Shown one piece after another: positions 1-64,000 of a stretch of DNA of 64,000 nucleotides; position 1 is the stretch's first letter; each line of letters opens with the position of its first letter. The position numbers were made by a program, and so were the translations under genes. The DNA lies in the IMG/VR virus record IMGVR_UViG_3300012000_000012, positions 1 through 64,000 of that record; one strand, given 5' to 3'. The notes under the pieces are model-generated. The model was not told where the DNA came from and did not search any database. It was given only the letters and a program-made list of their open reading frames with translations. Source of the DNA: a virus.

Positions 1-3000
1 CGCATTATTTTTATCAATAAGAGATCTTTGTTGTTTTTGTAAATCGTCTAATTCTGCTCTTAATTTTTCTGTTAGAGCCACATCATAACCAAAACTACCA
101 TCTTCATATGTTGTAACAGAAGTTTTGATTGTTTTTAATATTTGTTTCTTTTTTTCTTCTATTAGTTTAGTATATCCAAATAAATCTTGTTTATCTTGTT
201 CAGTATAACCATATGGTGTTAAGTCTACTCCTTGTAATCCTCTGGTTCCTGGGCCAGAAGGATCCTTGTTAAATAATGCTGTAGCAGGATAATTAACACC
301 AAAATCTAACTGAGTTGGTATAGCAGACAAAAAGTCTGTAGGTGGCAATCCTATGACTCGTGCAAATTGTTCCATTCTTTCAAAAACTGTATTTCTACTT
401 ATTTTATCCTTAAACGAATTTATGAATAGTTCTCTACTAAAAGGAGATTCGTAACCTTTTTTCACAGCCTCTTCGTCTACAATCATTCTTTCATTACCAG
501 GATACGTTGAAAAAACCTTCTCCATTTGTTCTTGTTCTAATAATTTTTCCATTTCCCGAACATAAGCATTACTTATTCTTTTGGGAAATTTAAATGATCC
601 AGAGCCAAATGTTGCTGCTCCTCCTTTAGCATAGGCTTGTGGATTTTCTGTAAAGTATCTACTAAATTCTTCTCTGGCTTTTGAAAAACTATCTCCGTCC
701 AAAGTTCTTTTTACTTCTGTTTCAATATTCGGAGGTAATCCAAAAAGTTGAGCACCTCTACCTAGTCCTTGTGGAAAATCAATCGCCCTATTTCTTTCTA
801 AAGCATCAACATTTATATTATAACCCAATAATTGCGATAGTGCCGCTTCTAACAAGCCTCCTTCAATATTAGATTGTCCAAATTTTTCTTCTGCTGGTCC
901 TTTGAGTTCTGGAACTTCGCCATAACGAAAAGTGCTTTTACCAGCAGCCATTGTTGCTCTAATATTTTCTTCACTATCATCGATCAATTTTTCCGCTGCT
1001 GCAACATTAGCAGCTTTAGCTTTTGCTATATTTGTTCCTAATCCTTGACTAACTCCAGTAACATCTTGTTCTAAATACGGTAATCCGAATCTATTAAGAG
1101 TAGATGCTATAATATCTGCTGTGCTTTGAGGACGGGCCGTTAAGATACGACTATACATCCTAACATATCCGGGATTTTTTTGTTCTATACTAGCCAATCT
1201 TTTAGCTAGTGAGGTTGGTCTAGCTTGGGCTAGACTTTCCATAACTTTTTTTCTATCCGCATAGGCTGGTAAATCTTCTTCTTCTTTACCCTCTTTGTTA
1301 ACTTTTAACATTTTTGTTCCAAGAGCCAATGTTTCATCAAAATCTATTGCTAATGGTTGAATTGGCCCCTGAATATTTCTATTACCTAATCCGCCTAATG
1401 CTGCCGTATCTTGAATATCTTCAGCAAATTTTTGACGAGTAGCTCTATTAGCCTCTTGCATAGCTTCTATTTGTGGTAAAAAGCTAGATTGAAATCCTCT
1501 AACATAACCATAAATTTCTCTACCATCTTCCAACTTCCAGTCTGAAAAATCTTTATTATAATCTAATGGAAATAATCCGGCAATTGCAACTTTTCTCATG
1601 GCTGCTTCTTTTGCTTCTCTAGCAGCATCTTGTTTTCCTGTCTTAGCTAGCGCCCTATTTATAAATTTAATAGCTTTTTCTATGTTTTTACCGGCTCTAA
1701 TATTACTAGCATTCAATATAGAGCTAATCTCTCTTTCTCCAGCTCCTAATCCTAGTATTTTTTTAACTCCGCTAGCATCTCCAAAACTGGATAATTGTTC
1801 TAAAATTACAGTTTCAATAGATTTTTTTTCTTTAGCAGCTATGCCCTCTACTGTTCCGCCAACCGCAAACCTTCGTCTTGCTGCTTTTTGATCACTGTAA
1901 ACTATGCGTTTACCAACTGGACCACGCGAAGCTTGTGTTGCTAATTTTCCTCTTTTTATAAACTCTCTAATGGTTTCTTCATCTTTTAGTTCATCAAATC
2001 TCATAGTCTCAATACCACCAATAGCACCATACCTGGCTATTGGAAATCCATTTAAAACACCAACAGAAGACGATTTTTCTGATAATAATTTTCTAAATAA
2101 TGGTAACTGTGATCTAGATGATTCTAAATTAGCAATAATTTTATCAGCACGAGCCTCATCGATTATCATAGAATTAGAAATTGATTTTGATATCAGTTGT
2201 TCATCGTTTCCATAAAATTCGCCTAAAAGAGTTCTTATGGTTGATAATTTAGATTGTAGTGCTTCTCCTCCACCAGCAAATTTTTGAATTTTTCCACCAA
2301 TAGAATAAGCTCCTGCTGGAAGATGTGTTTTTGCATAATCTGCTGTGGTAAACGCCGCATAATCTCGCATAAATTGTTCTTTTGTGCCAATCTCAGGATA
2401 ATAAACTCGCGTATCCGGTAAAGTAAAAAGTTCATAATTTGGGGTTGGTTTTGGTTTTAGTTGATTATTATTGACTACATTTTTAAATTGTTTATTTAGT
2501 ATGTCTATTTTTCCGGGTTGTGTATCAAAATAACTTAGATCTTTCCAAAATTTAGCATCACCGTCTTGGTAGTCTAAAACAGCATAATGTTCGTCTATAA
2601 TATCTTTAAATTGTTCTTGTGGTGTGCCAAGATTAGGGGGCATATCGCTTGGTGAAATATTTAGTCTTTTAATTAAATGCTGTTGAAAAGCATTACCTGG
2701 ACCCCAATGAGATTCTGGTTTTTTCAGACCAAGAAATCCAACAACTGTTCTAGGGTCTTTGCTGCTTCTGGCTCTCTGTTGCACTTGTTTATTTGCTTTG
2801 GGATCATCACGATATGTTTCTAAATATCTAAGTCTTTGCCTTTCAGTATCTATCATGATTTGTTTCATTTCTCTGAAATCATTATCATCAAGATCAACAC
2901 GAAATGGAACTATCTTTGTTAATGCTTCATCATCTGGATTGATAGTGTCATTAATATATTTTTTAATACTATTGCTTTTTTCAACTAGTGTTTGAAGCTT

Positions 3001-5028
3001 TTCTTGGGCTATACCTCCTTTAAAATATCTTTTATTCATATTAACCAAATTACCTCTTCCATACTTATTAACAGCTCTATTGCTCATTACAACTTCGCCA
3101 GGCTCTAATAATGCTGGAACTTTGTCTCCTTTTCCGCTGCCAGGAACAGTTCCTCCCTTGGCGAAGCCTAAAACCTTGCCACCACCAGCTAATGTTGTTC
3201 CCTTCATACCCAATGCAGCAGTTAAATTATTAATAGCAGCTGTATTTGCTGTCAAAGCTCCAGTATTATCTGTAAGACTAACTATATTTTGTTGTATAGC
3301 TGTAGATAGTTGTGTGATAGGTTGAATTAAAGATGATACACTGGTATTAAAATTTCCAGCATTACTTTCTAAAACTTTAGCTATCTTGTCTAACGATGCT
3401 GATTGTCTTTCGCTTTTGGAACCACTAATTACCTCACCAAGATTTTGTCCTATACCCCTACTAGCAGAACCACCAGGTCTTCCTCCTGTTGGTCGCACAC
3501 CCTTTAAAAATCCACCAGCAAACTGAGTAGCAGCAGAGAATGCTTTAAATCCACCAAGTATAGTTAGTAAGGGAAATAATGATTTTCCCGCTCTTGCTAA
3601 ACTTAATATGCTTTTTGTTATACTAATTGTAGTTGTTAAAAATCCTCTAAATACAGAATTATTAGCAAAATCTCTTACTAATGCCACAAACTCTTCTCTA
3701 GTTTTAGCTAGTTGTACAGCTAAAGATTGTTGGGCTTGTCTATTAGCTTCTGCTAGTGAATCTCCACCCTTGAGCGCTACTTGCAAAGCCGCTTCTGCTG
3801 TAGCGAATTGTTGAATAAGCGGAATAACCTTACCAATTTGGCGAAAACCACCAAGTTCTTCTATGATATTAGCAAATACTTGAGATCTAGGATCTAGTTG
3901 TCCCAATCCTTCGCTTAGTCTTCTAACGGCCTCATACGGACCAACGAACTTTCCTTCCACATCTCTAAGTTCCACACCCAGCTCTCTTAGAGCAGTAATT
4001 GTGGACTCTCTCTGAATACGAGTAAAAATAGTTCTTAAACCAGTAGCAATAGTTTCGGCACTTTCACGAGTTGTAGCACGAACACTTGTGAATACAGCAA
4101 TAAATTCATTTAGTGCTTGCGTTCCTTCACTAACTCCTCTACTAGCACTAGCAAACACACCACCAGTTCTACTAATTGCGGTAATTAAGTCACTAGCTTC
4201 AACAGCAAATGCTGCGGCCACAGCATTAATGCTACCTAGTGCTGATTCTAGTTCATTTGCCCTAATACCAAACTGTCTCATTAAAGCGATACTACCTTCT
4301 ACAGTATCATTAAGATTATCAAAAGACGGCGCATTAGCACTAAGCGCCAAAGCTTTTAGGGCCTGTTCTGCTTCTCTGGCACTCAAACCAGCTTGTGCTA
4401 AGGTTGATGATACTTGTATTAATTCTTTAGATGCTACGCCAGTACTGCCTGCCAACGAAGATATTTCATCTACCAAACTACCTAATTCTTGAACACTTTT
4501 TCCCGTAACTTGTGAAACTCTTACTAATTCTCTATCAAAATCTATATATTGAGATAATGCTTGATTAATAGCACTATTAAGTTTATACATAACTCCTGAT
4601 ACCAAACTAAAAGCAGCAAAACGTCTAATAGCTAAACCAGACTGCCTACCGAACTCAGCTAACTCATTACCTAGCACCTTAACATCTTTAGCAGCTCTGG
4701 AACTTTGTTTACCAAGATTTGTAGCAGCATCAGCGGCCGATGCAGCATTTTTAGCTGTAGATCCTAACTGATTTTTTGCAGCAGCGTCATTTAAATCTCT
4801 CATGCCAGCTGCGGCAGTATTTCCAGATTTTGCTACGTTATTTAGTCCGGAACTTAATTGAGCAGCTTGAGATTGTGCTTGTGCTATAGCCTTAGCTGAT
4901 TGTGGATCAATACCAACATTAATAGTTCCCTTAATGGTTCCTAATTGTTTTCTAATATCTCCAACAATTTGCCTAATATTTGTTGGTCCAACAAGATTTA
5001 ATTGTGCTGTTAGATTAAATGCTGCCAT
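1..5028 (-). CDS. tail tape-measure protein, 3' end beyond window
   Basis: The reading frame starts with ATG at 5028 and stays open to base 1, giving at least 1,676 residues. The N-terminal ~450 residues are helical and Ala/Gln/Ser-rich and resemble the TP901-type tape-measure core; segments such as EFGRQSGLAIRRFAAFSL and TATGLRTIFTRIQRES are typical. Hydrophobic stretches follow at about residues 460-510. A Gly-rich stretch leads into VPALLEPGEVVMSNRA near residue 650, a motif type common in tape-measure proteins. The protein would set tail length and be threaded through the tube. It follows the tail tube and tail-assembly candidates, as expected. A HAD-like domain is embedded near residues 1225-1360 and is listed separately. 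The C-terminus is not visible. Confidence 0.9.
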   Translation of the reverse strand, partial: MAAFNLTAQLNLVGPTNIRQIVGDIRKQLGTIKGTINVGIDPQSAKAIAQAQSQAAQLSSGLNNVAKSGNTAAAGMRDLNDAAAKNQLGSTAKNAASAADAATNLGKQSSRAAKDVKVLGNELAEFGRQSGLAIRRFAAFSLVSGVMYKLNSAINQALSQYIDFDRELVRVSQVTGKSVQELGSLVDEISSLAGSTGVASKELIQVSSTLAQAGLSAREAEQALKALALSANAPSFDNLNDTVEGSIALMRQFGIRANELESALGSINAVAAAFAVEASDLITAISRTGGVFASASRGVSEGTQALNEFIAVFTSVRATTRESAETIATGLRTIFTRIQRESTITALRELGVELRDVEGKFVGPYEAVRRLSEGLGQLDPRSQVFANIIEELGGFRQIGKVIPLIQQFATAEAALQVALKGGDSLAEANRQAQQSLAVQLAKTREEFVALVRDFANNSVFRGFLTTTISITKSILSLARAGKSLFPLLTILGGFKAFSAATQFAGGFLKGVRPTGGRPGGSASRGIGQNLGEVISGSKSERQSASLDKIAKVLESNAGNFNTSVSSLIQPITQLSTAIQQNIVSLTDNTGALTANTAAINNLTAALGMKGTTLAGGGKVLGFAKGGTVPGSGKGDKVPALLEPGEVVMSNRAVNKYGRGNLVNMNKRYFKGGIAQEKLQTLVEKSNSIKKYINDTINPDDEALTKIVPFRVDLDDNDFREMKQIMIDTERQRLRYLETYRDDPKANKQVQQRARSSKDPRTVVGFLGLKKPESHWGPGNAFQQHLIKRLNISPSDMPPNLGTPQEQFKDIIDEHYAVLDYQDGDAKFWKDLSYFDTQPGKIDILNKQFKNVVNNNQLKPKPTPNYELFTLPDTRVYYPEIGTKEQFMRDYAAFTTADYAKTHLPAGAYSIGGKIQKFAGGGEALQSKLSTIRTLLGEFYGNDEQLISKSISNSMIIDEARADKIIANLESSRSQLPLFRKLLSEKSSSVGVLNGFPIARYGAIGGIETMRFDELKDEETIREFIKRGKLATQASRGPVGKRIVYSDQKAARRRFAVGGTVEGIAAKEKKSIETVILEQLSSFGDASGVKKILGLGAGEREISSILNASNIRAGKNIEKAIKFINRALAKTGKQDAAREAKEAAMRKVAIAGLFPLDYNKDFSDWKLEDGREIYGYVRGFQSSFLPQIEAMQEANRATRQKFAEDIQDTAALGGLGNRNIQGPIQPLAIDFDETLALGTKMLKVNKEGKEEEDLPAYADRKKVMESLAQARPTSLAKRLASIEQKNPGYVRMYSRILTARPQSTADIIASTLNRFGLPYLEQDVTGVSQGLGTNIAKAKAANVAAAEKLIDDSEENIRATMAAGKSTFRYGEVPELKGPAEEKFGQSNIEGGLLEAALSQLLGYNINVDALERNRAIDFPQGLGRGAQLFGLPPNIETEVKRTLDGDSFSKAREEFSRYFTENPQAYAKGGAATFGSGSFKFPKRISNAYVREMEKLLEQEQMEKVFSTYPGNERMIVDEEAVKKGYESPFSRELFINSFKDKISRNTVFERMEQFARVIGLPPTDFLSAIPTQLDFGVNYPATALFNKDPSGPGTRGLQGVDLTPYGYTEQDKQDLFGYTKLIEEKKKQILKTIKTSVTTYEDGSFGYDVALTEKLRAELDDLQKQQRSLIDKNNA
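949..1356 (-). other. HAD-like phosphohydrolase domain inside the tape measure
   Basis: Within the tape-measure frame, about residues 1225-1360 carry all four HAD signatures in order. Motif I is AIDFDETLA with D1229 and D1231. Motif II is ILTARP with T1297. Motif III is a lysine in IAKAKAANV (K1336 or K1338). Motif IV is LIDDSEENI with D1350 and D1351. The spacing suits a HAD core with a small cap. HAD enzymes dephosphorylate small molecules, sugars, proteins or nucleic-acid ends through an aspartyl-phosphate. The domain assignment is by motif only; activity and substrate are unknown. Confidence 0.75.
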
Positions 5029-5039
5029 ATTTATTCCCT

Positions 5040-5076
5040 AAAAACAAAGGTCCAGCCGATAAAGACTGAACCTTTG
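5040..5076 (-). terminator. strong hairpin with T-run upstream of the tape measure
   Basis: A 13-bp stem (5045-5057 with 5064-5076, including G-T pairs) closes a 6-base loop. On the minus strand it is followed by TTTTT at 5044-5040. This is the form of an intrinsic terminator, placed between the 296-residue gene and the tape-measure gene and ending 12 bases before the tape-measure start. It may cut the amount of tape-measure transcript relative to upstream tail genes. Confidence 0.75.
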
Positions 5077-5095
5077 ACACACAAAACTATAATAA

Positions 5096-5103
5096 TATTT
5101 ATA
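5096..5103 (-). promoter_or_regulatory. TATAAATA late-promoter-like motif before the tape measure
   Basis: The minus strand reads TATAAATA, identical to the T4 late-promoter core, 68 bases upstream of the tape-measure start and just after the preceding gene stops. A gp55-like sigma candidate is encoded at 54909-55541. In DNA this AT-rich such 8-mers occur often by chance, and a promoter here would have to read through the hairpin at 5040-5076, so support is weak. Confidence 0.25.
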
Positions 5104-5110
5104 TATCGGA

Positions 5111-6001
5111 TTAAGCTTCTGACTCAACTGGAGTAGAATCAACGCTTTCCTTAACAACATCTTCTTCTTGTACTTTAGTTTCTGGTAGTTCATTTTGAAT
5201 TTCTGCAATAGGGTTGCCATCATCATCTAAGAATGGTTTATGTTCAACAACATATTCTCCCTTGTCATCAACTCTATTACCATGCCTATCAATAAATTCT
5301 CCAGCCTCATTTATATATCTACCATTTTCATCTACCAGTCTTCCTTCTTCATCAACCAGTTTTCCTTTATCGTTAATAAGTCTTAGATTATCATCAACAA
5401 ATTTAAATTTTTTCAAGAATTTGTTTTCTGGTAAATTTTTCTCATAATCATTATCTAGACCATAAAGCATGTTCGCTAAATGTTGAGCGGCCAAAATCGC
5501 TACCGGCTCATTTGATCTCGATAAATAATCTTCCAAGTTTTTAAAATATGGCTGTTTAGTTTCATTATACACCAAACACACACTTACCAAGTAGTTGAAT
5601 CTAGCATTATCAGCTTGTCCTTCTGCGCTATGATTATCTAAAGATGTTTTATCGGCTATTAGTTCTCTAATTTTTAATCTGGTATTTTTCATTTCCATAG
5701 CAAGTTCTTTAGCCTTTTTCAATGGGATACCACCTTTGGCCAATGCTCTTTCGTTATCCAAAACTATTTGCTGTAGTTCTGTGAGTCTTTTTTGTTTAGA
5801 ACTATCCCATAATCCCTGCTCTTCTAAAAGATCGTCCATTCTGGCTCTAACGATAGCCTTAGCTTTGACAGCATCGCTAAAAGATTGATTATAAACCTTT
5901 TGTCCTTCCCTTTGTTCAGACAACGATGGTGTCCTAATAATAAACTCAACATCTTTACCATCTAACTCAACTTTAAAAGTCTTAGTTTTAGTACTCATCA
6001 T
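5111..6001 (-). CDS. conserved tail-region protein with LVDxxGR repeats
   Basis: 296 residues, probably a tail-assembly factor from its position immediately upstream of the tape measure. The first ~200 residues are mixed helical and begin KTFKVELDGKDVEFIIRTP. About residues 208-252 hold five to six tandem units of 7-8 residues of the form (L/Y)(V/I)(D/N)xxGR, for example KLVDEEGRLVDENGRYINE, which suggests a short beta-repeat. The C-terminal tail is acidic. Two consecutive ATGs (6001 and 5998) follow the ribosome site GAGGAGAT. It overlaps the upstream 95-residue gene by 14 bases. I know of similar proteins only as uncharacterised phage proteins; no enzymatic motif is seen. Confidence 0.75.
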   Translation of the reverse strand: MMSTKTKTFKVELDGKDVEFIIRTPSLSEQREGQKVYNQSFSDAVKAKAIVRARMDDLLEEQGLWDSSKQKRLTELQQIVLDNERALAKGGIPLKKAKELAMEMKNTRLKIRELIADKTSLDNHSAEGQADNARFNYLVSVCLVYNETKQPYFKNLEDYLSRSNEPVAILAAQHLANMLYGLDNDYEKNLPENKFLKKFKFVDDNLRLINDKGKLVDEEGRLVDENGRYINEAGEFIDRHGNRVDDKGEYVVEHKPFLDDDGNPIAEIQNELPETKVQEEDVVKESVDSTPVESEA

Positions 6002-6275
6002 TAAATCTCCTCATATCAAATTTATATTGATATTTATATTTGGTGTGTTTCTGATTGTATAATTTTTCCAAATCCTTTTGCGCTAATCTTATTTGATTGT
6101 TTCCATAGTCCAAAACTTCTTGTCTAGCCTTTTGCCATAATGATAAAAAATAATCCGCATTAGCTTTGTTATCTTCCCATAAATAATCAAAATTTTCTTC
6201 GAATCTTGCTAAGGCCCCTATCATTATAGTTGTCATTCTTTTCTCAAACAAGTCTTCTATATTCTTATTTTGCAT
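5988..6275 (-). CDS. small tail-region protein, possible assembly chaperone
   Basis: 95 residues, mostly alpha-helical and charged, with aromatic-rich segments such as FEENFDYLWEDNKANADYF. The Tyr/Lys-rich C-terminal end overlaps the next gene. Position (second gene upstream of the tape measure) matches a tail-assembly chaperone of the gpG or gpT type, but the overlap with the next frame shows no slippery heptamer, so a frameshift fusion is not supported. It is translated directly after the 344-residue gene (2-base gap). No family is recognised. Confidence 0.65.
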   Translation of the reverse strand: MQNKNIEDLFEKRMTTIMIGALARFEENFDYLWEDNKANADYFLSLWQKARQEVLDYGNNQIRLAQKDLEKLYNQKHTKYKYQYKFDMRRFNDEY

Positions 6276-6277
6276 TA

Positions 6278-7312
6278 TTATTTCCTTTTATTCATATTAG
6301 CATATTGTTGTCTAATATCTGCTCTAACATCCGGTAAATTATCTTCTGTTACTCGTCCATGCTGTTGTACAAAATCAAATCTATTACTCATTTTACTCTT
6401 AGCAACATCATCATTCATATCCATAATATTATTAAATTCCTGAGCATCATTAGCCACTAGAAAAATTTCCTGAGCTTTATCATACTTATCCGCAATACTA
6501 TTTACACCCTTTTTCTTTTTTTCTTGTTCTAATTTTCTGTTTTGATAAATAGACCAACCATCCAAAGCATCGTCATCTTCTATAAGTTTATCATCTGGAC
6601 AATCTAAATGTTGATGTATATTATCATACATTTGAGAAAATGCTACTAAGCTCTTTTGTTCTTCGCTCCACTCTACTATTGGTTCGTTAAAAATATGATG
6701 ATTTTTAATATTCCATATTGATCGCCAATCGTACGATCTAGCAATATATCTAAAATCTGCTGATTTTAACAATTTACTATTTATTACTGTAATCATACCA
6801 TTAAACATATGTTCACTAATAGTATCTATTTTATTATAGTCAAAAATTAATTGATGATTTTTATCATAGATACCATTAATAAATAAAAATTCATTTTGTC
6901 TTTGAGCACACAAAAATTCTGTAGTTAATGAATCTAAATAATGTAATTGATTTTCAGTATCCTGAACAGTTTTTCTTACTATTTTAAGCTTATTGCGAGC
7001 CGCTTTGCTCTCTTTAGTTTTCCAAAAGTTTTGATATAATTCTACTTTAAGATTATCTATTTGTTTATATTTGCCTTCTAAAAATTGTTTTAGCGAAGCA
7101 TCCGCAATATCAAAATCTTGTAAATAAAAATCAATATCCTCTTGTATAAAATTATCGTATTTTATTTTGTCATAATGTTCTTCGTATATTAAGCTAGATT
7201 GTAGTTTAATATCAGAATTTGGATACTTATAATAATAGACATTGTCCTGATAGATAAAATAAATTTTTTTACTAATTATCCTATCAATAACGGCACTAAT
7301 ATTTCTAATCAT
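6278..7312 (-). CDS. unknown protein, tail module
   Basis: 344 residues, rich in Tyr, Asp, Asn and Lys, with no signal peptide or membrane segment. The middle (about residues 95-130) looks like a helical coiled segment with many Lys/Glu. The C-terminal ~100 residues are polar and probably extended or helical. It sits between the tail tube and the tape measure, where tail-assembly chaperones and minor tail proteins are encoded. I do not recognise a family. Its start overlaps the end of the 42-residue gene upstream by 8 bases. Confidence 0.65.
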   Translation of the reverse strand: MIRNISAVIDRIISKKIYFIYQDNVYYYKYPNSDIKLQSSLIYEEHYDKIKYDNFIQEDIDFYLQDFDIADASLKQFLEGKYKQIDNLKVELYQNFWKTKESKAARNKLKIVRKTVQDTENQLHYLDSLTTEFLCAQRQNEFLFINGIYDKNHQLIFDYNKIDTISEHMFNGMITVINSKLLKSADFRYIARSYDWRSIWNIKNHHIFNEPIVEWSEEQKSLVAFSQMYDNIHQHLDCPDDKLIEDDDALDGWSIYQNRKLEQEKKKKGVNSIADKYDKAQEIFLVANDAQEFNNIMDMNDDVAKSKMSNRFDFVQQHGRVTEDNLPDVRADIRQQYANMNKRK

Positions 7313-7433
7313 TGCTAGAAACAGAAGTGCCGTTAGATAGTGATTGTATTTTTTGGTTTTGTATCTCGATCAGCTTTTGAGCTTGATACAATTCCAAATA
7401 TAATTTACCTATAAGTATAAATATATCATCCAT
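7305..7433 (-). CDS. 42-residue tail-module peptide
   Basis: A short open frame begins with ATG at 7433 (MDDIFILIGKLYLELYQ) and stops TAG at 7305-7307, overlapping the next start. It fills the gap between the tail tube and the 344-residue gene. The N-terminal half is an amphipathic hydrophobic helix and the C-terminal half is Gln/Ser/Asn-rich. The only ribosome-site candidate is AAGGA about 14 bases upstream. Function unknown. The tight packing argues that it is real. Confidence 0.5.
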   Translation of the reverse strand: MDDIFILIGKLYLELYQAQKLIEIQNQKIQSLSNGTSVSSND

Positions 7434-7457
7434 CCCTATTTGAATCCTTAGTATTTA

Positions 7458-8561
7458 CTAACCTGGATTACTACCATCATTAAAATTAAAGTCTTGACCA
7501 CCACCCATACTTTCCCAAATCTTATTGGAAATGGCAGTACTACCATCATATCCAGTACCTTGAATAAATGTAAAGTCATTAAAGTTCTGGTAACTATATG
7601 TAACAGTAGCATTACCACCACCAGTATCACCACCTTGATAGTTTACTGTGGTAAGTTTATTCTTGGTGCCAAGATCAAAAGTTGTGCCGTCGCATAATAC
7701 AACTTTAATTTGTTTATTTTCTAGAGCTTTGGGATTAGCACAAGCCGCATTAGTATTATTAACGCCCACAAGGTCTCCACTAGCAGCAGTAACTTCAATT
7801 TCGCAAGTAATTTCAACTGGGAAATTAATATAGCGAATAAATGGTCGTCTTTGGCCAAGTTCTCTGATTTCTTCGCGATTAAGATTAGCTGTTATAGTTA
7901 AGCTAGTAATGCGAGAACCCGGAGCAATACCGCCATTTGTATAGCGGACTAGAGGGCCAGCATTATTTCCGCTATTTGGTAAAATGCTTGCGCCAAGATT
8001 AAATTGTTGTCTACGAGCAATACCAAACCCTGTTGGACTAGTTGTCCAGAATGTATCATTATCGCCATAGGAACCAAAATCTGCTTGAGTTGTTAGCCAT
8101 TCTTTATCATTAGCAACAAGAGTAACATCTTCTGTGAAATTGCCATCTGTGCTAAAAGTATATGTGGCTGTTGATACATATGCGGGTTCGATTTGTAATA
8201 GCTGTTCTGTGGTTCCAGTAGCAGCAGCAGCAGAATCTTTAAATATACCAAGTTGCACACCACATCTATTGTTAGCAATTTCATTAAGAGTACCAGTACC
8301 TTGGGCCATACCATAGATTAAAGGAAAACCGTCAAGTACTTTGTTTAGAGTAACTTCAACATCAGGCACTTCTTCGAAATTATCATACAACTCTAACTGA
8401 CCCATTTGATAAATTGGTTCAAGGTTAAAATTGGTATTAATACCTACTGTTTGTAAGCCTCTAACGCGATCCCAGTCGGTATTTATTGGCGTAACCTCTG
8501 TACCAGATGGGCCACGAAGTCTTACGGATTGAACAGCATAATAAATTCTGGAATTGGCCAT
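7458..8561 (-). CDS. major tail tube protein
   Basis: 367 residues, beta-rich. It begins MANSRIYYAVQSVRLRG and contains the tube-like segment GINTNFNLEPIYQMGQ followed by VPDVEVTLNKVLDGFPLIY, the pattern of tail tube or tube-like baseplate folds that wrap host or lipid-independent beta barrels. It ends in a Gly/Asn-rich tail. The start has the ribosome site AAAGGGAGAATCCTC just upstream. No sheath gene lies next to it, which fits a non-contractile tail, although a sheath could be elsewhere. Tube identity is inferred from fold-like pattern and from position between neck genes and tape measure. Confidence 0.75.
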   Translation of the reverse strand: MANSRIYYAVQSVRLRGPSGTEVTPINTDWDRVRGLQTVGINTNFNLEPIYQMGQLELYDNFEEVPDVEVTLNKVLDGFPLIYGMAQGTGTLNEIANNRCGVQLGIFKDSAAAATGTTEQLLQIEPAYVSTATYTFSTDGNFTEDVTLVANDKEWLTTQADFGSYGDNDTFWTTSPTGFGIARRQQFNLGASILPNSGNNAGPLVRYTNGGIAPGSRITSLTITANLNREEIRELGQRRPFIRYINFPVEITCEIEVTAASGDLVGVNNTNAACANPKALENKQIKVVLCDGTTFDLGTKNKLTTVNYQGGDTGGGNATVTYSYQNFNDFTFIQGTGYDGSTAISNKIWESMGGGQDFNFNDGSNPG

Positions 8562-8574
8562 GAGGATTCTCCCT

Positions 8575-9501
8575 TTAATGTATTGTTTGTGTGGTTAATC
8601 TAAGAATACACCAAAATAATTTTTTGCTATAGCTTTCTAATCCCATTAAATTCACGTTGTATAGAAAAATATTTTTATATTTATAGGAATTATTAGTTAT
8701 CAAAGATTGATAAGCCAAACCACTAGGATTAAGTTCTCCATTGTACGTTAATATATACACATTATCTTTTATAACTTTATTAATATCATATGAAAAAATA
8801 GTTTTTTCTTTTTGTAATCTAATTATATCGGCTAAATTATTTCTTTCAACAGCAGAGTCAGAAAAAATATAAAGTAAAAAATCTTGATTAATAAAAAATG
8901 ATCTATCTCCAATTTGATACGGAATCATTGTGGCCGTATTTATGGGTTCTATAACAATAGCTGGAGTTTGCAAAGAGTATTCATTTGGCAAATTAGAATA
9001 TATGGCATTTTTAAACTCTGACCACCAATTGCAGCTGCTACTTTTGTAGACTTGGCATTTTTTGTATGAATGATCAATATTAACTCGTGATCCTGTGGGT
9101 ATAGGTTTATTAAAAATAATTTGTCCATTATTATAGTCTAATTTATATGCATAATTTCCACTACCTGTTGGTGCAGGTAAAAAGGTATTATTGACCTTAA
9201 CTCCGCTTATTGATACTGGAATATTTCCATCATAATTAATACCACTTTCATAAACCCAAGATTTATGTAGTGTTCTCCATGCTCTGCCAGTAGCATACTG
9301 GGGAGTTTCATAATGTATTGCTTTAGTATCTTGAGATTGATAAAGATTGGTATCTAGTCCTGTACAATTAACAAAACCACCCAGGTTTAAAAATCCCCAA
9401 TCTAGATAAGCTTTAAGATTTTCCTCTGTTTGTGCCATTAAGGAATATTCGTTAAAACTATCTATTTTATCAAATGTATTACCGAAGCCACAATCAGACA
9501 T
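8575..9501 (-). CDS. neck or tail structural protein candidate
   Basis: 308 residues. The middle region includes KLDYNNGQIIFNKPIPTGS, a beta-sandwich-like pattern often seen in virion proteins that describe a surface and an interface. Four of its cysteines (CQVYKSSSCNWW near residue 150 and two earlier) are close together. It lies between the tail-completion candidate (2 bases upstream of its start) and the tail tube, so a tail terminator or neck role is most likely. No family name can be given. Confidence 0.6.
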   Translation of the reverse strand: MSDCGFGNTFDKIDSFNEYSLMAQTEENLKAYLDWGFLNLGGFVNCTGLDTNLYQSQDTKAIHYETPQYATGRAWRTLHKSWVYESGINYDGNIPVSISGVKVNNTFLPAPTGSGNYAYKLDYNNGQIIFNKPIPTGSRVNIDHSYKKCQVYKSSSCNWWSEFKNAIYSNLPNEYSLQTPAIVIEPINTATMIPYQIGDRSFFINQDFLLYIFSDSAVERNNLADIIRLQKEKTIFSYDINKVIKDNVYILTYNGELNPSGLAYQSLITNNSYKYKNIFLYNVNLMGLESYSKKLFWCILRLTTQTIH

Positions 9502-9503
9502 AA

Positions 9504-10139
9504 TTATTCTTTCATAGATTTTATTATAATAGTCTCTATACTATCATCAATACTATCAATAGCTCTAGTAAACCAATTATCAGCTATTGTTCCAGCAAAT
9601 TCTGGTGGCACTCTCCATGATCTGTTAGTTTGTACCATAATAGCTTCGCCAGTTCGTGATTTTGTGTTGGGTCCAAATTTTACATCATAGTCTTTTACTA
9701 TCGAAGATGTTCCTTCAAATAATAGCCATTTTAACCACGGTAATGACTGTCCCTTTTCAGTAATTACACTAAACTGATCCGCTACGCTCAAAAGCACATT
9801 ATTGGGCATAAATCCTAGTAAAAAACCACCAACTAATCCATTTTTAGAAGCTCTCAATGGCTTTCTTTGTACATACACACTATCCAGAATAGCATTAATT
9901 GCACCATCAACTAAGCCAATATCGCTTATACCAAATTCAGCTCTTAGTTTACCATTTGGCATAGTTAAAGAGCCGTATTCATTTTGGTTTCGTATAGAGT
10001 TTTCTAATCCAAGATTAATAAGACGAATAATTTGAGTAATAGCACCATCTAATTTCTTATTAACTAAAGGCAATAAATTTTGTAAAATTAATTTATTAAT
10101 TGTAGAATCAGACTCTACTAAATTAATATGATATTTCAT
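9504..10139 (-). CDS. tail-completion / neck protein candidate (HK97 gp10-like)
   Basis: 211 residues from the ATG at 10139; this start overlaps the preceding TGA as ATGA and is preferred to an upstream GTG at 10154. The C-terminal part has KFGPNTKSRTGEAIMV and a Trp-Arg-Val-Pro segment, resembling the loop and core of head-tail joining proteins that fold around the neck (HK97 gp10 family). The N-terminal half is helical. Position between a putative head-closure gene and the tail tube agrees. The similarity is by eye and partial. Confidence 0.55.
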   Translation of the reverse strand: MKYHINLVESDSTINKLILQNLLPLVNKKLDGAITQIIRLINLGLENSIRNQNEYGSLTMPNGKLRAEFGISDIGLVDGAINAILDSVYVQRKPLRASKNGLVGGFLLGFMPNNVLLSVADQFSVITEKGQSLPWLKWLLFEGTSSIVKDYDVKFGPNTKSRTGEAIMVQTNRSWRVPPEFAGTIADNWFTRAIDSIDDSIETIIIKSMKE

Positions 10140-10669
10140 ATTATTCTTTTCCACATTGTAATGATATAATCATTATTACCAAAACCAACATATGTTGGAT
10201 CACTATCTCTTTCATATAATAAATTATTATTTGTACCATTTTGATCAGATATGGCCATAGAATAACTATTCATAATTTTATTAAATGTATCAGCCTTGCT
10301 AATAGTTTGTAAAGATCCTTGGGGTATTTTAACAGGATCAAGACCTATATTTATCCAGTTTTTTTCAGATACTAGTACGGCCATATATATGGTTTCACTA
10401 TTATTTACAACCAAAAATCCAGCCCCATTACACACTGGACAAACGGCTCCTTCTGGAAAACTTCTTGGTCCAGAACCATTATATTTGCCCATAGATTTTT
10501 TATATATAGGATCTATTAAACAATTATTACAATCTGTAGCTGATGTTATATTACTGTTATATGATAATTTACACTGAGTACCCAAACCGTTAGATGATAT
10601 TAAACTATCAATAGCATCTTTATAAACTTGTTTATATTGTGGCGTTAACACACTATCAAATATATTCAT
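10136..10669 (-). CDS. neck protein with two zinc-binding CxxC pairs
   Basis: 177 residues. Cysteine pairs DCNNCL (about residues 47-50) and CPVCNGAGF (about residues 78-86) form a probable zinc knuckle of the DnaJ CxxCxGxG style. The rest is beta-rich. Phage head-closure or adaptor proteins sometimes carry such a knuckle, and the gene lies directly upstream of the tail-completion candidate with a 4-base overlap, so a head-tail joining role is inferred. No known enzyme motif is present. Confidence 0.6.
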   Translation of the reverse strand: MNIFDSVLTPQYKQVYKDAIDSLISSNGLGTQCKLSYNSNITSATDCNNCLIDPIYKKSMGKYNGSGPRSFPEGAVCPVCNGAGFLVVNNSETIYMAVLVSEKNWINIGLDPVKIPQGSLQTISKADTFNKIMNSYSMAISDQNGTNNNLLYERDSDPTYVGFGNNDYIITMWKRII

Positions 10670-10684
10670 GGTATTCTCGCTAGT

Positions 10685-11707
10685 TTATGGCGGCGGAGGC
10701 GTGTATACGGTAGCGTCGTAAAGAACAGTATCGCTATATTGTTCTATTATACTCCAATACACCTTACACTTAATATATAGATTACTGGTTTGTTGAGTAC
10801 AATCTATAGTTAGAGAACTAGTATCCCCACCACTAAACCCAGAATCGTTCGTAATGGCCGTAAATGGACCACCTTGTGAAGACGATTTATACCACTGATA
10901 AGATAGTGGAGATCCATAGTAAATATATGCACTAATATAGAAAAATACAGGACTAGAATATAAGCAATATCCTGGACTTGGCTGATAATAAATATAAATA
11001 GAATTATCGTTTACTGTTAATGTTGCAGAATTTGATGTTGCTGGTGTGGCGCCAGCAGCGGTTAAATAACATCGATATAAGTATCCATTACTACTATACG
11101 GAGGAGTGACGCTGTATGATGCTGAAGTAGAAGATCCCGGAGCATTAGACCATGATGATCCACCATTAGTTGATACTTGCCACTGATAATTAATAGTTGC
11201 TCCACCATCTACGCTTGCTATTACATAAAATGTAGTTTGTTCTCCGGCATATACAGTCGTATCATCTGGATGATCACTAATTGTGATAGTATTCAAACCA
11301 ACAGATATTGAAGACGAAACGCTAAAAACATTTTTAAAAGCTCTATCTATTTTACATCTATAATATGTGTTATTGTTACCAGATGTCATAGTAAAAATAT
11401 AAGAACCAGAAATAGCGCCAGAAATATTAGACCAAGTAATATTATTAGAAGATATTTGCCACTGAAAAGATTCTATAAAACCATAAGGATCATCATCATA
11501 CAAACAATTTAAAGTGATTAAAGTTCCGGTAGTTTCAACAACACTAGACGGTGATACTCTAGCATTGGCTGGAACAGTACTTACACACCATTTATTATTA
11601 CGAATATTTCTCGTAACATCAGTATAATATCTCCAAATACCATCAAATTCTCCAGATGATAGTGGGAGTATTCCGGTGCCAATATAGCCACCATTAGTAT
11701 ATCTCAT
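10685..11707 (-). CDS. virion protein with three Ig-like domains
   Basis: 340 residues. The N-terminal ~45 residues contain GEFDGIWRYY, resembling the short attachment segment of many phage fibre proteins. Three Ig-like beta-sandwich domains follow (about residues 50-140, 142-232 and 235-335), each with the hallmark Trp core (FQWQISSNN, YQWQVSTNGG, YQWYKSSSQ) and a Tyr-x-Cys near its end (YYRCKI, YRCYL). The protein ends in a proline run. Ig-like domains on virions usually bind carbohydrate weakly. It overlaps the upstream 119-residue gene by 4 bases. Confidence 0.75.
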   Translation of the reverse strand: MRYTNGGYIGTGILPLSSGEFDGIWRYYTDVTRNIRNNKWCVSTVPANARVSPSSVVETTGTLITLNCLYDDDPYGFIESFQWQISSNNITWSNISGAISGSYIFTMTSGNNNTYYRCKIDRAFKNVFSVSSSISVGLNTITISDHPDDTTVYAGEQTTFYVIASVDGGATINYQWQVSTNGGSSWSNAPGSSTSASYSVTPPYSSNGYLYRCYLTAAGATPATSNSATLTVNDNSIYIYYQPSPGYCLYSSPVFFYISAYIYYGSPLSYQWYKSSSQGGPFTAITNDSGFSGGDTSSLTIDCTQQTSNLYIKCKVYWSIIEQYSDTVLYDATVYTPPPP

Positions 11708-12063
11708 AAAATTTCCTCATAACTACAAATAGCTTGTAGTACATTTCCAGAACTTGCTGTTGCTTGTAGCGTATCATTTTCTTGTAAATATATACTAGTG
11801 TCTCGACTTATAACTACTAAACTAGAATCTTGAGGAATAGATACGGTACTAATAAGTTTATAAGGAGTAGTACTACGCACAAAACTCACGCTCACATCAT
11901 ATGGAGCAACGCCATCAATATTACTAATAATTAATGTTCCAATTTTATATACAGAATTACTTGTGGTATTAGTTAATAATGTGGTACCTGTTGTTGCTAT
12001 ATTAGCTATTACAGCGGTTTTACCTTTAACAATTGTAGTATCAACAATATTTGGATCTGCCAT
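11704..12063 (-). CDS. small beta-rich virion protein
   Basis: 119 residues with alternating hydrophobic and polar residues typical of a beta-sandwich, for example YKIGTLIISNIDG and YDVSVSFVRS. Proteins of this size and pattern are common beside phage fibre genes and are thought to be structural accessories. No catalytic motif. It sits in a run of tightly packed minus-strand genes between the collagen-like protein and the Ig protein. Confidence 0.65.
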   Translation of the reverse strand: MADPNIVDTTIVKGKTAVIANIATTGTTLLTNTTSNSVYKIGTLIISNIDGVAPYDVSVSFVRSTTPYKLISTVSIPQDSSLVVISRDTSIYLQENDTLQATASSGNVLQAICSYEEIL

Positions 12064-12072
12064 AAGTATCTC

Positions 12073-12735
12073 CTATCCGAAAATTAATGAAGAAACTAAC
12101 GGAGACATTGTTTTTTTGGTTCCGCTAGAGCCTATAGAAATAGTATTAGTAATATCATCATATATAATTTCAATACCACTTGAGCTGACAATATTAAGCT
12201 TATCTTTCATATTGTAAGAAATAACAACATTCGTACCGTCACCAATTTTCAAACTTGTTCCAGTAGACATAAAATTCGATATCATCGTTTCGTCTACTGT
12301 TGAGCTGGTTAATTTGTTGCCATCATAATAAATTAAATAATTGGTATCATAAGTTGTATTATTCGTTCCGCCAACATCTATGGAAAATGGGATATTACCA
12401 GTATCTAGCGGGGTTGATCCTATTGTAAGTGTTTTTGTAGTATTATCAAAAAATATCTGAGTATTACCAGAAGAATTAATAAATAAAGTATCAGATGTTC
12501 CACTTGCTTCAATAAAGGATAATGGATTATCGCTATCTGTAAAATATCTAAATCCGCTACCTCTTGGTCCCGTATATCCTTGCAAGCCTCTTGTGGTTTC
12601 TATAATAGATACTTGACTACCCAATAAGTCTCTTATAGTAAGATCTACTCCCATTAATACTCCCGTATCGACAGGATTATAGGATAATACGCTAACAATA
12701 TGATTGGGTTGTGCTGTTGGTAAAATTGTAGCCAT
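12073..12735 (-). CDS. fibre-associated protein with a short collagen-like segment
   Basis: 220 residues. About residues 46-55 read GLQGYTGPRG, a short Gly-X-Y triplet run. Two blocks resemble the fibre modules of the adjacent giant protein: DVGGTNNTTYDTNYLIYYDG is the counterpart of its GGTSNTSFITDKVIYYDG. It therefore looks like a small paralogue or accessory subunit of that fibre. It starts 2 bases after the giant gene stops. Confidence 0.7.
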   Translation of the reverse strand: MATILPTAQPNHIVSVLSYNPVDTGVLMGVDLTIRDLLGSQVSIIETTRGLQGYTGPRGSGFRYFTDSDNPLSFIEASGTSDTLFINSSGNTQIFFDNTTKTLTIGSTPLDTGNIPFSIDVGGTNNTTYDTNYLIYYDGNKLTSSTVDETMISNFMSTGTSLKIGDGTNVVISYNMKDKLNIVSSSGIEIIYDDITNTISIGSSGTKKTMSPLVSSLIFG

Positions 12736-12737
12736 AA

Positions 12738-15700
12738 TTACACTTGTATGTTAATAACTTGAGAAATACTATATCCCATTTTATCAATATATTTTATCGT
12801 ATGGATTTCATTGCCCAAAACTATATTTGCAGAAGTTACAGTATATGACCAAGTATTATTAGACATATTATAAGACTTAGTAAATATATGATTACAAATT
12901 TCGCCATCAATTTCTACTATAGGCTCATTATCAATTGCCCATTGAGTAGTATTAGTATGATATCTTGGTGGCCTATTTCCACCTGTAACAGTAAAAGATA
13001 TGCTCCATACTGATCCGATTGTCGCAGAAACGGTGGATCCTCCATCGCTAGTTATAGCAAATGACAAAGGACTAAGCATGGTTACTGGAATAATATTATT
13101 AGTAGTTTTACCAAATGGAGCTAAAATATTTTCTGTAATATCTATATGTAAGTCATAATTTGATAAATAAGAATTTAATAATCCAGTAATATTACCAGTA
13201 ATTTGAATATTCCATAATCCATCATTAACAATAGATCCACTAGTACTAACAGCTAGATTATGAGATAATCCATTAATATCCAAGACTTCCGTATTACTAT
13301 CAATAAGACTTAAATAACCGGTTATTGTTGGTTGATACGATCCACTACCACCTATAATTTGAGCAGGTATTCTAAATGGAACTCCGGTCTCAATAAATAT
13401 ACCACTATTATATCGAATAGGCATAAATCCAGGATATGTTGATGATGTTGCAGGATAGGAATTTCCGTCATTTGCCTGATGTATCCAATAAATAGCATTA
13501 CTCATATACGGATAAGAATTAATATTTACAGTTGGAAATTCATCTGATGCTCTTTCCATAAATAGTTCATATGTCGCTCCACTAGTTAAAATTGGCGCTG
13601 AGTAAGGTATGGATTGTGGTAATGATAGATTCGTTGTTGTAGATTGTGTAAAAAATGTTTTTGTAGATACAAATTTATTTTCTGAATTATTCCAGTATAA
13701 TCCACTATTTAAATGTTTAATATAATATTTGATATCTACCCCTCTATAGTTTTGTATATTATCTCTTTTTACACTAGTGTCGCCAAAAGAACATCTTAGG
13801 GCATATGCTACATTTTGTGAATTACGAACATAAGGTATCGGGTCAGTAATTTCTATTACTGGAGTTGGTACCACTATGCCACTAAGATACGAAACACCAC
13901 TTTCATAACAATTTTTATAGCAAATTTCCTCTATTTCTCCACTAGAAAATCCTGGTAGTAAGCTTATAGATACGCCGCTTATTAGGGTCAGATTTTGTAC
14001 GCCGCCACCCATATAATAATTATTGGATATACAAGTATTTGTTGAATCGTATTCTTGTAATGGATATATATTTCCTGTAATATTTAACATCATAGATGGT
14101 CTCATTTTACCAATAAGTATAGGATTAGGTCCAGACGTGTCGAACTCACCATTACCCAATAAGCATGTTTTACAGTTCATAGTTGATGCAGGAACGCCTT
14201 TAAGATTAAAACTGTTTGGCATATTCATAGACTCTACGCCAAATGGCATAAGTTGTATATGTCCAGATATTGGAGATAATCCAGAAAAGAGTAGATTAGA
14301 ATCGCAAACATTAGATAATTCTCCACCATACTTATAGTAGAATTGTTGCGTTTTTTCATCAAAAAATTCTTCATTACTAATATTAATTAATTGATAAATA
14401 TTATTCTTATTATTAGTTAAATTAAAATCAAATACACTGTATACATTCGAACTAGAAATGGATTCTGTGCCAAAATCTATAATTAATCCAGTTCCGGTAG
14501 ATGCTAATCCACTCCATCTAATTTCATCATTTTGATTAACAGAAACAGACAAAGTTATTAATGGACTTCCAGTAGCAGTAAAATCTGTATTGTTAGTTAA
14601 CAGCGTATTATTTTTCCATACACTTAGATATCCTGGTATATAACCATATGATCCTGTCACATAAAAGTTTGTTTGATTATTTATTGATGCTATTTCGTAT
14701 CCTGTAATAGAAAATGTTGGCAAAGTATATATTCCAGTATAATATATTGGACAATTATTATCAGATAATGAACTACGACAAATCATCGCTCCAGTACCAG
14801 GATATGGTTTATAAACACTTTGATTCGCTGATCTTATTCGTGGAGTGTCATTGGGATTCGGTTTATAGGTTGGTAGCATATATCCAGAATGTGGAAAATA
14901 TAAAGTAAAGCCAAGAGGATATTCATCGATAGGAACTATTCCAGCACTATTAAGAGTAATAACAGTTTGAGCTGTTTTATCATTAAATCCTGTTGCTCTA
15001 ATTATAAACGCAGGATAAACATTATCTGGAGCAAATTGTGTTGCTGTTCCTGTAATCGAAACTATACCAGTACCAACGTAATGAGGAGCACTTAGTCCAG
15101 CTAGTTCGTTTGATACTAAAGCTAGACCGTTTGGTAATGAACCTATTAATTCCCATCCTTTAATACCAGTTATATATGGGCATGGAGAACCTCTTCTTGG
15201 AGAAATAACATGAATATCTCCAGAAAATGGCAAACAGTTAGGAAATAAAGAATTTGATGTTAGTTTAGAAACAACTGATGGTCCAGGTATCGGTAATGGT
15301 TCAAAGAATAGATTGGTATATGCTGTGTCTTCTCCTGTGGAGTCAAAAGCTTTAATGCTAATATTATATAATCCAGTTGTACAATTGCTTTGTCCAGCAA
15401 AATTAAATGTCCAACGTAATGTACTATTATTAAAAGAGAATGATGATAAACATGGCGGACCATTAGGTTCAATATCAGGAAAATATCCACTACATACAGA
15501 TGGTAAGCCGCTTAATAATATTGTAGGAGGAAAATTAATATTAGATAAACCACCAACAACATTAAAGCTTAAAGACCAGTTATCTCCTTGTGTTAATGCT
15601 TTTGTTTTATCCTCTTCTGGATTAACATTAATAATATCTATTGGCGGATAATCAGAATTAATCGTTTCTAGTTCTTTAAGTTTTAATAGTCCAACAACAC

Positions 15701-18700
15701 TAATCACATCAGAGTCTAATCCCTTTACATCTATGGTAAAAGTATTAGCATTAACAGCATCATAAGCATATTCTGTATCAATATTAGAAATTTCTAATCT
15801 AGCTCCCCATTTATCTACTGGTGCATCTCCTAAATATCTCAATTCATAAGTATTAATTAGTGGATTATATTTTTTATATAGTAGAGTTTCTGATGTTGGT
15901 AAATTTGGATCAGTTATAAAAGTATTAGAATTTACATTGTATTCATTTCTACAACAATTATTTACTTCATAATTTATTAAATATGATTTATCTTTAACAG
16001 CATACCATTTTCTCAAATTTAGAATTTCTGGATTGCATAAATAAGTGAAGCTAGTACTGCTGGTTGCATATCCTGTAGTATCTCGGCCATATATTTGAAT
16101 ATTGTATAATCCTGTAGCGATATTATATCTTTGTAAATCATCAATCTTACCTATTAAAGATATATCCCATTGACTATTAGTATAGTCATAAGCTAATGTT
16201 CCGGTTTGATACACAGAAGGGGTGTTGAACAGTTGTATATTTGGTGGATAATTTGGTCCTCCTCCACCATCAACGCTTAACTGTATTAACCAATTAGTAT
16301 TAGTTAAATTAATAGGATCAGGAGATAATACATTACTTATACCAAATAAATCATAAGAAATAATTTTACTACTAAAATTATCTATATATGGAGACAACGA
16401 AGCCACTCCATTAAGAGTATATCCTGTGGCTCCAATATTACCTATAGTTATTTTCCATAATTCCTTGTTCGTTGCTTGAGCAAAAGCATTTAAATTAATA
16501 TCTGATATTTTATTTGTGCTAATAGTGGCGCCAGATGGATAATTACTTAATTGAATAGATGGACTATCTATTTCTCCAATAGCTTTTTGGTAATTAAAGT
16601 AGAGCACTATGGGATCTAATCCTGTATTTCTAAATTTAATTGTATCTAAAAGATTACTAATTCTTGGAGAATACGCAGCATTCACTCCTGTTACTAATAA
16701 ATTACCAGTATGTACTAGATTTATAGCGCCAGTAATACCAACCGGTAAATTGCTGTATGTGGTATTTATACCTGTACCACTTCCAAAAATATAGCCTTGC
16801 CACTTACTAATATAAGGATTATATACCAATCCACTACTTAGAATTAATACATTGTTTCCACTACCACCACTAATGCCTATGTTAGTACCACTACTGACAT
16901 TTTCTAAATCAAACGAAGCTACCCACGGTAAAGTTCCATTAGAATATGTTGTTGTGGTAAAATTATTAATATAATAATGATTCGCAGCTTGGTTATTGTT
17001 ATAAATAATACCGGTTACTTTATTGTAAAGTATATCTTTAAAACTATAAGAAAAAGAAGGAATATTATTAAGCTCATTAACATATAAATCAATATACCAA
17101 ACATTACTATAAGGAGTAATGAGATTGCTATATGAAGATAATCCTTGATCTCCGGTTGGTAGACCATAAACATGTTTTGTTGTATAGTTAAAGTTTGAAT
17201 TAATACCAAAAACTTGAATTTCCGGTGGTAATGATGGTATTGATGCTCCGCCACACAAACCAAATCTAAATTTTAATCCACTATTTTGTGGTAATCCTGA
17301 TGCTATAAAAATATTATTTCCAGAATTGTAAATTACGTTATGGGTATTATTTAATGAAATAGTATCTATGCCTAATAGTGTAAAATTATCTATATCTTTT
17401 ACTAATAAATTAGTATTTTCTGTTTTTGAACTATTCATAGTCCAATCTGATGCAGAAAGGAAATTAACATTTGCACCCAAAAGCCCAGAAGATAGTGTTG
17501 GTCTATGTATGCCACTTATACTAGTAACACATAAATATTTATTAAGTTCATCTAGAGCAAATCTAAATTTACTATTATTTCCAGTATTTGCTATGTTGCC
17601 AGATGTGCCGTATCCTGTGATAGATGGTTGGAATGATATGGATGGCGATGTATTTACAAATCTATAGCCATAGTTAGGATTTTTATCGGTTTGAATATTT
17701 TCAACACCCGTAATCATCATCGATATACCAGTAGACCCAGTATTTTTCCAAACATTTACTCCTCTAGTGGCCTGAGAACTATTCCATGCAGAATAATATG
17801 GATGATTAGCATTATAGTAAAATGGTGGAATTTTAGTTAAAATACTAACAACTGTTGGCGCAACCTCATCTCTATGTATAGAATATGCTCCAGAAATGAA
17901 AGTTCTCCAAGCTTCTCTTAGAATATCTGTCTCAGCATTTTGTGAGGAGGTTTCTTTATTAAAAGCAAATAGATACGGATATGCGAATGAATTAGAGTGT
18001 ATATTAGTATATATTCCGGGCGATGCGCTGGTAATATTTGTATTAAGTTTTATAACTTGTCCACTAACTAAGCTGGATATGTAAGAGTTATTTGGTGTCC
18101 AATTATTTGTTGAATAAATATTCATGCCCAGTACAACGCCTAAAGAAGATGCTCCAGTACATCTTATATAAACAGTACTATCATTAATTCCGCTTAATCC
18201 AGTTACATAATATCCCGTAGCATATACTAGTCCTGTAGATTGAGGATAAATATCTGGAATAATATCTACCCAAAAATTATCTTTTTCTTGAAAATAATTT
18301 GGAATACCAGAAAATCTAATACATAATTTCCCAGATTCGCAAATGCCAGGAGAATCCGAAACAAATGTTGGCACATCTCTCCACGGATGTAATATAGTGT
18401 CGCCAGCAAAATTTTTACCCCACAAACTAAACTTATCATCTGTAATATTAAATCCTATATTATTATATCTAATAGTACTTTCTCCGCTATCAGCTCCTGT
18501 GACGAAAGATCTGGGGAAATCATATAAATATATATTATAATCATCTAGTTTTTCTATGGTATAAATACCATTAGATAAGATTGCATTGCTGGAAGAAAAG
18601 TCAAATACTCCCCTAGATTCTGTGTGATAGCTAGGCATCTGATCTGATGGAACCAAATCATAAATTTTTGGAATAGTTAATATAATTGGTCCTGAACTTG

Positions 18701-21700
18701 GTAATCCAGATGGTATATAGCCGCTAACAACAGCAATATTAAAAGTATTCGAGTTAACATTATAAATTTTACTAAAAGGTTTGTTTATGATATGTTTATT
18801 GCATTGTGTATTTGGTAAAAATATACCAGAAACTATAGTGGTATTTGATCCATTTAATAACGCAAAAGATAAGTTTAGATTATTATGTATATCTATAGTA
18901 TTCGATGATTGTAGTAGTCTAAAATAATCTAGATATGTGTCAGGATAATTTACTGTTAGTGTATGATAATTTTGCTTATTACTTAGAGAGATAGAAAATA
19001 TTCCAGTATTTGTACCATTAGCAGAATAAATATTACAGTCTATTTCTGGATAAATTTCAGTTACTGTAAATCCACGATTATATATTGATTGCTGGGCTAA
19101 TTGACCTGTTGATAAAACGCCACTAAAATTTGTATAATTATAATTTTCTCTACATTTTAGATATAAAACAATATCTCCATATATATTATTTATACCAGAT
19201 AAACCATAAGCTGTCCAAGTGCCAGTATCTGCTGGTAAAATTAGTCCAGTTCCAGAGGCTATAATAAATGTTCCTGTTGTACTGGTATTTTGTGTAAAAT
19301 TTTCTATAAAGTTATTATTAAGATCAAGAGGCAACGAAACACTAAAGTCAAGATTAAAGTTATTACACTCTACTTCACCCGTCCATCTTGAGTCTGATAA
19401 TAATCCCCAATCAGAACATCTTATTAATTTATTTCCATAATTGTCTATAGTTGGATTAGTATTATTAATTTGAGATCTAAAGGTATTGGAAATATAGTGT
19501 TGATTATTGCTATCTAAAATAGTTAAAAATTTATATGCAAAAATTTCATTCCCGGTACTAGCAGTATCAAAATAAAATCTATTATAGTCTCCACTAATTA
19601 ATATTGCCGGTAAGCCATTAAATGTACTATTTATTCCTGTATTATTATTTGGATCATACCCACTATATCTAATCTTATATGTGGAGTCTGACATTCTTAA
19701 ATTATTTAGTCTAAAATCAAAAATAGATGATGAGTATTTAGCAACATTAACTCCGGTACTGTTTAAAAATCCATTTGGAACTAAAAGTGGTGGTAAATCT
19801 ACATAATTTTGCCCAGAAGAAAGAATTATCGAAGAAGATACTATTAGAGCATTTGAACTAAAAGAAGACCATACATTACTAGATAAATAATCTTGACCAT
19901 TTGGATATAATCCACTATTAAATGTAAAAGTAAAATTATATCCTGTTGGTACAGAATATAAACAGTTTGGACTATAAAATGGTGGTTCATTAATAACACA
20001 TCCAGGAATAGGCAAACTTATTAATGGTGCAAAAGTCTGGCCTTCTAGAGTACTAGAGTAATCACTATTAGATGATCTAGAAAAAGTATAAGATCCTGTT
20101 ATGCTATTAAAAGATCTTTGACTAGAAAAACCTACTCCAGAAATAGAACTTGTTAAATAAACATATCCTGTATTAGCGCTATAAGAATTAGATACAGAAT
20201 AATGTTTTTGACCACTATTATCTATATAAATATTAGTAATAGTATCGTTTGTATTATTTATTTTAATACTGTCGCCAATTTGTAGAAATAAAGGCTCATT
20301 TTCGTCTGCTATCAGATTGGTTCTATGTTTTAGAATCGAAGGATAAGAGATAAGAATCATATCCGTACCGGTTGTGTAACATAGTTGTTTCTGTTCAAAG
20401 CCCAAAGTATTAGAATCTATATATTTAAAGTTATCATATATATAATTTATATAAGAGTATGGTTCTATATTTATAGATGCTGTGGTATCATTTATGTAGT
20501 AACCTGGATAAAAATATACGGGCTGTCCATAAAAATCTGGATAAACAGGCTCCGATGTATACAAATAAATATTGGGTCCAGATAATGGTAAAGTAGCATT
20601 AAGATCAAATTCTAATAAGCCTAGGTGTGGATGGATATATGCCGTAATATTATTTGATAATCCATAAGTGGTCCAATTGGCACTATTATTTTTAACAATA
20701 CTCAAACTAATCTTTTGATTATCTAAATCAGACCAATTTTTATTAGATAGCTGTAGAGAAGTTGCTTTAAAATTAAATGATAATGTAGTTTCATAAACAG
20801 AATGGGTACCAGAAAATATTGGATTCCAATCATAAGATCCTGTTAGTTTAACTGGGGGTAACAAAGGATCAGAAGAGGAAACGCCACTAGTTTTATATAT
20901 ATCAAAAGATACTGTACCAGTAATAGTACCAAAAATATTTTTATCTATATAGGTACGATATATTATTTCATTATTAGAATTATTTTCTTTATAAAACGAA
21001 TTTATTGTAGTACCAGTTTTTTGAATAGTAGGTAGTCCAAAATCAAAAACACTATCTTTTCTTGCTAATATTTTAATATTTCCAGTACCAATATATTGAG
21101 ATATTTCAAATGGACAACTTGGTGAAAATCCATGATTGCTAAACTTGATAATACCAGTTGTACTGCCAGAAGGTCTGTAATATAAACATTCTGTAATATG
21201 ATTAATATTACGTCCTAAAGTAATAGGAGCACCAGTATTATATGGAGATCTATTATATGGTTCTATTTTAATAACATAATTATCTCGATATGTATCTTCT
21301 AAATCAGAAGAGCCTCTTGTAACTTTTAATTTACTACTATGATCAGACTTAGGAGTTATAACAATTGGGGTTCCATAAGACTGTATATCAAGAGTATTGT
21401 ACTGATATGGCTTGGCAGTTACTTCCAAATCATTAGCTTTAAAGTTTGCATCGTATGAGTTATCTAATTCAACAGCCAAATTATATATTCTTTCTTGAGA
21501 ATTATTATAGACTTCGGTAACATTATGATGCGTTACCATAGTAGCTTTTTTATATGCAGCATATCCGCGAGATGGATCTCTGTATCCATAATTTTTAACT
21601 ATACCAGGACTAATATTAAATGAAGCTACTCCAGTATTAATTTGTTTAGTAAATAATAAACTAGCTTCATATTCTAATGTTTTATTTTCTGGTAGAGTAA

Positions 21701-23864
21701 AACTTAAAATATTAACATATCCACCAGCTTCTCCGTGATATTTCAATGGTATATAAGATAATTGTCCATGAGAATCTTTTCTTGGTATGTTGTCTTGACC
21801 AACATTAAAATTTTTGAATCCACCAATAGATATTTGGTCATCCAGCCATGTTTCTCCATATCTACCTAGAGCAATACTATTAGAAGTACCAGCAGAGCTT
21901 CTATAGTTTAATGCTATAGAATTTTCTCCAGAAATAATATTTTGACTACCAACTGCTAAACTATTTGTTGCTAAAGCAGAACCGCTATTATTAGTTCCTA
22001 CAACTAAAGAATTAGAAATATTATCATCTAATATATTGAAGCCAACAGATAAACTACTATCTTTCATATGTATATTATATCCAGTATGATATACATTACT
22101 CGATCTTAATACCATAGGATGACCAGAAGATGGCCTATGAAAAACAGGAAAATATTCTACAAAACCATCATCTGGATTATTAATATTTGAATATGTTACT
22201 GTTGCTCTATTTTGAATATGAGGAATAATAACACCAGTATTTAATATTCCTGTTAGATTTACGGCATTTCTATAATAAGATATATGTTGACCATCCAATA
22301 GATCCGCATTTAAAAACTGTACTAGAGTAGAATTAGATCCAATATCTAAAGGAGAAAGCTCAGGATAAGGATTTCTGATAATTATTCTTGAATAAACATT
22401 TAAGTTATCCAGAAATGTTTTTATTCCACTAATTTGTTGTTCGCCAGTAACAGCAACATATTTAGAGTCTGCTTTTTCTTGTGTGAGTATTATGCCACTA
22501 GTACCTGGACTTTCAGCAGAGATACGGAATAATCCTTCTGCTGGATAATAAGCTAATACTGCATGTTTAGCGGGAACGTCATTGTATCTGAATCTTATAC
22601 CTCTAATATCATTAGTATTAGTAGGTGATCCAATAGTTATAGTATTATTATCAAAAGTAGCGCTATCAGCTATTAAATTTCCTAATATTTCTACATTACT
22701 GAAAATAGTACCGCCACTCTCATCAAATGGGACATATCCCAAAGCATCTGTAATCTCAGTATCAGTAAGAAAATCTGTACCTATAATTAATCCTTTAGCA
22801 TTAAATTGAACTTTAGATGCGGTTGCTGGAGATACTATATTTGGTAATACTCCAGTGGATATTGTTCCGCTAATATTAGCAGCATCTCTATAAAAAGATC
22901 CGTGCTGACCATCTAATAAATCAGCATCCATTCCTGATCCAGAACCATCTGTTGAAGATGTCCAGGGCATTCCACCAAGTGCTGTAACCACATCATTTAA
23001 TGTAATATTTGAGCCACCAATAACCCTGCCTTTACTATTAACATTAACTTTAGTAAATGTGCCAGTTGTAATAATTTCAGACAGTTCTATACGATCATCA
23101 AAAACGGTAATATCATCAGAATTTTGTAGTTTAATAACCACAGAGCCATTTGGAAGAGTTATATCTCCGCCACCTACTAATCCCGACCCGGCAATAATAT
23201 TAATTTGTTGTCCACTATGAACAATACCTCCGGTTGGTATAGGATATGTGGCTAACTTTGATCCATCGTAGTAAATCAAAGAATTGAGGCCAAAAAATGT
23301 ATTATTTGTACCACCATAAGCTATTGGTAAAATACCTTGATAAAAACTAGTATTAGATAAATCAAAAGTGGATTTGGTAATAACAACATTGGTATCGACG
23401 CCTATTTGATTATCTCCAACTATTGTTAATCCATTACCCAAATTAGTATTAAGAGTAACCTCATCTCCATTTTGTACTTTAGATAAGCCATTACCAGCAT
23501 TAATATTACTAATAATATCTGTTTGAATACTATTAATATCTAAATCAGAACTTACTAATTGAGTACCATCATAATATATAACTTTATCTGTTATAAAAGA
23601 TGTGTTACTAGTACCTCCGCTAGATACCGGCAAAACTGTGAATACTAGACCATCTTGTCCCGGTGGTCCTATATCTCCTTTGTCTCCCTTATCGCCTTTA
23701 TCTCCTGGAATCTTAGTAATTTCTATAAGATCTAATCTATTATTAGAAGTACTGGTTACAAAAACATTAGTAGTTACAATGCTTTCGCTAGTTCCGTCCT
23801 GACTACTAATAATAAGGTATTTATTAGGATTATTAGAATCTTCTAGTATATTTACTATAGTCAT
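12738..23864 (-). CDS. giant multidomain tail adhesin, 3,708 residues
   Basis: The largest gene of the window. A beta N-terminal domain is followed by a collagen-like run (residues 54-72, GDKGDKGDKGDIGPPGQDG) and repeated fibre modules (YYDGTQLVSS type). LLDGQHGSFYRD and LLDGQHISYYRN occur near residues 315 and 525. A YadA-head-like stretch (SNSLVVG, TNSLAVG, ENSIALN, SNSIALG) lies at about 600-660. The bulk is Tyr/Asn/Ser-rich beta structure, and its last third has at least four Ig/cadherin-like repeats marked by YPPNIQL, FPPTILL and RPPRYHT and by a GLYNIxI-type strand. It is probably a long host-binding fibre. The single unbroken frame over 11 kb is notable. Exact function not visible. Confidence 0.85.
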   Translation of the reverse strand: MTIVNILEDSNNPNKYLIISSQDGTSESIVTTNVFVTSTSNNRLDLIEITKIPGDKGDKGDKGDIGPPGQDGLVFTVLPVSSGGTSNTSFITDKVIYYDGTQLVSSDLDINSIQTDIISNINAGNGLSKVQNGDEVTLNTNLGNGLTIVGDNQIGVDTNVVITKSTFDLSNTSFYQGILPIAYGGTNNTFFGLNSLIYYDGSKLATYPIPTGGIVHSGQQINIIAGSGLVGGGDITLPNGSVVIKLQNSDDITVFDDRIELSEIITTGTFTKVNVNSKGRVIGGSNITLNDVVTALGGMPWTSSTDGSGSGMDADLLDGQHGSFYRDAANISGTISTGVLPNIVSPATASKVQFNAKGLIIGTDFLTDTEITDALGYVPFDESGGTIFSNVEILGNLIADSATFDNNTITIGSPTNTNDIRGIRFRYNDVPAKHAVLAYYPAEGLFRISAESPGTSGIILTQEKADSKYVAVTGEQQISGIKTFLDNLNVYSRIIIRNPYPELSPLDIGSNSTLVQFLNADLLDGQHISYYRNAVNLTGILNTGVIIPHIQNRATVTYSNINNPDDGFVEYFPVFHRPSSGHPMVLRSSNVYHTGYNIHMKDSSLSVGFNILDDNISNSLVVGTNNSGSALATNSLAVGSQNIISGENSIALNYRSSAGTSNSIALGRYGETWLDDQISIGGFKNFNVGQDNIPRKDSHGQLSYIPLKYHGEAGGYVNILSFTLPENKTLEYEASLLFTKQINTGVASFNISPGIVKNYGYRDPSRGYAAYKKATMVTHHNVTEVYNNSQERIYNLAVELDNSYDANFKANDLEVTAKPYQYNTLDIQSYGTPIVITPKSDHSSKLKVTRGSSDLEDTYRDNYVIKIEPYNRSPYNTGAPITLGRNINHITECLYYRPSGSTTGIIKFSNHGFSPSCPFEISQYIGTGNIKILARKDSVFDFGLPTIQKTGTTINSFYKENNSNNEIIYRTYIDKNIFGTITGTVSFDIYKTSGVSSSDPLLPPVKLTGSYDWNPIFSGTHSVYETTLSFNFKATSLQLSNKNWSDLDNQKISLSIVKNNSANWTTYGLSNNITAYIHPHLGLLEFDLNATLPLSGPNIYLYTSEPVYPDFYGQPVYFYPGYYINDTTASINIEPYSYINYIYDNFKYIDSNTLGFEQKQLCYTTGTDMILISYPSILKHRTNLIADENEPLFLQIGDSIKINNTNDTITNIYIDNSGQKHYSVSNSYSANTGYVYLTSSISGVGFSSQRSFNSITGSYTFSRSSNSDYSSTLEGQTFAPLISLPIPGCVINEPPFYSPNCLYSVPTGYNFTFTFNSGLYPNGQDYLSSNVWSSFSSNALIVSSSIILSSGQNYVDLPPLLVPNGFLNSTGVNVAKYSSSIFDFRLNNLRMSDSTYKIRYSGYDPNNNTGINSTFNGLPAILISGDYNRFYFDTASTGNEIFAYKFLTILDSNNQHYISNTFRSQINNTNPTIDNYGNKLIRCSDWGLLSDSRWTGEVECNNFNLDFSVSLPLDLNNNFIENFTQNTSTTGTFIIASGTGLILPADTGTWTAYGLSGINNIYGDIVLYLKCRENYNYTNFSGVLSTGQLAQQSIYNRGFTVTEIYPEIDCNIYSANGTNTGIFSISLSNKQNYHTLTVNYPDTYLDYFRLLQSSNTIDIHNNLNLSFALLNGSNTTIVSGIFLPNTQCNKHIINKPFSKIYNVNSNTFNIAVVSGYIPSGLPSSGPIILTIPKIYDLVPSDQMPSYHTESRGVFDFSSSNAILSNGIYTIEKLDDYNIYLYDFPRSFVTGADSGESTIRYNNIGFNITDDKFSLWGKNFAGDTILHPWRDVPTFVSDSPGICESGKLCIRFSGIPNYFQEKDNFWVDIIPDIYPQSTGLVYATGYYVTGLSGINDSTVYIRCTGASSLGVVLGMNIYSTNNWTPNNSYISSLVSGQVIKLNTNITSASPGIYTNIHSNSFAYPYLFAFNKETSSQNAETDILREAWRTFISGAYSIHRDEVAPTVVSILTKIPPFYYNANHPYYSAWNSSQATRGVNVWKNTGSTGISMMITGVENIQTDKNPNYGYRFVNTSPSISFQPSITGYGTSGNIANTGNNSKFRFALDELNKYLCVTSISGIHRPTLSSGLLGANVNFLSASDWTMNSSKTENTNLLVKDIDNFTLLGIDTISLNNTHNVIYNSGNNIFIASGLPQNSGLKFRFGLCGGASIPSLPPEIQVFGINSNFNYTTKHVYGLPTGDQGLSSYSNLITPYSNVWYIDLYVNELNNIPSFSYSFKDILYNKVTGIIYNNNQAANHYYINNFTTTTYSNGTLPWVASFDLENVSSGTNIGISGGSGNNVLILSSGLVYNPYISKWQGYIFGSGTGINTTYSNLPVGITGAINLVHTGNLLVTGVNAAYSPRISNLLDTIKFRNTGLDPIVLYFNYQKAIGEIDSPSIQLSNYPSGATISTNKISDINLNAFAQATNKELWKITIGNIGATGYTLNGVASLSPYIDNFSSKIISYDLFGISNVLSPDPINLTNTNWLIQLSVDGGGGPNYPPNIQLFNTPSVYQTGTLAYDYTNSQWDISLIGKIDDLQRYNIATGLYNIQIYGRDTTGYATSSTSFTYLCNPEILNLRKWYAVKDKSYLINYEVNNCCRNEYNVNSNTFITDPNLPTSETLLYKKYNPLINTYELRYLGDAPVDKWGARLEISNIDTEYAYDAVNANTFTIDVKGLDSDVISVVGLLKLKELETINSDYPPIDIINVNPEEDKTKALTQGDNWSLSFNVVGGLSNINFPPTILLSGLPSVCSGYFPDIEPNGPPCLSSFSFNNSTLRWTFNFAGQSNCTTGLYNISIKAFDSTGEDTAYTNLFFEPLPIPGPSVVSKLTSNSLFPNCLPFSGDIHVISPRRGSPCPYITGIKGWELIGSLPNGLALVSNELAGLSAPHYVGTGIVSITGTATQFAPDNVYPAFIIRATGFNDKTAQTVITLNSAGIVPIDEYPLGFTLYFPHSGYMLPTYKPNPNDTPRIRSANQSVYKPYPGTGAMICRSSLSDNNCPIYYTGIYTLPTFSITGYEIASINNQTNFYVTGSYGYIPGYLSVWKNNTLLTNNTDFTATGSPLITLSVSVNQNDEIRWSGLASTGTGLIIDFGTESISSSNVYSVFDFNLTNNKNNIYQLINISNEEFFDEKTQQFYYKYGGELSNVCDSNLLFSGLSPISGHIQLMPFGVESMNMPNSFNLKGVPASTMNCKTCLLGNGEFDTSGPNPILIGKMRPSMMLNITGNIYPLQEYDSTNTCISNNYYMGGGVQNLTLISGVSISLLPGFSSGEIEEICYKNCYESGVSYLSGIVVPTPVIEITDPIPYVRNSQNVAYALRCSFGDTSVKRDNIQNYRGVDIKYYIKHLNSGLYWNNSENKFVSTKTFFTQSTTTNLSLPQSIPYSAPILTSGATYELFMERASDEFPTVNINSYPYMSNAIYWIHQANDGNSYPATSSTYPGFMPIRYNSGIFIETGVPFRIPAQIIGGSGSYQPTITGYLSLIDSNTEVLDINGLSHNLAVSTSGSIVNDGLWNIQITGNITGLLNSYLSNYDLHIDITENILAPFGKTTNNIIPVTMLSPLSFAITSDGGSTVSATIGSVWSISFTVTGGNRPPRYHTNTTQWAIDNEPIVEIDGEICNHIFTKSYNMSNNTWSYTVTSANIVLGNEIHTIKYIDKMGYSISQVINIQV

Positions 23865-23870
23865 ATGATA

Positions 23871-24299
23871 TTAGCATGTGTTGCATGGGTCCTGTGGATC
23901 GTATGAGCATGAGAACGCATCGTCTCCGGGTACATTCCTTGTGACTAGAGTAATAACACCTTTTAATATTCTAAAGACTTTTTTACCGCCACCATCATAC
24001 AGATCGTTAGGTTCTTGAAGTTCTAAATCATAATTAGCGCTAGTAAAAGTAAATGCCGCTGTTGTGCTAGCTGGAAGTCTATAAATTAATCGACCAATTA
24101 ATGGATCAATTGTAAATTGATATTCGGAGTTTGTTGTATTTGTTGTAAAAGTTTTTGTAGTATTATTGCTATCGGACCATCGTAATCTAGCGCACCAATT
24201 GGTTAAATTTATTGGAGTGCCATCATCGCTTTTATAATCAAATGATATATAAAAACTAGTACCTTTTTCTATTTGAAAATTATAGTCTGCTGCTGGCAT
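23871..24299 (-). CDS. small virion protein, paralogue of the 42371-42799 gene
   Basis: 142 residues. It shares with the product of 42371-42799 the N-terminal pattern YNFxIExGxSFxIS, the block NLTNWCARLR, and the block YDLELQxPxxxYxxGG followed by a beta C-terminal third, so the two are paralogues. This copy ends in a Cys-rich tail, CSYDPQDPCNTC, which the other lacks. Each copy lies at the head of a fibre block (upstream of the giant fibre here), suggesting a fibre attachment or adaptor function. No known family name is recalled. Confidence 0.75.
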   Translation of the reverse strand: MPAADYNFQIEKGTSFYISFDYKSDDGTPINLTNWCARLRWSDSNNTTKTFTTNTTNSEYQFTIDPLIGRLIYRLPASTTAAFTFTSANYDLELQEPNDLYDGGGKKVFRILKGVITLVTRNVPGDDAFSCSYDPQDPCNTC

Positions 24300-24345
24300 A
24301 ATGGCATCCTAATGAAAATATAGCCATATCTATTTAGAACTAAAA

Positions 24346-24367
24346 GAATTATACACCTTTAGTCTCC
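24346..24367 (-). promoter_or_regulatory. GACTAAAGGTGTATAATTC motif upstream of the giant-fibre unit
   Basis: The minus strand reads GGTGTATAATTC, containing a perfect TATAAT, 50-70 bases upstream of the 142-residue gene. Related sequences occur at 43352-43369 (TTAGGTGTATAATAC, just after a terminator), 55701-55717 (GACTAAAGGTGTAG) and, more weakly, 8604-8616 and 48685-48697. The recurrence in gaps between minus-strand units suggests a promoter for late genes. No clear -35 element is seen. Confidence 0.5.
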
Positions 24368-24396
24368 AAAAAAGCAACAGGTTAAATTGATAATAT

Positions 24397-24966
24397 TTAT
24401 TTTTGAACAGAATATGTGGCTTGTTTTGATTTACGAATTGCTCTTTTAACAACTAAAATAGCTAAACTTTCTACAAAAGGAATTTTGCGCTTGGAGCTTT
24501 CTTCCTTTAGCCAACCAACAATAGTAGATATATTTTGTTCGCACCAATCAACACCGTTTCTATTCATTTCTAATGCATGTCTCTTGCACGAACACGTTGG
24601 GCTGGTTTTGATACCTAAAGAACTAAACATTCCGGCAAGAATAGTACCAGGACCATTAGGATTTTCTTCTAGTGTTTGAGGAAATAATGATCGTAAAGTA
24701 CTAGCTATATTTTCACCTAATTTTTCTCGTAATTTATTTTCTATCTGATTTTGAGTATAATCACCAAAAGTTTCATATTCTGTTGGACTTAATAACAAAA
24801 TCCTATTCGGTATATTTTGAATATGTGCAAATACTGTTTTTGAAGATGGATTATCAATATAACTTACATTTAGACTATTAAAAACTAATGGTTTTGGTTC
24901 TACTAATTTACCATTATTATCTGTAAAAGGTGGTGGTTGAATAGTAATTTCATGATCTAAATTCAT
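24397..24966 (-). CDS. cysteine-cluster protein, paralogue of the 51770-52333 gene
   Basis: 189 residues. The C-terminal half contains NPNGPGTILAGMFSSLGI, then TCSCKRHALEMNRNGVDWC, then IVGWLKEE and RKIPF. This pattern (Cys-x-Cys, a MNxxGxxWC segment, WLKEE) is shared block by block with the product of 51770-52333 and, from memory, with uncharacterised bacterial and phage proteins often found beside glycosyltransferases. The three cysteines and one His may bind metal. The N-terminal half is beta-rich. Function unknown. Its neighbour across the divergent gap is the sulfotransferase cassette. Confidence 0.7.
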   Translation of the reverse strand: MNLDHEITIQPPPFTDNNGKLVEPKPLVFNSLNVSYIDNPSSKTVFAHIQNIPNRILLLSPTEYETFGDYTQNQIENKLREKLGENIASTLRSLFPQTLEENPNGPGTILAGMFSSLGIKTSPTCSCKRHALEMNRNGVDWCEQNISTIVGWLKEESSKRKIPFVESLAILVVKRAIRKSKQATYSVQK

Positions 24967-24977
24967 TTGCTATCTCC

Positions 24978-25002
24978 TATAAATAGACTACTATATAGTA
25001 GT
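24978..25002 (+). promoter_or_regulatory. TATAAATA plus 16-bp palindrome before the HAD-sulfotransferase cassette
   Basis: The plus strand has a T4-late-type TATAAATA at 24978-24985, followed after one base by the perfect palindrome ACTACTATATAGTAGT (24987-25002). The gene start is at 25029, after an AAGAGG ribosome site. A promoter next to an operator-sized palindrome would let this plus-strand cassette be switched separately from the surrounding minus-strand genes. Both motifs are read directly; their function is inferred. Confidence 0.5.
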
Positions 25003-25028
25003 AGTAAAATTACAAGAGGCAACTTTTT

Positions 25029-26627
25029 ATGATAGTTTCGTGGGATTGTTTTGATACTTTAATATCAAGATATTATCATTATCCAAAAAGTATTTTTGAA
25101 CTTATAGCACACTATACAAACGATAGTGATTTTGTGCAAAAAAGAATCCGTGCTGAAAAAATAACTAGTAATAAAACTTTACAAGGAATATACGAACATT
25201 TATCGGGCCATGACAGCTTACTAGAATTAGAACTAGAAAAAAAATATAGTTATCCTATAAAAGAAAATTTTAATAGAATAAAAGATGGTGATATTATCGT
25301 TTCTGATATGTATTTATCATCAGAAGAAATTTTAGATATTTTAAGATATCATGGTTTAGACAAGGACGTAAAAGTATATTCCACATATGGAAGAAAAGCA
25401 AATGGTAGCATATGGAATGAACTAAGAGAAAAGTATGATATTAAGTTTCATATAGGAGATAGTATTCATTCTGATGTTATTACTCCAAGAAATTATGGAA
25501 TAAATACTATATATTATGGATCTTCTTATTTAACAAATACTGAAAAAATTATAGAGAGATATTCCCCCTATTTAGCATATTGGATTAAATATATTAGATT
25601 ATCCAATCCATATTTTATTCCATATAAAGAAATAATATTTGATAATGGATCATTGAGCCGCTGTTATGGTGTTTATTGGATTCTAGAAAAAAATGGAGAA
25701 ATATCTTTATTAAATCAACTTAATGAAAATAGTGAAAAAATTATATTAGAGGATACTTTTTCAGAGACGACCTATTATCTGTATAAAAATCAAAACAGTA
25801 TCACTGTACTAAACGAATATAATAAAAAAGATATATCTGCACAATGGATTGATCAACCCATTAACACATCCAGATTTGATGAGTACATATTATGGACAGA
25901 GCAAGCATCATATAATATTCCCTTACTTATTAATAGTAGTTATTTATTACCTAAAAATATAGTTTTTTCTTATAGAGATTGTTATTTTTGGAAACAAATA
26001 TATGATAGTATTTTTGATACTAATGTGCCAGTTTTGGAGTCTTGTAGAAATAGTTACTATTATCCATATAGTGACGAATATAAAGAATATGTATTAAATA
26101 CAACTAATAATAAAACAATTGTGGATCTACACGGAACAGGATATAGTTCCGGACATTTTTTTAAACAACAGGGCGTGGAGCAAAAAATATTATTCGTTAC
26201 TGAACATGCTGATAATAATATTAAAAATATTAATGTGCAAAATTTTATAATGTGTTTTGATAGAATATTTCCAGAAACATTAGAAAATACCAGATTTAAT
26301 CATAATAGATTAGCTTCTAAAAATGGTTTAAAGTGTTGTTGTGGCACAATTTTAGAAAAATTTAATATTGCTCCGGATCTTGGGCCGATGGTAGGATGGG
26401 GTGGAGAAGCTATTCGAAAAAAGAGCGAGCACAATCAGACCATTTGTAAGATATTTGACAACTGTATAAAGTCTGCTATACAAGGGTGTATATTATATAG
26501 AGATCGTATTAATGGGGAAGAAGATTTAACTCAGATACTAATGAAACTAATGAATAAAGCCACATATACCGATAGTGTTGTACATTCATTATGGGAAAAA
26601 CGTAAAAATATAAGAATATTATCATGA
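25029..26627 (+). CDS. HAD-superfamily hydrolase (COG5610-like)
   Basis: 532 residues. The N-terminal ~160 residues have HAD motifs: SWDCFDTLI with D6 and D9, VSDMYLS with S92, K123, and HIGDSIHSDV with D144 and D149. The C-terminal part (about residues 280-400) has IVFSYRDCYFWKQIYDSIF, comparable to the FLARDG segment found in similar two-part HAD proteins that accompany polysaccharide-synthesis genes. Substrate unknown; a sugar-phosphate or polysaccharide-linked phosphatase is plausible. It is the first gene of a two-gene plus-strand cassette and overlaps the sulfotransferase start by 4 bases. The opposite strand on either side encodes structural genes. Confidence 0.8.
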   Translation: MIVSWDCFDTLISRYYHYPKSIFELIAHYTNDSDFVQKRIRAEKITSNKTLQGIYEHLSGHDSLLELELEKKYSYPIKENFNRIKDGDIIVSDMYLSSEEILDILRYHGLDKDVKVYSTYGRKANGSIWNELREKYDIKFHIGDSIHSDVITPRNYGINTIYYGSSYLTNTEKIIERYSPYLAYWIKYIRLSNPYFIPYKEIIFDNGSLSRCYGVYWILEKNGEISLLNQLNENSEKIILEDTFSETTYYLYKNQNSITVLNEYNKKDISAQWIDQPINTSRFDEYILWTEQASYNIPLLINSSYLLPKNIVFSYRDCYFWKQIYDSIFDTNVPVLESCRNSYYYPYSDEYKEYVLNTTNNKTIVDLHGTGYSSGHFFKQQGVEQKILFVTEHADNNIKNINVQNFIMCFDRIFPETLENTRFNHNRLASKNGLKCCCGTILEKFNIAPDLGPMVGWGGEAIRKKSEHNQTICKIFDNCIKSAIQGCILYRDRINGEEDLTQILMKLMNKATYTDSVVHSLWEKRKNIRILS

Positions 26628-27208
26628 TATTATTATATGCTCAACAAACCGCAATTATTACTTTACCAAAAACCGGTAGTACCGCACTATTTGAAACGTT
26701 GTGTAGAGTTCCTTATAGAGGAGTTTTCTGTATTGGACCTAGCGGAAATGATCCAAAATATTATGATCATCATTCAATAATTTTACCACAAGCACCCTTC
26801 AAGTGGAAGGTGGTTGTTGTGGTGAGACATCCGCTACAAAGATTGGTGAGTTTATGGGCTCATATGGCAAAAGAACAAGTAATGACTTTTCAACCAGTAA
26901 CACAACTAAAACACTTTGTTGATGCTGTAGCAAATGAATGGTATGAATTTTATTTTTATAGATCTAATCAATGTGATATTATTAAAGATCTAGAATATGA
27001 TTATATTATTAAAAATGAATTTTTAGAAGATCATTTGATTAATCTTAAAATATTACAACATAAAGGACAACTATTAAGTAGTAATCAGTTTGATCCGGGT
27101 ATGGGCTCTAGCACCCCAAAATATCAAGATGTATTAACGGTTGAAATGATAGAAAAATTAAAAAATTGGTGGGAACCTGATGCTAAAAAATTTAATTATA
27201 AGATCTAA
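26624..27208 (+). CDS. sulfotransferase, PAPS-dependent family
   Basis: 194 residues. The 5'-phosphosulfate loop is TLPKTGSTALFETL (K16, T17, G18, S19, T20). The 3'-phosphate segment is VRHPLQRLVSLW (R68, R73, S76). These are the two hallmarks of cytosolic and Golgi-type sulfotransferases, which move sulfate from PAPS to a hydroxyl or amine, often on a sugar. It is shorter than the usual 250-300 residues and so may be a minimal form. The gene is co-transcribed with the HAD gene (ATGA overlap). Its TAA is directly followed by the convergent TAA of the next minus-strand gene. Targets could be host polysaccharide or fibre glycans; neither is shown. Confidence 0.85.
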   Translation: MILLYAQQTAIITLPKTGSTALFETLCRVPYRGVFCIGPSGNDPKYYDHHSIILPQAPFKWKVVVVVRHPLQRLVSLWAHMAKEQVMTFQPVTQLKHFVDAVANEWYEFYFYRSNQCDIIKDLEYDYIIKNEFLEDHLINLKILQHKGQLLSSNQFDPGMGSSTPKYQDVLTVEMIEKLKNWWEPDAKKFNYKI

Positions 27209-28354
27209 TTAACATAAATTACTAACGTCAAATACACAAGATCCTGTATTACAATTACCAGATGTAGGTATTGATGGAATACCGGAATCATATGTACAGT
27301 AATTATCTCTATCTTGTTGTGTAGTTAATGACGCGTCTCCGAGTACCCACATATGACAGTCTCCATAACTTCCAGGAGGAGATTCTGGTGATGGAGGACA
27401 AAACAAAAATTCTAGTCCGGGCACAGAATATAAGCTATAGCAAGTTGCTGCATCAGGTGCTCCGGTTTCATGGTAACAATAATAACAAGAACTATTTATT
27501 GTACACTCTCCATTAATACAACACTCTCCTTCTGAACAATAGCTAACACATTCTCCATTCACACAACTTTCACAACTGTCCGGATCGCACGGAGGATCAC
27601 ACAGTGGTCCACTAATCGCGATATCTTCACAATTCTGAACGCTAGTTTTTTCTACATTAGTTACTATTTTTGTAGATTGTATATTACTAATCAAAACCTT
27701 AGTATCGCACCAATTTAAAGTTTCTATATCTGATAATGTGTTACAATTTAAGCATTGAGAGACTAGAGATTCTTTGAGATTTTTGTAATATATTACTTTA
27801 TTAAAGTAGGTTTTAAAAATAGAAACTAAAGTATTATATGATACTGAATATACTTTATTTTGAGAATCACTAAAAGATGGCATAACAGCATCAGAGTCGT
27901 CGTCGTATAGTGCTTGAGAATAATTTAAAATACTTTGATAGTATATCTGATCTTCGATGGTTGATCCTAATATAACATTTGTATTATTAATATTTACTAA
28001 AATACCTTCATCTAAAGAACTATCATAAGAGTTATTAATAATATCTATTTGGGCATTTTTTAAGGTATCTAGTGGAGGATCACTAATATATCCGCTTCCT
28101 ATGTATCTATATATAATGTAACATTCCCATTCTGTCGTACTTTCGTTGTCGTCTGTGCTAGAGCACGGTTTGATGATATTGCTAGAAAACTGTGAGATAA
28201 CTTTATTTTCTCCAGTAGTTTTATCAGTACGTAATACTGGAGCAGTTTCCGATTTGTCTATGGATACCACTCCATTATTAGATATTGTACCAATAAATTG
28301 ATAAGAGTATTGGTTTAAGCAGTAGTCATTTATATTTTGATAGTTACATATCAT
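27209..28354 (-). CDS. cysteine-rich fibre-region protein, paralogue 1
   Basis: 381 residues and the first of three adjacent paralogues that share the start MICNYQNINDYCLNQYSYQ and a middle domain of extended beta and helical segments. The C-terminal third is cysteine-rich: CDPPCDPDSCESCVNGEC, then a CCINGEC segment, then a unique tail (residues ~290-381). The cysteine spacing resembles EGF- or knottin-like modules. The copies differ most in this tail. Probable fibre tip or receptor-binding proteins by position; not tested. The gene is convergent with the sulfotransferase. Confidence 0.7.
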   Translation of the reverse strand: MICNYQNINDYCLNQYSYQFIGTISNNGVVSIDKSETAPVLRTDKTTGENKVISQFSSNIIKPCSSTDDNESTTEWECYIIYRYIGSGYISDPPLDTLKNAQIDIINNSYDSSLDEGILVNINNTNVILGSTIEDQIYYQSILNYSQALYDDDSDAVMPSFSDSQNKVYSVSYNTLVSIFKTYFNKVIYYKNLKESLVSQCLNCNTLSDIETLNWCDTKVLISNIQSTKIVTNVEKTSVQNCEDIAISGPLCDPPCDPDSCESCVNGECVSYCSEGECCINGECTINSSCYYCYHETGAPDAATCYSLYSVPGLEFLFCPPSPESPPGSYGDCHMWVLGDASLTTQQDRDNYCTYDSGIPSIPTSGNCNTGSCVFDVSNLC

Positions 28355-28387
28355 ATAAAACCTTACAAATCAAAGATATCGGGTACT

Positions 28388-29458
28388 TCACGGGCAACAA
28401 GCACCAGGGCACAGGAATGGATTCAACGCTCTACCGTTGCCAACGCAACAGTAGTAATCCGAAGTGCCTTCCGGACCGCCTGCGTAGTCACGCCCATCAG
28501 GACATACGTTTGCGCCTCCTGGCTCAAAAGTAAACAGTTCAACACCTCCGGGGTCCTGGCAAAAGCCGTTTACGCAACAGCGACAGATGCCGCAGTCTGC
28601 GTCTGTCTCACATGGCTCCGAGCACTCCCCGCATACGCCGTCGTTACAGCACTGTTCTTCTGAGCAATTACTCACACACTCTCCATCCACGCAACTTTGG
28701 CAATTAGCTGGATCACACGGAGGATCACAAATTTCTGGTGGTAAACTAACTAGTATTGGATTTTTATATGTTGAAATATCAATAGTTTTATTTTCCTTAA
28801 ATATATTAACTGCTACTTTATTTTTACACAACGATTTACTATTTATATCTTCACTATTAGTATCTGATGATACTTGAAACAACAAATCATCTTTTATATT
28901 TTTAACTTTAGCTACTTTATAAAAATAAGTTTTTAGCAAGCTTTTTAAATCATTATAGCTAAAATAATAGGCTATATTATTAATGTCTAATATATATGGC
29001 ATAACACTATTAACATCTTCGTTGTATAGTATATTAGCTAAACAAAATATGTTGCCAAGATGAATTTGATTTTCAGTAGAGCTGTCTAGCATTATGGTAT
29101 TAAAATTATTTAAATTTATACTTATACTATCTTGAAGATTAAGATCATAATTATTAGTAATTTCTGCTTGTTTATTATTTTTAATAATACTTGTGTCTAC
29201 TTTATTAACTAGATTATTATTATTAACAAAAATTTGATAACATTCCCATACTGATATTACTTCTACTAAATCATTGCTATCGCATGGTAAAACATATAGC
29301 TCAGTATTTGGACCAATAGTTATAATTTCACCAGAATCTTTATCTGTGCGAATAACACTGGTAATTAAATCTCCACTAGTTGCTGTGGGAACACTAGCAT
29401 ACTGATAAGTAAACTTATTTAAACAATAATCAGTTATATTTTGATAGTTACATATCAT
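28388..29458 (-). CDS. cysteine-rich fibre-region protein, paralogue 2, GC-rich tip
   Basis: 356 residues with the shared start MICNYQNITDYCLNKFTYQ and the CDPPCDPANCQSCVDGEC block. The last ~90 residues (about 265-356) include CGECSEPCETDADCGIC and CVGNGRALNPFLCPGACC. They are encoded by DNA at 28381-28700 that is visibly much GC-richer than the rest of the gene, indicating a replaced or imported tip. Function as in paralogue 1. Confidence concerns the gene; the role as receptor-binding tip is inference. Confidence 0.7.
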   Translation of the reverse strand: MICNYQNITDYCLNKFTYQYASVPTATSGDLITSVIRTDKDSGEIITIGPNTELYVLPCDSNDLVEVISVWECYQIFVNNNNLVNKVDTSIIKNNKQAEITNNYDLNLQDSISINLNNFNTIMLDSSTENQIHLGNIFCLANILYNEDVNSVMPYILDINNIAYYFSYNDLKSLLKTYFYKVAKVKNIKDDLLFQVSSDTNSEDINSKSLCKNKVAVNIFKENKTIDISTYKNPILVSLPPEICDPPCDPANCQSCVDGECVSNCSEEQCCNDGVCGECSEPCETDADCGICRCCVNGFCQDPGGVELFTFEPGGANVCPDGRDYAGGPEGTSDYYCCVGNGRALNPFLCPGACCP

Positions 29459-29460
29459 AA

Positions 29461-30630
29461 TTAGTACTCACATTGCCCATTAACGCATGTACCATTTTGT
29501 GTGGTGGGTCCTGTCCAATTATAGGATGGAGAACCTAGATAATCTTGACAATTATCAACATTGTCTGGAACCTCGTAGTATTTAATACATGCAAATGTTA
29601 AACCAGAAAAGACACAATCGTATCCTATTGGACAGTCACAGTCATCGCAAGATATTTCGCTACATGTACCGCTATCTGTACAAACTGTTCGATCACATTC
29701 TTCTACACATACTCCATTACTACAACACTGTCCTTCTGAGCAATTACTCACACACTCTCCATCCACGCAACTTTGGCAATTAGTTGGATCGCATGGAGGA
29801 TCGCACAATTTTTCTTTTTCTTCACAACTTAATGAACTAAATTTAACAATAATACTATTTTTACTTGATAAGTTTGTATTTTTATCAGAAGTTAAGGTTG
29901 ATGTGTAAGACGGAGCAAAAGTTTGTTTTTGAATATCAGATATTGTGCTAGAGTTTAATATATTATTTATCAAGTTATCTTTTATGATCTTATAAGACTT
30001 TAGTTTATTAAAATAGTTAGATAAAATATTGGTTAGATTATAATAGTTTAAAAAATGAGCATTATTATAGTAGTCTATCAATGGTGGCAACGGAGACGAA
30101 TCATCATTAGCATTTAGTAGTGTGGCTAGTGATAGTATATTGCTAAAGTTAATAACGTCATCTTTTTTTGCTGGTAATACTATACTAAAATTTGTAGTTT
30201 CAGAAATGGTAGTGTTAGAATATGCTCCGTTTACTGATAAACTAATATTAGTAGCAAAATTAGATATTGTGATTAATAAACCATTATCTAGAGCACTATC
30301 ATAGTTACTATTAATAAGATCAATCTGAGCTAATTGGTAATCTTCTAACGGAGGATCACTAACTAATCCGCAATTATTATTTTTATACCATAAGTAACAT
30401 TCCCACGCATTAAGCTCAGGACTTTCGTCATTAAGGTCGCAAGTTTTTATTTGTAATGATGAATTAGGTTGTAATAAAACTGTTTCATTAGTAGTTTTGT
30501 CTGTTCGGTAAACTGATCCATCGTATCCAGTATTTGCTATTACATAATTATTATTAGTGATAAAGCTAGCATATGCATATGAATATTTATTACAGCAATA
30601 GTCGTATATATTGGCATAGTTACATATCAT
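29461..30630 (-). CDS. cysteine-rich fibre-region protein, paralogue 3
   Basis: 389 residues with the start MICNYANIYDYCCNKYSYA and the CDPPCDPTNCQSCVDGEC block shared with paralogues 1 and 2. The C-terminal ~85 residues carry a different cysteine pattern, with DRTVCTDSGTCSEISC and CDDCDCPIGYDC. The middle domain has a segment (about residues 140-165) absent or shorter in the others. All three genes are in the same direction with small gaps, consistent with tandem duplication followed by divergence. Confidence 0.7.
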   Translation of the reverse strand: MICNYANIYDYCCNKYSYAYASFITNNNYVIANTGYDGSVYRTDKTTNETVLLQPNSSLQIKTCDLNDESPELNAWECYLWYKNNNCGLVSDPPLEDYQLAQIDLINSNYDSALDNGLLITISNFATNISLSVNGAYSNTTISETTNFSIVLPAKKDDVINFSNILSLATLLNANDDSSPLPPLIDYYNNAHFLNYYNLTNILSNYFNKLKSYKIIKDNLINNILNSSTISDIQKQTFAPSYTSTLTSDKNTNLSSKNSIIVKFSSLSCEEKEKLCDPPCDPTNCQSCVDGECVSNCSEGQCCSNGVCVEECDRTVCTDSGTCSEISCDDCDCPIGYDCVFSGLTFACIKYYEVPDNVDNCQDYLGSPSYNWTGPTTQNGTCVNGQCEY

Positions 30631-33600
30631 GAGAATTTAAATTCCGATAAATCTATACATCCTACATTACCAGATTTTAATCTAATATATCTAAAATTCA
30701 TCCAGCCACCGCTTGTGGTTTGTGTGGTTGTATTATCAGTAAAAATAGATGCAGAACCTGTGTAGTTTCCAAAATTCCAAATAGTAGTCCAATTAATACC
30801 ATCCACACTACCTTCTAATAAGGTATGATTTAAATAGTATGGTCCATAGAAATAATGTGGACGAATAGAAATATTTGTTACTTTTTTAACTCCTCCAAAA
30901 TCAGCAGTTATAAAAGCAAGACCACTAGGTCCAGCACAACTGCTAAAAGTACTACCATTTTCATTAAGATTATCTCTTAATTTAGATACTAAAATATCAG
31001 GAGTAGCGGTACCACAACAAGGAGTACTAGTAGATAAAGTCCAAGTTGTTGGAGTAGAAGTGTTTGCCGTAACAATTAATACAGTATTATTACTATTACT
31101 AAAATAAATACTATTTTTTGTTTGTAATTGTAGTGTATATGTACCTGGTCCATTAATAGGAACTGCTGCTGATGTTACTCCACTATAATTAATTGCCGTT
31201 TGAACTGTTGGAGTAGTCTGGTTCCAATATTGTAAACGATAAGTAATATTCGATGGACTATCAAAACCACTGCCAATAGGATTGCTAGGAGCTGACCAAG
31301 ATAAAAATATCCCTGTTGTTCCAATTGCTGCTGCTGTTACAGAAGTTGGTGGTTGTGGAGCGCCTAAACCTTTGCCTAGTATAAAGGCAGTATCTGACCA
31401 TGGAGATACGCCAGTAGCATTATATGCTCTTATTCTAGCATATAAATCTACTCCACTATGAGATATACATTGAGTATGATAATTAAGTTTACCAGGAACA
31501 GATAATGTTGTTAATTGACTAGAGAATGAACTGTTGGCAGCATATTGAATTTCATAACCCGTAATAGGTAATCCTCCATTATTAGACGGTCCAGACCAGT
31601 TTAATATTGGAGAATGAGTATTAGTAGTAACTCCAGCAACATTTCCTTTAGTATAATAACATCCAGTATTAGTTGATGCTCCAATAATATTAAATGTTTG
31701 TTGTAGAGATATTGTTGATAATGAATTTAATGAAGATATATTATTTTTAGTAGAACCAACCAAAAAGTCATTAATGATACCACCATAAATATACAATATT
31801 CCAGTAGAAGATAATGATGAAAATACTCCAGCATGAACAGCTGCTCGTCTAAAATCAGAAAAACTCATATATGGATTAGATCCATAAACTTGTCCAGTAA
31901 ATGCTGTGTTTCCATAATTAAAATTAGCAGTTTGATAAGAATTATTTATTATTACCGAATATATCCATCCAGCATATAGTGTATAACCATAAAAACTTGA
32001 AGTATTTATAGGTAAAGGGTTTGAGACAGAACCGTAATTTAATTCTCCAACCGTAAGATTAGTCGGGGCTGTGGGTGCAGAATAAGGACTTACTGGTATA
32101 AAACTGATTATGTTAGAATAACTACCAGTACCAATAATATTAGCTGCTCTTACTCTACTATAGTAAAGAGTATTATTAGTTAATCCTGTAATAACTTTAC
32201 TAAGAGTTGTTGATGTTGTAGTGGTACTAGAAGAGAAATTACTACTTGTGCTATAATCAATAAGATAACCGGTTATTGCTGATCCTCTTGATATGGGTTG
32301 AGAATATAATAGCGTAGCAGATGCGTCTCCTGGTAAAATATTGGTTAATGTTGGAGCATTTGGACTTTGTTTAGCTAACGAACCAGTAGGACTATACGTA
32401 CTAGAGCCAACACTATTATTAGCTTTAGCTCTAAAATAAAAAGTATTATAATTACCAGTTATTGGTACATCAAAACTTATATTAGGAATGCTGTTTTGTG
32501 TTATACTAGTTGTTAAATTTGTAGCAAATGCTGATCCGGATGATGAATATACGGTATAATTTATTATAGGGGTTCCGCCGTCATCTGTTGGGGCCGACAT
32601 TAATACTTGAACAGTATCGTCATCTACCCATGAAGCACTAATAGTTTGAGGAGCATTAGGAACAGTAACGGGCTTGTTTGGCATAGCTAATATTGTTGAT
32701 GAATATGGTCCATATCCAGAAGCATTATATGCTCTCATTCTAAAATAGTAATTAACACTATTTGTTAAGCCACTCAGAGTAATTGGCTGATAATTTGCCA
32801 CATGCAAAGAGCCGGTTGTTGAGGCGAAAGAACTTGATGAGCTTTTTTCAACACTAACATGATCTATTATTAATCCACCATTACCACTGGGTGGTAAATA
32901 ATTAAGAGTAACAGAAGCATTACCAACAAGAGATGATAATCCTGTGGGAGCGGACGGTGTTGTTTTTCTTAGTGTGAAAGATGATGGAGTGCCAGTACCG
33001 GCCAAATTCATTGCTGCTACTCTAAAATAATAATTACCAGTAGTTGTTAATTCGGGATTAAACTTGCTAATATTAAAGTTTCTTAATGAACCAGAAACAT
33101 AAAAAGTAGAATTATAGTTTGGAACATCCTCAACATCAGGAAAATTACTATACATTGATCGATCTATTCGATATCCTGTTACTGGTGATCCTCCATTATT
33201 ATTTGGTCCATCCCAAGATAGATAGGTTGTGTCAAATCCCCAAACTCCTATTAATGATGTTAATCCAGAAGGAACATTATAAGCCGGAGCAACCTCAAAA
33301 ATATTAGATAGTGGTGATTGGCCATAGGAATTAACACTATATAATTTAAAGTAATATGGACTACTATCACTTAAGCCCGTTATTGATCCTGATGAATCAC
33401 TAAAAGTAGCTATATTAATAATATTATTCGGAGTATTACCATATAGTATAGCATAGCTTATTGTTGTATCACTATTAGTTGGGGCATTCCAATCGATATC
33501 AACTTTACCACTACCTCTTATAATACTAGCGCTATTAATAACTCCTGGTTCTTTACCATAAAGAATTTCATCATCAATAATTAGTTGTAAATTTAGTTCA

Positions 33601-34463
33601 GAATATAGATTTTTGGTATCAGCAACAAGATTAAGATAAGAGTTTTCGGTAATACTTGCACTAAAACTATCTATTAAAATATTATTATTTTGAGATATAC
33701 TAATTTTTGGATTAGATGATCGTGGTGGTACAGGTAACGGTATGTTGATTCCAAATTTTCTACTACTTTTACCAGCTCCGGTGCCAGCTTTTAGAGTAGC
33801 ATCAACTTTTTGGTAAAATCTTTTGCATTTAGTTAATTCTTCATTATACGTAATAGGCTTAAAATTACTCACAACATTACCAATTTCCAATTTAGCTCTA
33901 CCTATATCAATAATAGAATTATTAGCTAATCCACCACTAGGATATATTTCTACCAATAATGTAGAAGCATTGGTCGGAACACTAAAAGAATTTTTAAACA
34001 GTGTCCAAGTATCGGCGGAAGTTAAAGAACCACTAAATTTAGCATCTATAATCTCTATTTTACCATTGCTTATGTTATCAAAATTAGGACTATAATATAC
34101 GTTACCATATACCGGACCACTCCAATTGCTATCAGAAGGTTTTTTAGCATAAAAACTAAATGTTAGAGTTTTGCCCCTAATATCTAGTGTAGTATCACTA
34201 TCAATAGCTTGACTCAAAACCGGATACGATCCTGAAGATAGTGTTTTTAGTCTTATACAATTAGATGCGTTGTCCAACCCAATATTGCCAGCTAATCGTG
34301 AAGCTTGATTACCTCCATTACTAATCATATACCATCTGTCTGCGGTAAATCCACCAGCAAAAAATGGAGATCCTCTTTGCCAAACGTCAAAATTGCCGTT
34401 TATTAATAGATTATCATTACTGCTTCTGGTAATATTTTGTGCATAATTTAATATTTTAACCAT
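30627..34463 (-). CDS. tail fibre with FN3 repeats, LCCL domain and discoidin-like tip
   Basis: 1,278 residues. The N-terminus has INGNFDVWQRGSPFFAGGF, a carbohydrate-binding-like jelly roll common in phage fibres (about residues 18-205). About seven fibronectin type III domains follow from residue ~305 (APTGLSSLVG, YYFRMRAYNASGYGPYS, SPVTGYRIDRS). An LCCL domain at about residues 820-925 includes FSDFRRAAVHAGVFSS and FLVGSTKNNISS. The last ~135 residues are discoidin or F5/8C-like (NISIRPHYFYGP, WMNFRYIRL). All these modules bind glycans or proteins, so it is probably a host-binding or decoration fibre. It overlaps paralogue 3 by 4 bases. Confidence 0.85.
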   Translation of the reverse strand: MVKILNYAQNITRSSNDNLLINGNFDVWQRGSPFFAGGFTADRWYMISNGGNQASRLAGNIGLDNASNCIRLKTLSSGSYPVLSQAIDSDTTLDIRGKTLTFSFYAKKPSDSNWSGPVYGNVYYSPNFDNISNGKIEIIDAKFSGSLTSADTWTLFKNSFSVPTNASTLLVEIYPSGGLANNSIIDIGRAKLEIGNVVSNFKPITYNEELTKCKRFYQKVDATLKAGTGAGKSSRKFGINIPLPVPPRSSNPKISISQNNNILIDSFSASITENSYLNLVADTKNLYSELNLQLIIDDEILYGKEPGVINSASIIRGSGKVDIDWNAPTNSDTTISYAILYGNTPNNIINIATFSDSSGSITGLSDSSPYYFKLYSVNSYGQSPLSNIFEVAPAYNVPSGLTSLIGVWGFDTTYLSWDGPNNNGGSPVTGYRIDRSMYSNFPDVEDVPNYNSTFYVSGSLRNFNISKFNPELTTTGNYYFRVAAMNLAGTGTPSSFTLRKTTPSAPTGLSSLVGNASVTLNYLPPSGNGGLIIDHVSVEKSSSSSFASTTGSLHVANYQPITLSGLTNSVNYYFRMRAYNASGYGPYSSTILAMPNKPVTVPNAPQTISASWVDDDTVQVLMSAPTDDGGTPIINYTVYSSSGSAFATNLTTSITQNSIPNISFDVPITGNYNTFYFRAKANNSVGSSTYSPTGSLAKQSPNAPTLTNILPGDASATLLYSQPISRGSAITGYLIDYSTSSNFSSSTTTTSTTLSKVITGLTNNTLYYSRVRAANIIGTGSYSNIISFIPVSPYSAPTAPTNLTVGELNYGSVSNPLPINTSSFYGYTLYAGWIYSVIINNSYQTANFNYGNTAFTGQVYGSNPYMSFSDFRRAAVHAGVFSSLSSTGILYIYGGIINDFLVGSTKNNISSLNSLSTISLQQTFNIIGASTNTGCYYTKGNVAGVTTNTHSPILNWSGPSNNGGLPITGYEIQYAANSSFSSQLTTLSVPGKLNYHTQCISHSGVDLYARIRAYNATGVSPWSDTAFILGKGLGAPQPPTSVTAAAIGTTGIFLSWSAPSNPIGSGFDSPSNITYRLQYWNQTTPTVQTAINYSGVTSAAVPINGPGTYTLQLQTKNSIYFSNSNNTVLIVTANTSTPTTWTLSTSTPCCGTATPDILVSKLRDNLNENGSTFSSCAGPSGLAFITADFGGVKKVTNISIRPHYFYGPYYLNHTLLEGSVDGINWTTIWNFGNYTGSASIFTDNTTTQTTSGGWMNFRYIRLKSGNVGCIDLSEFKFS
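31680..32003 (-). other. LCCL-like domain within the FN3 fibre
   Basis: The segment reads GQVYGSNPYMSFSDFRRAAV, then HAGVFSS, then GILYIYGG, then NDFLVGSTKNNISSL, then SLQQTFNI. The order Tyr-Gly-x-x-x-Tyr, AAVHAG, a Gly-rich strand, and SxxNxIxS matches the LCCL consensus (Limulus factor C, Coch-5b2 and Lgl1 proteins). The usual disulphide cysteines are absent. It appears to be inserted within or between FN3 repeats. Confidence 0.65.
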
Positions 34464-34471
34464 AGATATCC

Positions 34472-34642
34472 TTAACTAGTAGTTTTATCTTTATTCTGTT
34501 CTGTTAAATTCTTATTAATACCACTTAGTTTTTCATAAAGTTGACCAATCGCTACCAAATCACTGGCCTTAAAAACGCCCCTTTGAGTAGCAAGATCAAT
34601 AACCACCATTAGATTCTGAATATCGCCTTGATTTAATTCCAT
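34472..34642 (-). CDS. 56-residue conserved phage peptide
   Basis: A short frame from ATG 34642 to TAA 34472-34474. It has an excellent ribosome site, AAGGGG, 7 bases upstream. The product starts MELNQGDIQNLMVVIDLATQ and is a helical, charged peptide. From memory, short peptides of this kind (MELNxxDIxNI...) are found beside fibre genes in many environmental phages, with unknown function. It sits between the 107-residue structural gene and the FN3 fibre. Confidence 0.75.
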   Translation of the reverse strand: MELNQGDIQNLMVVIDLATQRGVFKASDLVAIGQLYEKLSGINKNLTEQNKDKTTS

Positions 34643-34653
34643 GATTTTTCCCC

Positions 34654-34977
34654 TTATTCTGGACTGTTAATTGGAGCAATAACACCCTGTTCTGCCCCGG
34701 CTTTTCCTATATATAATAGTAATGATTGCACTATATTTGCAAGGTCACTATCTTGTTCACTTTTACTTAATAAATTATCAATAACTAACCAAGTTCCATT
34801 ATCGCCGGGCATATATTCTGCCACACCATCAAATACTCCAAATTTTTTCAAACGAACTCTAGCGGTAGCCTCACCGCCCAAAGTTCCCGCACTAATAATT
34901 ATTTCTTCAACCCATAATTTATCATATGTTTTTGCTGGAACTGTGGATACTATTGCTGGACTTAAAACTGGTAACAT
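34654..34977 (-). CDS. small virion-module protein
   Basis: 107 residues. It has a Pro/Val-rich start (MLPVLSPAIVSTVPAKTYD), a beta-rich middle and a helical end (SDLANIVQSLLLYIGK). It lies between the S74 fibre and the 56-residue peptide, spaced by 1 and 11 bases, and is presumably co-transcribed. I recognise it only as the kind of small protein that accompanies phage fibres; no function is assigned. Confidence 0.65.
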   Translation of the reverse strand: MLPVLSPAIVSTVPAKTYDKLWVEEIIISAGTLGGEATARVRLKKFGVFDGVAEYMPGDNGTWLVIDNLLSKSEQDSDLANIVQSLLLYIGKAGAEQGVIAPINSPE

Positions 34978-34978
34978 A

Positions 34979-37966
34979 TTAATTTCCCTCTAGAATGGAT
35001 AAACGGTCTTTTAAGTTATTGATCATAATTTGTTGTTCTTGTATAGCTTTAATCAAAAGTGAAACCATATTGCTATAATGTATAGCATCTGGCCTATTTT
35101 GATTATCATATTGTACAAATTCTGTTAATCCTATTTCATCTACTTCTTCGGCAATTAAACCACCAAATATTTTGTCTCCATCGTTATGGCTTTTAAATGT
35201 TACACTTCTTAATTGTAAAACTTCATTTAGTCCATGAGTGGCATCATTTATGTTGGTTTTATATCTTAGTGATGATGTTGATCTATATAAAAATCCATCA
35301 CTACCAACTACCACATTAGCAGCAGTAGATGTTAGATTATTATATGGAGAAACTGATGCTGTTCCAGTATTTATGGCTCCGTCATCTCTTGTATATAAAA
35401 GAGCTGTGCCACTACTGTTCGAAACATAAAAAGAAACTGTTGAACTAGTAGCTCCAGATCCTCTTACCTCAAAACGATATGTTGGCGATACACCAATGCC
35501 AGTATTACCACCAAAATAATTTTTACCAGTATGTTCTACATATATACCCCATCTGTTAGTAACTGTAGCGCCAGAACTAGCATCGCTACAATAAATATCA
35601 AAAGCATTTGTTATTGTTCCAGCGGCTCTCCATAGTATATGTTGTATTCCAATTGCCGTTGTAGTTACTGGCGAAACAGCAGAAGTATTATAATGACCAT
35701 ATTGATTATATATACCATATAATGAAGTTAATGTGCCAATATCATTGGTTAATGCATAATTACGTAGATTATTATTAGCTATACCAATACTACTACCACT
35801 ATTTGTTATTCCAGAATTAATCTTAAAATATGTATTTATAGCTACATTTCTAACAGCATAATTACCATTAGTTGTAGCATAACTATATGTGGCGCTTGAT
35901 AGATTATCTCCAGTATTGGTATTGGTAAAATCTTTTATAGCTACTAAAGATGGATTTGTAGTATATGAATCTGTTCTTGTTCCACCACCAATAACTAATT
36001 TATAATCATTAGAGGGAGATGCTCCGAGTCCAGTATTACCGCCACTTTGTACTGTCCATAATGTGCTTTCACTAGCTCCATAACCATTATTTTCTATTAA
36101 TTTTAGAGATCTTGTGCCACTTGAAGCATCGTTTTGCCATGCAAAGCCACCTTTTCCATTAACATCAATTTGAATAGCAGCTTTGCCAGTACCACCACTT
36201 GTTGTTTGTAAACCTTGGGTTGTTATCAGTCCATCACTAGCTGTTGTATAGGATAATATACGACCTCTAATATCAACTTTAAATCCACTACTGACTGAAC
36301 TTGTTCCTATTCCAATGTCTCCAGCACTAGTTATTCTCATTCTTTCTGTTGGAGTACCAGTAGTGCCACTATTACTAGTTGTTGTGCCAAATGTTAAATG
36401 TCCCCCTTGAGATGCATTGTCTATCCATCCTATATTAGCAAAACCTGCTGTTCCATTATTAGTATGATAAGCACTTCTAAATAATATAGATTGTGTATTT
36501 GCTGTTTGCGCTCCAGTAAATATTGCTTGTACTCCATCATTTGTACTAGATACGTGTAGTCTAGCTTGAGGGCTAATTGTTCCTATTCCAACATTTCCAG
36601 CACTAGTTATTATAATACGCGACGTTCCAGAAGTACCGATAGATATATTAGTACTTTCTCGATTCCATATATAAGCATTACCAGCAGAATCCTGTAATAA
36701 CTCAAACCCATCCGTAGATGTTTGTCCCGTAGTAGTATTTGTTAGTTTTAATGAAGTAGCGGTTGCTGCGTGTATATGTAATCCAGAGTAAGTATTATTT
36801 ACAAACGTTGGGGTGGTTGTTCCTATTCCAACATTTCCAGAACTATCAATAACAAACGGTGTCGTATCACCAGTAACATCATTAACAACAAAACTATTAC
36901 CAGTACCATCATTAGTAATAGTGAGTGGAACATTTGTTCCACTAGAACTAATAGTAACTCCACTAGAAACAATATCAATTTTTCCACTAAAAGCATCTAA
37001 TGTAATAGAATTATTGTTAGATCCGCTAATAATTAAATCGTGATCATAATTAGTGTTTATATAACTTTTATTGTTCGAATCATCCATATATATTTTGAAA
37101 GTATCATATCCATTATTGTCTATAAAAGTAATAGATGGCAATCCATCGCTAGAAGTACCATTATATAGCACAATTTTTCCGCCAATGTCATCAGTATACT
37201 CTCCAATAACTAATGTCTCACCATCAAAAGTTAAATTACTTTCAGCATTAATTCCAACAGTGCTTCCTGTACTAGTAAGAACTCTATTATTTCCACTATT
37301 AGCTATAGTTGGAAGTAATCCACTAACGCTACTATTAAAATTTGTAATATAACTACTAGTATGCGTATGACCACTTAAGCTTACTCCAGTATTATTAACT
37401 TGTAAACTTTGAGTAAAATTACCACTTGGTGCTGATATTGAACCTGTAAAAGAGGATCCACTAAGATTAGCTTTATTGGCTAAGCTATTGGTTACTGTAG
37501 TACTAAAATTAGCATCATTACCCAAAGCAACAGCTAGTTCATTTAATGTATCAAGAGCGCTTGGTGCAGAGTTTACAAGATTGCTAATTTCGGTTCGTAC
37601 AAAACTTGTGCTAGCAATTTGATTAGTATTTGTTCCACTTAATGCTGTTGGAACTAATGGAATACCGGTTAGGGTTGGACTATTAGAAAAAACAAGAGAT
37701 CCTGATCCTGTTTCATCGCTAATAACACTTGCTAATTGAGATGAGGAGGTGGTAGCAAATTGATTAAGAGAACCAGATAATGGAGCAAATATTCCACTAA
37801 CTAAACCACTAACAGAAGAGTTAAAATTAGTAATATGACTAGAGGTATGAGAATGACCAACAATACTAACTGGTGTATTATTAACACTTAAGCTATTAAA
37901 ATTACCACTATTTGCAGTAAAATTTCCACTAGTCGTAATATCATGATTGTTAAAATTAATACTCAT
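34979..37966 (-). CDS. tail fibre with C-terminal S74 chaperone domain
   Basis: 995 residues. The N-terminal ~215 residues repeat fibre modules (FNSSVSGL, FTGSISAPSGNF, HTHTSSYITNF) shared with the neighbouring 798-residue fibre. The middle is beta-helical with VGIGTTTP repeats. The C-terminal ~100 residues form a peptidase S74 intramolecular chaperone: SSLRYKTNIND (Ser-Lys dyad region), GGLIAEEVDEI, then a coiled-coil end SLLIKAIQEQQ. Such domains fold the trimer and then cleave themselves off. A homotrimeric fibre whose C-terminus is removed during maturation is the likely product. Confidence 0.9.
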   Translation of the reverse strand: MSINFNNHDITTSGNFTANSGNFNSLSVNNTPVSIVGHSHTSSHITNFNSSVSGLVSGIFAPLSGSLNQFATTSSSQLASVISDETGSGSLVFSNSPTLTGIPLVPTALSGTNTNQIASTSFVRTEISNLVNSAPSALDTLNELAVALGNDANFSTTVTNSLANKANLSGSSFTGSISAPSGNFTQSLQVNNTGVSLSGHTHTSSYITNFNSSVSGLLPTIANSGNNRVLTSTGSTVGINAESNLTFDGETLVIGEYTDDIGGKIVLYNGTSSDGLPSITFIDNNGYDTFKIYMDDSNNKSYINTNYDHDLIISGSNNNSITLDAFSGKIDIVSSGVTISSSGTNVPLTITNDGTGNSFVVNDVTGDTTPFVIDSSGNVGIGTTTPTFVNNTYSGLHIHAATATSLKLTNTTTGQTSTDGFELLQDSAGNAYIWNRESTNISIGTSGTSRIIITSAGNVGIGTISPQARLHVSSTNDGVQAIFTGAQTANTQSILFRSAYHTNNGTAGFANIGWIDNASQGGHLTFGTTTSNSGTTGTPTERMRITSAGDIGIGTSSVSSGFKVDIRGRILSYTTASDGLITTQGLQTTSGGTGKAAIQIDVNGKGGFAWQNDASSGTRSLKLIENNGYGASESTLWTVQSGGNTGLGASPSNDYKLVIGGGTRTDSYTTNPSLVAIKDFTNTNTGDNLSSATYSYATTNGNYAVRNVAINTYFKINSGITNSGSSIGIANNNLRNYALTNDIGTLTSLYGIYNQYGHYNTSAVSPVTTTAIGIQHILWRAAGTITNAFDIYCSDASSGATVTNRWGIYVEHTGKNYFGGNTGIGVSPTYRFEVRGSGATSSTVSFYVSNSSGTALLYTRDDGAINTGTASVSPYNNLTSTAANVVVGSDGFLYRSTSSLRYKTNINDATHGLNEVLQLRSVTFKSHNDGDKIFGGLIAEEVDEIGLTEFVQYDNQNRPDAIHYSNMVSLLIKAIQEQQIMINNLKDRLSILEGN

Positions 37967-37971
37967 AATAA

Positions 37972-40368
37972 TTAACCATAATAAGTTTGAACTAAATTAA
38001 CCGCTGCTGTCCAACGAATATTATTGCTAACCAATCCATTAACATTGATATCCAAACTAGATGTGCCGGTGTTAGCCACAACGGTTGCCGCTACTCCGTT
38101 CAGACTACTATCAATAAAGTTTTCTTCTATAATTGATCCAACTAGAGCTGTAGTGCTACTATTTCTTTTAATACACCCTTTAAAATTCCATCCAGCAGCA
38201 CCACTGTTGGATATACTCAAACAGGTCAAATTAATATTAAAGTTCCAAACTCCGCTAACTGGTAAAACTAGTTTACTAGAGGATCCGTCAGTATATAATG
38301 TTGTTGTAGAAGCATTAGATGTGCTATTACGCAAAGTTAATAAAGTCTGCTTAGAATCACCATCATTATTAAAATAACCATTACTTAATGATAAAACTCC
38401 ACTTAAACTATTAGTACCAATTCCTAATTTATTAATATCATAATACAAACCAGATCCGACATCTATGGATCCGCTAGATTTTGTTACTAAAACTAGTCCG
38501 CTGGTTGATCCTATTGTACCACTATTGGTTATATTACCATGAGAATGATTTATTGTGGAATATTGTGCCGGACCTCCTAGTCCTGCCCATTCTACAACAT
38601 CTCCAGAATTACCCGGACTAGATAATACAAAGGTTGATCCATCGGTCGCAGTATAATCTTCGCCATATAATAATTTAAATCCATTATAATATACTGATAA
38701 ATTACCAACTAAATAATTTGGACTAACACTAAAGGTATTTTTTGTTGTTGATAGTATTTCATAGCCAGTTATTGAGGATGAGTATAGATTAACGCTAACA
38801 CTGCCATTAGTATCATCATAGCTAACGCTTATTCCTGTACCTCCAATAATACCCGTACCAATAATATCCATTACATCTTCTGTATTTAAATTAGATCCGC
38901 CAGTAGTACCGGTAGCATGAATAGTAAAAATACCATCGCTTGATGATAAGAAAATTCCTGTTCCAGACACTATATTTTTAACTGGCAATAAACCGCTAAT
39001 GCCACTATTGAAATCTGTAATTTGTGAAACCGTATGAGTATGTCCATTCAAACTCACTCCTGTACCATTAACTTGTAGACTCTGGGTAAAGTTACCACTA
39101 GGAGCACTTATAGTTCCTGTAAAAGTTGCTCCACTAAGATTTGCTTTACCAGCTAAAGTATTTGTGATTGTTGTGCTAAAATTAGCATCATTTCCTAGTG
39201 CCGCCGCAAGCTCATTTAAAGTATCTAGTGTTGATGGAGCAGAATTTACAAGATTGCTAATTTCTGTTCTTACAAATGAGGTACTAGCTATTTGATTAGT
39301 ATTGGTGCCGCTAGTTGCTGTTGGAGCTAATGGAACTCCTGTAAAAGTTGGACTATTATTAAATACTAATAATCCCGATCCTGTCTCATCAGATATTATT
39401 GAGCTTAATTGAGATGATGTGGTATTTGCAAATTGATTTAATGTTCCTGTTAATGGAGCATATATACCGTTGACCAAACCACTAACAGATGAGTTAAAAT
39501 TGGTTATATCGCTACTAGTATGTGTGTGTCCATTAACGCTAACATCAGTTCCATTAACACTTAGTGATGTAAAATTACCACTACTACTAGCTAACCACAA
39601 TCCACTAGCAGAGTTATATTGTAAAAATTGTCCATTAGTTACTCCATCAATAGCAACATTATGTAATTCTTGTAATTCAAAACCGTTTTGAATAACAACC
39701 TCAATAATACCTTGATTATTATGATTTCTTACTATTTTACCAACACTGACCATGTGATTTGGGGCGCTTGGTTTTGTTGCCGTTATTGTTCCAGCAGTTG
39801 TTGGACTAAGATATAATACATCACCCTCGTTAGCGCCAAATTGATTAGTATCAACATCAATCAAAGCTCCGAACACAACAACATTACCAGTATTATTATC
39901 CGATATTTGAGTTTGTGTTATTCCATATGTTTTACTAGAACCAGCTTCATTATTAGCTTGTGCCGGAGTTATGGTTGGTAAATTTCCATGACCACCATTA
40001 ATATAAACCGCTGTCATTTTTGGAATAGTAGATCCTGTGCGATTAGAACATCGAGTCACAAGAGATGATGCGCTAGATGCTGCGACACCTTCTGCGGTTA
40101 TAGTATAAATTCCACTAGTTGCTCCTATGGAAATTCCAGATCCAGAGATAATATCCTTAACAGGTAAAAGACCACTTACGGCACTATTAAAAACAGAATT
40201 CCCAATATTTACCCCAGATAATGATGCCCAATTGGATATTCCATTTCCCATCTTTAAAAGATTATTAGTTGTATCAAATCCTGGTTCACCACTACCTAAT
40301 ACTGGATTAGTAGTACTCCATTCCGTACTGGAGCCTTTTCTAAGTAAAATAATATCATTTACTGGCAT
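37972..40368 (-). CDS. tail fibre with Mtd-N-like attachment domain
   Basis: 798 residues. The start MPVNDIILLRKGSSTEW, followed by GEPGFDTTNNLLKMGNG, matches the N-terminal domain of major tropism determinant and related fibres. Repeated modules follow (FTGTISAPSGNF, HTHTSSDITNF, DETGSGLLVFNNSPTFTG), closely similar to those at the N-terminus of the 995-residue fibre. The end (~residues 670-798) is a beta C1q-like knob with GVWNFNINLTCLS. The start has ribosome site GAGGAT. Likely a receptor-binding or side fibre. Shared modules suggest recombination between fibre genes. Confidence 0.85.
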   Translation of the reverse strand: MPVNDIILLRKGSSTEWSTTNPVLGSGEPGFDTTNNLLKMGNGISNWASLSGVNIGNSVFNSAVSGLLPVKDIISGSGISIGATSGIYTITAEGVAASSASSLVTRCSNRTGSTIPKMTAVYINGGHGNLPTITPAQANNEAGSSKTYGITQTQISDNNTGNVVVFGALIDVDTNQFGANEGDVLYLSPTTAGTITATKPSAPNHMVSVGKIVRNHNNQGIIEVVIQNGFELQELHNVAIDGVTNGQFLQYNSASGLWLASSSGNFTSLSVNGTDVSVNGHTHTSSDITNFNSSVSGLVNGIYAPLTGTLNQFANTTSSQLSSIISDETGSGLLVFNNSPTFTGVPLAPTATSGTNTNQIASTSFVRTEISNLVNSAPSTLDTLNELAAALGNDANFSTTITNTLAGKANLSGATFTGTISAPSGNFTQSLQVNGTGVSLNGHTHTVSQITDFNSGISGLLPVKNIVSGTGIFLSSSDGIFTIHATGTTGGSNLNTEDVMDIIGTGIIGGTGISVSYDDTNGSVSVNLYSSSITGYEILSTTKNTFSVSPNYLVGNLSVYYNGFKLLYGEDYTATDGSTFVLSSPGNSGDVVEWAGLGGPAQYSTINHSHGNITNSGTIGSTSGLVLVTKSSGSIDVGSGLYYDINKLGIGTNSLSGVLSLSNGYFNNDGDSKQTLLTLRNSTSNASTTTLYTDGSSSKLVLPVSGVWNFNINLTCLSISNSGAAGWNFKGCIKRNSSTTALVGSIIEENFIDSSLNGVAATVVANTGTSSLDINVNGLVSNNIRWTAAVNLVQTYYG

Positions 40369-40401
40369 AAAATATCCTCAAAAACCTACCAGTATTATAA
40401 A

Positions 40402-42138
40402 TTATGGAGAACCACCATCAATTACAGCATAGTATATATAAGTTGGATTAAGAGCACTAACGCCACTAATTCTTGTTAATCCATCAATAACTGTGCTAGT
40501 TTGACCAAGATTTACTGTTGTGGAACCTAGCGTTACGCCACTACTAGCTAAATTTGTTACTGGAATATTAGTTGGTAAATAAGCTACTCCAATAGTACCA
40601 GTATTAATATTACTAGCATTTAAATTAGTAACATTAGAACCATTTCCATTAAATGTAGCATATATAGTACCAGCATAAAAATCTCCATTAGCATCTCTCG
40701 CCACGATAGTACCAGTAGCATTAGCATGAGTAGCATTACTAGTAATTGTATATGCAGTACCATCATCAACACCAGGTGATGTTGCTGATAATCCTGTTCC
40801 GACCACAGTAATTGTACTAGCATATTGACCAGTCGTATCTGTACCAAGAGCAACACTATTATTTGCTATGGTTGTATTAATGGTTAAGATACCATTACCA
40901 AGTTCTGTAAGAGTAACACTGCTAGTACCAGTAACATCTCCTGTTAATGTACCGGTAATTACTGGACTTGGTAAACCACTTAGATTAACAAAATTTCTAT
41001 AATAACTACCATGCTGACCATCTAACAAATCAGCATTTAAATTATTAACTAAAGTTGAAGACGATACTGATAGTGGCGCAGTACCATTAGGCACTGTGGA
41101 TGTGATAGTATTGGCTGTAATGTTTCCGCTAGTATAAACATTGGGAGACGAACCAGAATTACTAATAAATTCCCATCTACTATCATTAATATCCCAAACT
41201 ATTTGATGAAGTTTACTATTATCATGATCAAGAACTTGTAATCCGCCTAAACTTTCTGTTCCAGAAACATTAACTTGTACGATATTATCTCCAATATCAA
41301 CAGTTGTACTATTAACGGTAGTAGTAGTACCCTGAACAACCAGATTACCTCCAACGGTAACATTTCCATCAGTAGTTAAGTTTCGTAAACCAGTTATATC
41401 TTTACTACTATCTAATACTACGGCCCTACCAGCTGATCCTGTTCCAGCAATAACTCCAGATAAATATGTCAACTCATTTAGTGTGGCTCTGGTAGATGCA
41501 TCTGTTATATTACTCCATAAATGAGTATGATTGGAGTAAGCATATCCTGTAGTATGAACAGTTAATATATTACTATTACTATCATAACTTAAAACAATAC
41601 CAGTACCAGCACTAAGAGTTGTGTCTACTTGATCAGAAACCGCATCTGCAAAATCTGTGATCAAAGTTGATGGTATGCCAGTAACACAGGCTTTTAAAGT
41701 TCCAGCATTATCATCATATGTCCAAGCTATACCAGTACAATTACGTAAAAATCCAGTAGTTATATGGTCTCCACTACCAACAATATCTTGAACACCTTCT
41801 GTGTCAACAGAAGCACTTGATACAAGATCCAATACTGCTTGATTAAAATTATTAACTTGAGAGACGGCTATTCCTGTTACTCCAATAGTAAGTGTTGAGC
41901 CATCTGCTCCTAATATTAATCCAACACCACTATTACTTAAAAAACCACTTGGTACTATGGCTGTGAATGGTAATCCACTGGCCCAATGTGTTGAACCATC
42001 GCCTATCTTAAATCTTTTTGTTGTAGTATCGTAGCCTAATTCACCATTATATAATATGCCTTGTCCTAAAATACCAGAGGCATTATTCCATTGGGTTGTT
42101 GATCCTCTTCTAAATTGAATTAAATTATTAATTGGCAT
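40402..42138 (-). CDS. tail fibre with Mtd-N-like attachment domain, second copy
   Basis: 578 residues. It begins MPINNLIQFRRGSTTQW and continues GELGYDTTTKRFKIGDG, the Mtd N-terminal pattern, closely resembling the 798-residue fibre. The centre contains ALDTDTSG-like beta repeats and VVQGTTTTVNSTTVDIGDN, a common trimeric-fibre motif. LLDGQHGSYYRNFVNLSG occurs near residue 370, the same module as in the giant adhesin. The last ~80 residues are beta. No catalytic domain is seen. Probably one of several fibres sharing an attachment domain. Confidence 0.8.
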   Translation of the reverse strand: MPINNLIQFRRGSTTQWNNASGILGQGILYNGELGYDTTTKRFKIGDGSTHWASGLPFTAIVPSGFLSNSGVGLILGADGSTLTIGVTGIAVSQVNNFNQAVLDLVSSASVDTEGVQDIVGSGDHITTGFLRNCTGIAWTYDDNAGTLKACVTGIPSTLITDFADAVSDQVDTTLSAGTGIVLSYDSNSNILTVHTTGYAYSNHTHLWSNITDASTRATLNELTYLSGVIAGTGSAGRAVVLDSSKDITGLRNLTTDGNVTVGGNLVVQGTTTTVNSTTVDIGDNIVQVNVSGTESLGGLQVLDHDNSKLHQIVWDINDSRWEFISNSGSSPNVYTSGNITANTITSTVPNGTAPLSVSSSTLVNNLNADLLDGQHGSYYRNFVNLSGLPSPVITGTLTGDVTGTSSVTLTELGNGILTINTTIANNSVALGTDTTGQYASTITVVGTGLSATSPGVDDGTAYTITSNATHANATGTIVARDANGDFYAGTIYATFNGNGSNVTNLNASNINTGTIGVAYLPTNIPVTNLASSGVTLGSTTVNLGQTSTVIDGLTRISGVSALNPTYIYYAVIDGGSP

Positions 42139-42155
42139 AGTTGGTACCTTTAATG

Positions 42156-42374
42156 TTATGGTGATCCACAGTCTAGTTCATAAAAATAATTGTCTAAATA
42201 ATAATCCAACCCATCAACTCCAGTCTTTTTAATTTTTGTTAATGGAATATTATCTGGTAAATCTGAAATTAAAAATTTTTCTGTATTGACAACTTCAATA
42301 TTTAATGAAACCTGATCTTCAATAGTAACTATATTGGCCTCATTAGAGGTTTCAATAACAATAATATTGCTCAT
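42156..42374 (-). CDS. small fibre-module protein
   Basis: 72 residues from ATG 42374 (MSNIIVIETSNEANIV). The ATG overlaps the TGA of the upstream 142-residue gene as ATGA, so it is preferred to an earlier TTG. Predicted beta-strands alternate with acidic residues; the C-terminal end is YLDNYFYELDCGSP. The 18-base gap to the following fibre gene suggests co-translation. No family recognised; possibly a fibre accessory. Confidence 0.6.
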   Translation of the reverse strand: MSNIIVIETSNEANIVTIEDQVSLNIEVVNTEKFLISDLPDNIPLTKIKKTGVDGLDYYLDNYFYELDCGSP

Positions 42375-42799
42375 GTCTGACAATCCAATGCGGTTTCAGA
42401 ACTACTATATCGTTGTTTAATTGTAATTACACCATAAAGTAATCGTATAGTATAATTACCACCATCTCCATAGAATTCATCTGGTGATTGTAATTCAAGA
42501 TCGTATTTAGCACTGTCAAAGTCAAAATTATTGGTAGTATCAGACGGTAATAATAGGGTTAATCTACCATCAGTACCATCTATATAAAATTTATATAATG
42601 AATAATCTAGATTAGTCGTAGTATATACTTTTGTTGATACTAGACTTTTTTTACTAACAGATAAATATTCAGTTTTCATAGTTAATCTAGCACACCAATT
42701 AGTAATATTAATAGGATTTTCATTAGCATCTTTATATACTAATGATATTCTAAAAGATGATCCTCTTTCTATAGTAAAATTATAGTTAGCGGCTGACAT
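42371..42799 (-). CDS. small virion protein, paralogue of the 23871-24299 gene
   Basis: 142 residues, sharing with the other copy YNFxIExGxSF, NITNWCARL and YDLELQSPDEFYGDGG, and a beta C-terminal third. Both copies are exactly 142 residues. This one precedes the fibres at 34979-42138; the other precedes the giant adhesin. The Cys-rich tail of the other copy is missing here. Probably an adaptor or small virion protein associated with fibre attachment. Confidence 0.75.
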   Translation of the reverse strand: MSAANYNFTIERGSSFRISLVYKDANENPINITNWCARLTMKTEYLSVSKKSLVSTKVYTTTNLDYSLYKFYIDGTDGRLTLLLPSDTTNNFDFDSAKYDLELQSPDEFYGDGGNYTIRLLYGVITIKQRYSSSETALDCQT

Positions 42800-42810
42800 T
42801 AATGCCCTTT

Positions 42811-43326
42811 CTAGAACATATTTTTATGACGATGATTATCGTAGGCGATAAGCATAAATGGATCAAATTTATTACCAACAAAAGGACTAAGTATAGCAGC
42901 AACTGATGTGGCTTGTTGAATATCCCAGTGTTCTGATAAATCGGTATATAACTGACACGGACCGTGCTGTATAATTTCTTTAAAGCCTGATAAATGATTG
43001 GATATTGCTAACTGAGCAGGACCAAGACCGGCCCTTACACCCTCTAGTGCTGCTCTGGTTCTAAAATTACTTTGATCAATAATACAAGCTGCTTTTAAAC
43101 TAACTAAGCAAAGAAAAATCTCGTCATTATTAGCTGTTGGATCAGGAGTTATTATATTATTTATACTATCAATATTATATTCTGTTTCTAATTGAACATC
43201 AAACTGAACATATCTAGCAGCTACTGTTATAACTTGCGTTAATCTATCATCATTATAACTAGGATTATCAGATAAATCATTTATTAAAACTCTAACTAAA
43301 TTAATAATATCAGATTGCCAAGCCAT
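42811..43326 (-). CDS. head-tail connector / adaptor candidate
   Basis: 171 residues. The ATG at 43326 follows an excellent ribosome site (AAAGGAGATATT), so this start is preferred to one 12 codons upstream. The product is helical (VRVLINDLSDN, RLTQVITVAARYVQFDV, LVSLKAACIIDQ), with an Ala/Leu-rich core typical of adaptor or connector proteins. It follows the capsid protein after a terminator. Identity is inferred from position and helical content. Confidence 0.6.
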   Translation of the reverse strand: MAWQSDIINLVRVLINDLSDNPSYNDDRLTQVITVAARYVQFDVQLETEYNIDSINNIITPDPTANNDEIFLCLVSLKAACIIDQSNFRTRAALEGVRAGLGPAQLAISNHLSGFKEIIQHGPCQLYTDLSEHWDIQQATSVAAILSPFVGNKFDPFMLIAYDNHRHKNMF

Positions 43327-43351
43327 AATATCTCCTTTGTTATATACTAAT

Positions 43352-43369
43352 GTATTATACACCTAAAAA
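43352..43369 (-). promoter_or_regulatory. putative promoter after the capsid terminator
   Basis: Minus strand TTAGGTGTATAATACATTAG immediately follows the capsid terminator and lies 26-43 bases upstream of the connector ATG. It contains TATAAT and the GGTGTATAAT core shared with 24346-24367. A fresh promoter right after a terminator makes good sense for restarting transcription of fibre genes. No TTGACA-like -35 is seen. Confidence 0.5.
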
Positions 43370-43392
43370 ATAAGGCTGGCACTAGGCCAGCC
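43364..43392 (-). terminator. intrinsic terminator after the major capsid gene
   Basis: A 7-bp perfect stem (43374-43380 with 43386-43392) around a 5-base loop is followed on the minus strand by TTATTTTTT. It lies 31 bases past the capsid stop codon and would end the capsid transcript, raising capsid mRNA relative to downstream genes. Confidence 0.85.
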
Positions 43393-43422
43393 CTATTTTA
43401 TAATCAAGTTATTATGGTTATA

Positions 43423-44436
43423 TTATAGAGCGCCAAGTAGCACTCTACGATTATCAAGAACAGCAAAACCTTGTTCTGCCCAACCATAGAAACCAGCTCG
43501 TTTTTGACGATGAAGAGTATCATCTTCAAAAATTTGAACTTCTTGACGAACTGGCATAATGAAGCTGTCTCTCTTGCGAAGATCAAGACCAACAACAACT
43601 TCTAGTTTGCTGCCAGGAAGACTACCACTAAGAGTATTGCTATAGAATAGTTGATACTCTTGACCTTCACCAAGTTCATCAAGATCGTGAAGATTGATGC
43701 CGAATACTCTGTTAAGAGTACCGTCAGCAGCGGTATAAATTTCACGACGAGTCACTTCATCAACTTGATCGATACCCCAGTTGCGGATATCTTCCATAGC
43801 TTCTGGTGAAACATAAAGATCAGTTAACATACCACGATTATTACTGGCAGAGTTACCACCACCATTACGTCTCATGACTGTTTTCATCAAAGAAACCAAT
43901 CTCTTGCTAAATTGACCAGCAGTAGCATCGCTATCGTAAACTACGATATTGCGATCAACACCAGCGGCAAGAACAGTGTGCCAGCCGTCATCATTCATCT
44001 TCTTGACAAATGAACCTTCTAGCACTTCCATGGCACGACCAACAACATCCCAGCGAGCATCACGAGCATACTTTAGTAAGTAGTCGATGCTAGCTCCGAT
44101 GTCATAGGTTGGAACCATGACGTAATCGCCTTCAACATGACGTTCTGGAATATAGCCGTGATTAGGAACAGTATAAGCAACAAAGTCTTTTTCTGTTCCA
44201 GGAGCTAAGAAATCTAGTGGGAATTCAGGAGTAGCACTTTGAGCCAATTGAATGGGTTCAAAAATACCATCAAGAATATCACCACTCAACAAACCTTGAC
44301 GAAGTGGAAGCTCTAGTGCTTTTGCAAATTCTGCATTAGCAGCAAGAGATACCTCTCTATTAGCAGAACCAGATTTTACCAAAAGATCGGTAAGTTCTGG
44401 TGTTGGCTTAAAAGCTTTAGTATTAACTTCTGACAT
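43423..44436 (-). CDS. major capsid protein, HK97 fold
   Basis: 337 residues. The ~60-residue N-terminal region is helical. GLDLRKRDSFIMPVRQE and QKRAGFYGWAEQGFAVLDNR near the C-terminus are typical of HK97-type capsid proteins, and the order protease/scaffold, decoration, capsid is standard. The product has no obvious long delta domain, consistent with a separate scaffold in the upstream gene. The gene ends at a strong terminator. Codon use appears richer in G/C than in the fibres, as is usual for highly expressed capsid genes. Confidence 0.9.
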   Translation of the reverse strand: MSEVNTKAFKPTPELTDLLVKSGSANREVSLAANAEFAKALELPLRQGLLSGDILDGIFEPIQLAQSATPEFPLDFLAPGTEKDFVAYTVPNHGYIPERHVEGDYVMVPTYDIGASIDYLLKYARDARWDVVGRAMEVLEGSFVKKMNDDGWHTVLAAGVDRNIVVYDSDATAGQFSKRLVSLMKTVMRRNGGGNSASNNRGMLTDLYVSPEAMEDIRNWGIDQVDEVTRREIYTAADGTLNRVFGINLHDLDELGEGQEYQLFYSNTLSGSLPGSKLEVVVGLDLRKRDSFIMPVRQEVQIFEDDTLHRQKRAGFYGWAEQGFAVLDNRRVLLGAL

Positions 44437-44462
44437 AAGTGTTTCTCCCTTATTTTAAAAAA

Positions 44463-44912
44463 TTATCGAATGTTGACTGAGACTTTGGCGTAACCATCAG
44501 CATCTACTTTGCTCAAGAATGAGCCAATTTGCACAGCGTTGGTACTTGTGGTAGAAATTAGGCCATTAGCACCAACATAAGCGCCGCTACCAGCACTTGG
44601 GGTACCATCAACCAGATTTGTAGTAACTTGACCAACACGCAATAGTGTGACTTTGCCACCAACTTGCACTTCATCTTTGTGCCAATTGATGTGCTGTCTG
44701 GTTAGATCATAATTGACTACGTCATTTAATAGAACGCCGACTGGAAGAGAACCGCTAGCAGCAGCAGCATATGCCACAACAGCAGCAGAATCATCCATTG
44801 CTACGCCTGAACCACTAGTTGTAGTGCAAACAACACCGCCCCTAGCGCCAGTTGTATTCATGAAAAATGATACATCGGTAAGTACTTCGATACGATCAGG
44901 TTTAAGAGCCAT
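44463..44912 (-). CDS. head decoration protein
   Basis: 149 residues. Beta-rich, Ala/Gly-rich, with GYAKVSVNIR at the C-terminus, like other small capsid-decoration (lambda gpD-like) proteins. Ribosome site AAGGGAG lies 7 bases upstream. The gene lies between the protease-scaffold and the capsid gene, the usual place for a decoration gene. It would bind the expanded shell at three-fold sites. Family is inferred from size, composition and position. Confidence 0.75.
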   Translation of the reverse strand: MALKPDRIEVLTDVSFFMNTTGARGGVVCTTTSGSGVAMDDSAAVVAYAAAASGSLPVGVLLNDVVNYDLTRQHINWHKDEVQVGGKVTLLRVGQVTTNLVDGTPSAGSGAYVGANGLISTTSTNAVQIGSFLSKVDADGYAKVSVNIR

Positions 44913-44913
44913 A

Positions 44914-45627
44914 TTATTCTCCCTTATTAAGTTTTTTGCCTAGTCTAGCACATACGAATTCAACAAGTTCGGCACGGGTAGTGTCTATTGAAGAAACACT
45001 TTCTGAGCCAACAGATAAATTAACTGATTCTTCAGTTTCTACAGTATCAAGCAATTCTGGAGTAACTTCTTCATTTTCGCTAGCTACTGATTCTTCTGCT
45101 TTATAATTGTTAGTAAAAAGTGTTTTGAATGTTTCAAATGTGTCATCATCAACTTTTTCTAGCTTATCAACAGTTTCATTAGCTAATTCTTTAGCTACAC
45201 CAAGGTCGATAAGAGCGGCCATTCTTTTGTTCTTTTTCTCTTTTTTCATGTCTTCAACTTCTTTGGCCTTATAAGCAGCGATAGCTTCTTTAGCTTCTTC
45301 TAGTTCTGCTAGTGCAGCTTTGTATTTTGATTCATACTCAGCTTTCATTAGAGCAACTTCTTCTGCCATTTTCATAGCTTTCTCTTCGGCCATCTTCATA
45401 GCTTTTTCTTCCGCCATTTTCATGGCTCTTTCTTCAGCCATTTTCATAGCTTTTTCTTCAACCATTTTCATAAGAGTATCTTCATCTTTATTCATTGGAA
45501 CAGCAGCTTCGGTTTCTGTTGTGTTAGTCACTACTTCTGCTACTGGAGACTCATTGGTGTTTTCTGTGACCACTGATGCCTCCGATACTTCAGTTGCTAC
45601 GTTATTTTGTGTTGTGTCTAAACTCAT
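44914..45627 (-). CDS. possible nested scaffold protein (internal start)
   Basis: An in-frame ATG at 45627 (MSLDTTQNNVATEV, residue 273 of the fused gene) has the ribosome site GGAGAC 7 bases upstream. It would yield a 237-residue protein made only of the linker, 8-residue repeats and helical acidic C-terminus. This is the lambda C/Nu3 arrangement, in which the scaffold is made from an internal start in the protease gene. The site is seen directly; its use is inferred. Confidence 0.5.
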   Translation of the reverse strand: MSLDTTQNNVATEVSEASVVTENTNESPVAEVVTNTTETEAAVPMNKDEDTLMKMVEEKAMKMAEERAMKMAEEKAMKMAEEKAMKMAEEVALMKAEYESKYKAALAELEEAKEAIAAYKAKEVEDMKKEKKNKRMAALIDLGVAKELANETVDKLEKVDDDTFETFKTLFTNNYKAEESVASENEEVTPELLDTVETEESVNLSVGSESVSSIDTTRAELVEFVCARLGKKLNKGE

Positions 45628-46443
45628 ATCTATTGTCTCCGGTATACAGGTTGACTGATTCAGTAATACACCTAATTCTTCGAAAGAATCATTTTTTTTA
45701 TCACAAATACAACTTTGTGAAAAAATTATACTATCAGGATTAGCGGGCTTATTAACAAAACCCTTTCCAGAAAAAGTAATATTTCGTAAAACTCTACCAA
45801 TTTTATAGTTCTCATGTTGACCAACTCCACCATAAGCTCGTAAAAACTTAGTTAAATGGGCCGTACTTTCGTTTCTTGGTAATATAGAATATTTACCATT
45901 TTTAGTATTTAGCAATCCATAATCAAATCCTTTAAAAAAACATTCCATACTTACAAATTTAGTTCCATTTTCAATTTCTGAAATTAATGTTTCTGCTCTA
46001 TTTTTAAGTTCAGGATCTGTAAATCCCCTATAAATAACGGATCCTGTTAATATATGATATTTATCTGGTAGTTGATCTAATGGAATATCTTTATCTATAA
46101 TATTTCCACTATCATCAATTGGCCAATTAGCAGTTATGTGGCCTATTATAGTATTTTCATCGTGTTCAAGATTTGTTGGTTTGTCTTCTGGAGAATCTTT
46201 TGCTGCCCAAACTTCTGTTTTATCAAAAATATCATCATTTTTATTCCAAGATGAACTTACTAAAATAGATTGAACATAATATAAGTCAGAATCTTTGACA
46301 GATGCTTCGCTTTTTACCATACATCTCATTGCTGGCTCGTCTTTAGAATCAGCTTTTTCTGCAATAGATGCATAGGTTATGGATGCGGATGATTTGATAA
46401 TATCTTCTAGACCATCTTCTTGTTCGGCAATAAATATATTCAT
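44914..46443 (-). CDS. prohead protease fused to scaffold
   Basis: 509 residues. The N-terminal ~240 residues form a serine protease-like domain: H94 in NLEHDENTIIGHI and S165 in KFVSMECFF are the likely catalytic pair, in the manner of phage prohead proteases. A flexible acidic linker follows (about residues 245-320). Residues ~324-365 are five to six 8-residue units (MKMAEEKA type), then a helical coiled region and an acidic C-terminus that suits a scaffold. In phages such fusions cut the scaffold and capsid precursors during maturation. An internal start could make the scaffold alone (next entry). Confidence 0.8.
   Translation of the reverse strand: MNIFIAEQEDGLEDIIKSSASITYASIAEKADSKDEPAMRCMVKSEASVKDSDLYYVQSILVSSSWNKNDDIFDKTEVWAAKDSPEDKPTNLEHDENTIIGHITANWPIDDSGNIIDKDIPLDQLPDKYHILTGSVIYRGFTDPELKNRAETLISEIENGTKFVSMECFFKGFDYGLLNTKNGKYSILPRNESTAHLTKFLRAYGGVGQHENYKIGRVLRNITFSGKGFVNKPANPDSIIFSQSCICDKKNDSFEELGVLLNQSTCIPETIDMSLDTTQNNVATEVSEASVVTENTNESPVAEVVTNTTETEAAVPMNKDEDTLMKMVEEKAMKMAEERAMKMAEEKAMKMAEEKAMKMAEEVALMKAEYESKYKAALAELEEAKEAIAAYKAKEVEDMKKEKKNKRMAALIDLGVAKELANETVDKLEKVDDDTFETFKTLFTNNYKAEESVASENEEVTPELLDTVETEESVNLSVGSESVSSIDTTRAELVEFVCARLGKKLNKGE
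45359..45472 (-). repeat. 24-bp in-frame tandem repeat
   Basis: About five copies of a 24-base unit encode MKMAEEKA and variants within the scaffold part of the protease gene. The units are imperfect at third positions. They should form an extended Lys/Glu helix. Copy number may vary between relatives through slippage. Confidence 0.8.
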
Positions 46444-46445
46444 AA

Positions 46446-48644
46446 TTAATTATCTAAAGAATAGAGGGTAGTATAGAATGAAGATTTAGCTTGTTTAATA
46501 TTTTCAGTAGACAATTCTTCTTGCAAATCAGATTTTAATCTATTTAACCATACACTATATATATCCATAGTAGCTAGAATTTTTTGATCATTTATAGTTT
46601 CTAGTTTACTAACAACAGAATTATGACTAATATTTTCAAAAGGATCTAATGTGAATAAAATTTTAGTTTTAGTTTTTTCTAATTCTTTACTTTCTTCATT
46701 AGATAAGCTTCTAAGATTTTTTTTATTATAGAAGTCTAAAATAATAGGATTAATAATATTACTAATTTTATCCTGAACATTATTTGCCCATATATTTAAG
46801 CTAGCTCCTGTTTGGGGAGAAAATTGCTTTTGCTTTCTTTGGGTGGTATCTTTACTATTTTTAGGACGACCCTGATTAGGTTGTCCAGATAAATTTGGTC
46901 CAACAGATGGTGCTACTGGCGAACCAAGTTTAGGCATTGCCAATTCTTGTTTAAGTTCCATAGCATTTTTTTCGCCATTTTTCTTTTTTTCTAATTCTAG
47001 TCCAACTTGACTAGGAGATACTAATCCACTTTGTAGAGCTATTTTCTTTAATGAATTTTCTAATTGAGGATCATGCCACGGCCCAGCTTTTCTAACCATA
47101 CGATTTTTTGCCCTATCTTTAGATTCTCTTGATAGTCTTGATTTTTCTATATCGGCATCAAAACCAAAACGACTATGTAATAGTTCGTCACTAATAAGAT
47201 TACGATCTGCTAATTGAATAAGTAAAGCCTTTTCGGAATCTTCATTACTAAGATCCATTTTATCGAATTCTATTTTAGCAGGATATCTAAAACCCATAGC
47301 TTTTTGTACTATTGCTATTTCATTCTCCCAGAATTCTGTTAATACATCTCTTCCGTATTGTAATCTTTGTGTGAGGGTTTTTAGACTAATAAAATTATTT
47401 GTTGTTCCTGCTGCACCAAATGTGCCGGTGAGCGTTGGAGGAATACCAAGACCAGCATATACGCTATTTAAATGAGGGATATATTTACCTTCTCCTAAAA
47501 ATTGATGCACACTAGTTTTACTTTCTAGCAAATCAATATCTGGACCCCAAATAAGATCCATTGTACCACCACCAACATTATTGCCTAAAATTTGTGCTAA
47601 TTTACTGGTTGCTGCTTTGGTAGGAGATATTTTATGTTCTAGGCTACCCAATTTAAAAATACGAATATTAGATATCGCGCCATCTAATGCTGACATATCT
47701 GCTAATTTTAATTTTTCAAGAATTGTAATATCATCCATAATAGCATATATCATAGGATATGCCCAGCTTTGCCAATCATCTTTCTTGTAATGAAAGACTA
47801 GAGTTTTATTAGGATCTAATGGATATCCACGTTTTTGTTTTGCTGCCTCGACAATATTTTGTGGTAAAGAATTAACAATCTGTTTTTCAATTTCGGTTTT
47901 TGGAGCTAATATAGCTTTTCTAATTGGTGCTGGTAAAGAAATTTCAAGTAATTTTTGTTGTGCAAATGATGCTATTGGGCCGGCTGTTATGTCTACTACA
48001 ACAGGATCTATAAAAGTATATTTCCAAGGAATTTCTCTTTTTTCAACGATTGGAGTTATAATTTTATCTACCAAGAGATCTGGAGATGATACGCTTTTAT
48101 AAAGATCGTTAGCTACTTTTAAGCTTAGTTTACCTGTTTGTCTATTAACAACAACGTTCCCAGTCTTGTATAGATTATTTAAAAATCTTTCGCTACGATC
48201 TTTACCCCTAATCTTTTTAAACCATTGTTTATAAAATCTTTCTATTCTTTTATCTTTATGAACCAACCTAACTCCTTGAGAAGCAAAGTCGCCCATAAGG
48301 TCAATAACATTTTTTACTAAACCAACTCTTTGATAAATATCTTCGGCCTTTTGCATTATCTGTTTTTGTCTAACAGGAATAGCTTCGCCTGGTCTAAAAT
48401 AATAGTAGTCAGATTTGGTTAATCCTGGTCTGCCTGATGTATTACGATCAAGATCAGAATAATCAAGATTATATCGTCTGGTTGCGCCTGCTTTTTCAAC
48501 AACTGTATATTCAGATAATGATTGTCCAGAAATTTTCATAGCTTCTTGTCGAGAAGCTTCGTCGTCTCCCCAAGCTATAAAAGCTGGTTCGTCGGAATTA
48601 TTGGTAGTATTAGCTGTTTCACTTCTTGGATATTTTTTAGCCAT
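46446..48644 (-). CDS. portal protein
   Basis: 732 residues. Begins with an acidic, Thr/Asn-rich tail, then typical portal blocks: MQKAEDIYQRVGLVKNVIDL, FYKQWFKKIRGKDRSERFL, AIMDDITILEKLKLADMSAL, and SVYAGLGIPPTLTGTFG. A Lys-rich helical C-terminus follows. Portals form the dodecameric DNA channel at one capsid vertex. The position between TerL and the protease gene is standard. Length is in the upper range for portals. Confidence 0.9.
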   Translation of the reverse strand: MAKKYPRSETANTTNNSDEPAFIAWGDDEASRQEAMKISGQSLSEYTVVEKAGATRRYNLDYSDLDRNTSGRPGLTKSDYYYFRPGEAIPVRQKQIMQKAEDIYQRVGLVKNVIDLMGDFASQGVRLVHKDKRIERFYKQWFKKIRGKDRSERFLNNLYKTGNVVVNRQTGKLSLKVANDLYKSVSSPDLLVDKIITPIVEKREIPWKYTFIDPVVVDITAGPIASFAQQKLLEISLPAPIRKAILAPKTEIEKQIVNSLPQNIVEAAKQKRGYPLDPNKTLVFHYKKDDWQSWAYPMIYAIMDDITILEKLKLADMSALDGAISNIRIFKLGSLEHKISPTKAATSKLAQILGNNVGGGTMDLIWGPDIDLLESKTSVHQFLGEGKYIPHLNSVYAGLGIPPTLTGTFGAAGTTNNFISLKTLTQRLQYGRDVLTEFWENEIAIVQKAMGFRYPAKIEFDKMDLSNEDSEKALLIQLADRNLISDELLHSRFGFDADIEKSRLSRESKDRAKNRMVRKAGPWHDPQLENSLKKIALQSGLVSPSQVGLELEKKKNGEKNAMELKQELAMPKLGSPVAPSVGPNLSGQPNQGRPKNSKDTTQRKQKQFSPQTGASLNIWANNVQDKISNIINPIILDFYNKKNLRSLSNEESKELEKTKTKILFTLDPFENISHNSVVSKLETINDQKILATMDIYSVWLNRLKSDLQEELSTENIKQAKSSFYTTLYSLDN

Positions 48645-48696
48645 AATATTAATTGTAATGCAGTAGGATTATGATGTGATTACTTTAATAATACAC

Positions 48697-51600
48697 TCAA
48701 TTATTATAAATACCCAAATATATATCATTATCATTAGCGTTGGACGTAAACCATTCTGGACCTTTGTACATTTGACCATTTAATTTTGTAGCATTTTTAG
48801 CGTTTTCTCCTACAACATCATATTCGATAGTTTTATATGATCTAGTCATTTGTCTTGCTAGCATATTAGCAATAAGTAATGCGCTATATCTATCTTTTCT
48901 TAATCTACCTTTTTTACCGCTAGTTAGTTTTACTTCTGGAGTATCCCATCTATCTCTAGCATTGGGGCCCTGACTAGTTTGTGTCATAACAATTGTGGTT
49001 AATTCGTTTTTAAGTTCTTCAATTTCTACAACACATTCGCTAAGATTATCATAAATAGGATTAAGATCTGTTGTTAATATATCCTGTCCCTCTGATGCTA
49101 GTGTTAAACCTAGTGTAAGATTATCAAATCTTGGAAATAGCAATACTTTATCTTCCATATCTTTTCGTAAACCATGATTAGCTTGACTAGTCCAATCTGC
49201 TCTAGCGAATTGTATAAGTTCAAGTATGTGCAATCCTTGCTGATTATCAGTTTCTTTGGATTTGCTGTAGTCTATAGTTGGCCAAATTAATATTTCTCCA
49301 TCATTTAACTTATCAGGATCATGTAAAGCTTCTTCTATAGCTATACCTCCTCCTTGAGCATCTAATCCTATTCTAGCGCATGGAAAAGTTTTCATTAAAT
49401 TTCTAATTTTTCTTGCACAAAAACCATAGAAGTCATGATCTTCTACTAGCCCTGTCTTTTGACGATCTTTAAAATTACTACGATTAGTTGTCCAGCAATA
49501 TACTACTCTATTATGATCATTGTTTAATTCTAAAATAACTATACTAAAATTATCATTTTCTGATGCAGGATCGATGCCATATATATACTGCTTGTGTGAG
49601 GAACCCTTAACTGTTGCGTCAAAAAGTATTGGTCTTCCTTGGGAATCTGTGATATTTTTTTCTGTTGATACAACACAACTTTCTACTAGACTACGCCTAA
49701 AAAATCCTTCACTATCCTCAACAAAACAAGCGGCATATTCCATATTATAGATACCAGTATGAATAGTGGCTTTTGCTCTAGCAACTTGTTTATCATCCAT
49801 AAATCCTTTAGGAATTAATTCATATGGTATTCTTACTATACTATAGTCTTTCCAATTAAAATTTTCTGGAACACTTTCTGGAAATACATCTTTGAGTTTA
49901 TTAATATCTCCTTTACTATTAATAATAGTTTTATATCTATTCCAATATTTAGCAAAATGCTTAAAAGCATAGTCGGCTGTTCCTGCTATTATGGCCTGAT
50001 TGCTCATTTTTGTGTCTAATGCTTCTAATTCATCATTCCATATGCCCATTTCTTGCATCGCTGTTTTTTTAGCTTGTTCTTTTACATTTTGTATTGGACT
50101 AGCGCTCACGGCTGCGAAACCTGAAACAACCGTTTCATAAATATCTGGAGATATTGACGCAAATTCGTCTGCGATAATAATATGTGCTCTTAGACCTCTG
50201 ATTTTACTATTATGAACACATATACCATTAGCATTATATTGATGAGAATTTTCAACTTCTATATCGTATGTGTAATTACGATCATAACTAATATCTGTAA
50301 TATAATCTAATAAAAAACTATTATAATATTTTTCTTGAGATAACCATTTCTGTTTTTTTGATATATATTCTATTAGAGAATGTTGTTTACGTTTTAATCC
50401 AAAGCCAATTTTTTCTGCAAATTTTTTGACGTTATAACCATTAATCAATAACTCATAAATAGTATTCCATTGTTTTTTGCGTTTTCGCGATTTAAGAGTA
50501 GAGACAATACCGTAATGTAATAAAATATAATGAATTTGTTTCATTAATTTTTCTGAAGTATTGGTTAAACTTATTGTTATTCCAATACCTCCTTTGGCCT
50601 TATTCCCTTGAACATGTCCATCTGTATCAAAAATACCTCTTAAACAAGCGCTCATTATTTCTTGAGAACTATGAAGAATAGGTTCTGGTAAATGCTTGTC
50701 TTTAGTATATGTATGATCAATTTGCCACTTGTTCATCCATTTTTTAACATTTTTTATACTATCATGATTATAATGAATACCATCAGAACATTGATAAAAT
50801 TTATATCCTGTGCCTTTTTCTAATGCTATTACTAGTTCTGGATCATTAGATGTATATCTTAATCTATATTTATTGGTCCAACAGCCATCTCCTATCATCA
50901 ATCCTAAAGCATAAGATTCGTCTGTTGTTAGTTCTGTTGTTCCTTCGTGCCATCTTTCTGATACATCTATTAGGATTTTATCATTTATGTTGATAGAATC
51001 TAATCTTTTCCAAATCACATTATTTCCATCAAATACCTTAATTTCATGATTATGTGTCCCCTCTAGAACAAATCCTCTTTTTGTTTTGATTTTAATTGTA
51101 TCTTTTAATCCATTATATCTTTTATGTAAACTTTTTTCAAACTTAATATTGTCCCAAACTTCACAGTTATTAACAGTATCTAGTTCTTCATCGTAATCTA
51201 AATCAAATAATGATCCTAGTGTTGAAAAACAATTACTGAATGTTATCATGGTATCAGAAGTAAGACATCCATCACCCATTGGAATAGCAATAGCCCAGCT
51301 GTCGCCATATCTCATTGTGCATCTATCAACATCTCTTCGCGGGCCGTCGTCATTGCCATTGAATATGCTCCTTAGAATTGGGCTATTTCTCCAAATCGTT
51401 TCCATGTATTCAAAAATCACTTTGCTTTGACGAAATGCTGCACCAACTATAACTATTTTGGTTCCGGGAATAAAGATACATTTTAATGTAGCGTATAGTG
51501 CTAATAAAAAACTTTTACCAAAACCACGACTAGCAACAAACATTGGAAAAGCTCTATTCCAAAATTCTTGTAATATTGCTATCTGTATAGGATGTAGTTC

Positions 51601-51780
51601 AATGTTCATTAGTAGTTTGCATGTTGATCCTAAATAATTGGGATCTCTCATAATTTTTAATAAATGTTTATCTGGATTTTCTATATCTTCTCTGGATCTA
51701 TTAATCATAAGATTACGACTAATAGTTAGTTTAGATAAATCTCCTAGACCTAACCATGCATCATCAAAATTATATGACAT
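48697..51780 (-). CDS. terminase large subunit interrupted by an intein
   Basis: The frame from ATG 51780 (MSYNFDDAWLG, overlapping the previous gene by 11 bases) encodes 1,027 residues, or 674 after removal of the 353-residue intein; an upstream TTG is less likely. Extein motifs: Walker A MFVASRGFGKS (residues 80-90), Walker B IIIADEFAS after the intein, coupling motif AIIAGTADY, and nuclease motifs YGIDPAS, IGLDAQGGG and DRYSALLIA. It packages DNA into the capsid with the portal and cuts concatemers. The intein lies between Walker A and Walker B, so the enzyme should be inactive until splicing. Confidence 0.92.
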   Translation of the reverse strand: MSYNFDDAWLGLGDLSKLTISRNLMINRSREDIENPDKHLLKIMRDPNYLGSTCKLLMNIELHPIQIAILQEFWNRAFPMFVASRGFGKSFLLALYATLKCIFIPGTKIVIVGAAFRQSKVIFEYMETIWRNSPILRSIFNGNDDGPRRDVDRCTMRYGDSWAIAIPMGDGCLTSDTMITFSNCFSTLGSLFDLDYDEELDTVNNCEVWDNIKFEKSLHKRYNGLKDTIKIKTKRGFVLEGTHNHEIKVFDGNNVIWKRLDSININDKILIDVSERWHEGTTELTTDESYALGLMIGDGCWTNKYRLRYTSNDPELVIALEKGTGYKFYQCSDGIHYNHDSIKNVKKWMNKWQIDHTYTKDKHLPEPILHSSQEIMSACLRGIFDTDGHVQGNKAKGGIGITISLTNTSEKLMKQIHYILLHYGIVSTLKSRKRKKQWNTIYELLINGYNVKKFAEKIGFGLKRKQHSLIEYISKKQKWLSQEKYYNSFLLDYITDISYDRNYTYDIEVENSHQYNANGICVHNSKIRGLRAHIIIADEFASISPDIYETVVSGFAAVSASPIQNVKEQAKKTAMQEMGIWNDELEALDTKMSNQAIIAGTADYAFKHFAKYWNRYKTIINSKGDINKLKDVFPESVPENFNWKDYSIVRIPYELIPKGFMDDKQVARAKATIHTGIYNMEYAACFVEDSEGFFRRSLVESCVVSTEKNITDSQGRPILFDATVKGSSHKQYIYGIDPASENDNFSIVILELNNDHNRVVYCWTTNRSNFKDRQKTGLVEDHDFYGFCARKIRNLMKTFPCARIGLDAQGGGIAIEEALHDPDKLNDGEILIWPTIDYSKSKETDNQQGLHILELIQFARADWTSQANHGLRKDMEDKVLLFPRFDNLTLGLTLASEGQDILTTDLNPIYDNLSECVVEIEELKNELTTIVMTQTSQGPNARDRWDTPEVKLTSGKKGRLRKDRYSALLIANMLARQMTRSYKTIEYDVVGENAKNATKLNGQMYKGPEWFTSNANDNDIYLGIYNN
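50209..51267 (-). mobile_element. LAGLIDADG homing intein in the terminase
   Basis: 353 residues. It begins with C (CLTSDTMITF) at terminase residue 172 and ends GICVHN, followed by extein Ser. Block B is GTHNHEI. Two LAGLIDADG motifs are ALGLMIGDG (about residues 120-128) and LRGIFDTDG (209-217). Block F is YTYDIEVEN. All splicing residues appear intact: Cys1, the block B His, penultimate His, terminal Asn and Ser+1. It should splice itself out and could home into intein-free terminase alleles. The insertion site is GDG/SKIRG. Confidence 0.95.
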
Positions 51781-52333
51781 GTTTTTTAGCTTTACTAATA
51801 GCTTGATTAACAACCATACGAACTACTGTTGGAATAAATGGAATATTTCGTTCTTTACATTCTTGTTTAAGCCATTCTATAATTGTTTCTATATTATCTT
51901 CGCACCATTGTACTCCTTTAGTATTCATTTCATTAGCATGTTTCATGCATTTGCATGTTGGTGTTATAGATATGCCAACGCTTTTAATGATTTGTGATAG
52001 TATTGTACCAGGACCATTTGGAAATTCTTCTAACGTAGGAGGAAACAAAGATCTTATTTTAGCTGCCGGATCTGATCCTAGTTTTTCTTTAACTAGTTTT
52101 TCTCTAATGGAACTAGAATAATCACCCAAATTATCATATTCTTGATCTGACTCCACCAAAGGAAGCACATAGGGTAATGAGTCTATTCTTGCTACTAATT
52201 TTTTTTGATCCGGACTATCAATATAAGTTATTTTTAAATCTTGTAAAGTTATAGATTCTGGCTGAGTAATTTTTTTAGTTGATGGATCAGTATATGGCGG
52301 AGGAGTAATTGTTATGGGAAAATCAAGTTTCAT
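51770..52333 (-). CDS. cysteine-cluster protein, paralogue of the 24397-24966 gene
   Basis: 187 residues. The C-terminal half has FPNGPGTILSQIIKSVGI, TCKCMKHANEMNTKGVQWC and IIEWLKQE, matching the other copy block by block. Both share an N-terminal beta half beginning with ITxxPPP. It lies immediately upstream of TerL and overlaps its start by 11 bases, and follows the ERCC4 nuclease with an 11-base overlap. Probably metal-binding. Similar bacterial proteins, from memory, sit near glycosyltransferases. Role in the phage unknown. Confidence 0.7.
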   Translation of the reverse strand: MKLDFPITITPPPYTDPSTKKITQPESITLQDLKITYIDSPDQKKLVARIDSLPYVLPLVESDQEYDNLGDYSSSIREKLVKEKLGSDPAAKIRSLFPPTLEEFPNGPGTILSQIIKSVGISITPTCKCMKHANEMNTKGVQWCEDNIETIIEWLKQECKERNIPFIPTVVRMVVNQAISKAKKHVI

Positions 52334-52802
52334 TATGTAAATTTCCTTTTTCTTGATTATAAATTTTATGTAATAGATATCCTGCTAGATTCTCAGCATA
52401 AGAATGAGATCCACAAAAATATACTTTAATATTGTGTTTTAATTGCCAGTCTGTTATATTTTTTAGTAAAAAATTTGCAGTAATTTTGATATATTGCCAC
52501 TTGCTTTTAGGAATATTTGATCCTATTGGATATATTAGAATATCTTTTAAAGAAAATTCAAAAAGCATAAAAGCATATTTTGTTTCACTTAATCTTTGTA
52601 TAACATCCTTAAATCTGCTTTCTGTGATGTTAGTTGCTAGTTCACTAACGCTCTTTTTTCTTTCTATTGCTACCAAGTTTTCTAATCCTTGTATACTATA
52701 ATCTCCAGTGTCTAATTTATTTACAGCTGTAATTTTATTTCTAAAAGTCCATGGTTGCTGTTCTCTAGAATCAATAATTATGGTATATTCAGGATCTGTC
52801 AT
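52323..52802 (-). CDS. ERCC4/XPF-type nuclease
   Basis: 159 residues. IIIDSREQQPW (about residues 8-18), GDYSI, and VAIERKKSVSEL (residues 44-55, the ERK core) are the signature of the ERCC4 nuclease domain, which cuts branched or structured DNA. Length matches single-domain phage members. A role in resolving branched replication intermediates before packaging fits the location next to TerL and HNH. It overlaps the next gene (51770-52333) by 11 bases and the HNH gene by 14. Confidence 0.85.
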   Translation of the reverse strand: MTDPEYTIIIDSREQQPWTFRNKITAVNKLDTGDYSIQGLENLVAIERKKSVSELATNITESRFKDVIQRLSETKYAFMLFEFSLKDILIYPIGSNIPKSKWQYIKITANFLLKNITDWQLKHNIKVYFCGSHSYAENLAGYLLHKIYNQEKGNLHNET

Positions 52803-53064
52803 CTTTTTTCTTGTCCGCTACTATTTTTAAAAAAACTGCTTCGTAATAGGTTTCAATGCCCCTGATCATTTTATGATGTTCATAACATAGTGTTATTCCA
52901 TTGTTAACATCATATCGTAATCCAGGATGATTTGCCCACGTTTTTATATGATGAGCATTTATCTTTTTCTTGCTATTACAATTGGGCCACTGACAAGTTT
53001 TGTTGTCTCTTGTATAGACCTCTTTTCTCCACTGTTTGTATTCTAAAGAATTAAAAAATCTCAT
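52789..53064 (-). CDS. HNH endonuclease
   Basis: 91 residues. Cys pairs CQWPNC (residues 23-28) and CYEHH (about 57-61), with the HNH core INAHHIKTW and GITLC, mark a small HNH nuclease. HNH proteins next to terminases often assist packaging or cos cleavage in other phages, although homing or host DNA attack is also possible. It overlaps the gmd gene stop as ATGA and overlaps the ERCC4 start. Confidence 0.85.
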   Translation of the reverse strand: MRFFNSLEYKQWRKEVYTRDNKTCQWPNCNSKKKINAHHIKTWANHPGLRYDVNNGITLCYEHHKMIRGIETYYEAVFLKIVADKKKDDRS

Positions 53065-54101
53065 GAAACAACTTTTTTATATTTGCTATGGGAGTATTGT
53101 TTAACATCATAATCCACCATATCTTGTACTAGCTGCTCAAAAGATATTTGTGGTTGCCATCCTAAAATATGATAAGCTTTTGTGGATCGTCCTCGTAAAT
53201 AGTCTACCTCTGCTGGTCTAATAAATTCACTATCAATTTCCACATAATCTTCATAATTTTTATTAACCAAATTAAAAGCTATGGATAAAAATTCTTTAAT
53301 AGAGTGTGATGAGCCTGTGGAGATAACAAAATCATCAGGAATATTTTGTTGTAACATAAGATGCATAGCGCGCACATAATCTTTAGCATGGCCCCAATCT
53401 CTGCAACTATTTAGATTACCAAGTTTGAGTTTTTCATTTGTTAGATTATTTTGTAGCATACCTATATAATTAGTAATTTTTTTAGTAACAAAATTTACGC
53501 CGCGTCGCGGACTTTCGTGATTAAATAGTATGCCGCAACAACCAAATAGATTGTATCCTTCACGATATATTCTTACCAAGTGATGACTAGCTAATTTGCT
53601 AGCGCCGTATGGACTTTGAGGTTTAAAGGGTGTGCTTTCGTCTTGAAATTTTTCTATAACATTTAAATCATGATTTTCGGCTGCTGAAAATTCTTGACCA
53701 AACATTTCGCTTGTGCTAGCCTGATATAGTTTGGTGTGGGGCGAATAATTTAATAGATTTTCTAGTATATTAACTACGCCGCTAGTATTTACGCTAAAAG
53801 TTAAATTGGGCTGTTTGAAACTGGTACCCACATGACTCTGAGCTGCTAGATTATAAAATTCGTGTGGAGAATACTTTTTGATTATATTACATACAGAATG
53901 AGAATCTGTAAGATCACCTTCTTCTGACAAGAATTTAGGATTATGCAGAAGATGGGATGTTCTTGATAGTCCATTATTGTTAGATAGTCTTCTGTGAATT
54001 CCTATTACTCTAGTATACTCTGATAGTGATAGTAGATATTCGGCCAAGTATGATCCGTCTTGACCTGAAATTCCTGTAATAACGGCAGTTTTATTTGTCA
54101 T
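53061..54101 (-). CDS. gmd: GDP-mannose 4,6-dehydratase
   Basis: 346 residues, the usual length. The NAD(P)-binding motif is TGISGQDGSYL (about residues 9-19). Catalytic residues are seen in STSEMFG (Thr130, Ser131, Glu132) and SPYGASK (Tyr165, Lys169). FNHESPRRG, CRDWGHAKDYV and RPAEVDYLRG are characteristic of the family. The enzyme converts GDP-mannose to GDP-4-keto-6-deoxymannose, the precursor of GDP-fucose, rhamnose or perosamine. As an auxiliary gene it probably helps alter surface polysaccharides. Overlaps flanking genes by 4 and 11 bases, so it belongs to the packaging operon. Confidence 0.93.
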   Translation of the reverse strand: MTNKTAVITGISGQDGSYLAEYLLSLSEYTRVIGIHRRLSNNNGLSRTSHLLHNPKFLSEEGDLTDSHSVCNIIKKYSPHEFYNLAAQSHVGTSFKQPNLTFSVNTSGVVNILENLLNYSPHTKLYQASTSEMFGQEFSAAENHDLNVIEKFQDESTPFKPQSPYGASKLASHHLVRIYREGYNLFGCCGILFNHESPRRGVNFVTKKITNYIGMLQNNLTNEKLKLGNLNSCRDWGHAKDYVRAMHLMLQQNIPDDFVISTGSSHSIKEFLSIAFNLVNKNYEDYVEIDSEFIRPAEVDYLRGRSTKAYHILGWQPQISFEQLVQDMVDYDVKQYSHSKYKKVVS

Positions 54102-54912
54102 ATTTTTCCACGCTTTCTGGTGTTAAAAGGGGGCGGTCTATATTATTATTAGAGTATGAGTGAAGTTGCTCAAGTTTATTTTTTTGATTAAGAGTGGCTA
54201 ATTTCAATATTTCCATTTCACGACCTTGTTTTTCTCTTAATTCTTCGTCTTCCAACATTCGTATTAATCCTACCCAAGAGCTTTTGCCATCTTCTATTCG
54301 TTTGATTCTTTGCTCCCTAGTAGCTTTAAGATCTTTACTAATTTTTTGTTGTTCGTTAAGAAGCTTGGTATATTCATTAGTATAATTAGCGATACTGTTA
54401 CGGGCGAATGATAGTTGCGTTTCCAGGTTGGCCAATTTCGGAATATCTCTTTGATCTTCACTTTTAGCATACTCTTTATCAACCTCATTTTGTATTTTTT
54501 CAGTGTCGGCTATGTGTCTTTTACGCTCTTTCATACTGCGATTAATAAGAATATCAATAGTAATAAATTGTTTAATTTGTAATTCTTCAGCAGGAAGAAC
54601 ATCTTCTCTAAATTGTTTAATTAAGCTTACCCATGTATTCTCAAAGTATTCTAATTCTCCTGATGTGTTGTCAAATTGTTTAGTAATTTCGGGCCAAAAC
54701 GGCTTAGTATGAAGTTTAAGTTTTAAATATTCAAGATCTGCTATAGATTCTTGATCAGTAAATAAAAAGTTTTGTTCGGCATATTTTTGTATCGGGGCTA
54801 TGTTTCTGTTAAGATTATTAGCAATATCGGCCACGGATAAAGAATGAATATTATCTTTAATATATTTTTCTTCGTCTAAGCTCAGTTGTCCTCTTTTTTT
54901 AGGAATAGTCAT
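54091..54912 (-). CDS. terminase small subunit candidate
   Basis: 273 residues. The N-terminal ~50 residues form a helix-turn-helix-like segment (LSLDEEKYIKDN, then VADIANNLNRN), and residues ~130-215 form a long coiled coil. A DNA-binding head plus coiled coil is the usual TerS layout, and it precedes gmd, nucleases and TerL. The N-terminal HTH resembles that of the divergently encoded protein at 55734-55982. No direct family match can be claimed; a TerS role is inference. Confidence 0.6.
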   Translation of the reverse strand: MTIPKKRGQLSLDEEKYIKDNIHSLSVADIANNLNRNIAPIQKYAEQNFLFTDQESIADLEYLKLKLHTKPFWPEITKQFDNTSGELEYFENTWVSLIKQFREDVLPAEELQIKQFITIDILINRSMKERKRHIADTEKIQNEVDKEYAKSEDQRDIPKLANLETQLSFARNSIANYTNEYTKLLNEQQKISKDLKATREQRIKRIEDGKSSWVGLIRMLEDEELREKQGREMEILKLATLNQKNKLEQLHSYSNNNIDRPLLTPESVEKYDK

Positions 54913-55541
54913 TGGTAATTAGCTATAATATTTAGTATAGTTTCTTTAAGTTTGTTTAATTCTGCACTAGGTATTTTTTGTCCGTGTTTTAATTTGATAT
55001 AAACGGCCCTGTCTGATGGTAACATGTGTTTGTCTATTAGTTCTAATAGTTCCTTATTTGCAATATCACCACAAATACTAGATTCATTACTAAAAATATT
55101 CATATCATCTATATTTTGTGGAGTCATTAAATTTTTCTTATTATTATTTCTTTTTTCCCATAATTTGTATAGTTCGCAATCGCTCTTGTTTGAAAATGCT
55201 TTACATCCATTGTTTGAGCAGGAAAGGTAAGGATCGTTTTCGGGACATTTAAAACAAGGTTTATCGGGCCTTTGATAGTGATCTCTTTTATAATTGAAAA
55301 GTCTATTTCTAACGTGGGTCCATAGGAAGTTTTCTAGGGGTCTTTTGTTATCGTATTTATCTAAGCATTCTAAGCCAAAAATAATAGCTTGTTGTTTCAT
55401 ATCTTCAAAACTATGATATCCAAATTTAAATTTATGTGCTAATTTTTTAGCAACATTATCTATGGCTTTTAAAAAGTCTTCTTCTTGAACATTATTCGGT
55501 AAACAAGGCTTTTGGGTCTTTTTCTTCTTCTTTTTTTTCAT
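54909..55541 (-). CDS. gp55-like late sigma factor candidate
   Basis: 210 residues. A Lys-rich start is followed by a sigma-70 region 2-like stretch at about residues 25-85 (FGYHSFEDMKQQAIIFGLE, then NFLWTHVRNRLFNYKRD), which binds the -10 element. A cysteine insert follows (CFKCPENDPYLSCSNNGC) that could hold zinc. It would recruit RNA polymerase to late promoters, as T4 gp55 does. Region 4 is not recognised. It heads the minus-strand structural block and overlaps the TerS candidate by 4 bases. Confidence 0.75.
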   Translation of the reverse strand: MKKKKKKKTQKPCLPNNVQEEDFLKAIDNVAKKLAHKFKFGYHSFEDMKQQAIIFGLECLDKYDNKRPLENFLWTHVRNRLFNYKRDHYQRPDKPCFKCPENDPYLSCSNNGCKAFSNKSDCELYKLWEKRNNNKKNLMTPQNIDDMNIFSNESSICGDIANKELLELIDKHMLPSDRAVYIKLKHGQKIPSAELNKLKETILNIIANYQ

Positions 55542-55653
55542 GCAGTAGTTCTGCTATTGTTTTTGTGGATTCGGCCTGTAGATCATTTGTAACATCTATT
55601 TCTTGTGCTGTAGTATGTAATACTGACGGTACAAAATTGTAATTTTTATTCAT
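55492..55653 (-). CDS. 53-residue leader protein of the late operon
   Basis: A short frame from ATG 55653 (MNKNYNFVPSVLHTTAQEID) to TAA 55492-55494 overlaps the sigma gene start by 50 bases in another frame. AAGGG 10-14 bases upstream is a possible ribosome site. The second half is strongly charged (EKKEEEKDPK). The first minus-strand gene past the divergent promoter region. Function unknown; translational coupling with the sigma gene is possible. Confidence 0.5.
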   Translation of the reverse strand: MNKNYNFVPSVLHTTAQEIDVTNDLQAESTKTIAELLHEKKEEEKDPKALFTE

Positions 55654-55733
55654 AAAGCGGCCCTTGCTAACGGTTATGATCGTATTATAATAATAAGGTT
55701 ACTACACCTTTAGTCTAGTTCAAGGAGATAAAT
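55654..55733. promoter_or_regulatory. divergent control region between late and early blocks
   Basis: This 80-base gap separates divergent genes. It contains the GACTAAAGGTGTAG motif on the minus strand (55701-55717), AT-rich -10-like sequences (TATAAT on the minus strand near 55683-55695), and the strong ribosome site AAGGAGATAAAT for the plus-strand gene. It is the only place where the transcription direction diverges in the window, so it must hold promoters both ways. Exact promoters are not resolved. Confidence 0.55.
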
Positions 55734-55982
55734 ATGAGGTCATCTTACCATAAGTGGAGCACAACAGAGTTGCAGTATATAAAAGATAATCATGCTATAC
55801 TAAGCGATGATGAATTAGCATTAAACATAAGCAGAATATCTGGCAATGATCAGATTACAGCGCCAATGATTAGGAGACAAAGACGAAAACTATCTTTGAA
55901 AAAGAGTCGCGGAAGGAAACCCAAAAATAGAAACTTTATTCAAGATAGTATCGTTAGCTCTGGTGTTCAAGCTTCTAATTGA
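55734..55982 (+). CDS. small HTH DNA-binding protein
   Basis: 82 residues. WSTTELQYIKDNHAILSDDE resembles the HTH start of the TerS candidate (SLDEEKYIKDNIHSLS) and may bind DNA. The middle is helical, and the Lys/Arg-rich end (RRQRRKLSLKKSRGRKPK) resembles an AT-hook-like tail. The gene has a strong ribosome site (AAGGAGATAAAT) and a clear terminator 30 bases downstream, so it forms its own transcription unit. It could regulate the early or late promoters at the divergence point. Confidence 0.75.
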   Translation: MRSSYHKWSTTELQYIKDNHAILSDDELALNISRISGNDQITAPMIRRQRRKLSLKKSRGRKPKNRNFIQDSIVSSGVQASN

Positions 55983-56011
55983 AAATATAGAAGTTAGTAT
56001 CAGATAAAATT

Positions 56012-56037
56012 GGGGAGCATCATGCTCCCTTTTTTTA
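56012..56037 (+). terminator. intrinsic terminator
   Basis: Stem GGGAGCA/TGCTCCC (56013-56019 with 56023-56029), a 3-base loop, then TTTTTTT. It ends the transcript of the HTH gene and separates it from the GC-richer early region. Confidence 0.92.
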
Positions 56038-56113
56038 TTAGTTATTAGGGAATACGGCCAATTATTTTATGGTGTTCGGATCGTGTTTGCACCACCCCCG
56101 GCCGCCGCCAGTT

Positions 56114-56130
56114 TTGAGAATCGTTCTCAA
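56114..56130. promoter_or_regulatory. TTGAGAA palindrome
   Basis: Perfect inverted repeat TTGAGAA-TCG-TTCTCAA. A second, TCTCAA-A-TTGAGA, lies near 56227-56239, next to the iterons, and a variant, TCTCAAAATGAGA, near 57157-57169. These operator-sized palindromes recur in the same order beside the iteron clusters. Protein binding is inferred. Confidence 0.5.
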
Positions 56131-56164
56131 TAAAATGAAAAAACCCCCCTACTGAGCGGGTGAC

Positions 56165-56206
56165 GCAAAATGCTGTGCAAAATGCTACAGTGTGATGCAA
56201 AATGCT
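56165..56206 (+). repeat. iteron cluster 1 (GCAAAATGCT x3)
   Basis: GCAAAATGCT starts at 56165, 56177 and 56197 (spacings of 12 and 20 bases). The block continues into CCCCCGTCTCAAATTGAGAA and then an AT-rich promoter region. The second cluster at 57095-57136 has the same order. Candidate iterons of a replication origin or operator sites; the sequence does not distinguish these. Confidence 0.65.
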
Positions 56207-56284
56207 ACGGTGATCGATACCCCCGTCTCAAATTGAGAATGCTGTAACCCTATATTTTTCAAGGGTTTATGAAAAATCCTATTT

Positions 56285-56320
56285 TTTTTCTCGAATGGCA
56301 CGGGGTGTGCATATATATCT
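56285..56320 (+). promoter_or_regulatory. early promoter element with GTGCATATATAT
   Basis: A T-rich stretch is followed by AATGGCACGGGGTGTGCATATATAT, whose last part, TATATAT, could be the -10. The same element occurs at 57210-57250 with only a few differences. No standard -35 is evident. The region also includes an inert open frame that starts before the promoter; the real gene start is 56370. Confidence 0.45.
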
Positions 56321-56369
56321 GACATCGAAACAAGGGGTTTCGGAAACAAGTAGAAAAAGGATAGATAAG

Positions 56370-56600
56370 ATGGAAAACATGATTGTGCTGAATACGGTTA
56401 GTGAGTTGTGCGAGTTGATCAACAATACGACCATGACTACGTTTGTTGGTCGAGTTGCTTTTGCAATGGATCTTCTGGAAAGGGTTCGCCAGAATGATAA
56501 CATGATCGAAATCAATCATGAGTTAGGATTCTGTGATGATGGTGGATTCATCCAGATTGATGAAATGGGTTATGTGGTCGATGATTATGCGATCCAGTAA
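56370..56600 (+). CDS. early small protein, unknown
   Basis: 76 residues from ATG 56370 (MENMIVLNTVSELCEL), downstream of the promoter element; an in-frame upstream start at 56295 is rejected because it lies within the promoter. Helical, acidic, with an aromatic C-terminus. Ribosome site AAAAAGGATAG. The first gene of the early array; a short GC hairpin and a promoter follow directly. Not recognised. Confidence 0.6.
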   Translation: MENMIVLNTVSELCELINNTTMTTFVGRVAFAMDLLERVRQNDNMIEINHELGFCDDGGFIQIDEMGYVVDDYAIQ

Positions 56601-56618
56601 TAGCCCCTAGTCGGGGGG

Positions 56619-56646
56619 TTGTGGTAGAAAAAAAGTTTGGTAGGAT
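56619..56646 (+). promoter_or_regulatory. early promoter, family II
   Basis: TTGTGG, 16-bp spacer ending GTTTGG, TAGGAT. The same layout occurs at 57526, 57780 and 58785. The purine-rich leader GAAAGAGAGAAAAAG follows, with the gene start at 56671. Confidence 0.7.
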
Positions 56647-56670
56647 CGTAGAAAAGAAAGAGAGAAAAAG

Positions 56671-56832
56671 ATGAAACGTTGGACACAAGATTATCGGTAT
56701 ATCGTTTGGACGATGACAGAAGGTAAGAATGATCGGTATGACCTGTACGTTGCTGGTATACTGAAGTACACTAACCTTACCTTCGAACAGTTCTATCCGA
56801 TTTACAAAGCAGAATCTGCAAAGGTATCTTGA
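56671..56832 (+). CDS. early small protein, unknown
   Basis: 53 residues (MKRWTQDYRYIVWTMTEG), aromatic-rich. Ribosome region AGAGAAAAAG directly upstream. Stops TGA at 56830-56832, two bases before the next ATG. No motif seen. Expressed from the family II promoter at 56619-56646. Confidence 0.6.
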   Translation: MKRWTQDYRYIVWTMTEGKNDRYDLYVAGILKYTNLTFEQFYPIYKAESAKVS

Positions 56833-56834
56833 AC

Positions 56835-56984
56835 ATGACGATTCAAATACAGAATACGCTTCGTCGCCTTGTTGCTCACCACGGTTATTCGGCTACGTTT
56901 GTACAGCATATGGGAGAGGGTATATGTCTGTACAGTATCGGCGGCATCATGTACCGCATTAGAGGGGATGGTACGATTCTGTGA
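56835..56984 (+). CDS. early small protein, paralogue of the 58158-58346 gene
   Basis: 49 residues (MTIQIQNTLRRLVAHHGYSA). It shares MTIQ, the L-R-L-x-A-x-H-G-x-S-A block and LYSIGGIMY with the 58158-58346 product (MTIQLAV, LLRLIAIHGHSA, LYTVGGVHY). Both follow the stop of the previous gene by 2-4 bases and both start ATGACGATTCAA, so the whole unit end was duplicated. Helical N-terminus and beta-hairpin C-terminus. Function unknown. Confidence 0.65.
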   Translation: MTIQIQNTLRRLVAHHGYSATFVQHMGEGICLYSIGGIMYRIRGDGTIL

Positions 56985-56990
56985 GAATTC

Positions 56991-57080
56991 GACGTAAACC
57001 GTTGTGGTATAAGGACTTACGGCGAAATCGGGCCGCCATTTTTGACGTAACTCCTTATATATCAAGCACTTACATCGACC
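56991..57080. repeat. early intergenic element, copy A
   Basis: One of seven copies. Order: TAAACCGTT, AAGGACTTAC, GC-rich core GCGAAATCGGGCCGCC, GACGTAACTCCTT, AAGCACTTAC. It lies after the 56835-56984 gene. This copy has the least conserved right half and is followed by iteron cluster 2 instead of a family I promoter. Confidence 0.75.
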
Positions 57081-57094
57081 CCAAAGGTGGTGTA

Positions 57095-57136
57095 GCAAAA
57101 TGCTGTAGCAAAATGCAACACCTGTAGCAAAATGCT
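57095..57136 (+). repeat. iteron cluster 2 (GCAAAATGCT x3)
   Basis: GCAAAATGCT or GCAAAATGCA at 57095, 57108 and 57127 (spacings 13 and 19). Followed by CCCCCGTCTCAAAATGAGAA and then a GTGCATATATAT element, as in cluster 1. A half-copy of the intergenic element (TAAGGACTTAGG) sits at 57190-57202. Confidence 0.65.
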
Positions 57137-57209
57137 TCACCTTGGCACACCCCCGTCTCAAAATGAGAAAGTTGTAAAGTGTTGTGGCGTAAGGACTTAG
57201 GAAGAAAAA

Positions 57210-57250
57210 AATATTTTTTGGTGAATGGCATGGGAAGTGCATATATATAG
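57210..57250 (+). promoter_or_regulatory. early promoter element, second copy
   Basis: TTTTTTGGTGAATGGCATGG, then GAAGTGCATATATAT. TTGGTG and TATATA are separated by 18 bases and could be -35 and -10. The counterpart is at 56285-56320. A polypurine leader follows to the start at 57288. Confidence 0.5.
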
Positions 57251-57287
57251 GGTAGTAAAGAAAGAAAGAAAGAAAGAGAGAAAGAGA

Positions 57288-57506
57288 ATGAGAATGAATC
57301 GTTACAGTTCAGCCCTTCGGTCCTATCGTGATGAGCGGTCTAACCGCCATCGTCATGTTCGTACTAACTTGTGGATAGTTTACCAGAATGGCAAGCGTAT
57401 CGGTAAGGTAGGTGGAATTAGTGAGGGTGAAGCCCTCTCAAAGATTCCGCAGTCCTACAAGGATAACGGTCCTATCGAATTGGAAAGGGTTGTGATCGAA
57501 GAGTGA
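57288..57506 (+). CDS. early small protein, unknown
   Basis: 72 residues from ATG 57288 (MRMNRYSSALRSYRDERS), very basic (many Arg) in its first half, with a beta C-terminal half (NLWIVYQNGKRIGKVGG). Compatible with a nucleic-acid-binding protein; no known family seen. An earlier in-frame start (57225) lies inside the promoter and is rejected. Leader is a long GAAA/GAGA purine run. Confidence 0.6.
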   Translation: MRMNRYSSALRSYRDERSNRHRHVRTNLWIVYQNGKRIGKVGGISEGEALSKIPQSYKDNGPIELERVVIEE

Positions 57507-57525
57507 TCCTTCCCTATAAGGGGGG

Positions 57526-57553
57526 TTGCGGCGGCGAATTTTTTTGGTAGACT
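57526..57553 (+). promoter_or_regulatory. early promoter, family II
   Basis: TTGCGG, 16-bp spacer ending TTTTTTTGG, TAGACT, then GGAAAGAAAGAGAGAAAAAAATG. It follows a GC-hairpin (CCCT-ATAA-GGGG) just after the stop codon of the upstream gene. Confidence 0.7.
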
Positions 57554-57577
57554 TGAAGGAAAGAAAGAGAGAAAAAA

Positions 57578-57775
57578 ATGAAGATTGGCGATATCGTCCA
57601 TGTTGTCTATGTAACAGGTGAAGTGTTCGAAGGTCCAGTTGAGAGAATTCGGAATATTCCCGGAAAGGGTATTCTGCTTCTCATCAACGACGATACTGTA
57701 GGGTATCGTTCGGTCTATGCTAACAAGTGTGGTCATATAGTCTACCGATCACCCGTAGCAGTCACACCCGATTGA
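57578..57775 (+). CDS. early small protein, near-identical copy 1
   Basis: 65 residues (MKIGDIVHVVYVTGEVFEG). Beta-rich, SH3- or KOW-like pattern (GDIVHVVY, GKGILLLIN, GYRSVYANKCG). It is almost the same as the product of 58839-59036, differing at about eight positions. The promoter and leader are also similar, so a tandem duplication of the whole cassette is likely. Function unknown. Confidence 0.7.
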   Translation: MKIGDIVHVVYVTGEVFEGPVERIRNIPGKGILLLINDDTVGYRSVYANKCGHIVYRSPVAVTPD

Positions 57776-57779
57776 GGGG

Positions 57780-57807
57780 TTGCGGCAGCGGAAAAGTTTG
57801 GTAGAAT
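57780..57807 (+). promoter_or_regulatory. early promoter, family II
   Basis: TTGCGG, 16-bp spacer ending AAAAGTTTGG, TAGAAT. The -35 begins 5 bases after the stop codon of the upstream gene. Leader AAGAAAGAGAGAAAGAG. Confidence 0.75.
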
Positions 57808-57835
57808 CAGCACACAAGAAAGAGAGAAAGAGAAA

Positions 57836-58153
57836 ATGGAAAAGTTCCCAATTGTTGAACAGTACAAGCGTACAGTGCGTGGTATCTTCTACGGCATTGC
57901 GATCCCTTGCGACAAGCGTACCGCTGATGGTGGTAGTATTCGAAGTGAAAAGGTATTGAAGTTCAATCGTTCAGCCCTACGAAAGATCGGTAAGAGTAAG
58001 GTCGAAAAGGTCGATCCTCGCGTTGTGGGTACTGTAGATCATATGCGTTTCCCGGTTGGACAGCCCGGTTCCCCCGAAAGGGTGGTTGCTCTTGCGGAAC
58101 AGTATGCTAGACTTAGTGAAGATGAAATGAGTCCCTTTATTGGAGATGAGTGA
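57836..58153 (+). CDS. early protein, unknown
   Basis: 105 residues (MEKFPIVEQYKRTVRGIFYG). Mixed composition with a basic middle and an acidic end. No family recognised. It stops 4 bases before the start of the following gene, as the 56671-56832 gene does. Promoter at 57780-57807. Confidence 0.65.
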   Translation: MEKFPIVEQYKRTVRGIFYGIAIPCDKRTADGGSIRSEKVLKFNRSALRKIGKSKVEKVDPRVVGTVDHMRFPVGQPGSPERVVALAEQYARLSEDEMSPFIGDE

Positions 58154-58157
58154 ACAC

Positions 58158-58346
58158 ATGACGATTCAACTTGCGGTGGAAAAAACGTTGCTTCGTTTGA
58201 TTGCAATTCATGGACATTCGGCCATGTACTTGTGCGACTTGGGTGGTGATGTTAGTTTGTACACTGTGGGTGGCGTTCACTATGCTATCCGTGATGATGG
58301 TACGGCCCGCGCTATCCACCCTGCCGAGGTATTCCCCACCCTGTAG
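58158..58346 (+). CDS. early small protein, paralogue of the 56835-56984 gene
   Basis: 62 residues from ATG 58158 (MTIQLAVEKTLLRLIAIHG), chosen because it matches the paralogue start and follows the previous stop; an earlier in-frame ATG at 58140 overlaps the upstream gene. C-terminus adds about 13 residues (ARAIHPAEVFPTL) missing in the paralogue. Function unknown. Confidence 0.65.
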   Translation: MTIQLAVEKTLLRLIAIHGHSAMYLCDLGGDVSLYTVGGVHYAIRDDGTARAIHPAEVFPTL

Positions 58347-58356
58347 AGGGATGGGC

Positions 58357-58447
58357 TCGACGTAAAGTCTTGAACCGTAAGGACTTACGGCGAAATCGGG
58401 CCGCCCGCCGTGACGCAAGTGCTTATGTGGTAACGACTTACAACAAA
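58357..58447. repeat. early intergenic element, copy B
   Basis: Order: TAAAGTCTTG, TAAGGACTTACGG, GCGAAATCGGGCCGCCCG core, GACGCAAGTGCTT, TAACGACTTACAACAAA. It is in the gap between genes 58346 and 58635 (288 bases). The AT-rich DNA that follows (58448-58575) has no feature I can support. Confidence 0.8.
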
Positions 58448-58575
58448 TGCTAATAGCAAACTCTATGCCATGATTTTTGGTATGACAATTGCTCTAGCAT
58501 ATGGTGTGCCAATATGGAAGAAAATTATGAAAAGTTTTGTCAAAATCTCTTGACACAAAAATTTCCAGATTTTTC

Positions 58576-58603
58576 TTGCAACCTAAAGAATCCATGGTAT
58601 AAT
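58576..58603 (+). promoter_or_regulatory. early promoter
   Basis: TTGCAA, 16-bp spacer, TATAAT, then AGAGAAAGAAAGAGAG. An additional TTGACA at 58550-58555 is not at a useful distance from a -10. It drives the 58635 gene. Confidence 0.8.
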
Positions 58604-58634
58604 GTCGATATAAGAGAAAGAAAGAGAGAAAAGA

Positions 58635-58778
58635 ATGAGCAAGATTGAAGTTTACTATTCCGATTGCTGTGGTGTTGAGATTGTTGGTGATATCGCTGGT
58701 CTCGAATTGTGTCCCCGATGCTGGGAACACTGCGACTGCGTTATTGAGGAAATCGACGATCCGACCTGCCCATCCTAA
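58635..58778 (+). CDS. early zinc-ribbon-like small protein
   Basis: 47 residues (MSKIEVYYSDCCGVEIVGD). Seven cysteines, including a CC pair at residues 11-12, CPRCWEHCDC at about 26-35 and one more at the end, could bind one zinc ion in a rubredoxin/zinc-ribbon manner. Such small proteins often modulate host polymerases or nucleases. Function here is inference. Confidence 0.65.
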   Translation: MSKIEVYYSDCCGVEIVGDIAGLELCPRCWEHCDCVIEEIDDPTCPS

Positions 58779-58784
58779 TAGGGG

Positions 58785-58812
58785 TTGAATCGACGGAAAA
58801 GTTTGGTAGGAT
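58785..58812 (+). promoter_or_regulatory. early promoter, family II
   Basis: TTGAAT, 16-bp spacer ending AAAAGTTTGG, TAGGAT. It follows the TAA stop by 6 bases. Nearly the same spacer as at 57786-57801. Confidence 0.75.
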
Positions 58813-58838
58813 TGTAGAAAACAAAGGGAGAAAGAAAA

Positions 58839-59036
58839 ATGAAGATTGGTGATATCGTTCATGTGGTATATGTGACCGGCGAAGTTTTCGAGGGTCCGGT
58901 TGAGAGTATCCGTAACATTCCCGGAAAGGGTATCTTGCTACTTATTAATGATTATAATGTGGGATATCGTTCACTCTATGCTAATAAGTGTGGTCATATA
59001 GTATATCGGTCACCCGTGGCAACTGCCACCAATTGA
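58839..59036 (+). CDS. early small protein, near-identical copy 2
   Basis: 65 residues (MKIGDIVHVVYVTGEVFEG), the second copy of the 57578-57775 product. Differences are clustered at the DYN region and C-terminus. Same length and same promoter type. Probably the outcome of recombination between the repeated promoter and leader sequences. Confidence 0.7.
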   Translation: MKIGDIVHVVYVTGEVFEGPVESIRNIPGKGILLLINDYNVGYRSLYANKCGHIVYRSPVATATN

Positions 59037-59102
59037 GGGGGGTGACAAGGCATCCACACTGTCTCACCTAACCCTACGGGTTTGCATAGTGGTGCCATAG
59101 TC

Positions 59103-59192
59103 AGCGTAAACTCTTACCGTATAAGGACTTACAGCGAAATCGGGCCGCCCGCCGCGACGTAAGTGCTTATGTATCAACCACTTAGAACAAAA
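59103..59192. repeat. early intergenic element, copy C
   Basis: Order: TAAACTCTTACCG, TAAGGACTTACAG, GCGAAATCGGGCCGCCCG core, GACGTAAGTGCTT, CAACCACTTAGAACAAA. It is in the 287-base gap 59037-59323 and precedes the family I promoter at 59269-59296. The rest of the gap is AT-rich with nothing else recognisable. Confidence 0.8.
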
Positions 59193-59268
59193 GACTAAGC
59201 ATACGGTGTGCCACAAAAATTTTTTCGTTTGGCACAAGATTATTTTTAGATTTTCTAAGATTTTCTGC

Positions 59269-59296
59269 TTGACAGTGCCGATCATTAGTGTAGAAT
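59269..59296 (+). promoter_or_regulatory. early promoter, family I
   Basis: TTGACA, 16-bp spacer GTGCCGATCATTAGTG, TAGAAT. CCGAT just after the -35 is shared with most family I promoters. Drives the gene at 59324. Confidence 0.85.
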
Positions 59297-59323
59297 CCAC
59301 GCATCACCCCAACGGAGGTTCTC

Positions 59324-59515
59324 ATGTACGATTTCGACAATGTCAACCGGATTCTTGCGGAAATGGCCGACGCTGGTATCGTAGAGCCGATGGTCGAGCC
59401 GATTGATGAGAACGACTGCCATCCGCTCGACTGGGCGGAAGTTGTAGGTTGTGCTGACGATATTTTTGACGAAGTGTATCTTGACGAAGCGGGCGATCCG
59501 TGGTATCTTGTTTGA
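59324..59515 (+). CDS. early small acidic protein
   Basis: 63 residues (MYDFDNVNRILAEMADAG) with ribosome site GGAGG 8 bases upstream. Strongly acidic (EPIDENDCHPLD, ADDIFDEVYLDE). Followed 10 bases later by the acidic 59526-59798 gene. Function unknown. Confidence 0.65.
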   Translation: MYDFDNVNRILAEMADAGIVEPMVEPIDENDCHPLDWAEVVGCADDIFDEVYLDEAGDPWYLV

Positions 59516-59525
59516 AAAGGAGAAA

Positions 59526-59798
59526 ATGATGAGTCACCCCGATCCCATGTTCGATTACGATAACTCTGAGGATGATGACATGAACTACGATGATCACGAC
59601 GATTTCTACCAAGAGGTCGAAGATTACAACGATTATTACATCGAGGAAAATAGCGTGGACGATGACGACTACGATGATAGCATGGATGGTGACCACGAAA
59701 GCGGTCTAGCATCGGCTGGTTGGGGTTTAGATGAAAATTATGGATCGTATCACGATGATATCGACGCTTACCACGATTACTACGGAGAGGATTTCTGA
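59526..59798 (+). CDS. extremely acidic protein without Lys or Arg
   Basis: 90 residues from ATG 59526 (MMSHPDPMFDYDNSEDD), with a good ribosome site (AAAAGGAGAAA). It has 34 Asp/Glu residues, about 12 Tyr and no Lys or Arg. Runs such as DDDMNYDDHDDFYQEVED dominate. This composition resembles DNA-mimic inhibitors such as T7 Ocr or other phage anti-restriction proteins, but no fold match can be claimed. It is an early gene, in keeping with counter-defence. Alternatively it may be a disordered acidic tail protein. Confidence 0.65.
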   Translation: MMSHPDPMFDYDNSEDDDMNYDDHDDFYQEVEDYNDYYIEENSVDDDDYDDSMDGDHESGLASAGWGLDENYGSYHDDIDAYHDYYGEDF

Positions 59799-59800
59799 AC

Positions 59801-60019
59801 ATGATCAATTACATGTGCGATAACATCACAGTTGACAATGATTCGGAAGATGGTATTTTTCTTGGAAACAAGATGGTTGTAATTTCTGTTCCGGAGTGTG
59901 GTGGTACTGATCCTTTGGACAGGTATGACCACCTTGTGTCAATATCCGGAGCGTTGGAAAATGCTTTGGACTGTGGTATTCGCTCGTTCAGTTATTCTAA
60001 GGTAGAAAATGTTGCCTAA
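59801..60019 (+). CDS. early small protein, unknown
   Basis: 72 residues (MINYMCDNITVDNDSEDG). Mixed beta and helix. Starts 2 bases after the acidic protein's stop and overlaps the AT-rich 60009 gene by 11 bases. No motif. Confidence 0.6.
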   Translation: MINYMCDNITVDNDSEDGIFLGNKMVVISVPECGGTDPLDRYDHLVSISGALENALDCGIRSFSYSKVENVA

Positions 60020-60128
60020 TACATATATTTATGTATATGATGTGGTTCAAGATCGTAACCGTTGGGTAAATACAGCTTATGTAAATAAATATCCAAAGTT
60101 ATATAAATTGCTTATAATGGCCAAATAA
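60009..60128 (+). CDS. 39-residue peptide, tentative
   Basis: Frame from ATG 60009 (MLPNTYIYVYDVVQDRN) to TAA 60126-60128, basic and aromatic C-terminus. It overlaps the previous gene by 11 bases and lacks a clear ribosome site, so it is tentative. Confidence 0.35.
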   Translation: MLPNTYIYVYDVVQDRNRWVNTAYVNKYPKLYKLLIMAK

Positions 60129-60164
60129 AATCTTAATATAATTGTGCAGAACAAGGAGGTTCTC

Positions 60165-60236
60165 ATGGATGGGGCAATTGTGCTTATTGTGGTGGTTATG
60201 ATTATTGGTCTAATTGTGGAGATATTGTGGAAATGA
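60165..60236 (+). CDS. 23-residue membrane peptide
   Basis: MDGAIVLIVVVMIIGLIVE with a charged end, almost entirely one transmembrane helix. A textbook ribosome site AAGGAGG lies 7 bases upstream, which argues strongly that this tiny frame is translated. It overlaps the next frame by 4 bases (ATGA). Function unknown. Confidence 0.6.
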   Translation: MDGAIVLIVVVMIIGLIVEILWK

Positions 60237-60307
60237 TTTCGCCATTCCATTTTTTTATTATTCTTACTACTGTTATGCTTATATATGCGGCAGTATCTAA
60301 TGATTAG
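60233..60307 (+). CDS. 24-residue membrane peptide
   Basis: MISPFHFFIILTTVMLIYA, a second hydrophobic peptide translationally coupled by ATGA to the 23-residue peptide. The pair resembles small membrane proteins such as KdpF-like, holin-like or toxin-like peptides; none is identified. Followed by intergenic element D. Confidence 0.55.
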   Translation: MISPFHFFIILTTVMLIYAAVSND

Positions 60308-60394
60308 TTGTAAACCCTTGTGATTTAAGGACTTAGATCAAAACGGCGCGGCCCGGCTCGACGTAAGTGCTTGATTCTCAACAACTTGCATCAA
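60308..60394. repeat. early intergenic element, copy D
   Basis: Order: TAAACCCTTG, TAAGGACTTAGA, GGCGCGGCCCGG core, CGACGTAAGTGCTTG, CAACAACTTG, then TCAAAAAAATTTTT. It is followed by the family I promoter at 60419-60446. Confidence 0.8.
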
Positions 60395-60418
60395 AAAAAT
60401 TTTTCTAAAGATTACCTC

Positions 60419-60446
60419 TTGCGTTGGCCGATAAATATGGTATGAT
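60419..60446 (+). promoter_or_regulatory. early promoter, family I
   Basis: TTGCGT, 16-bp spacer TGGCCGATAAATATGG, TATGAT. CCGAT in the spacer is conserved. Because it overlaps an upstream in-frame ATG (60424), the start of the next gene is 60469. Confidence 0.75.
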
Positions 60447-60468
60447 TGAGACTCACCAAGGGAGAAAG

Positions 60469-60780
60469 ATGATGACTCATTCTGAAGCGGTTAGGATGGT
60501 TCGTGGCAAGCGGAATGCGGAGCGTCGCAAGGTTGGCAACAATACCTACGCGGAGATTCTGAGCGATGGTAGCGTTGGAATCATGCTGCATAGTACCTAT
60601 GTGGTCAAGATTCATGAGGATGGTACTTATACCCTGAATAGTGGGGGTTGGCAAACCTTGACCACTAAGGATCGTATCAATCAGTATAGCCCGCGTTATG
60701 TTTTCCAGAAGAACTATGAATGGTTCGTGAAAATCAACGACAAGCCGTATCCTTTTCTGGACGGGATGGTGGTGTCATGA
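60469..60780 (+). CDS. conserved phage protein (TLNSGGWxTxTTKxRIN family)
   Basis: 103 residues from ATG 60469 (MMTHSEAVRMVRGKRNAER) with ribosome site GGGAG. Contains RRKVGNNTYAEILSDG, TLNSGGWQTLTTKDRIN and YSPRYVFQKN, which I recognise from small proteins of many phages that have no known function. Probably an alpha/beta fold. Overlaps the next gene by 4 bases (ATGA). Confidence 0.8.
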   Translation: MMTHSEAVRMVRGKRNAERRKVGNNTYAEILSDGSVGIMLHSTYVVKIHEDGTYTLNSGGWQTLTTKDRINQYSPRYVFQKNYEWFVKINDKPYPFLDGMVVS

Positions 60781-60974
60781 AGAATATTAACCAGATTTTA
60801 AAAGGATTGGGAAAACTTGGTTTTAGGGTAGAATTTTGTGATGGTAGTTTGGTCAAGTTATATCCGGCAGATTCTAGCCAGCCTTTTTATTCGTTACATG
60901 TGGGCGAACGTGCGATTCACCCGCTAAAGAGGTTTGCCAAGAAAAACTGGAATATCGAACTTGACAAGGTGTGA
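60777..60974 (+). CDS. HicA-like fold protein lacking the catalytic His
   Basis: 65 residues (MKNINQILKGLGKLGFRVE). The pattern helix, GFxV, strand DGSLVKLYPAD, PFYSLHVGERAIHPLKRFA, helix fits the small dsRBD-like fold of HicA mRNA interferase toxins. In HicA the segment reads GSHxx; here it is GSLVK, so the catalytic His is missing. An inactive or diverged member is likely. Start is the ATG of the ATGA overlap with the previous stop. Confidence 0.55.
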   Translation: MKNINQILKGLGKLGFRVEFCDGSLVKLYPADSSQPFYSLHVGERAIHPLKRFAKKNWNIELDKV

Positions 60975-60988
60975 GATGATGGTATACT
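60961..60988 (+). promoter_or_regulatory. early promoter at the gene end
   Basis: TTGACA, 16-bp spacer AGGTGTGAGATGATGG, TATACT; it overlaps the last codons of the preceding gene and drives 61022. Confidence 0.75.
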
Positions 60989-61021
60989 TGTGGCATAAGG
61001 TAACTAACTGAAAGGAAAAAG

Positions 61022-61429
61022 ATGAACGATTTTATTGCTGCTGCTCTGGTTTCTACGATTTGTCTGGTTGGTCTGGTTTGCTTTGTGTTGTTTCATATCT
61101 ATCGTGGATTGAATGATTCGCTGATTACTGCTAGGATCGGTGGTGTTTATAACTTTGAGTATGAACAGCCGGTTACTGGTGATCCTGAGCGTTTTATGGC
61201 TAAGGTTCTTAGTGTGCATCGTCTTAGCAATGATAGCATCGCTAGGTTGAATGCTACTAGTCGTTATCGAAGACACGATGGACAGTTTGTGCGTACTCAT
61301 CATCTGGTAACTGCTCAAACGCCGGATGGTAAGATTCGCAATTTCTACGCCGAACGTACTCGCAATGTGCGTCGTCCCCTCTTGGGTAGTACGCTCTTCA
61401 AGAGTGGTTTGGCCGCTATGATGTTCTGA
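61022..61429 (+). CDS. small membrane-anchored protein
   Basis: 135 residues with one N-terminal transmembrane helix (about residues 5-27, FIAAALVSTICLVGLVCF) and a basic soluble domain (RYRRHDGQFVRTHHLV, FYAERTRNVRR). Ribosome site AAAGGAAAAAG. Topology N-out or N-in not clear. Recognised only as a common phage membrane-protein type. Followed by intergenic element E. Confidence 0.65.
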   Translation: MNDFIAAALVSTICLVGLVCFVLFHIYRGLNDSLITARIGGVYNFEYEQPVTGDPERFMAKVLSVHRLSNDSIARLNATSRYRRHDGQFVRTHHLVTAQTPDGKIRNFYAERTRNVRRPLLGSTLFKSGLAAMMF

Positions 61430-61440
61430 ATATCGCCCAA

Positions 61441-61527
61441 TCGCTCTAAGTTCTTGCTAGTAAAGGACTTAGGGCGAGATGGGCGGGCAGCTTTTGACGT
61501 AAGTGCTTGCTCATCAACAACTTAGGA
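61441..61527. repeat. early intergenic element, copy E
   Basis: Order: CTAAGTTCTTG, AAAGGACTTAGGG, CGAGATGGGCGGGCAGC core, GACGTAAGTGCTTG, CAACAACTTAGG. The inner core differs most from the other copies here. Followed by the family I promoter at 61546-61573. Confidence 0.8.
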
Positions 61528-61545
61528 TTTTCTAAAGAAAACCTC

Positions 61546-61573
61546 TTGACAAGCCGATACTATCTAGTAGAAT
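61546..61573 (+). promoter_or_regulatory. early promoter, family I
   Basis: TTGACA, 16-bp spacer AGCCGATACTATCTAG, TAGAAT. Drives the 61594 gene. Confidence 0.85.
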
Positions 61574-61593
61574 GACTCCGACGGGAGAACATT

Positions 61594-61773
61594 ATGAATT
61601 ACACTTGGGCCGTTTGGCAAAATAATCGTCTGGTGGGTTATGTCGAGTCGTCTAGTGAATGGAACGCTATTAGATTAGCCCATAGCAAGTATGGCTCCTG
61701 TTTATATGTGGAACGATGTTTGATGGGTGTGGGTCCAAAAACAAAGGAAAAAGAATGCCAAATTGGTGCATGA
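61594..61773 (+). CDS. early small protein, unknown
   Basis: 59 residues (MNYTWAVWQNNRLVGYVES). A beta-like start with Trp/Asn, and a Lys-rich end. Ribosome site ACGGGAG. Its last 19 bases overlap the start of the next gene (ATG 61755) in another frame. Confidence 0.6.
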   Translation: MNYTWAVWQNNRLVGYVESSSEWNAIRLAHSKYGSCLYVERCLMGVGPKTKEKECQIGA

Positions 61774-62234
61774 ACAAGTTGACAGTTTCTCATGCCAACC
61801 CTGACATGGTTGACCGATTTGAGAATGCCTATAATCTTGGTAAGGCTTGTAATGAGTTTTTACCATTACCAGAGGGTGAGGATTGGTATAACTGGCAGAT
61901 AAATAACTGGGGAACCAAGTGGGATATTGGTGCCGATATTGGTACAGAGAAGGAAGAGCGTTATGGTTTGAAGGCCACAAGAGTTGATAATGAGGTTAGT
62001 TGCTCTTTTGACTCTGCTTGGAGTCCTCCTGTGGGTTTGTATGAAAAACTGGTAGACTTGGGATATGATGTAAAGGCAACGTATTGGGAACCCGGAATGG
62101 CTTTCTGTGGTATTTGGGATAATGGTGTTGATCACTATGTAGATTATCAGAGCAAGGATATGATTCCTGTAGCATTATGGAATGAGTATGATATGCAGGA
62201 GTTTTTCGAAGATGATGAGGAAGTAAACGCCTAA
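61755..62234 (+). CDS. DUF1281 / Api92-like protein
   Basis: 159 residues from ATG 61755 (MPNWCMNKLTVSH). The MPNWCxNxLxV start and the later segments ENAYNLGKACNEFLPLP, NWGTKWD and SFDSAWSPPVGLYEKLVDL are typical of this ferredoxin-like family, which is common on phages and plasmids and has no known catalytic activity. An earlier in-frame start (61716) is rejected because it loses the family start. Followed by intergenic element F. Confidence 0.8.
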   Translation: MPNWCMNKLTVSHANPDMVDRFENAYNLGKACNEFLPLPEGEDWYNWQINNWGTKWDIGADIGTEKEERYGLKATRVDNEVSCSFDSAWSPPVGLYEKLVDLGYDVKATYWEPGMAFCGIWDNGVDHYVDYQSKDMIPVALWNEYDMQEFFEDDEEVNA

Positions 62235-62240
62235 AACGCC

Positions 62241-62332
62241 ACTCGTTCTAAGTTCTTTGCCCAAAGGGACTTAGGGCGAGATTGGCCGGCCCGCATCGTC
62301 GTAAGTCCTTGTCTCGTAACGCTTTACAACAA
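62241..62332. repeat. early intergenic element, copy F
   Basis: Order: CTAAGTTCTTTG, AAAGGGACTTAGGG, CGAGATTGGCCGGCCCGC core, CGTCGTAAGTCCTTG, TAACGCTTTACAACAAA. The best symmetric copy, with TAAGTCCTT exactly inverted relative to AAGG(G)ACTTA. Followed by the promoter at 62357. Confidence 0.85.
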
Positions 62333-62356
62333 AATATTTTTTCTGGATTTTTTCTC

Positions 62357-62384
62357 TTGACAGGCCGATAATAGACTGTAGAAT
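62357..62384 (+). promoter_or_regulatory. early promoter, family I
   Basis: TTGACA, 16-bp spacer GGCCGATAATAGACTG, TAGAAT. It drives the non-coding transcript at 62385-62690. Confidence 0.85.
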
Positions 62385-62690
62385 GATTGAGTAAGACAAA
62401 ACAAACTTTCGTGGGTCAAGCAGGACTAGATTAGATAACCTATTGGGGACGTCTGTGCTGGTTATGCACTGGGAACCGATACTAATCTATGGGGGATCGC
62501 ATCCTCACCACGACCAATATAACCAGTAACCGTTCCCAAGAGCCAGACTAACCGGAACATGATGCTAGCAGTTCATCCGGTTATAGGGAGGATTTCCGTG
62601 GACGGTTTCCATCCGATCCTGACAAGGGGTAATCGTGTGGATTATAGAATCGGGGCGTAAAAGATTCCGCTGGTACAATATATAAGCCCT
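62385..62690 (+). ncRNA. candidate structured non-coding RNA
   Basis: About 300 bases with no convincing gene follow the promoter at 62357-62384 and end in element G. Complementary segments: AGATTAG (62428-62434) with CTAATCT (62482-62488), GTGC with GCAC around 62455-62469, GGGGAT with ATCCTC (62492-62506), TAACCGGA (62549-62556) with TCCGGTTA (62576-62583), and AGGAT with ATCCT (62589-62620). The order of stems suggests a folded RNA. No known RNA family is recognised. A 33-codon frame (62559-62660) overlaps it but has no ribosome site. Confidence 0.55.
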
Positions 62691-62768
62691 TGCTACTAAA
62701 CAACTTAGAGCAAAACGGGCCGGCCCGCATCGACGCAAGTGCTTGATCCGTAATGGCTTACAGCAAAA
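62682..62768. repeat. early intergenic element, copy G
   Basis: Order: TAAGCCCTTG, AACAACTTAGAG, AACGGGCCGGCCCGC core, GACGCAAGTGCTTG, TAATGGCTTACAGCAAAA, then TTTTTTTT. It follows the ncRNA candidate and precedes the promoter at 62790. Confidence 0.8.
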
Positions 62769-62789
62769 CATTTTTTTTAAGAATACCGC

Positions 62790-62818
62790 TTGACAGTGAC
62801 GATAATAGATAATAGAAT
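62790..62818 (+). promoter_or_regulatory. early promoter, family I
   Basis: TTGACA, 17-bp spacer starting GTGACGATAATAGATAA, TAGAAT. CGAT is conserved at the same place as in the other copies. Drives the 62837 operon. Confidence 0.85.
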
Positions 62819-62836
62819 GGTGGAAAAGGAGATAGC

Positions 62837-63115
62837 ATGACCGTTAACGAACTTATTGAGCAGTTGAAGAATTATCCGTCTGATATGAGGGTTCTTACTC
62901 TTGGTTATGAGGGTGGGTATAATGATATCGACCTGAAAACTGAAGGTATTATTTTTAACTATAATAATAAAGATACTTGGTACATTGGGCCTCATGAATC
63001 TGCCAAGTATGCTGAGATGGGTCAACCTAACGATTGGCAGAGCAGAGTGGATATCGAAAAGAATGCGTACTTCGATAAGGGTACAAAGTGTGTTGTTATT
63101 GTGAGAACAGCATGA
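62837..63115 (+). CDS. conserved small phage protein, paralogue 1
   Basis: 92 residues (MTVNELIEQLKNYPSDMRV) with ribosome site AAAGGAG. The first ~32 residues (to GYEGGYNDI) are almost identical to those of the 63368-63598 product; the rest is more divergent and ends FDKGTKCVVIV. This type (MTVxELIxxLxxYPxDMxV) is common in phages and has no known function. Overlaps the next gene by 4 bases. Confidence 0.75.
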   Translation: MTVNELIEQLKNYPSDMRVLTLGYEGGYNDIDLKTEGIIFNYNNKDTWYIGPHESAKYAEMGQPNDWQSRVDIEKNAYFDKGTKCVVIVRTA

Positions 63116-63249
63116 AAGTTTACGTTGTATTTGATATTCCCGGCGTTGATCCAGACGATGAAGATGCTGACGAGATTATCGCAGTATTAGAAGATACTAT
63201 TGACGAACTGGGTTACGAATGGTATATTGATGATGCTACTGAGGACTAA
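63112..63249 (+). CDS. 45-residue acidic protein
   Basis: MKVYVVFDIPGVDPDDEDAD, ferredoxin-like beta-alpha pattern with about 19 Asp/Glu. Starts at the ATGA overlap with the previous stop. Unrecognised. The 63252 gene follows by 2 bases. Confidence 0.65.
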   Translation: MKVYVVFDIPGVDPDDEDADEIIAVLEDTIDELGYEWYIDDATED

Positions 63250-63251
63250 GA

Positions 63252-63368
63252 ATGAGAATCTTTCGTAAAATAATTCTATTTTTCCCGTCTTTGACCATGT
63301 TCTTTCTAGCATACTTCACTTTCGTTTGTGATAATGAGGCTACTAAATTTACTTTTAGGTGGGAATAA
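63252..63368 (+). CDS. 38-residue membrane peptide
   Basis: MRIFRKIILFFPSLTMFFL, one transmembrane helix with a basic start and a short polar tail. The TAA overlaps the following ATG by one base (TAATG). Function unknown. Confidence 0.6.
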   Translation: MRIFRKIILFFPSLTMFFLAYFTFVCDNEATKFTFRWE

Positions 63369-63598
63369 TGACCGTTAATGAACTTATTGAGCAGTTGAAG
63401 AACTATCCGTCTGATATGAGGGTATTGACTCTCGGGTATGAGGGTGGGTATAATGATATTCAACTCAGTACCGAAGATATCGTATTGAACTTCAAAGAGA
63501 ATGATGCTTGGTATTATGGCCCTCATGAATGTGTCAAGTATACTGATAGTGATATTAGTCTGAAGTGTGTTATTGTTGGAAGGGGTAGGGTGGGATAA
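63368..63598 (+). CDS. conserved small phage protein, paralogue 2
   Basis: 76 residues from ATG 63368 (MTVNELIEQLKNYPSDMRV). It matches the 62837-63115 product strongly in the first half and more loosely later (WYYGPHECVKYTD with WYIGPHESAKYAE). An upstream GTG at 63359 is less likely than this start, which follows AGGTGGGAATA. Confidence 0.75.
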   Translation: MTVNELIEQLKNYPSDMRVLTLGYEGGYNDIQLSTEDIVLNFKENDAWYYGPHECVKYTDSDISLKCVIVGRGRVG

Positions 63599-63599
63599 A

Positions 63600-63794
63600 A
63601 TGAACTGGAGAAGTGGACAACCTATTGATATGGGCTACTATCTTTGTGCTATTATTGGTAGTAATAAGCCTAGTGAATTATATTGGGATGGTTCTTCTTG
63701 GAGTTATCAAAATAACGATTGGGAAACTCTTGATAGTAATGAGGTTGCATATTATATGTATCTTGGTGATATTCCTATGCCGGAGGGTTGGTAA
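63600..63794 (+). CDS. DUF551-like small protein
   Basis: 64 residues from ATG 63600 (MNWRSGQPIDMGYYLCAII). The run W, GxYL, YWDGSSW, V-x-Y-Y-M, P-M-P-E-G-W resembles the DUF551 pattern, a family of small phage and prophage proteins of unknown role. The ATG is taken because an upstream in-frame ATG overlaps the preceding gene. Confidence 0.6.
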   Translation: MNWRSGQPIDMGYYLCAIIGSNKPSELYWDGSSWSYQNNDWETLDSNEVAYYMYLGDIPMPEGW

Positions 63795-63958
63795 TGAAAA
63801 CCGAAAATGTTGAACTTCAAGAACTAAAACAACTTGTTAATGAGTTTTTGGACGCTATTTATTATGTGCCTTTTAGGGCTGTAGATTGTGATCAAGATAC
63901 TGTTGAAGATTTGTGGGAAAAGTTGGCCGATGCTGTAGATTCTAAAAAGAAGAGATAA
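63794..63958 (+). CDS. 54-residue early protein, unknown
   Basis: MKTENVELQELKQLVNEFL, helical, with a Lys-rich end (VDSKKKR). Starts by a one-base TAATG overlap with the 63600-63794 gene. No family recognised. Confidence 0.65.
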   Translation: MKTENVELQELKQLVNEFLDAIYYVPFRAVDCDQDTVEDLWEKLADAVDSKKKR

Positions 63959-63964
63959 AATCTA

Positions 63965-64000
63965 ATGGAATGGATTAGTTTTTTTGAGAAGCAGCCATAT
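63965..64000 (+). CDS. start of a DUF551-like gene, cut by the window edge
   Basis: ATG 63965 opens a frame (MEWISFFEKQPY) that continues past the window. The first residues resemble the MxWI start of DUF551 proteins. No more can be judged. Confidence 0.45.
   Translation, partial: MEWISFFEKQPY

Follow-up and report, generated by a model that had tools for sequence, protein, structure and literature searches.

The repeated element and its arrangement

The sequence analysed here, called the window below, comprises positions 1–64,000 of the virus record IMGVR_UViG_3300012000_000012, the parent record being 66,117 bp long. It holds seven copies, A to G, of an element composed of two 37-bp palindromes with the consensus TTGACGTAAGTCCTT-N7-AAGGACTTACGTCAA, placed 53 bp apart with a G+C core between them. 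An eighth full copy (H) is found at 64755 of the parent record, just beyond the window. The features are the following:

56241..56273, plus strand: degenerate lone palindrome, profile score 15.1
56991..57076, plus strand: element A, palindrome pair at 53 bp, weak promoter candidate downstream (9.0)
57171..57203, plus strand: lone palindrome of the left type, profile score 28.6
58359..58444, plus strand: element B, weak promoter candidate (9.0)
59103..59188, plus strand: element C
59269..59297, plus strand: promoter of C, TTGACA at 59269, ca 80 bp past the element, score 11.5
60307..60392, plus strand: element D, weak promoter candidate (9.0)
61443..61528, plus strand: element E
61546..61573, plus strand: promoter of E, TTGACA at 61546 and TAGAAT at 61568, 17 bp past the element, score 11.5
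62245..62330, plus strand: element F
62357..62384, plus strand: promoter of F, TTGACA at 62357 and TAGAAT at 62379, 26 bp past the element, score 11.5
62679..62764, plus strand: element G
62790..62818, plus strand: promoter of G, TTGACA at 62790 and TAGAAT at 62813, 25 bp past the element, score 12.0

The promoter of F precedes a non-coding cassette.

All seven copies of the preliminary description were recovered, with starts within a few bases of those given there; they are not chance sequence, and they do lie at cassette boundaries. The proposed organisation of four half-sites into two inverted repeats also stands, the spacing being exactly 53 bp in 8 of 8 copies, the eighth included. The G+C-rich core holds as regards base composition, but not as fixed letters, as the core varies and GGGCCGGCCCG is a single form among others. 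Similarly, a promoter had been placed downstream of most copies, which is borne out for C, E, F, G and H (score of at least 11), while A, B and D have the weak candidates listed above.

The 37-bp profile has a mean score of 32.8 on the training palindromes, compared to top scores of 11.9, 6.6 and 3.6 in a shuffled 230-kb genome. There are 1212 palindrome matches in 201 loci, many of which were retrieved by this same pattern, against 1 in shuffled sequence. The string TAAGTNCTTG alone, with at most one mismatch, occurs 35 times in the window, a modest excess over the shuffles (mean 22, maximum 33), and the significance rests on the two-palindrome geometry.

This geometry is shared by a set of metagenomic phages. 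The window record and 12 further records of 187–244 kb hold 209 elements, of which 208 have the 53-bp spacing; they are arranged in arrays, and for 201 of the 209 the better promoter lies on one common side. Each phage has ca 17 elements, which form one co-directional array and head small operons. The distance from the upstream stop codon to the start of the element has a median of 4 nt (n=164). Over all loci, 482 of 525 unique elements have the 53-bp spacing, and some loci are uniformly at another one (8/8 at 50 bp in L075, and 4/4 each at 52 bp in L064 and L026). The palindrome also occurs in unrelated phages without the gene families of the array. For the presumed capsid protein of the phage group, no relative was found among the 50,697 phage records searched.

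Promoter phase, arm pairing and gene order

The promoters were surveyed for 373 elements, within 150 bp on either side and with a score of at least 10. Such a promoter is present on exactly one side in 270 cases, on both sides in 5 and on neither in 98, while in the shuffled control only 10 of 373 single sides reach the threshold. An early-type sigma70 promoter directly downstream, as in the promoter-stem-loop elements (PeSLs), is thus the common arrangement. Below 60 bp, the −35 box has preferred distances of 16, 26.5, 37 or 47 bp downstream of the element. When each first-gene cluster and spacing mode is counted once, so that related promoters are not recounted, 66 of 99 modes at 10–60 bp are in helical phase, compared to 40% expected (p=7.6e-8). 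The phase persists without the main peak (38/59, p=1.3e-4) and among single-member clusters (32/45); the out-of-phase exceptions include 9 spacing modes at 30–31 bp. Of the 159 modes, 60 lie past 60 bp, and there the fraction in phase is as by chance (24/60). The elements combine therefore a fixed side with phase to the −35 box, as an upstream activator site would, the phase being confined to 60 bp. No helical phase was detected for the distance from the stop codon to the element on the upstream side (Rayleigh z 2.0, n=61), and spacing differences inside one first-gene family are in phase in 8 of 17 cases, which is not significant. In one array (G003), of the 24 strict promoters on the plus strand only 8 have an element within 160 bp.

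Pairing was evaluated on 252 non-redundant, oriented elements, by comparing the observed Watson–Crick fraction with that expected from independent columns. The outer arms show no compensated pairing, with observed/expected values of 0.565/0.579 for the whole palindrome, 0.591/0.577 for the left and 0.595/0.620 for the right one, and their mispairs include G-U at 7.1% and A-C at 10.1%. This makes an RNA or single-strand hairpin unlikely: in these arms, neither a PeSL-type stem-loop kept by compensatory change nor folded single-strand arms of the attC type were found. High mutual information between the arms had favoured a hairpin or attC-like site, but it came from a set with both strands, and the idea was dropped. 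Predicted folds also differ from copy to copy. In the G+C core, the three outer pairs are above expectation (0.85/0.77, 0.67/0.57 and 0.60/0.55; centre 0.35/0.51), and the core may therefore be palindromic for a reason of its own. Behind the element, the first positions are A-rich and the following ones A/T-mixed, and the spacer letters are variable.

The next gene is kept across an element in 432 of 1383 cases (0.312) and inside cassettes in 898 of 2583 (0.348). Adjacency is thus about equally conserved, which argues against exchange sites. When one genome has an element after a given gene, the other genome has one there too in 1016 of 1385 cases. Ends of DNA similarity are, however, over-represented within elements (372 of 1528, compared to 10.3% of the length), and occasional homologous exchange may therefore occur there. 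A search of the 13 phage records, the window record being a fragment, for the tyrosine recombinase family PF00589 alone gave no match over the cut-off; 12 records have no match at E≤10, and one has a sub-cut-off open reading frame (24.2 bits, in G006). The suggestion that the elements allow exchange of small genes is thus mostly unsupported, the similarity ends speaking weakly in its favour.

A likeness to PeSLs of T4-like phages or to integron cassette sites had been proposed from the layout. PeSLs are terminator-like stem-loops, with which the elements share the position between cassettes of small genes and the association of a repeat with an early promoter of the sigma70 type; here, however, there is no compensated stem, and gene order across the elements is hardly less conserved. 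The integron attC site, with core consensus GTTRRRY/RYYYAAC, is similar in its four half-sites, palindromic whole site and one-direction cassette array. It differs in that a tyrosine recombinase over the cut-off and a folded-arm constraint are absent here, and in that the cassettes have their own promoters. Phased dyads that precede a consensus promoter and a stretch rich in A/T are likewise a feature of class I activator sites and of the Fis sites at rRNA promoters, but the present palindrome is longer, more specific and paired in arrays, and upstream of planctomycete rRNA genes only weak candidates and no convincing site were found. According to PMC9283540, the L5-type stoperators of mycobacteriophages are 13-bp asymmetric sites for a phage repressor monomer, with a halt of elongation proposed. 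Many copies, short intergenic spaces and one orientation to transcription are common to both, whereas the present sites consist of two 37-bp palindromes with a fixed 53-bp spacing, precede promoters and recur in bacterial chromosomes; the palindromic consensus is not an asymmetric site with one reading direction. The element, including the string AAGTCCTTA, is not described in the available portions of the literature on PeSLs, T4-like cassettes, stoperators, planctomycete huge phages and binding motifs, among them PMC12619734, PMC9283540 and PMC3108266.

The palindrome in Planctomycetota

A bacterial model was seeded by sites that the phage pattern had found. With it, 18 of 99 Planctomycetota have a best site at E≤0.01 (17/98 without the one training genome), compared to 2 of 60 Pseudomonadota (1/59 without the training genome of that group). 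At E≤1 the numbers are 77/99 and 14/60, and these matches may in part reflect base composition. In Planctomycetota chromosomes the palindrome occurs singly. The best ones are intergenic at 47 of 69 loci (25 between divergent, 18 between tandem and 4 between convergent genes), mostly at the promoter-side positions expected of an operator, although this is a raw count from a simple open reading frame caller without a random-position baseline. Within 60 bp of the bacterial sites there are 17 strong promoters, compared to 4 in shuffled sequence; the phage-type helical phase was not seen at these promoters (6/13).

In 10 of the 22 genomes tested, the palindrome lies 70–373 bp before dnaN. Further sites are located ahead of genes for HU-type proteins, lysyl-tRNA synthetase and others, so that Planctomycetota chromosomes have sites next to housekeeping genes. 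ClpB, Tat and xylose isomerase were considered and dropped as clear targets. Comparison of proteins near the bacterial palindromes with the phage proteins gave a few weak matches and no common family pointing to the binder. According to PMC3108266, Planctomycetes have a LexA that fails to recognise the E. coli motif.

Another option considered was that of REP sequences with their RAYT. This was rejected, since 25 of the 47 intergenic sites are divergent and divergent gene pairs are not the typical setting of REPs. At one locus (L348), an IS200-type transposase lies next to palindrome pairs. A host assignment from two metagenomic bins (Alpha- and Gammaproteobacteria) that hold phage contigs is unreliable, because the motif matches listed for them all fall on those contigs.

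The palindrome is also found 1–6 nt behind some Planctomycetota tRNA genes, several with PF00589 genes nearby; a tRNA 3' end is within 6 nt at 6 of 51 loci, and 5 of 35 palindromes are near an integrase. Integrative elements at tRNA ends carry it. In the one pair of element ends seen, the common block begins in the anticodon region, and the palindrome therefore looks like an accessory site. The position just behind tRNA genes resembles the tRNA-targeting attachment sites of tyrosine-recombinase elements, from which the phages differ by having no such recombinase over the cut-off.

A proposed doubled operator and its alternatives

The proposal that the element binds a regulator is supported: the outer arms are uncompensated, the spacing is rigid, near −35 boxes are in phase and the same site occurs in bacterial intergenic regions. 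These features, and the orientation of the elements, are direct observations. We consider it reasonably probable that the element serves as a doubled operator in front of the operons of one array, for a regulator, the candidate binder, that the host probably encodes. The two palindromes would be recognised in double-stranded form, with five helical turns and the G+C core between them, right behind one operon and upstream of the sigma70-type promoter of the next. A putative sequence-specific regulator would occupy both on one helix face, and with a near promoter on the matching face it could touch RNA polymerase. The ca 17 elements would serve one co-directional array of operons, presumably early ones. 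A host protein is the probable binder, because the same palindrome is present in gene-control regions of Planctomycetota, the putative hosts. The position upstream of the promoter suggests activation, although promoters so close to the consensus do not seem to require an activator. The 98 of 373 elements without a strong promoter within 150 bp, and the weak copies A, B and D, count against the doubled operator.

Such promoters would by default be active, and a cooperative complex suits paired sites, so that the complex between both palindromes could instead silence the operons at some stage; as the sites lie upstream of the promoter and do not overlap it, we regard such repressor operators as rather unlikely. 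The binder could also be phage-encoded and private to the array, as an activator or a repressor, its sites being carried as well by satellites or other mobile elements that sense the phage. Satellites that use a protein of the helper phage for excision are known (PLE/PexA), the 53-bp pair has so far been seen in phages, the locus-wide spacing variants fit co-evolution with a phage protein, and the palindrome is present on integrative elements at tRNA ends. Its presence in unrelated phages lacking the array gene families, and beside housekeeping genes in Planctomycetota chromosomes, speaks against this option, which we hold to be of low probability.

The two remaining options are less probable still. 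A terminator, as previously suggested, or a protein roadblock for transcription would agree with the short distance from the stop codon and with the palindromes close to tRNA 3' ends. Neither a compensated stem nor the T-run directly behind a G+C stem of an intrinsic terminator is found, however, near downstream promoters are in helical phase with the element, and convergent gene pairs flank only 4 of the 47 intergenic bacterial sites, which makes this role improbable. A PeSL- or integron-like recombination site for swapping small cassettes could account for the similarity ends and for the palindrome at attachment sites of integrative elements, but it is very doubtful in view of the conserved adjacency and shared element positions, the absence of PF00589 over the cut-off, the variable spacer letters and the uncompensated outer arms.

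Returning to the doubled operator, we can tentatively extend it: Planctomycetota would have a global regulator, so far undescribed, with an unusually long recognition site, and the palindrome would be its operator. Jumbo phages would recruit this regulator by doubling the operator, at exactly five turns, before most operons of the early array, and tRNA-integrating elements would have it at their attachment sites, perhaps as a sensor of host state or of phage entry. The wider proposal is possible, although we would not call it probable.

What began as a repeat noticed by eye can in this way be defined as a regulatory element of jumbo phages that form a widespread metagenomic group, and it is linked to a candidate operator in Planctomycetota, a phylum in which little is known of gene regulation. 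The consensus, once synthesised, could serve as bait for the binding protein. The phages may exploit an undescribed regulator of their host; if so, the regulatory code would name the host of a common jumbo phage group, and regulatory sites would be a possible handle for host assignment.

The copies in the window record and their setting

All seven copies named in the preliminary description are present, at 56991, 58359, 59103, 60307, 61443, 62245 and 62679, and an eighth element lies at 64755, beyond the window, in the 66,117-bp parent record. The element is 86 bp long, with 53 bp from the start of one palindrome to the start of the other in 8/8 copies. Up to ca 55.5 kb of the window the genes are mostly on the minus strand; the array begins behind them, on the plus strand.

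57171 and 56241: lone palindromes
48697–51813, minus strand: large terminase gene (PHROGs match)
62387–62682, plus strand: candidate for a structured non-coding RNA; it occupies the cassette that elements F and G enclose

The minus-strand block also holds a portal gene, whose relative in the larger record G003 matches a PHROG portal family. A 337-aa protein (43423–44436) is presumed to be the major capsid protein; nothing in Pfam matches it, and nothing in PHROGs matches its G003 relative. The terminase gene carries an intein-type insert (LAGLIDADG_3 above cut-off, Intein_splicing just under it). Near the array start, 54909–55541 (minus strand) gives a weak Sigma-70 region 2 match, below cut-off, and a similar weak match in the fetched locus L119 (738–1337) adjoins a lone palindrome. 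Short repeats, TGTAGCAAAATGC, lie at 57089–57134 between element A and a lone palindrome, with similar ones near 56159–56208. Past the window (10895–11600 of the fetched locus L009; ca 64894–65599 of the parent record), a tRNA-like sequence comes after element H and its promoter, and then a CxxC-rich ORF that by eye looks like an HNH-type endonuclease. ARAGORN reported no tRNA on the window record itself; in another locus, L255, it reported a tRNA-Leu (1846–1922), which matches the tRNA-like place behind element H if the two are collinear.

In the oriented consensus of 242 elements there are four half-sites of ca 16 bp each, TTTGACGTAAGTCCTTR, the left outer one leaning to TAAACCCTTG, and an A/T-rich stretch after the element. 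The core between the palindromes is 8 bp, and in 252 non-redundant elements each of its positions is G or C in 86–98%, although the letters themselves vary. The median distance from the closest stop codon upstream to the start of the element is 4 nt (n=164 of 198).

Spread, promoters and helical phase

A scan of viral contigs gave at least 120 stretches matching a single palindrome, and the presumed capsid protein has relatives in at least 599 stretches. In 201 loci there were 1212 palindrome matches (up to six mismatches, both strands counted) versus 1 in shuffled sequence, and the distances between palindromes peak at 53 bp (300), followed by 52 (26) and 50 (22). All loci fetched by then contained 860 elements, 525 of them unique by context, with a spacing of 53 bp in 482, 52 in 23, 50 in 18 and 54 in 2. 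Some loci have a single variant (50 bp in 8/8 for L075, 52 bp in 4/4 each for L064 and L026), and others are mixed. Of the 120 scan loci, 93 contain one or more of the 60 largest array gene families; 13 of the other 27 still have elements, and in the remaining 14 the palindromes stand singly or at other spacings. Searched against 50,697 annotated phage records, the presumed capsid protein matched none and the G003 terminase only 41, all distant; these phages are thus without a close named relative in that collection.

Together, the window record (8 elements) and 12 other records of 187–244 kb (15–24 each) contain 209 elements, spaced by 53 bp in 208 and by 54 bp in one. The window record and G003 were scanned whole, and the others over 26–40 kb around the element cluster, placed by fetched loci and by pattern search among the matches listed, so that the counts are lower bounds and elements may lie elsewhere. 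All 17 elements of G003 (230,691 bp) fall within 161–181 kb. The array of G008 extends to the edge of its scanned region, and G005 has elements at both record ends.

A promoter score of 10 or more is reached on one side only in 270/373 elements, on both in 5 and on neither in 98; 10/373 shuffled single sides reach this score. In the 13 records, the better promoter is on the majority side in 201/209 elements, the other eight scoring 9.0–9.5. Roughly 10% of the G003 genome (161.0–183.5 kb) holds 26/67 strict promoters. Twenty-four of these are on the plus strand, 8 of them with an element no more than 160 bp away and 16 without one at that distance.

The −35 box lies most often 16, 26–27, 37 or 47 bp from the element. 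Because orthologous operons keep their spacing (26–28 bp in 12/12 for family 14), each first-gene cluster and spacing mode was counted once, which gave 94 clusters and 159 modes (usable first gene in 307/381 elements). A distance was counted as in phase when it fell no more than 2.1 bp from a 10.5-bp phase fixed by the main peak, as 40% would by chance. At 10–60 bp, 66/99 modes are in phase (p=7.6e-8). Without the main peak the count is 38/59 (p=1.3e-4), and an all-phase scan then has its best count at the same phase as that peak. Single-member clusters give 32/45. Nine modes at 30–31 bp are out of phase, and beyond 60 bp the proportion is at chance level (24/60).

Exchange, RNA structure and known systems

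The preliminary description proposed an exchange site resembling PeSLs or integron cassettes, a terminator or a regulator-binding site. Exchange is mostly not borne out by gene order, compared through 104 gene families over the arrays: the next gene is kept in 432/1383 cases across an element versus 898/2583 inside a cassette. Where one genome has an element behind a gene, the other genome has one behind that gene too in 1016/1385 cases. Families 6 (13/13) and 12 (12/12) are always last before an element, and families 13, 14, 16 (12/12 each) and 22 (11/11) first after one. Ends of DNA similarity are over-represented inside elements (372/1528 versus 10.3% by length), where occasional homologous exchange may occur; these ends are not mutually independent, and the local alignments pass through the conserved element.

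Pairing was examined in 252 non-redundant elements out of 354 oriented ones (53 bp, strong promoter). In the outer arms, Watson–Crick pairs are no more frequent than independent columns would give, at 0.565 observed versus 0.579 expected for the whole palindrome and 0.595 versus 0.620 on the right; the left palindrome is slightly above expectation (0.591 versus 0.577), mostly through one pair (0.53 versus 0.41). Outer-arm mismatches are G–U in 7.1% and A–C in 10.1%, the reverse of the RNA pattern. In the core, the three outer pairs form more often than expected (0.85/0.77, 0.67/0.57, 0.60/0.55), the central pair less often (0.35/0.51), and G–U mismatches (8.4%) outnumber A–C (6.6%). Predicted RNA shapes differ between the seven window copies, of which two fold far below shuffled sequence (z −3.7, −5.7) and five at −1.0 to −1.8.

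In contrast to the element, the RNA candidate at 62387–62682 has 15/43 predicted pairs changed on both sides (11 sequences). It has similarity to 32 of the fetched loci, some of which overlap and many of which are short; L255 is identical over 296 nt. It matches no Rfam family at gathering score, with one 14-bit chance match at E≤5.

In its working the element comes closest, among known kinds, to upstream activator sites. The layout recalls PeSLs, as first described, but the element fails some of the PeSL features tested, and it likewise fails features of attC sites and of terminators. In layout the element is also like stoperators (PMC9283540), but a tested stoperator feature is lacking. No description of the element was found in the literature searched.

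The palindrome in bacteria and a candidate operator

In 84,980 species genomes the exact pattern matched 14 contigs: 3 phage contigs in MAG bins, 7 from Planctomycetota, 2 from Spirochaetota, 1 from Variovorax and 1 from Sphingomonadaceae, the last without a profile match. For two proteobacterial bins that include phage contigs, all motif matches among those listed are on those contigs. With two mismatches, 294 Planctomycetota genomes gave 37 matches in 23 genomes (reversed control 7).

A tRNA 3′ end lies within 6 nt of the palindrome in 6/51 distinct bacterial loci, with one more at 23 nt, and a PF00589 match within 1 kb of 5/35 palindrome places (8 genomes). One genome has an intact tRNA-Pro with a palindrome and a second tRNA-Pro 3′ half with another; the block common to both begins in the anticodon region, and we take both places for the ends of integrated elements. 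Phage contig L085 has an integrase gene whose 3′ end overlaps the palindrome. In seven Planctomycetota loci (L319 2–1543, L320 149–1528, L321, L324, L326, L342, L345) the palindrome has related tyrosine-recombinase genes, or what remains of them, beside it; most of these also adjoin a tRNA 3′ end. In L348, also from Planctomycetota, an IS200-type (Y1) transposase gene (6680–7668) adjoins two palindromes spaced by 60 bp.

Phage-profile sites lie 70–373 bp upstream of the predicted dnaN start in 10/22 genomes chosen beforehand for other palindrome matches; one is Treponema, and G139 has three sites. Over 24 dnaN loci, 12/17 sites scoring at least 4 fall in the 400 bp upstream. A model built from sequence alone on 48 palindromes, 40 of them bacterial and 8 from phages, had its best E at or below 0.01 in 18/99 Planctomycetota versus 2/60 Pseudomonadota, and E≤1 in 77/99 versus 14/60, one genome in each set having supplied training sequence. 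Counting both strands, at least ten rows occur in 20/99 versus 0/60; the E-values are rough, with base composition unmatched (G110 has 52 rows, best E only 0.11). By a simple ORF caller, 47/69 best sites (29 loci and 40 further places) are intergenic, 25 divergent, 18 tandem and 4 convergent. Genes that recur with the site on their upstream side, identified by eye from the sequences, are HU-type genes (three, 163–442 bp), lysyl-tRNA synthetase (two) and a conserved transketolase-type/secreted-protein gene pair (two); genes of ClpB, Tat and xylose-isomerase type also recur as neighbours, the site not being upstream in every case.

The simplest account is that the element is a candidate transcription-factor operator. 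Its position upstream of the promoter and the helical phase suggest that it acts in activation; repression through a cooperative complex at the element is rather unlikely. We infer the host, the binding protein and the timing of the array alike. The binder is possibly encoded by the phage, but a putative host regulator would explain why a 37-bp site is common to unrelated phages, integrative elements and chromosomes. In the operator account, bacteria would use the site singly, and the phages would double it at five helical turns, before operons of one array.
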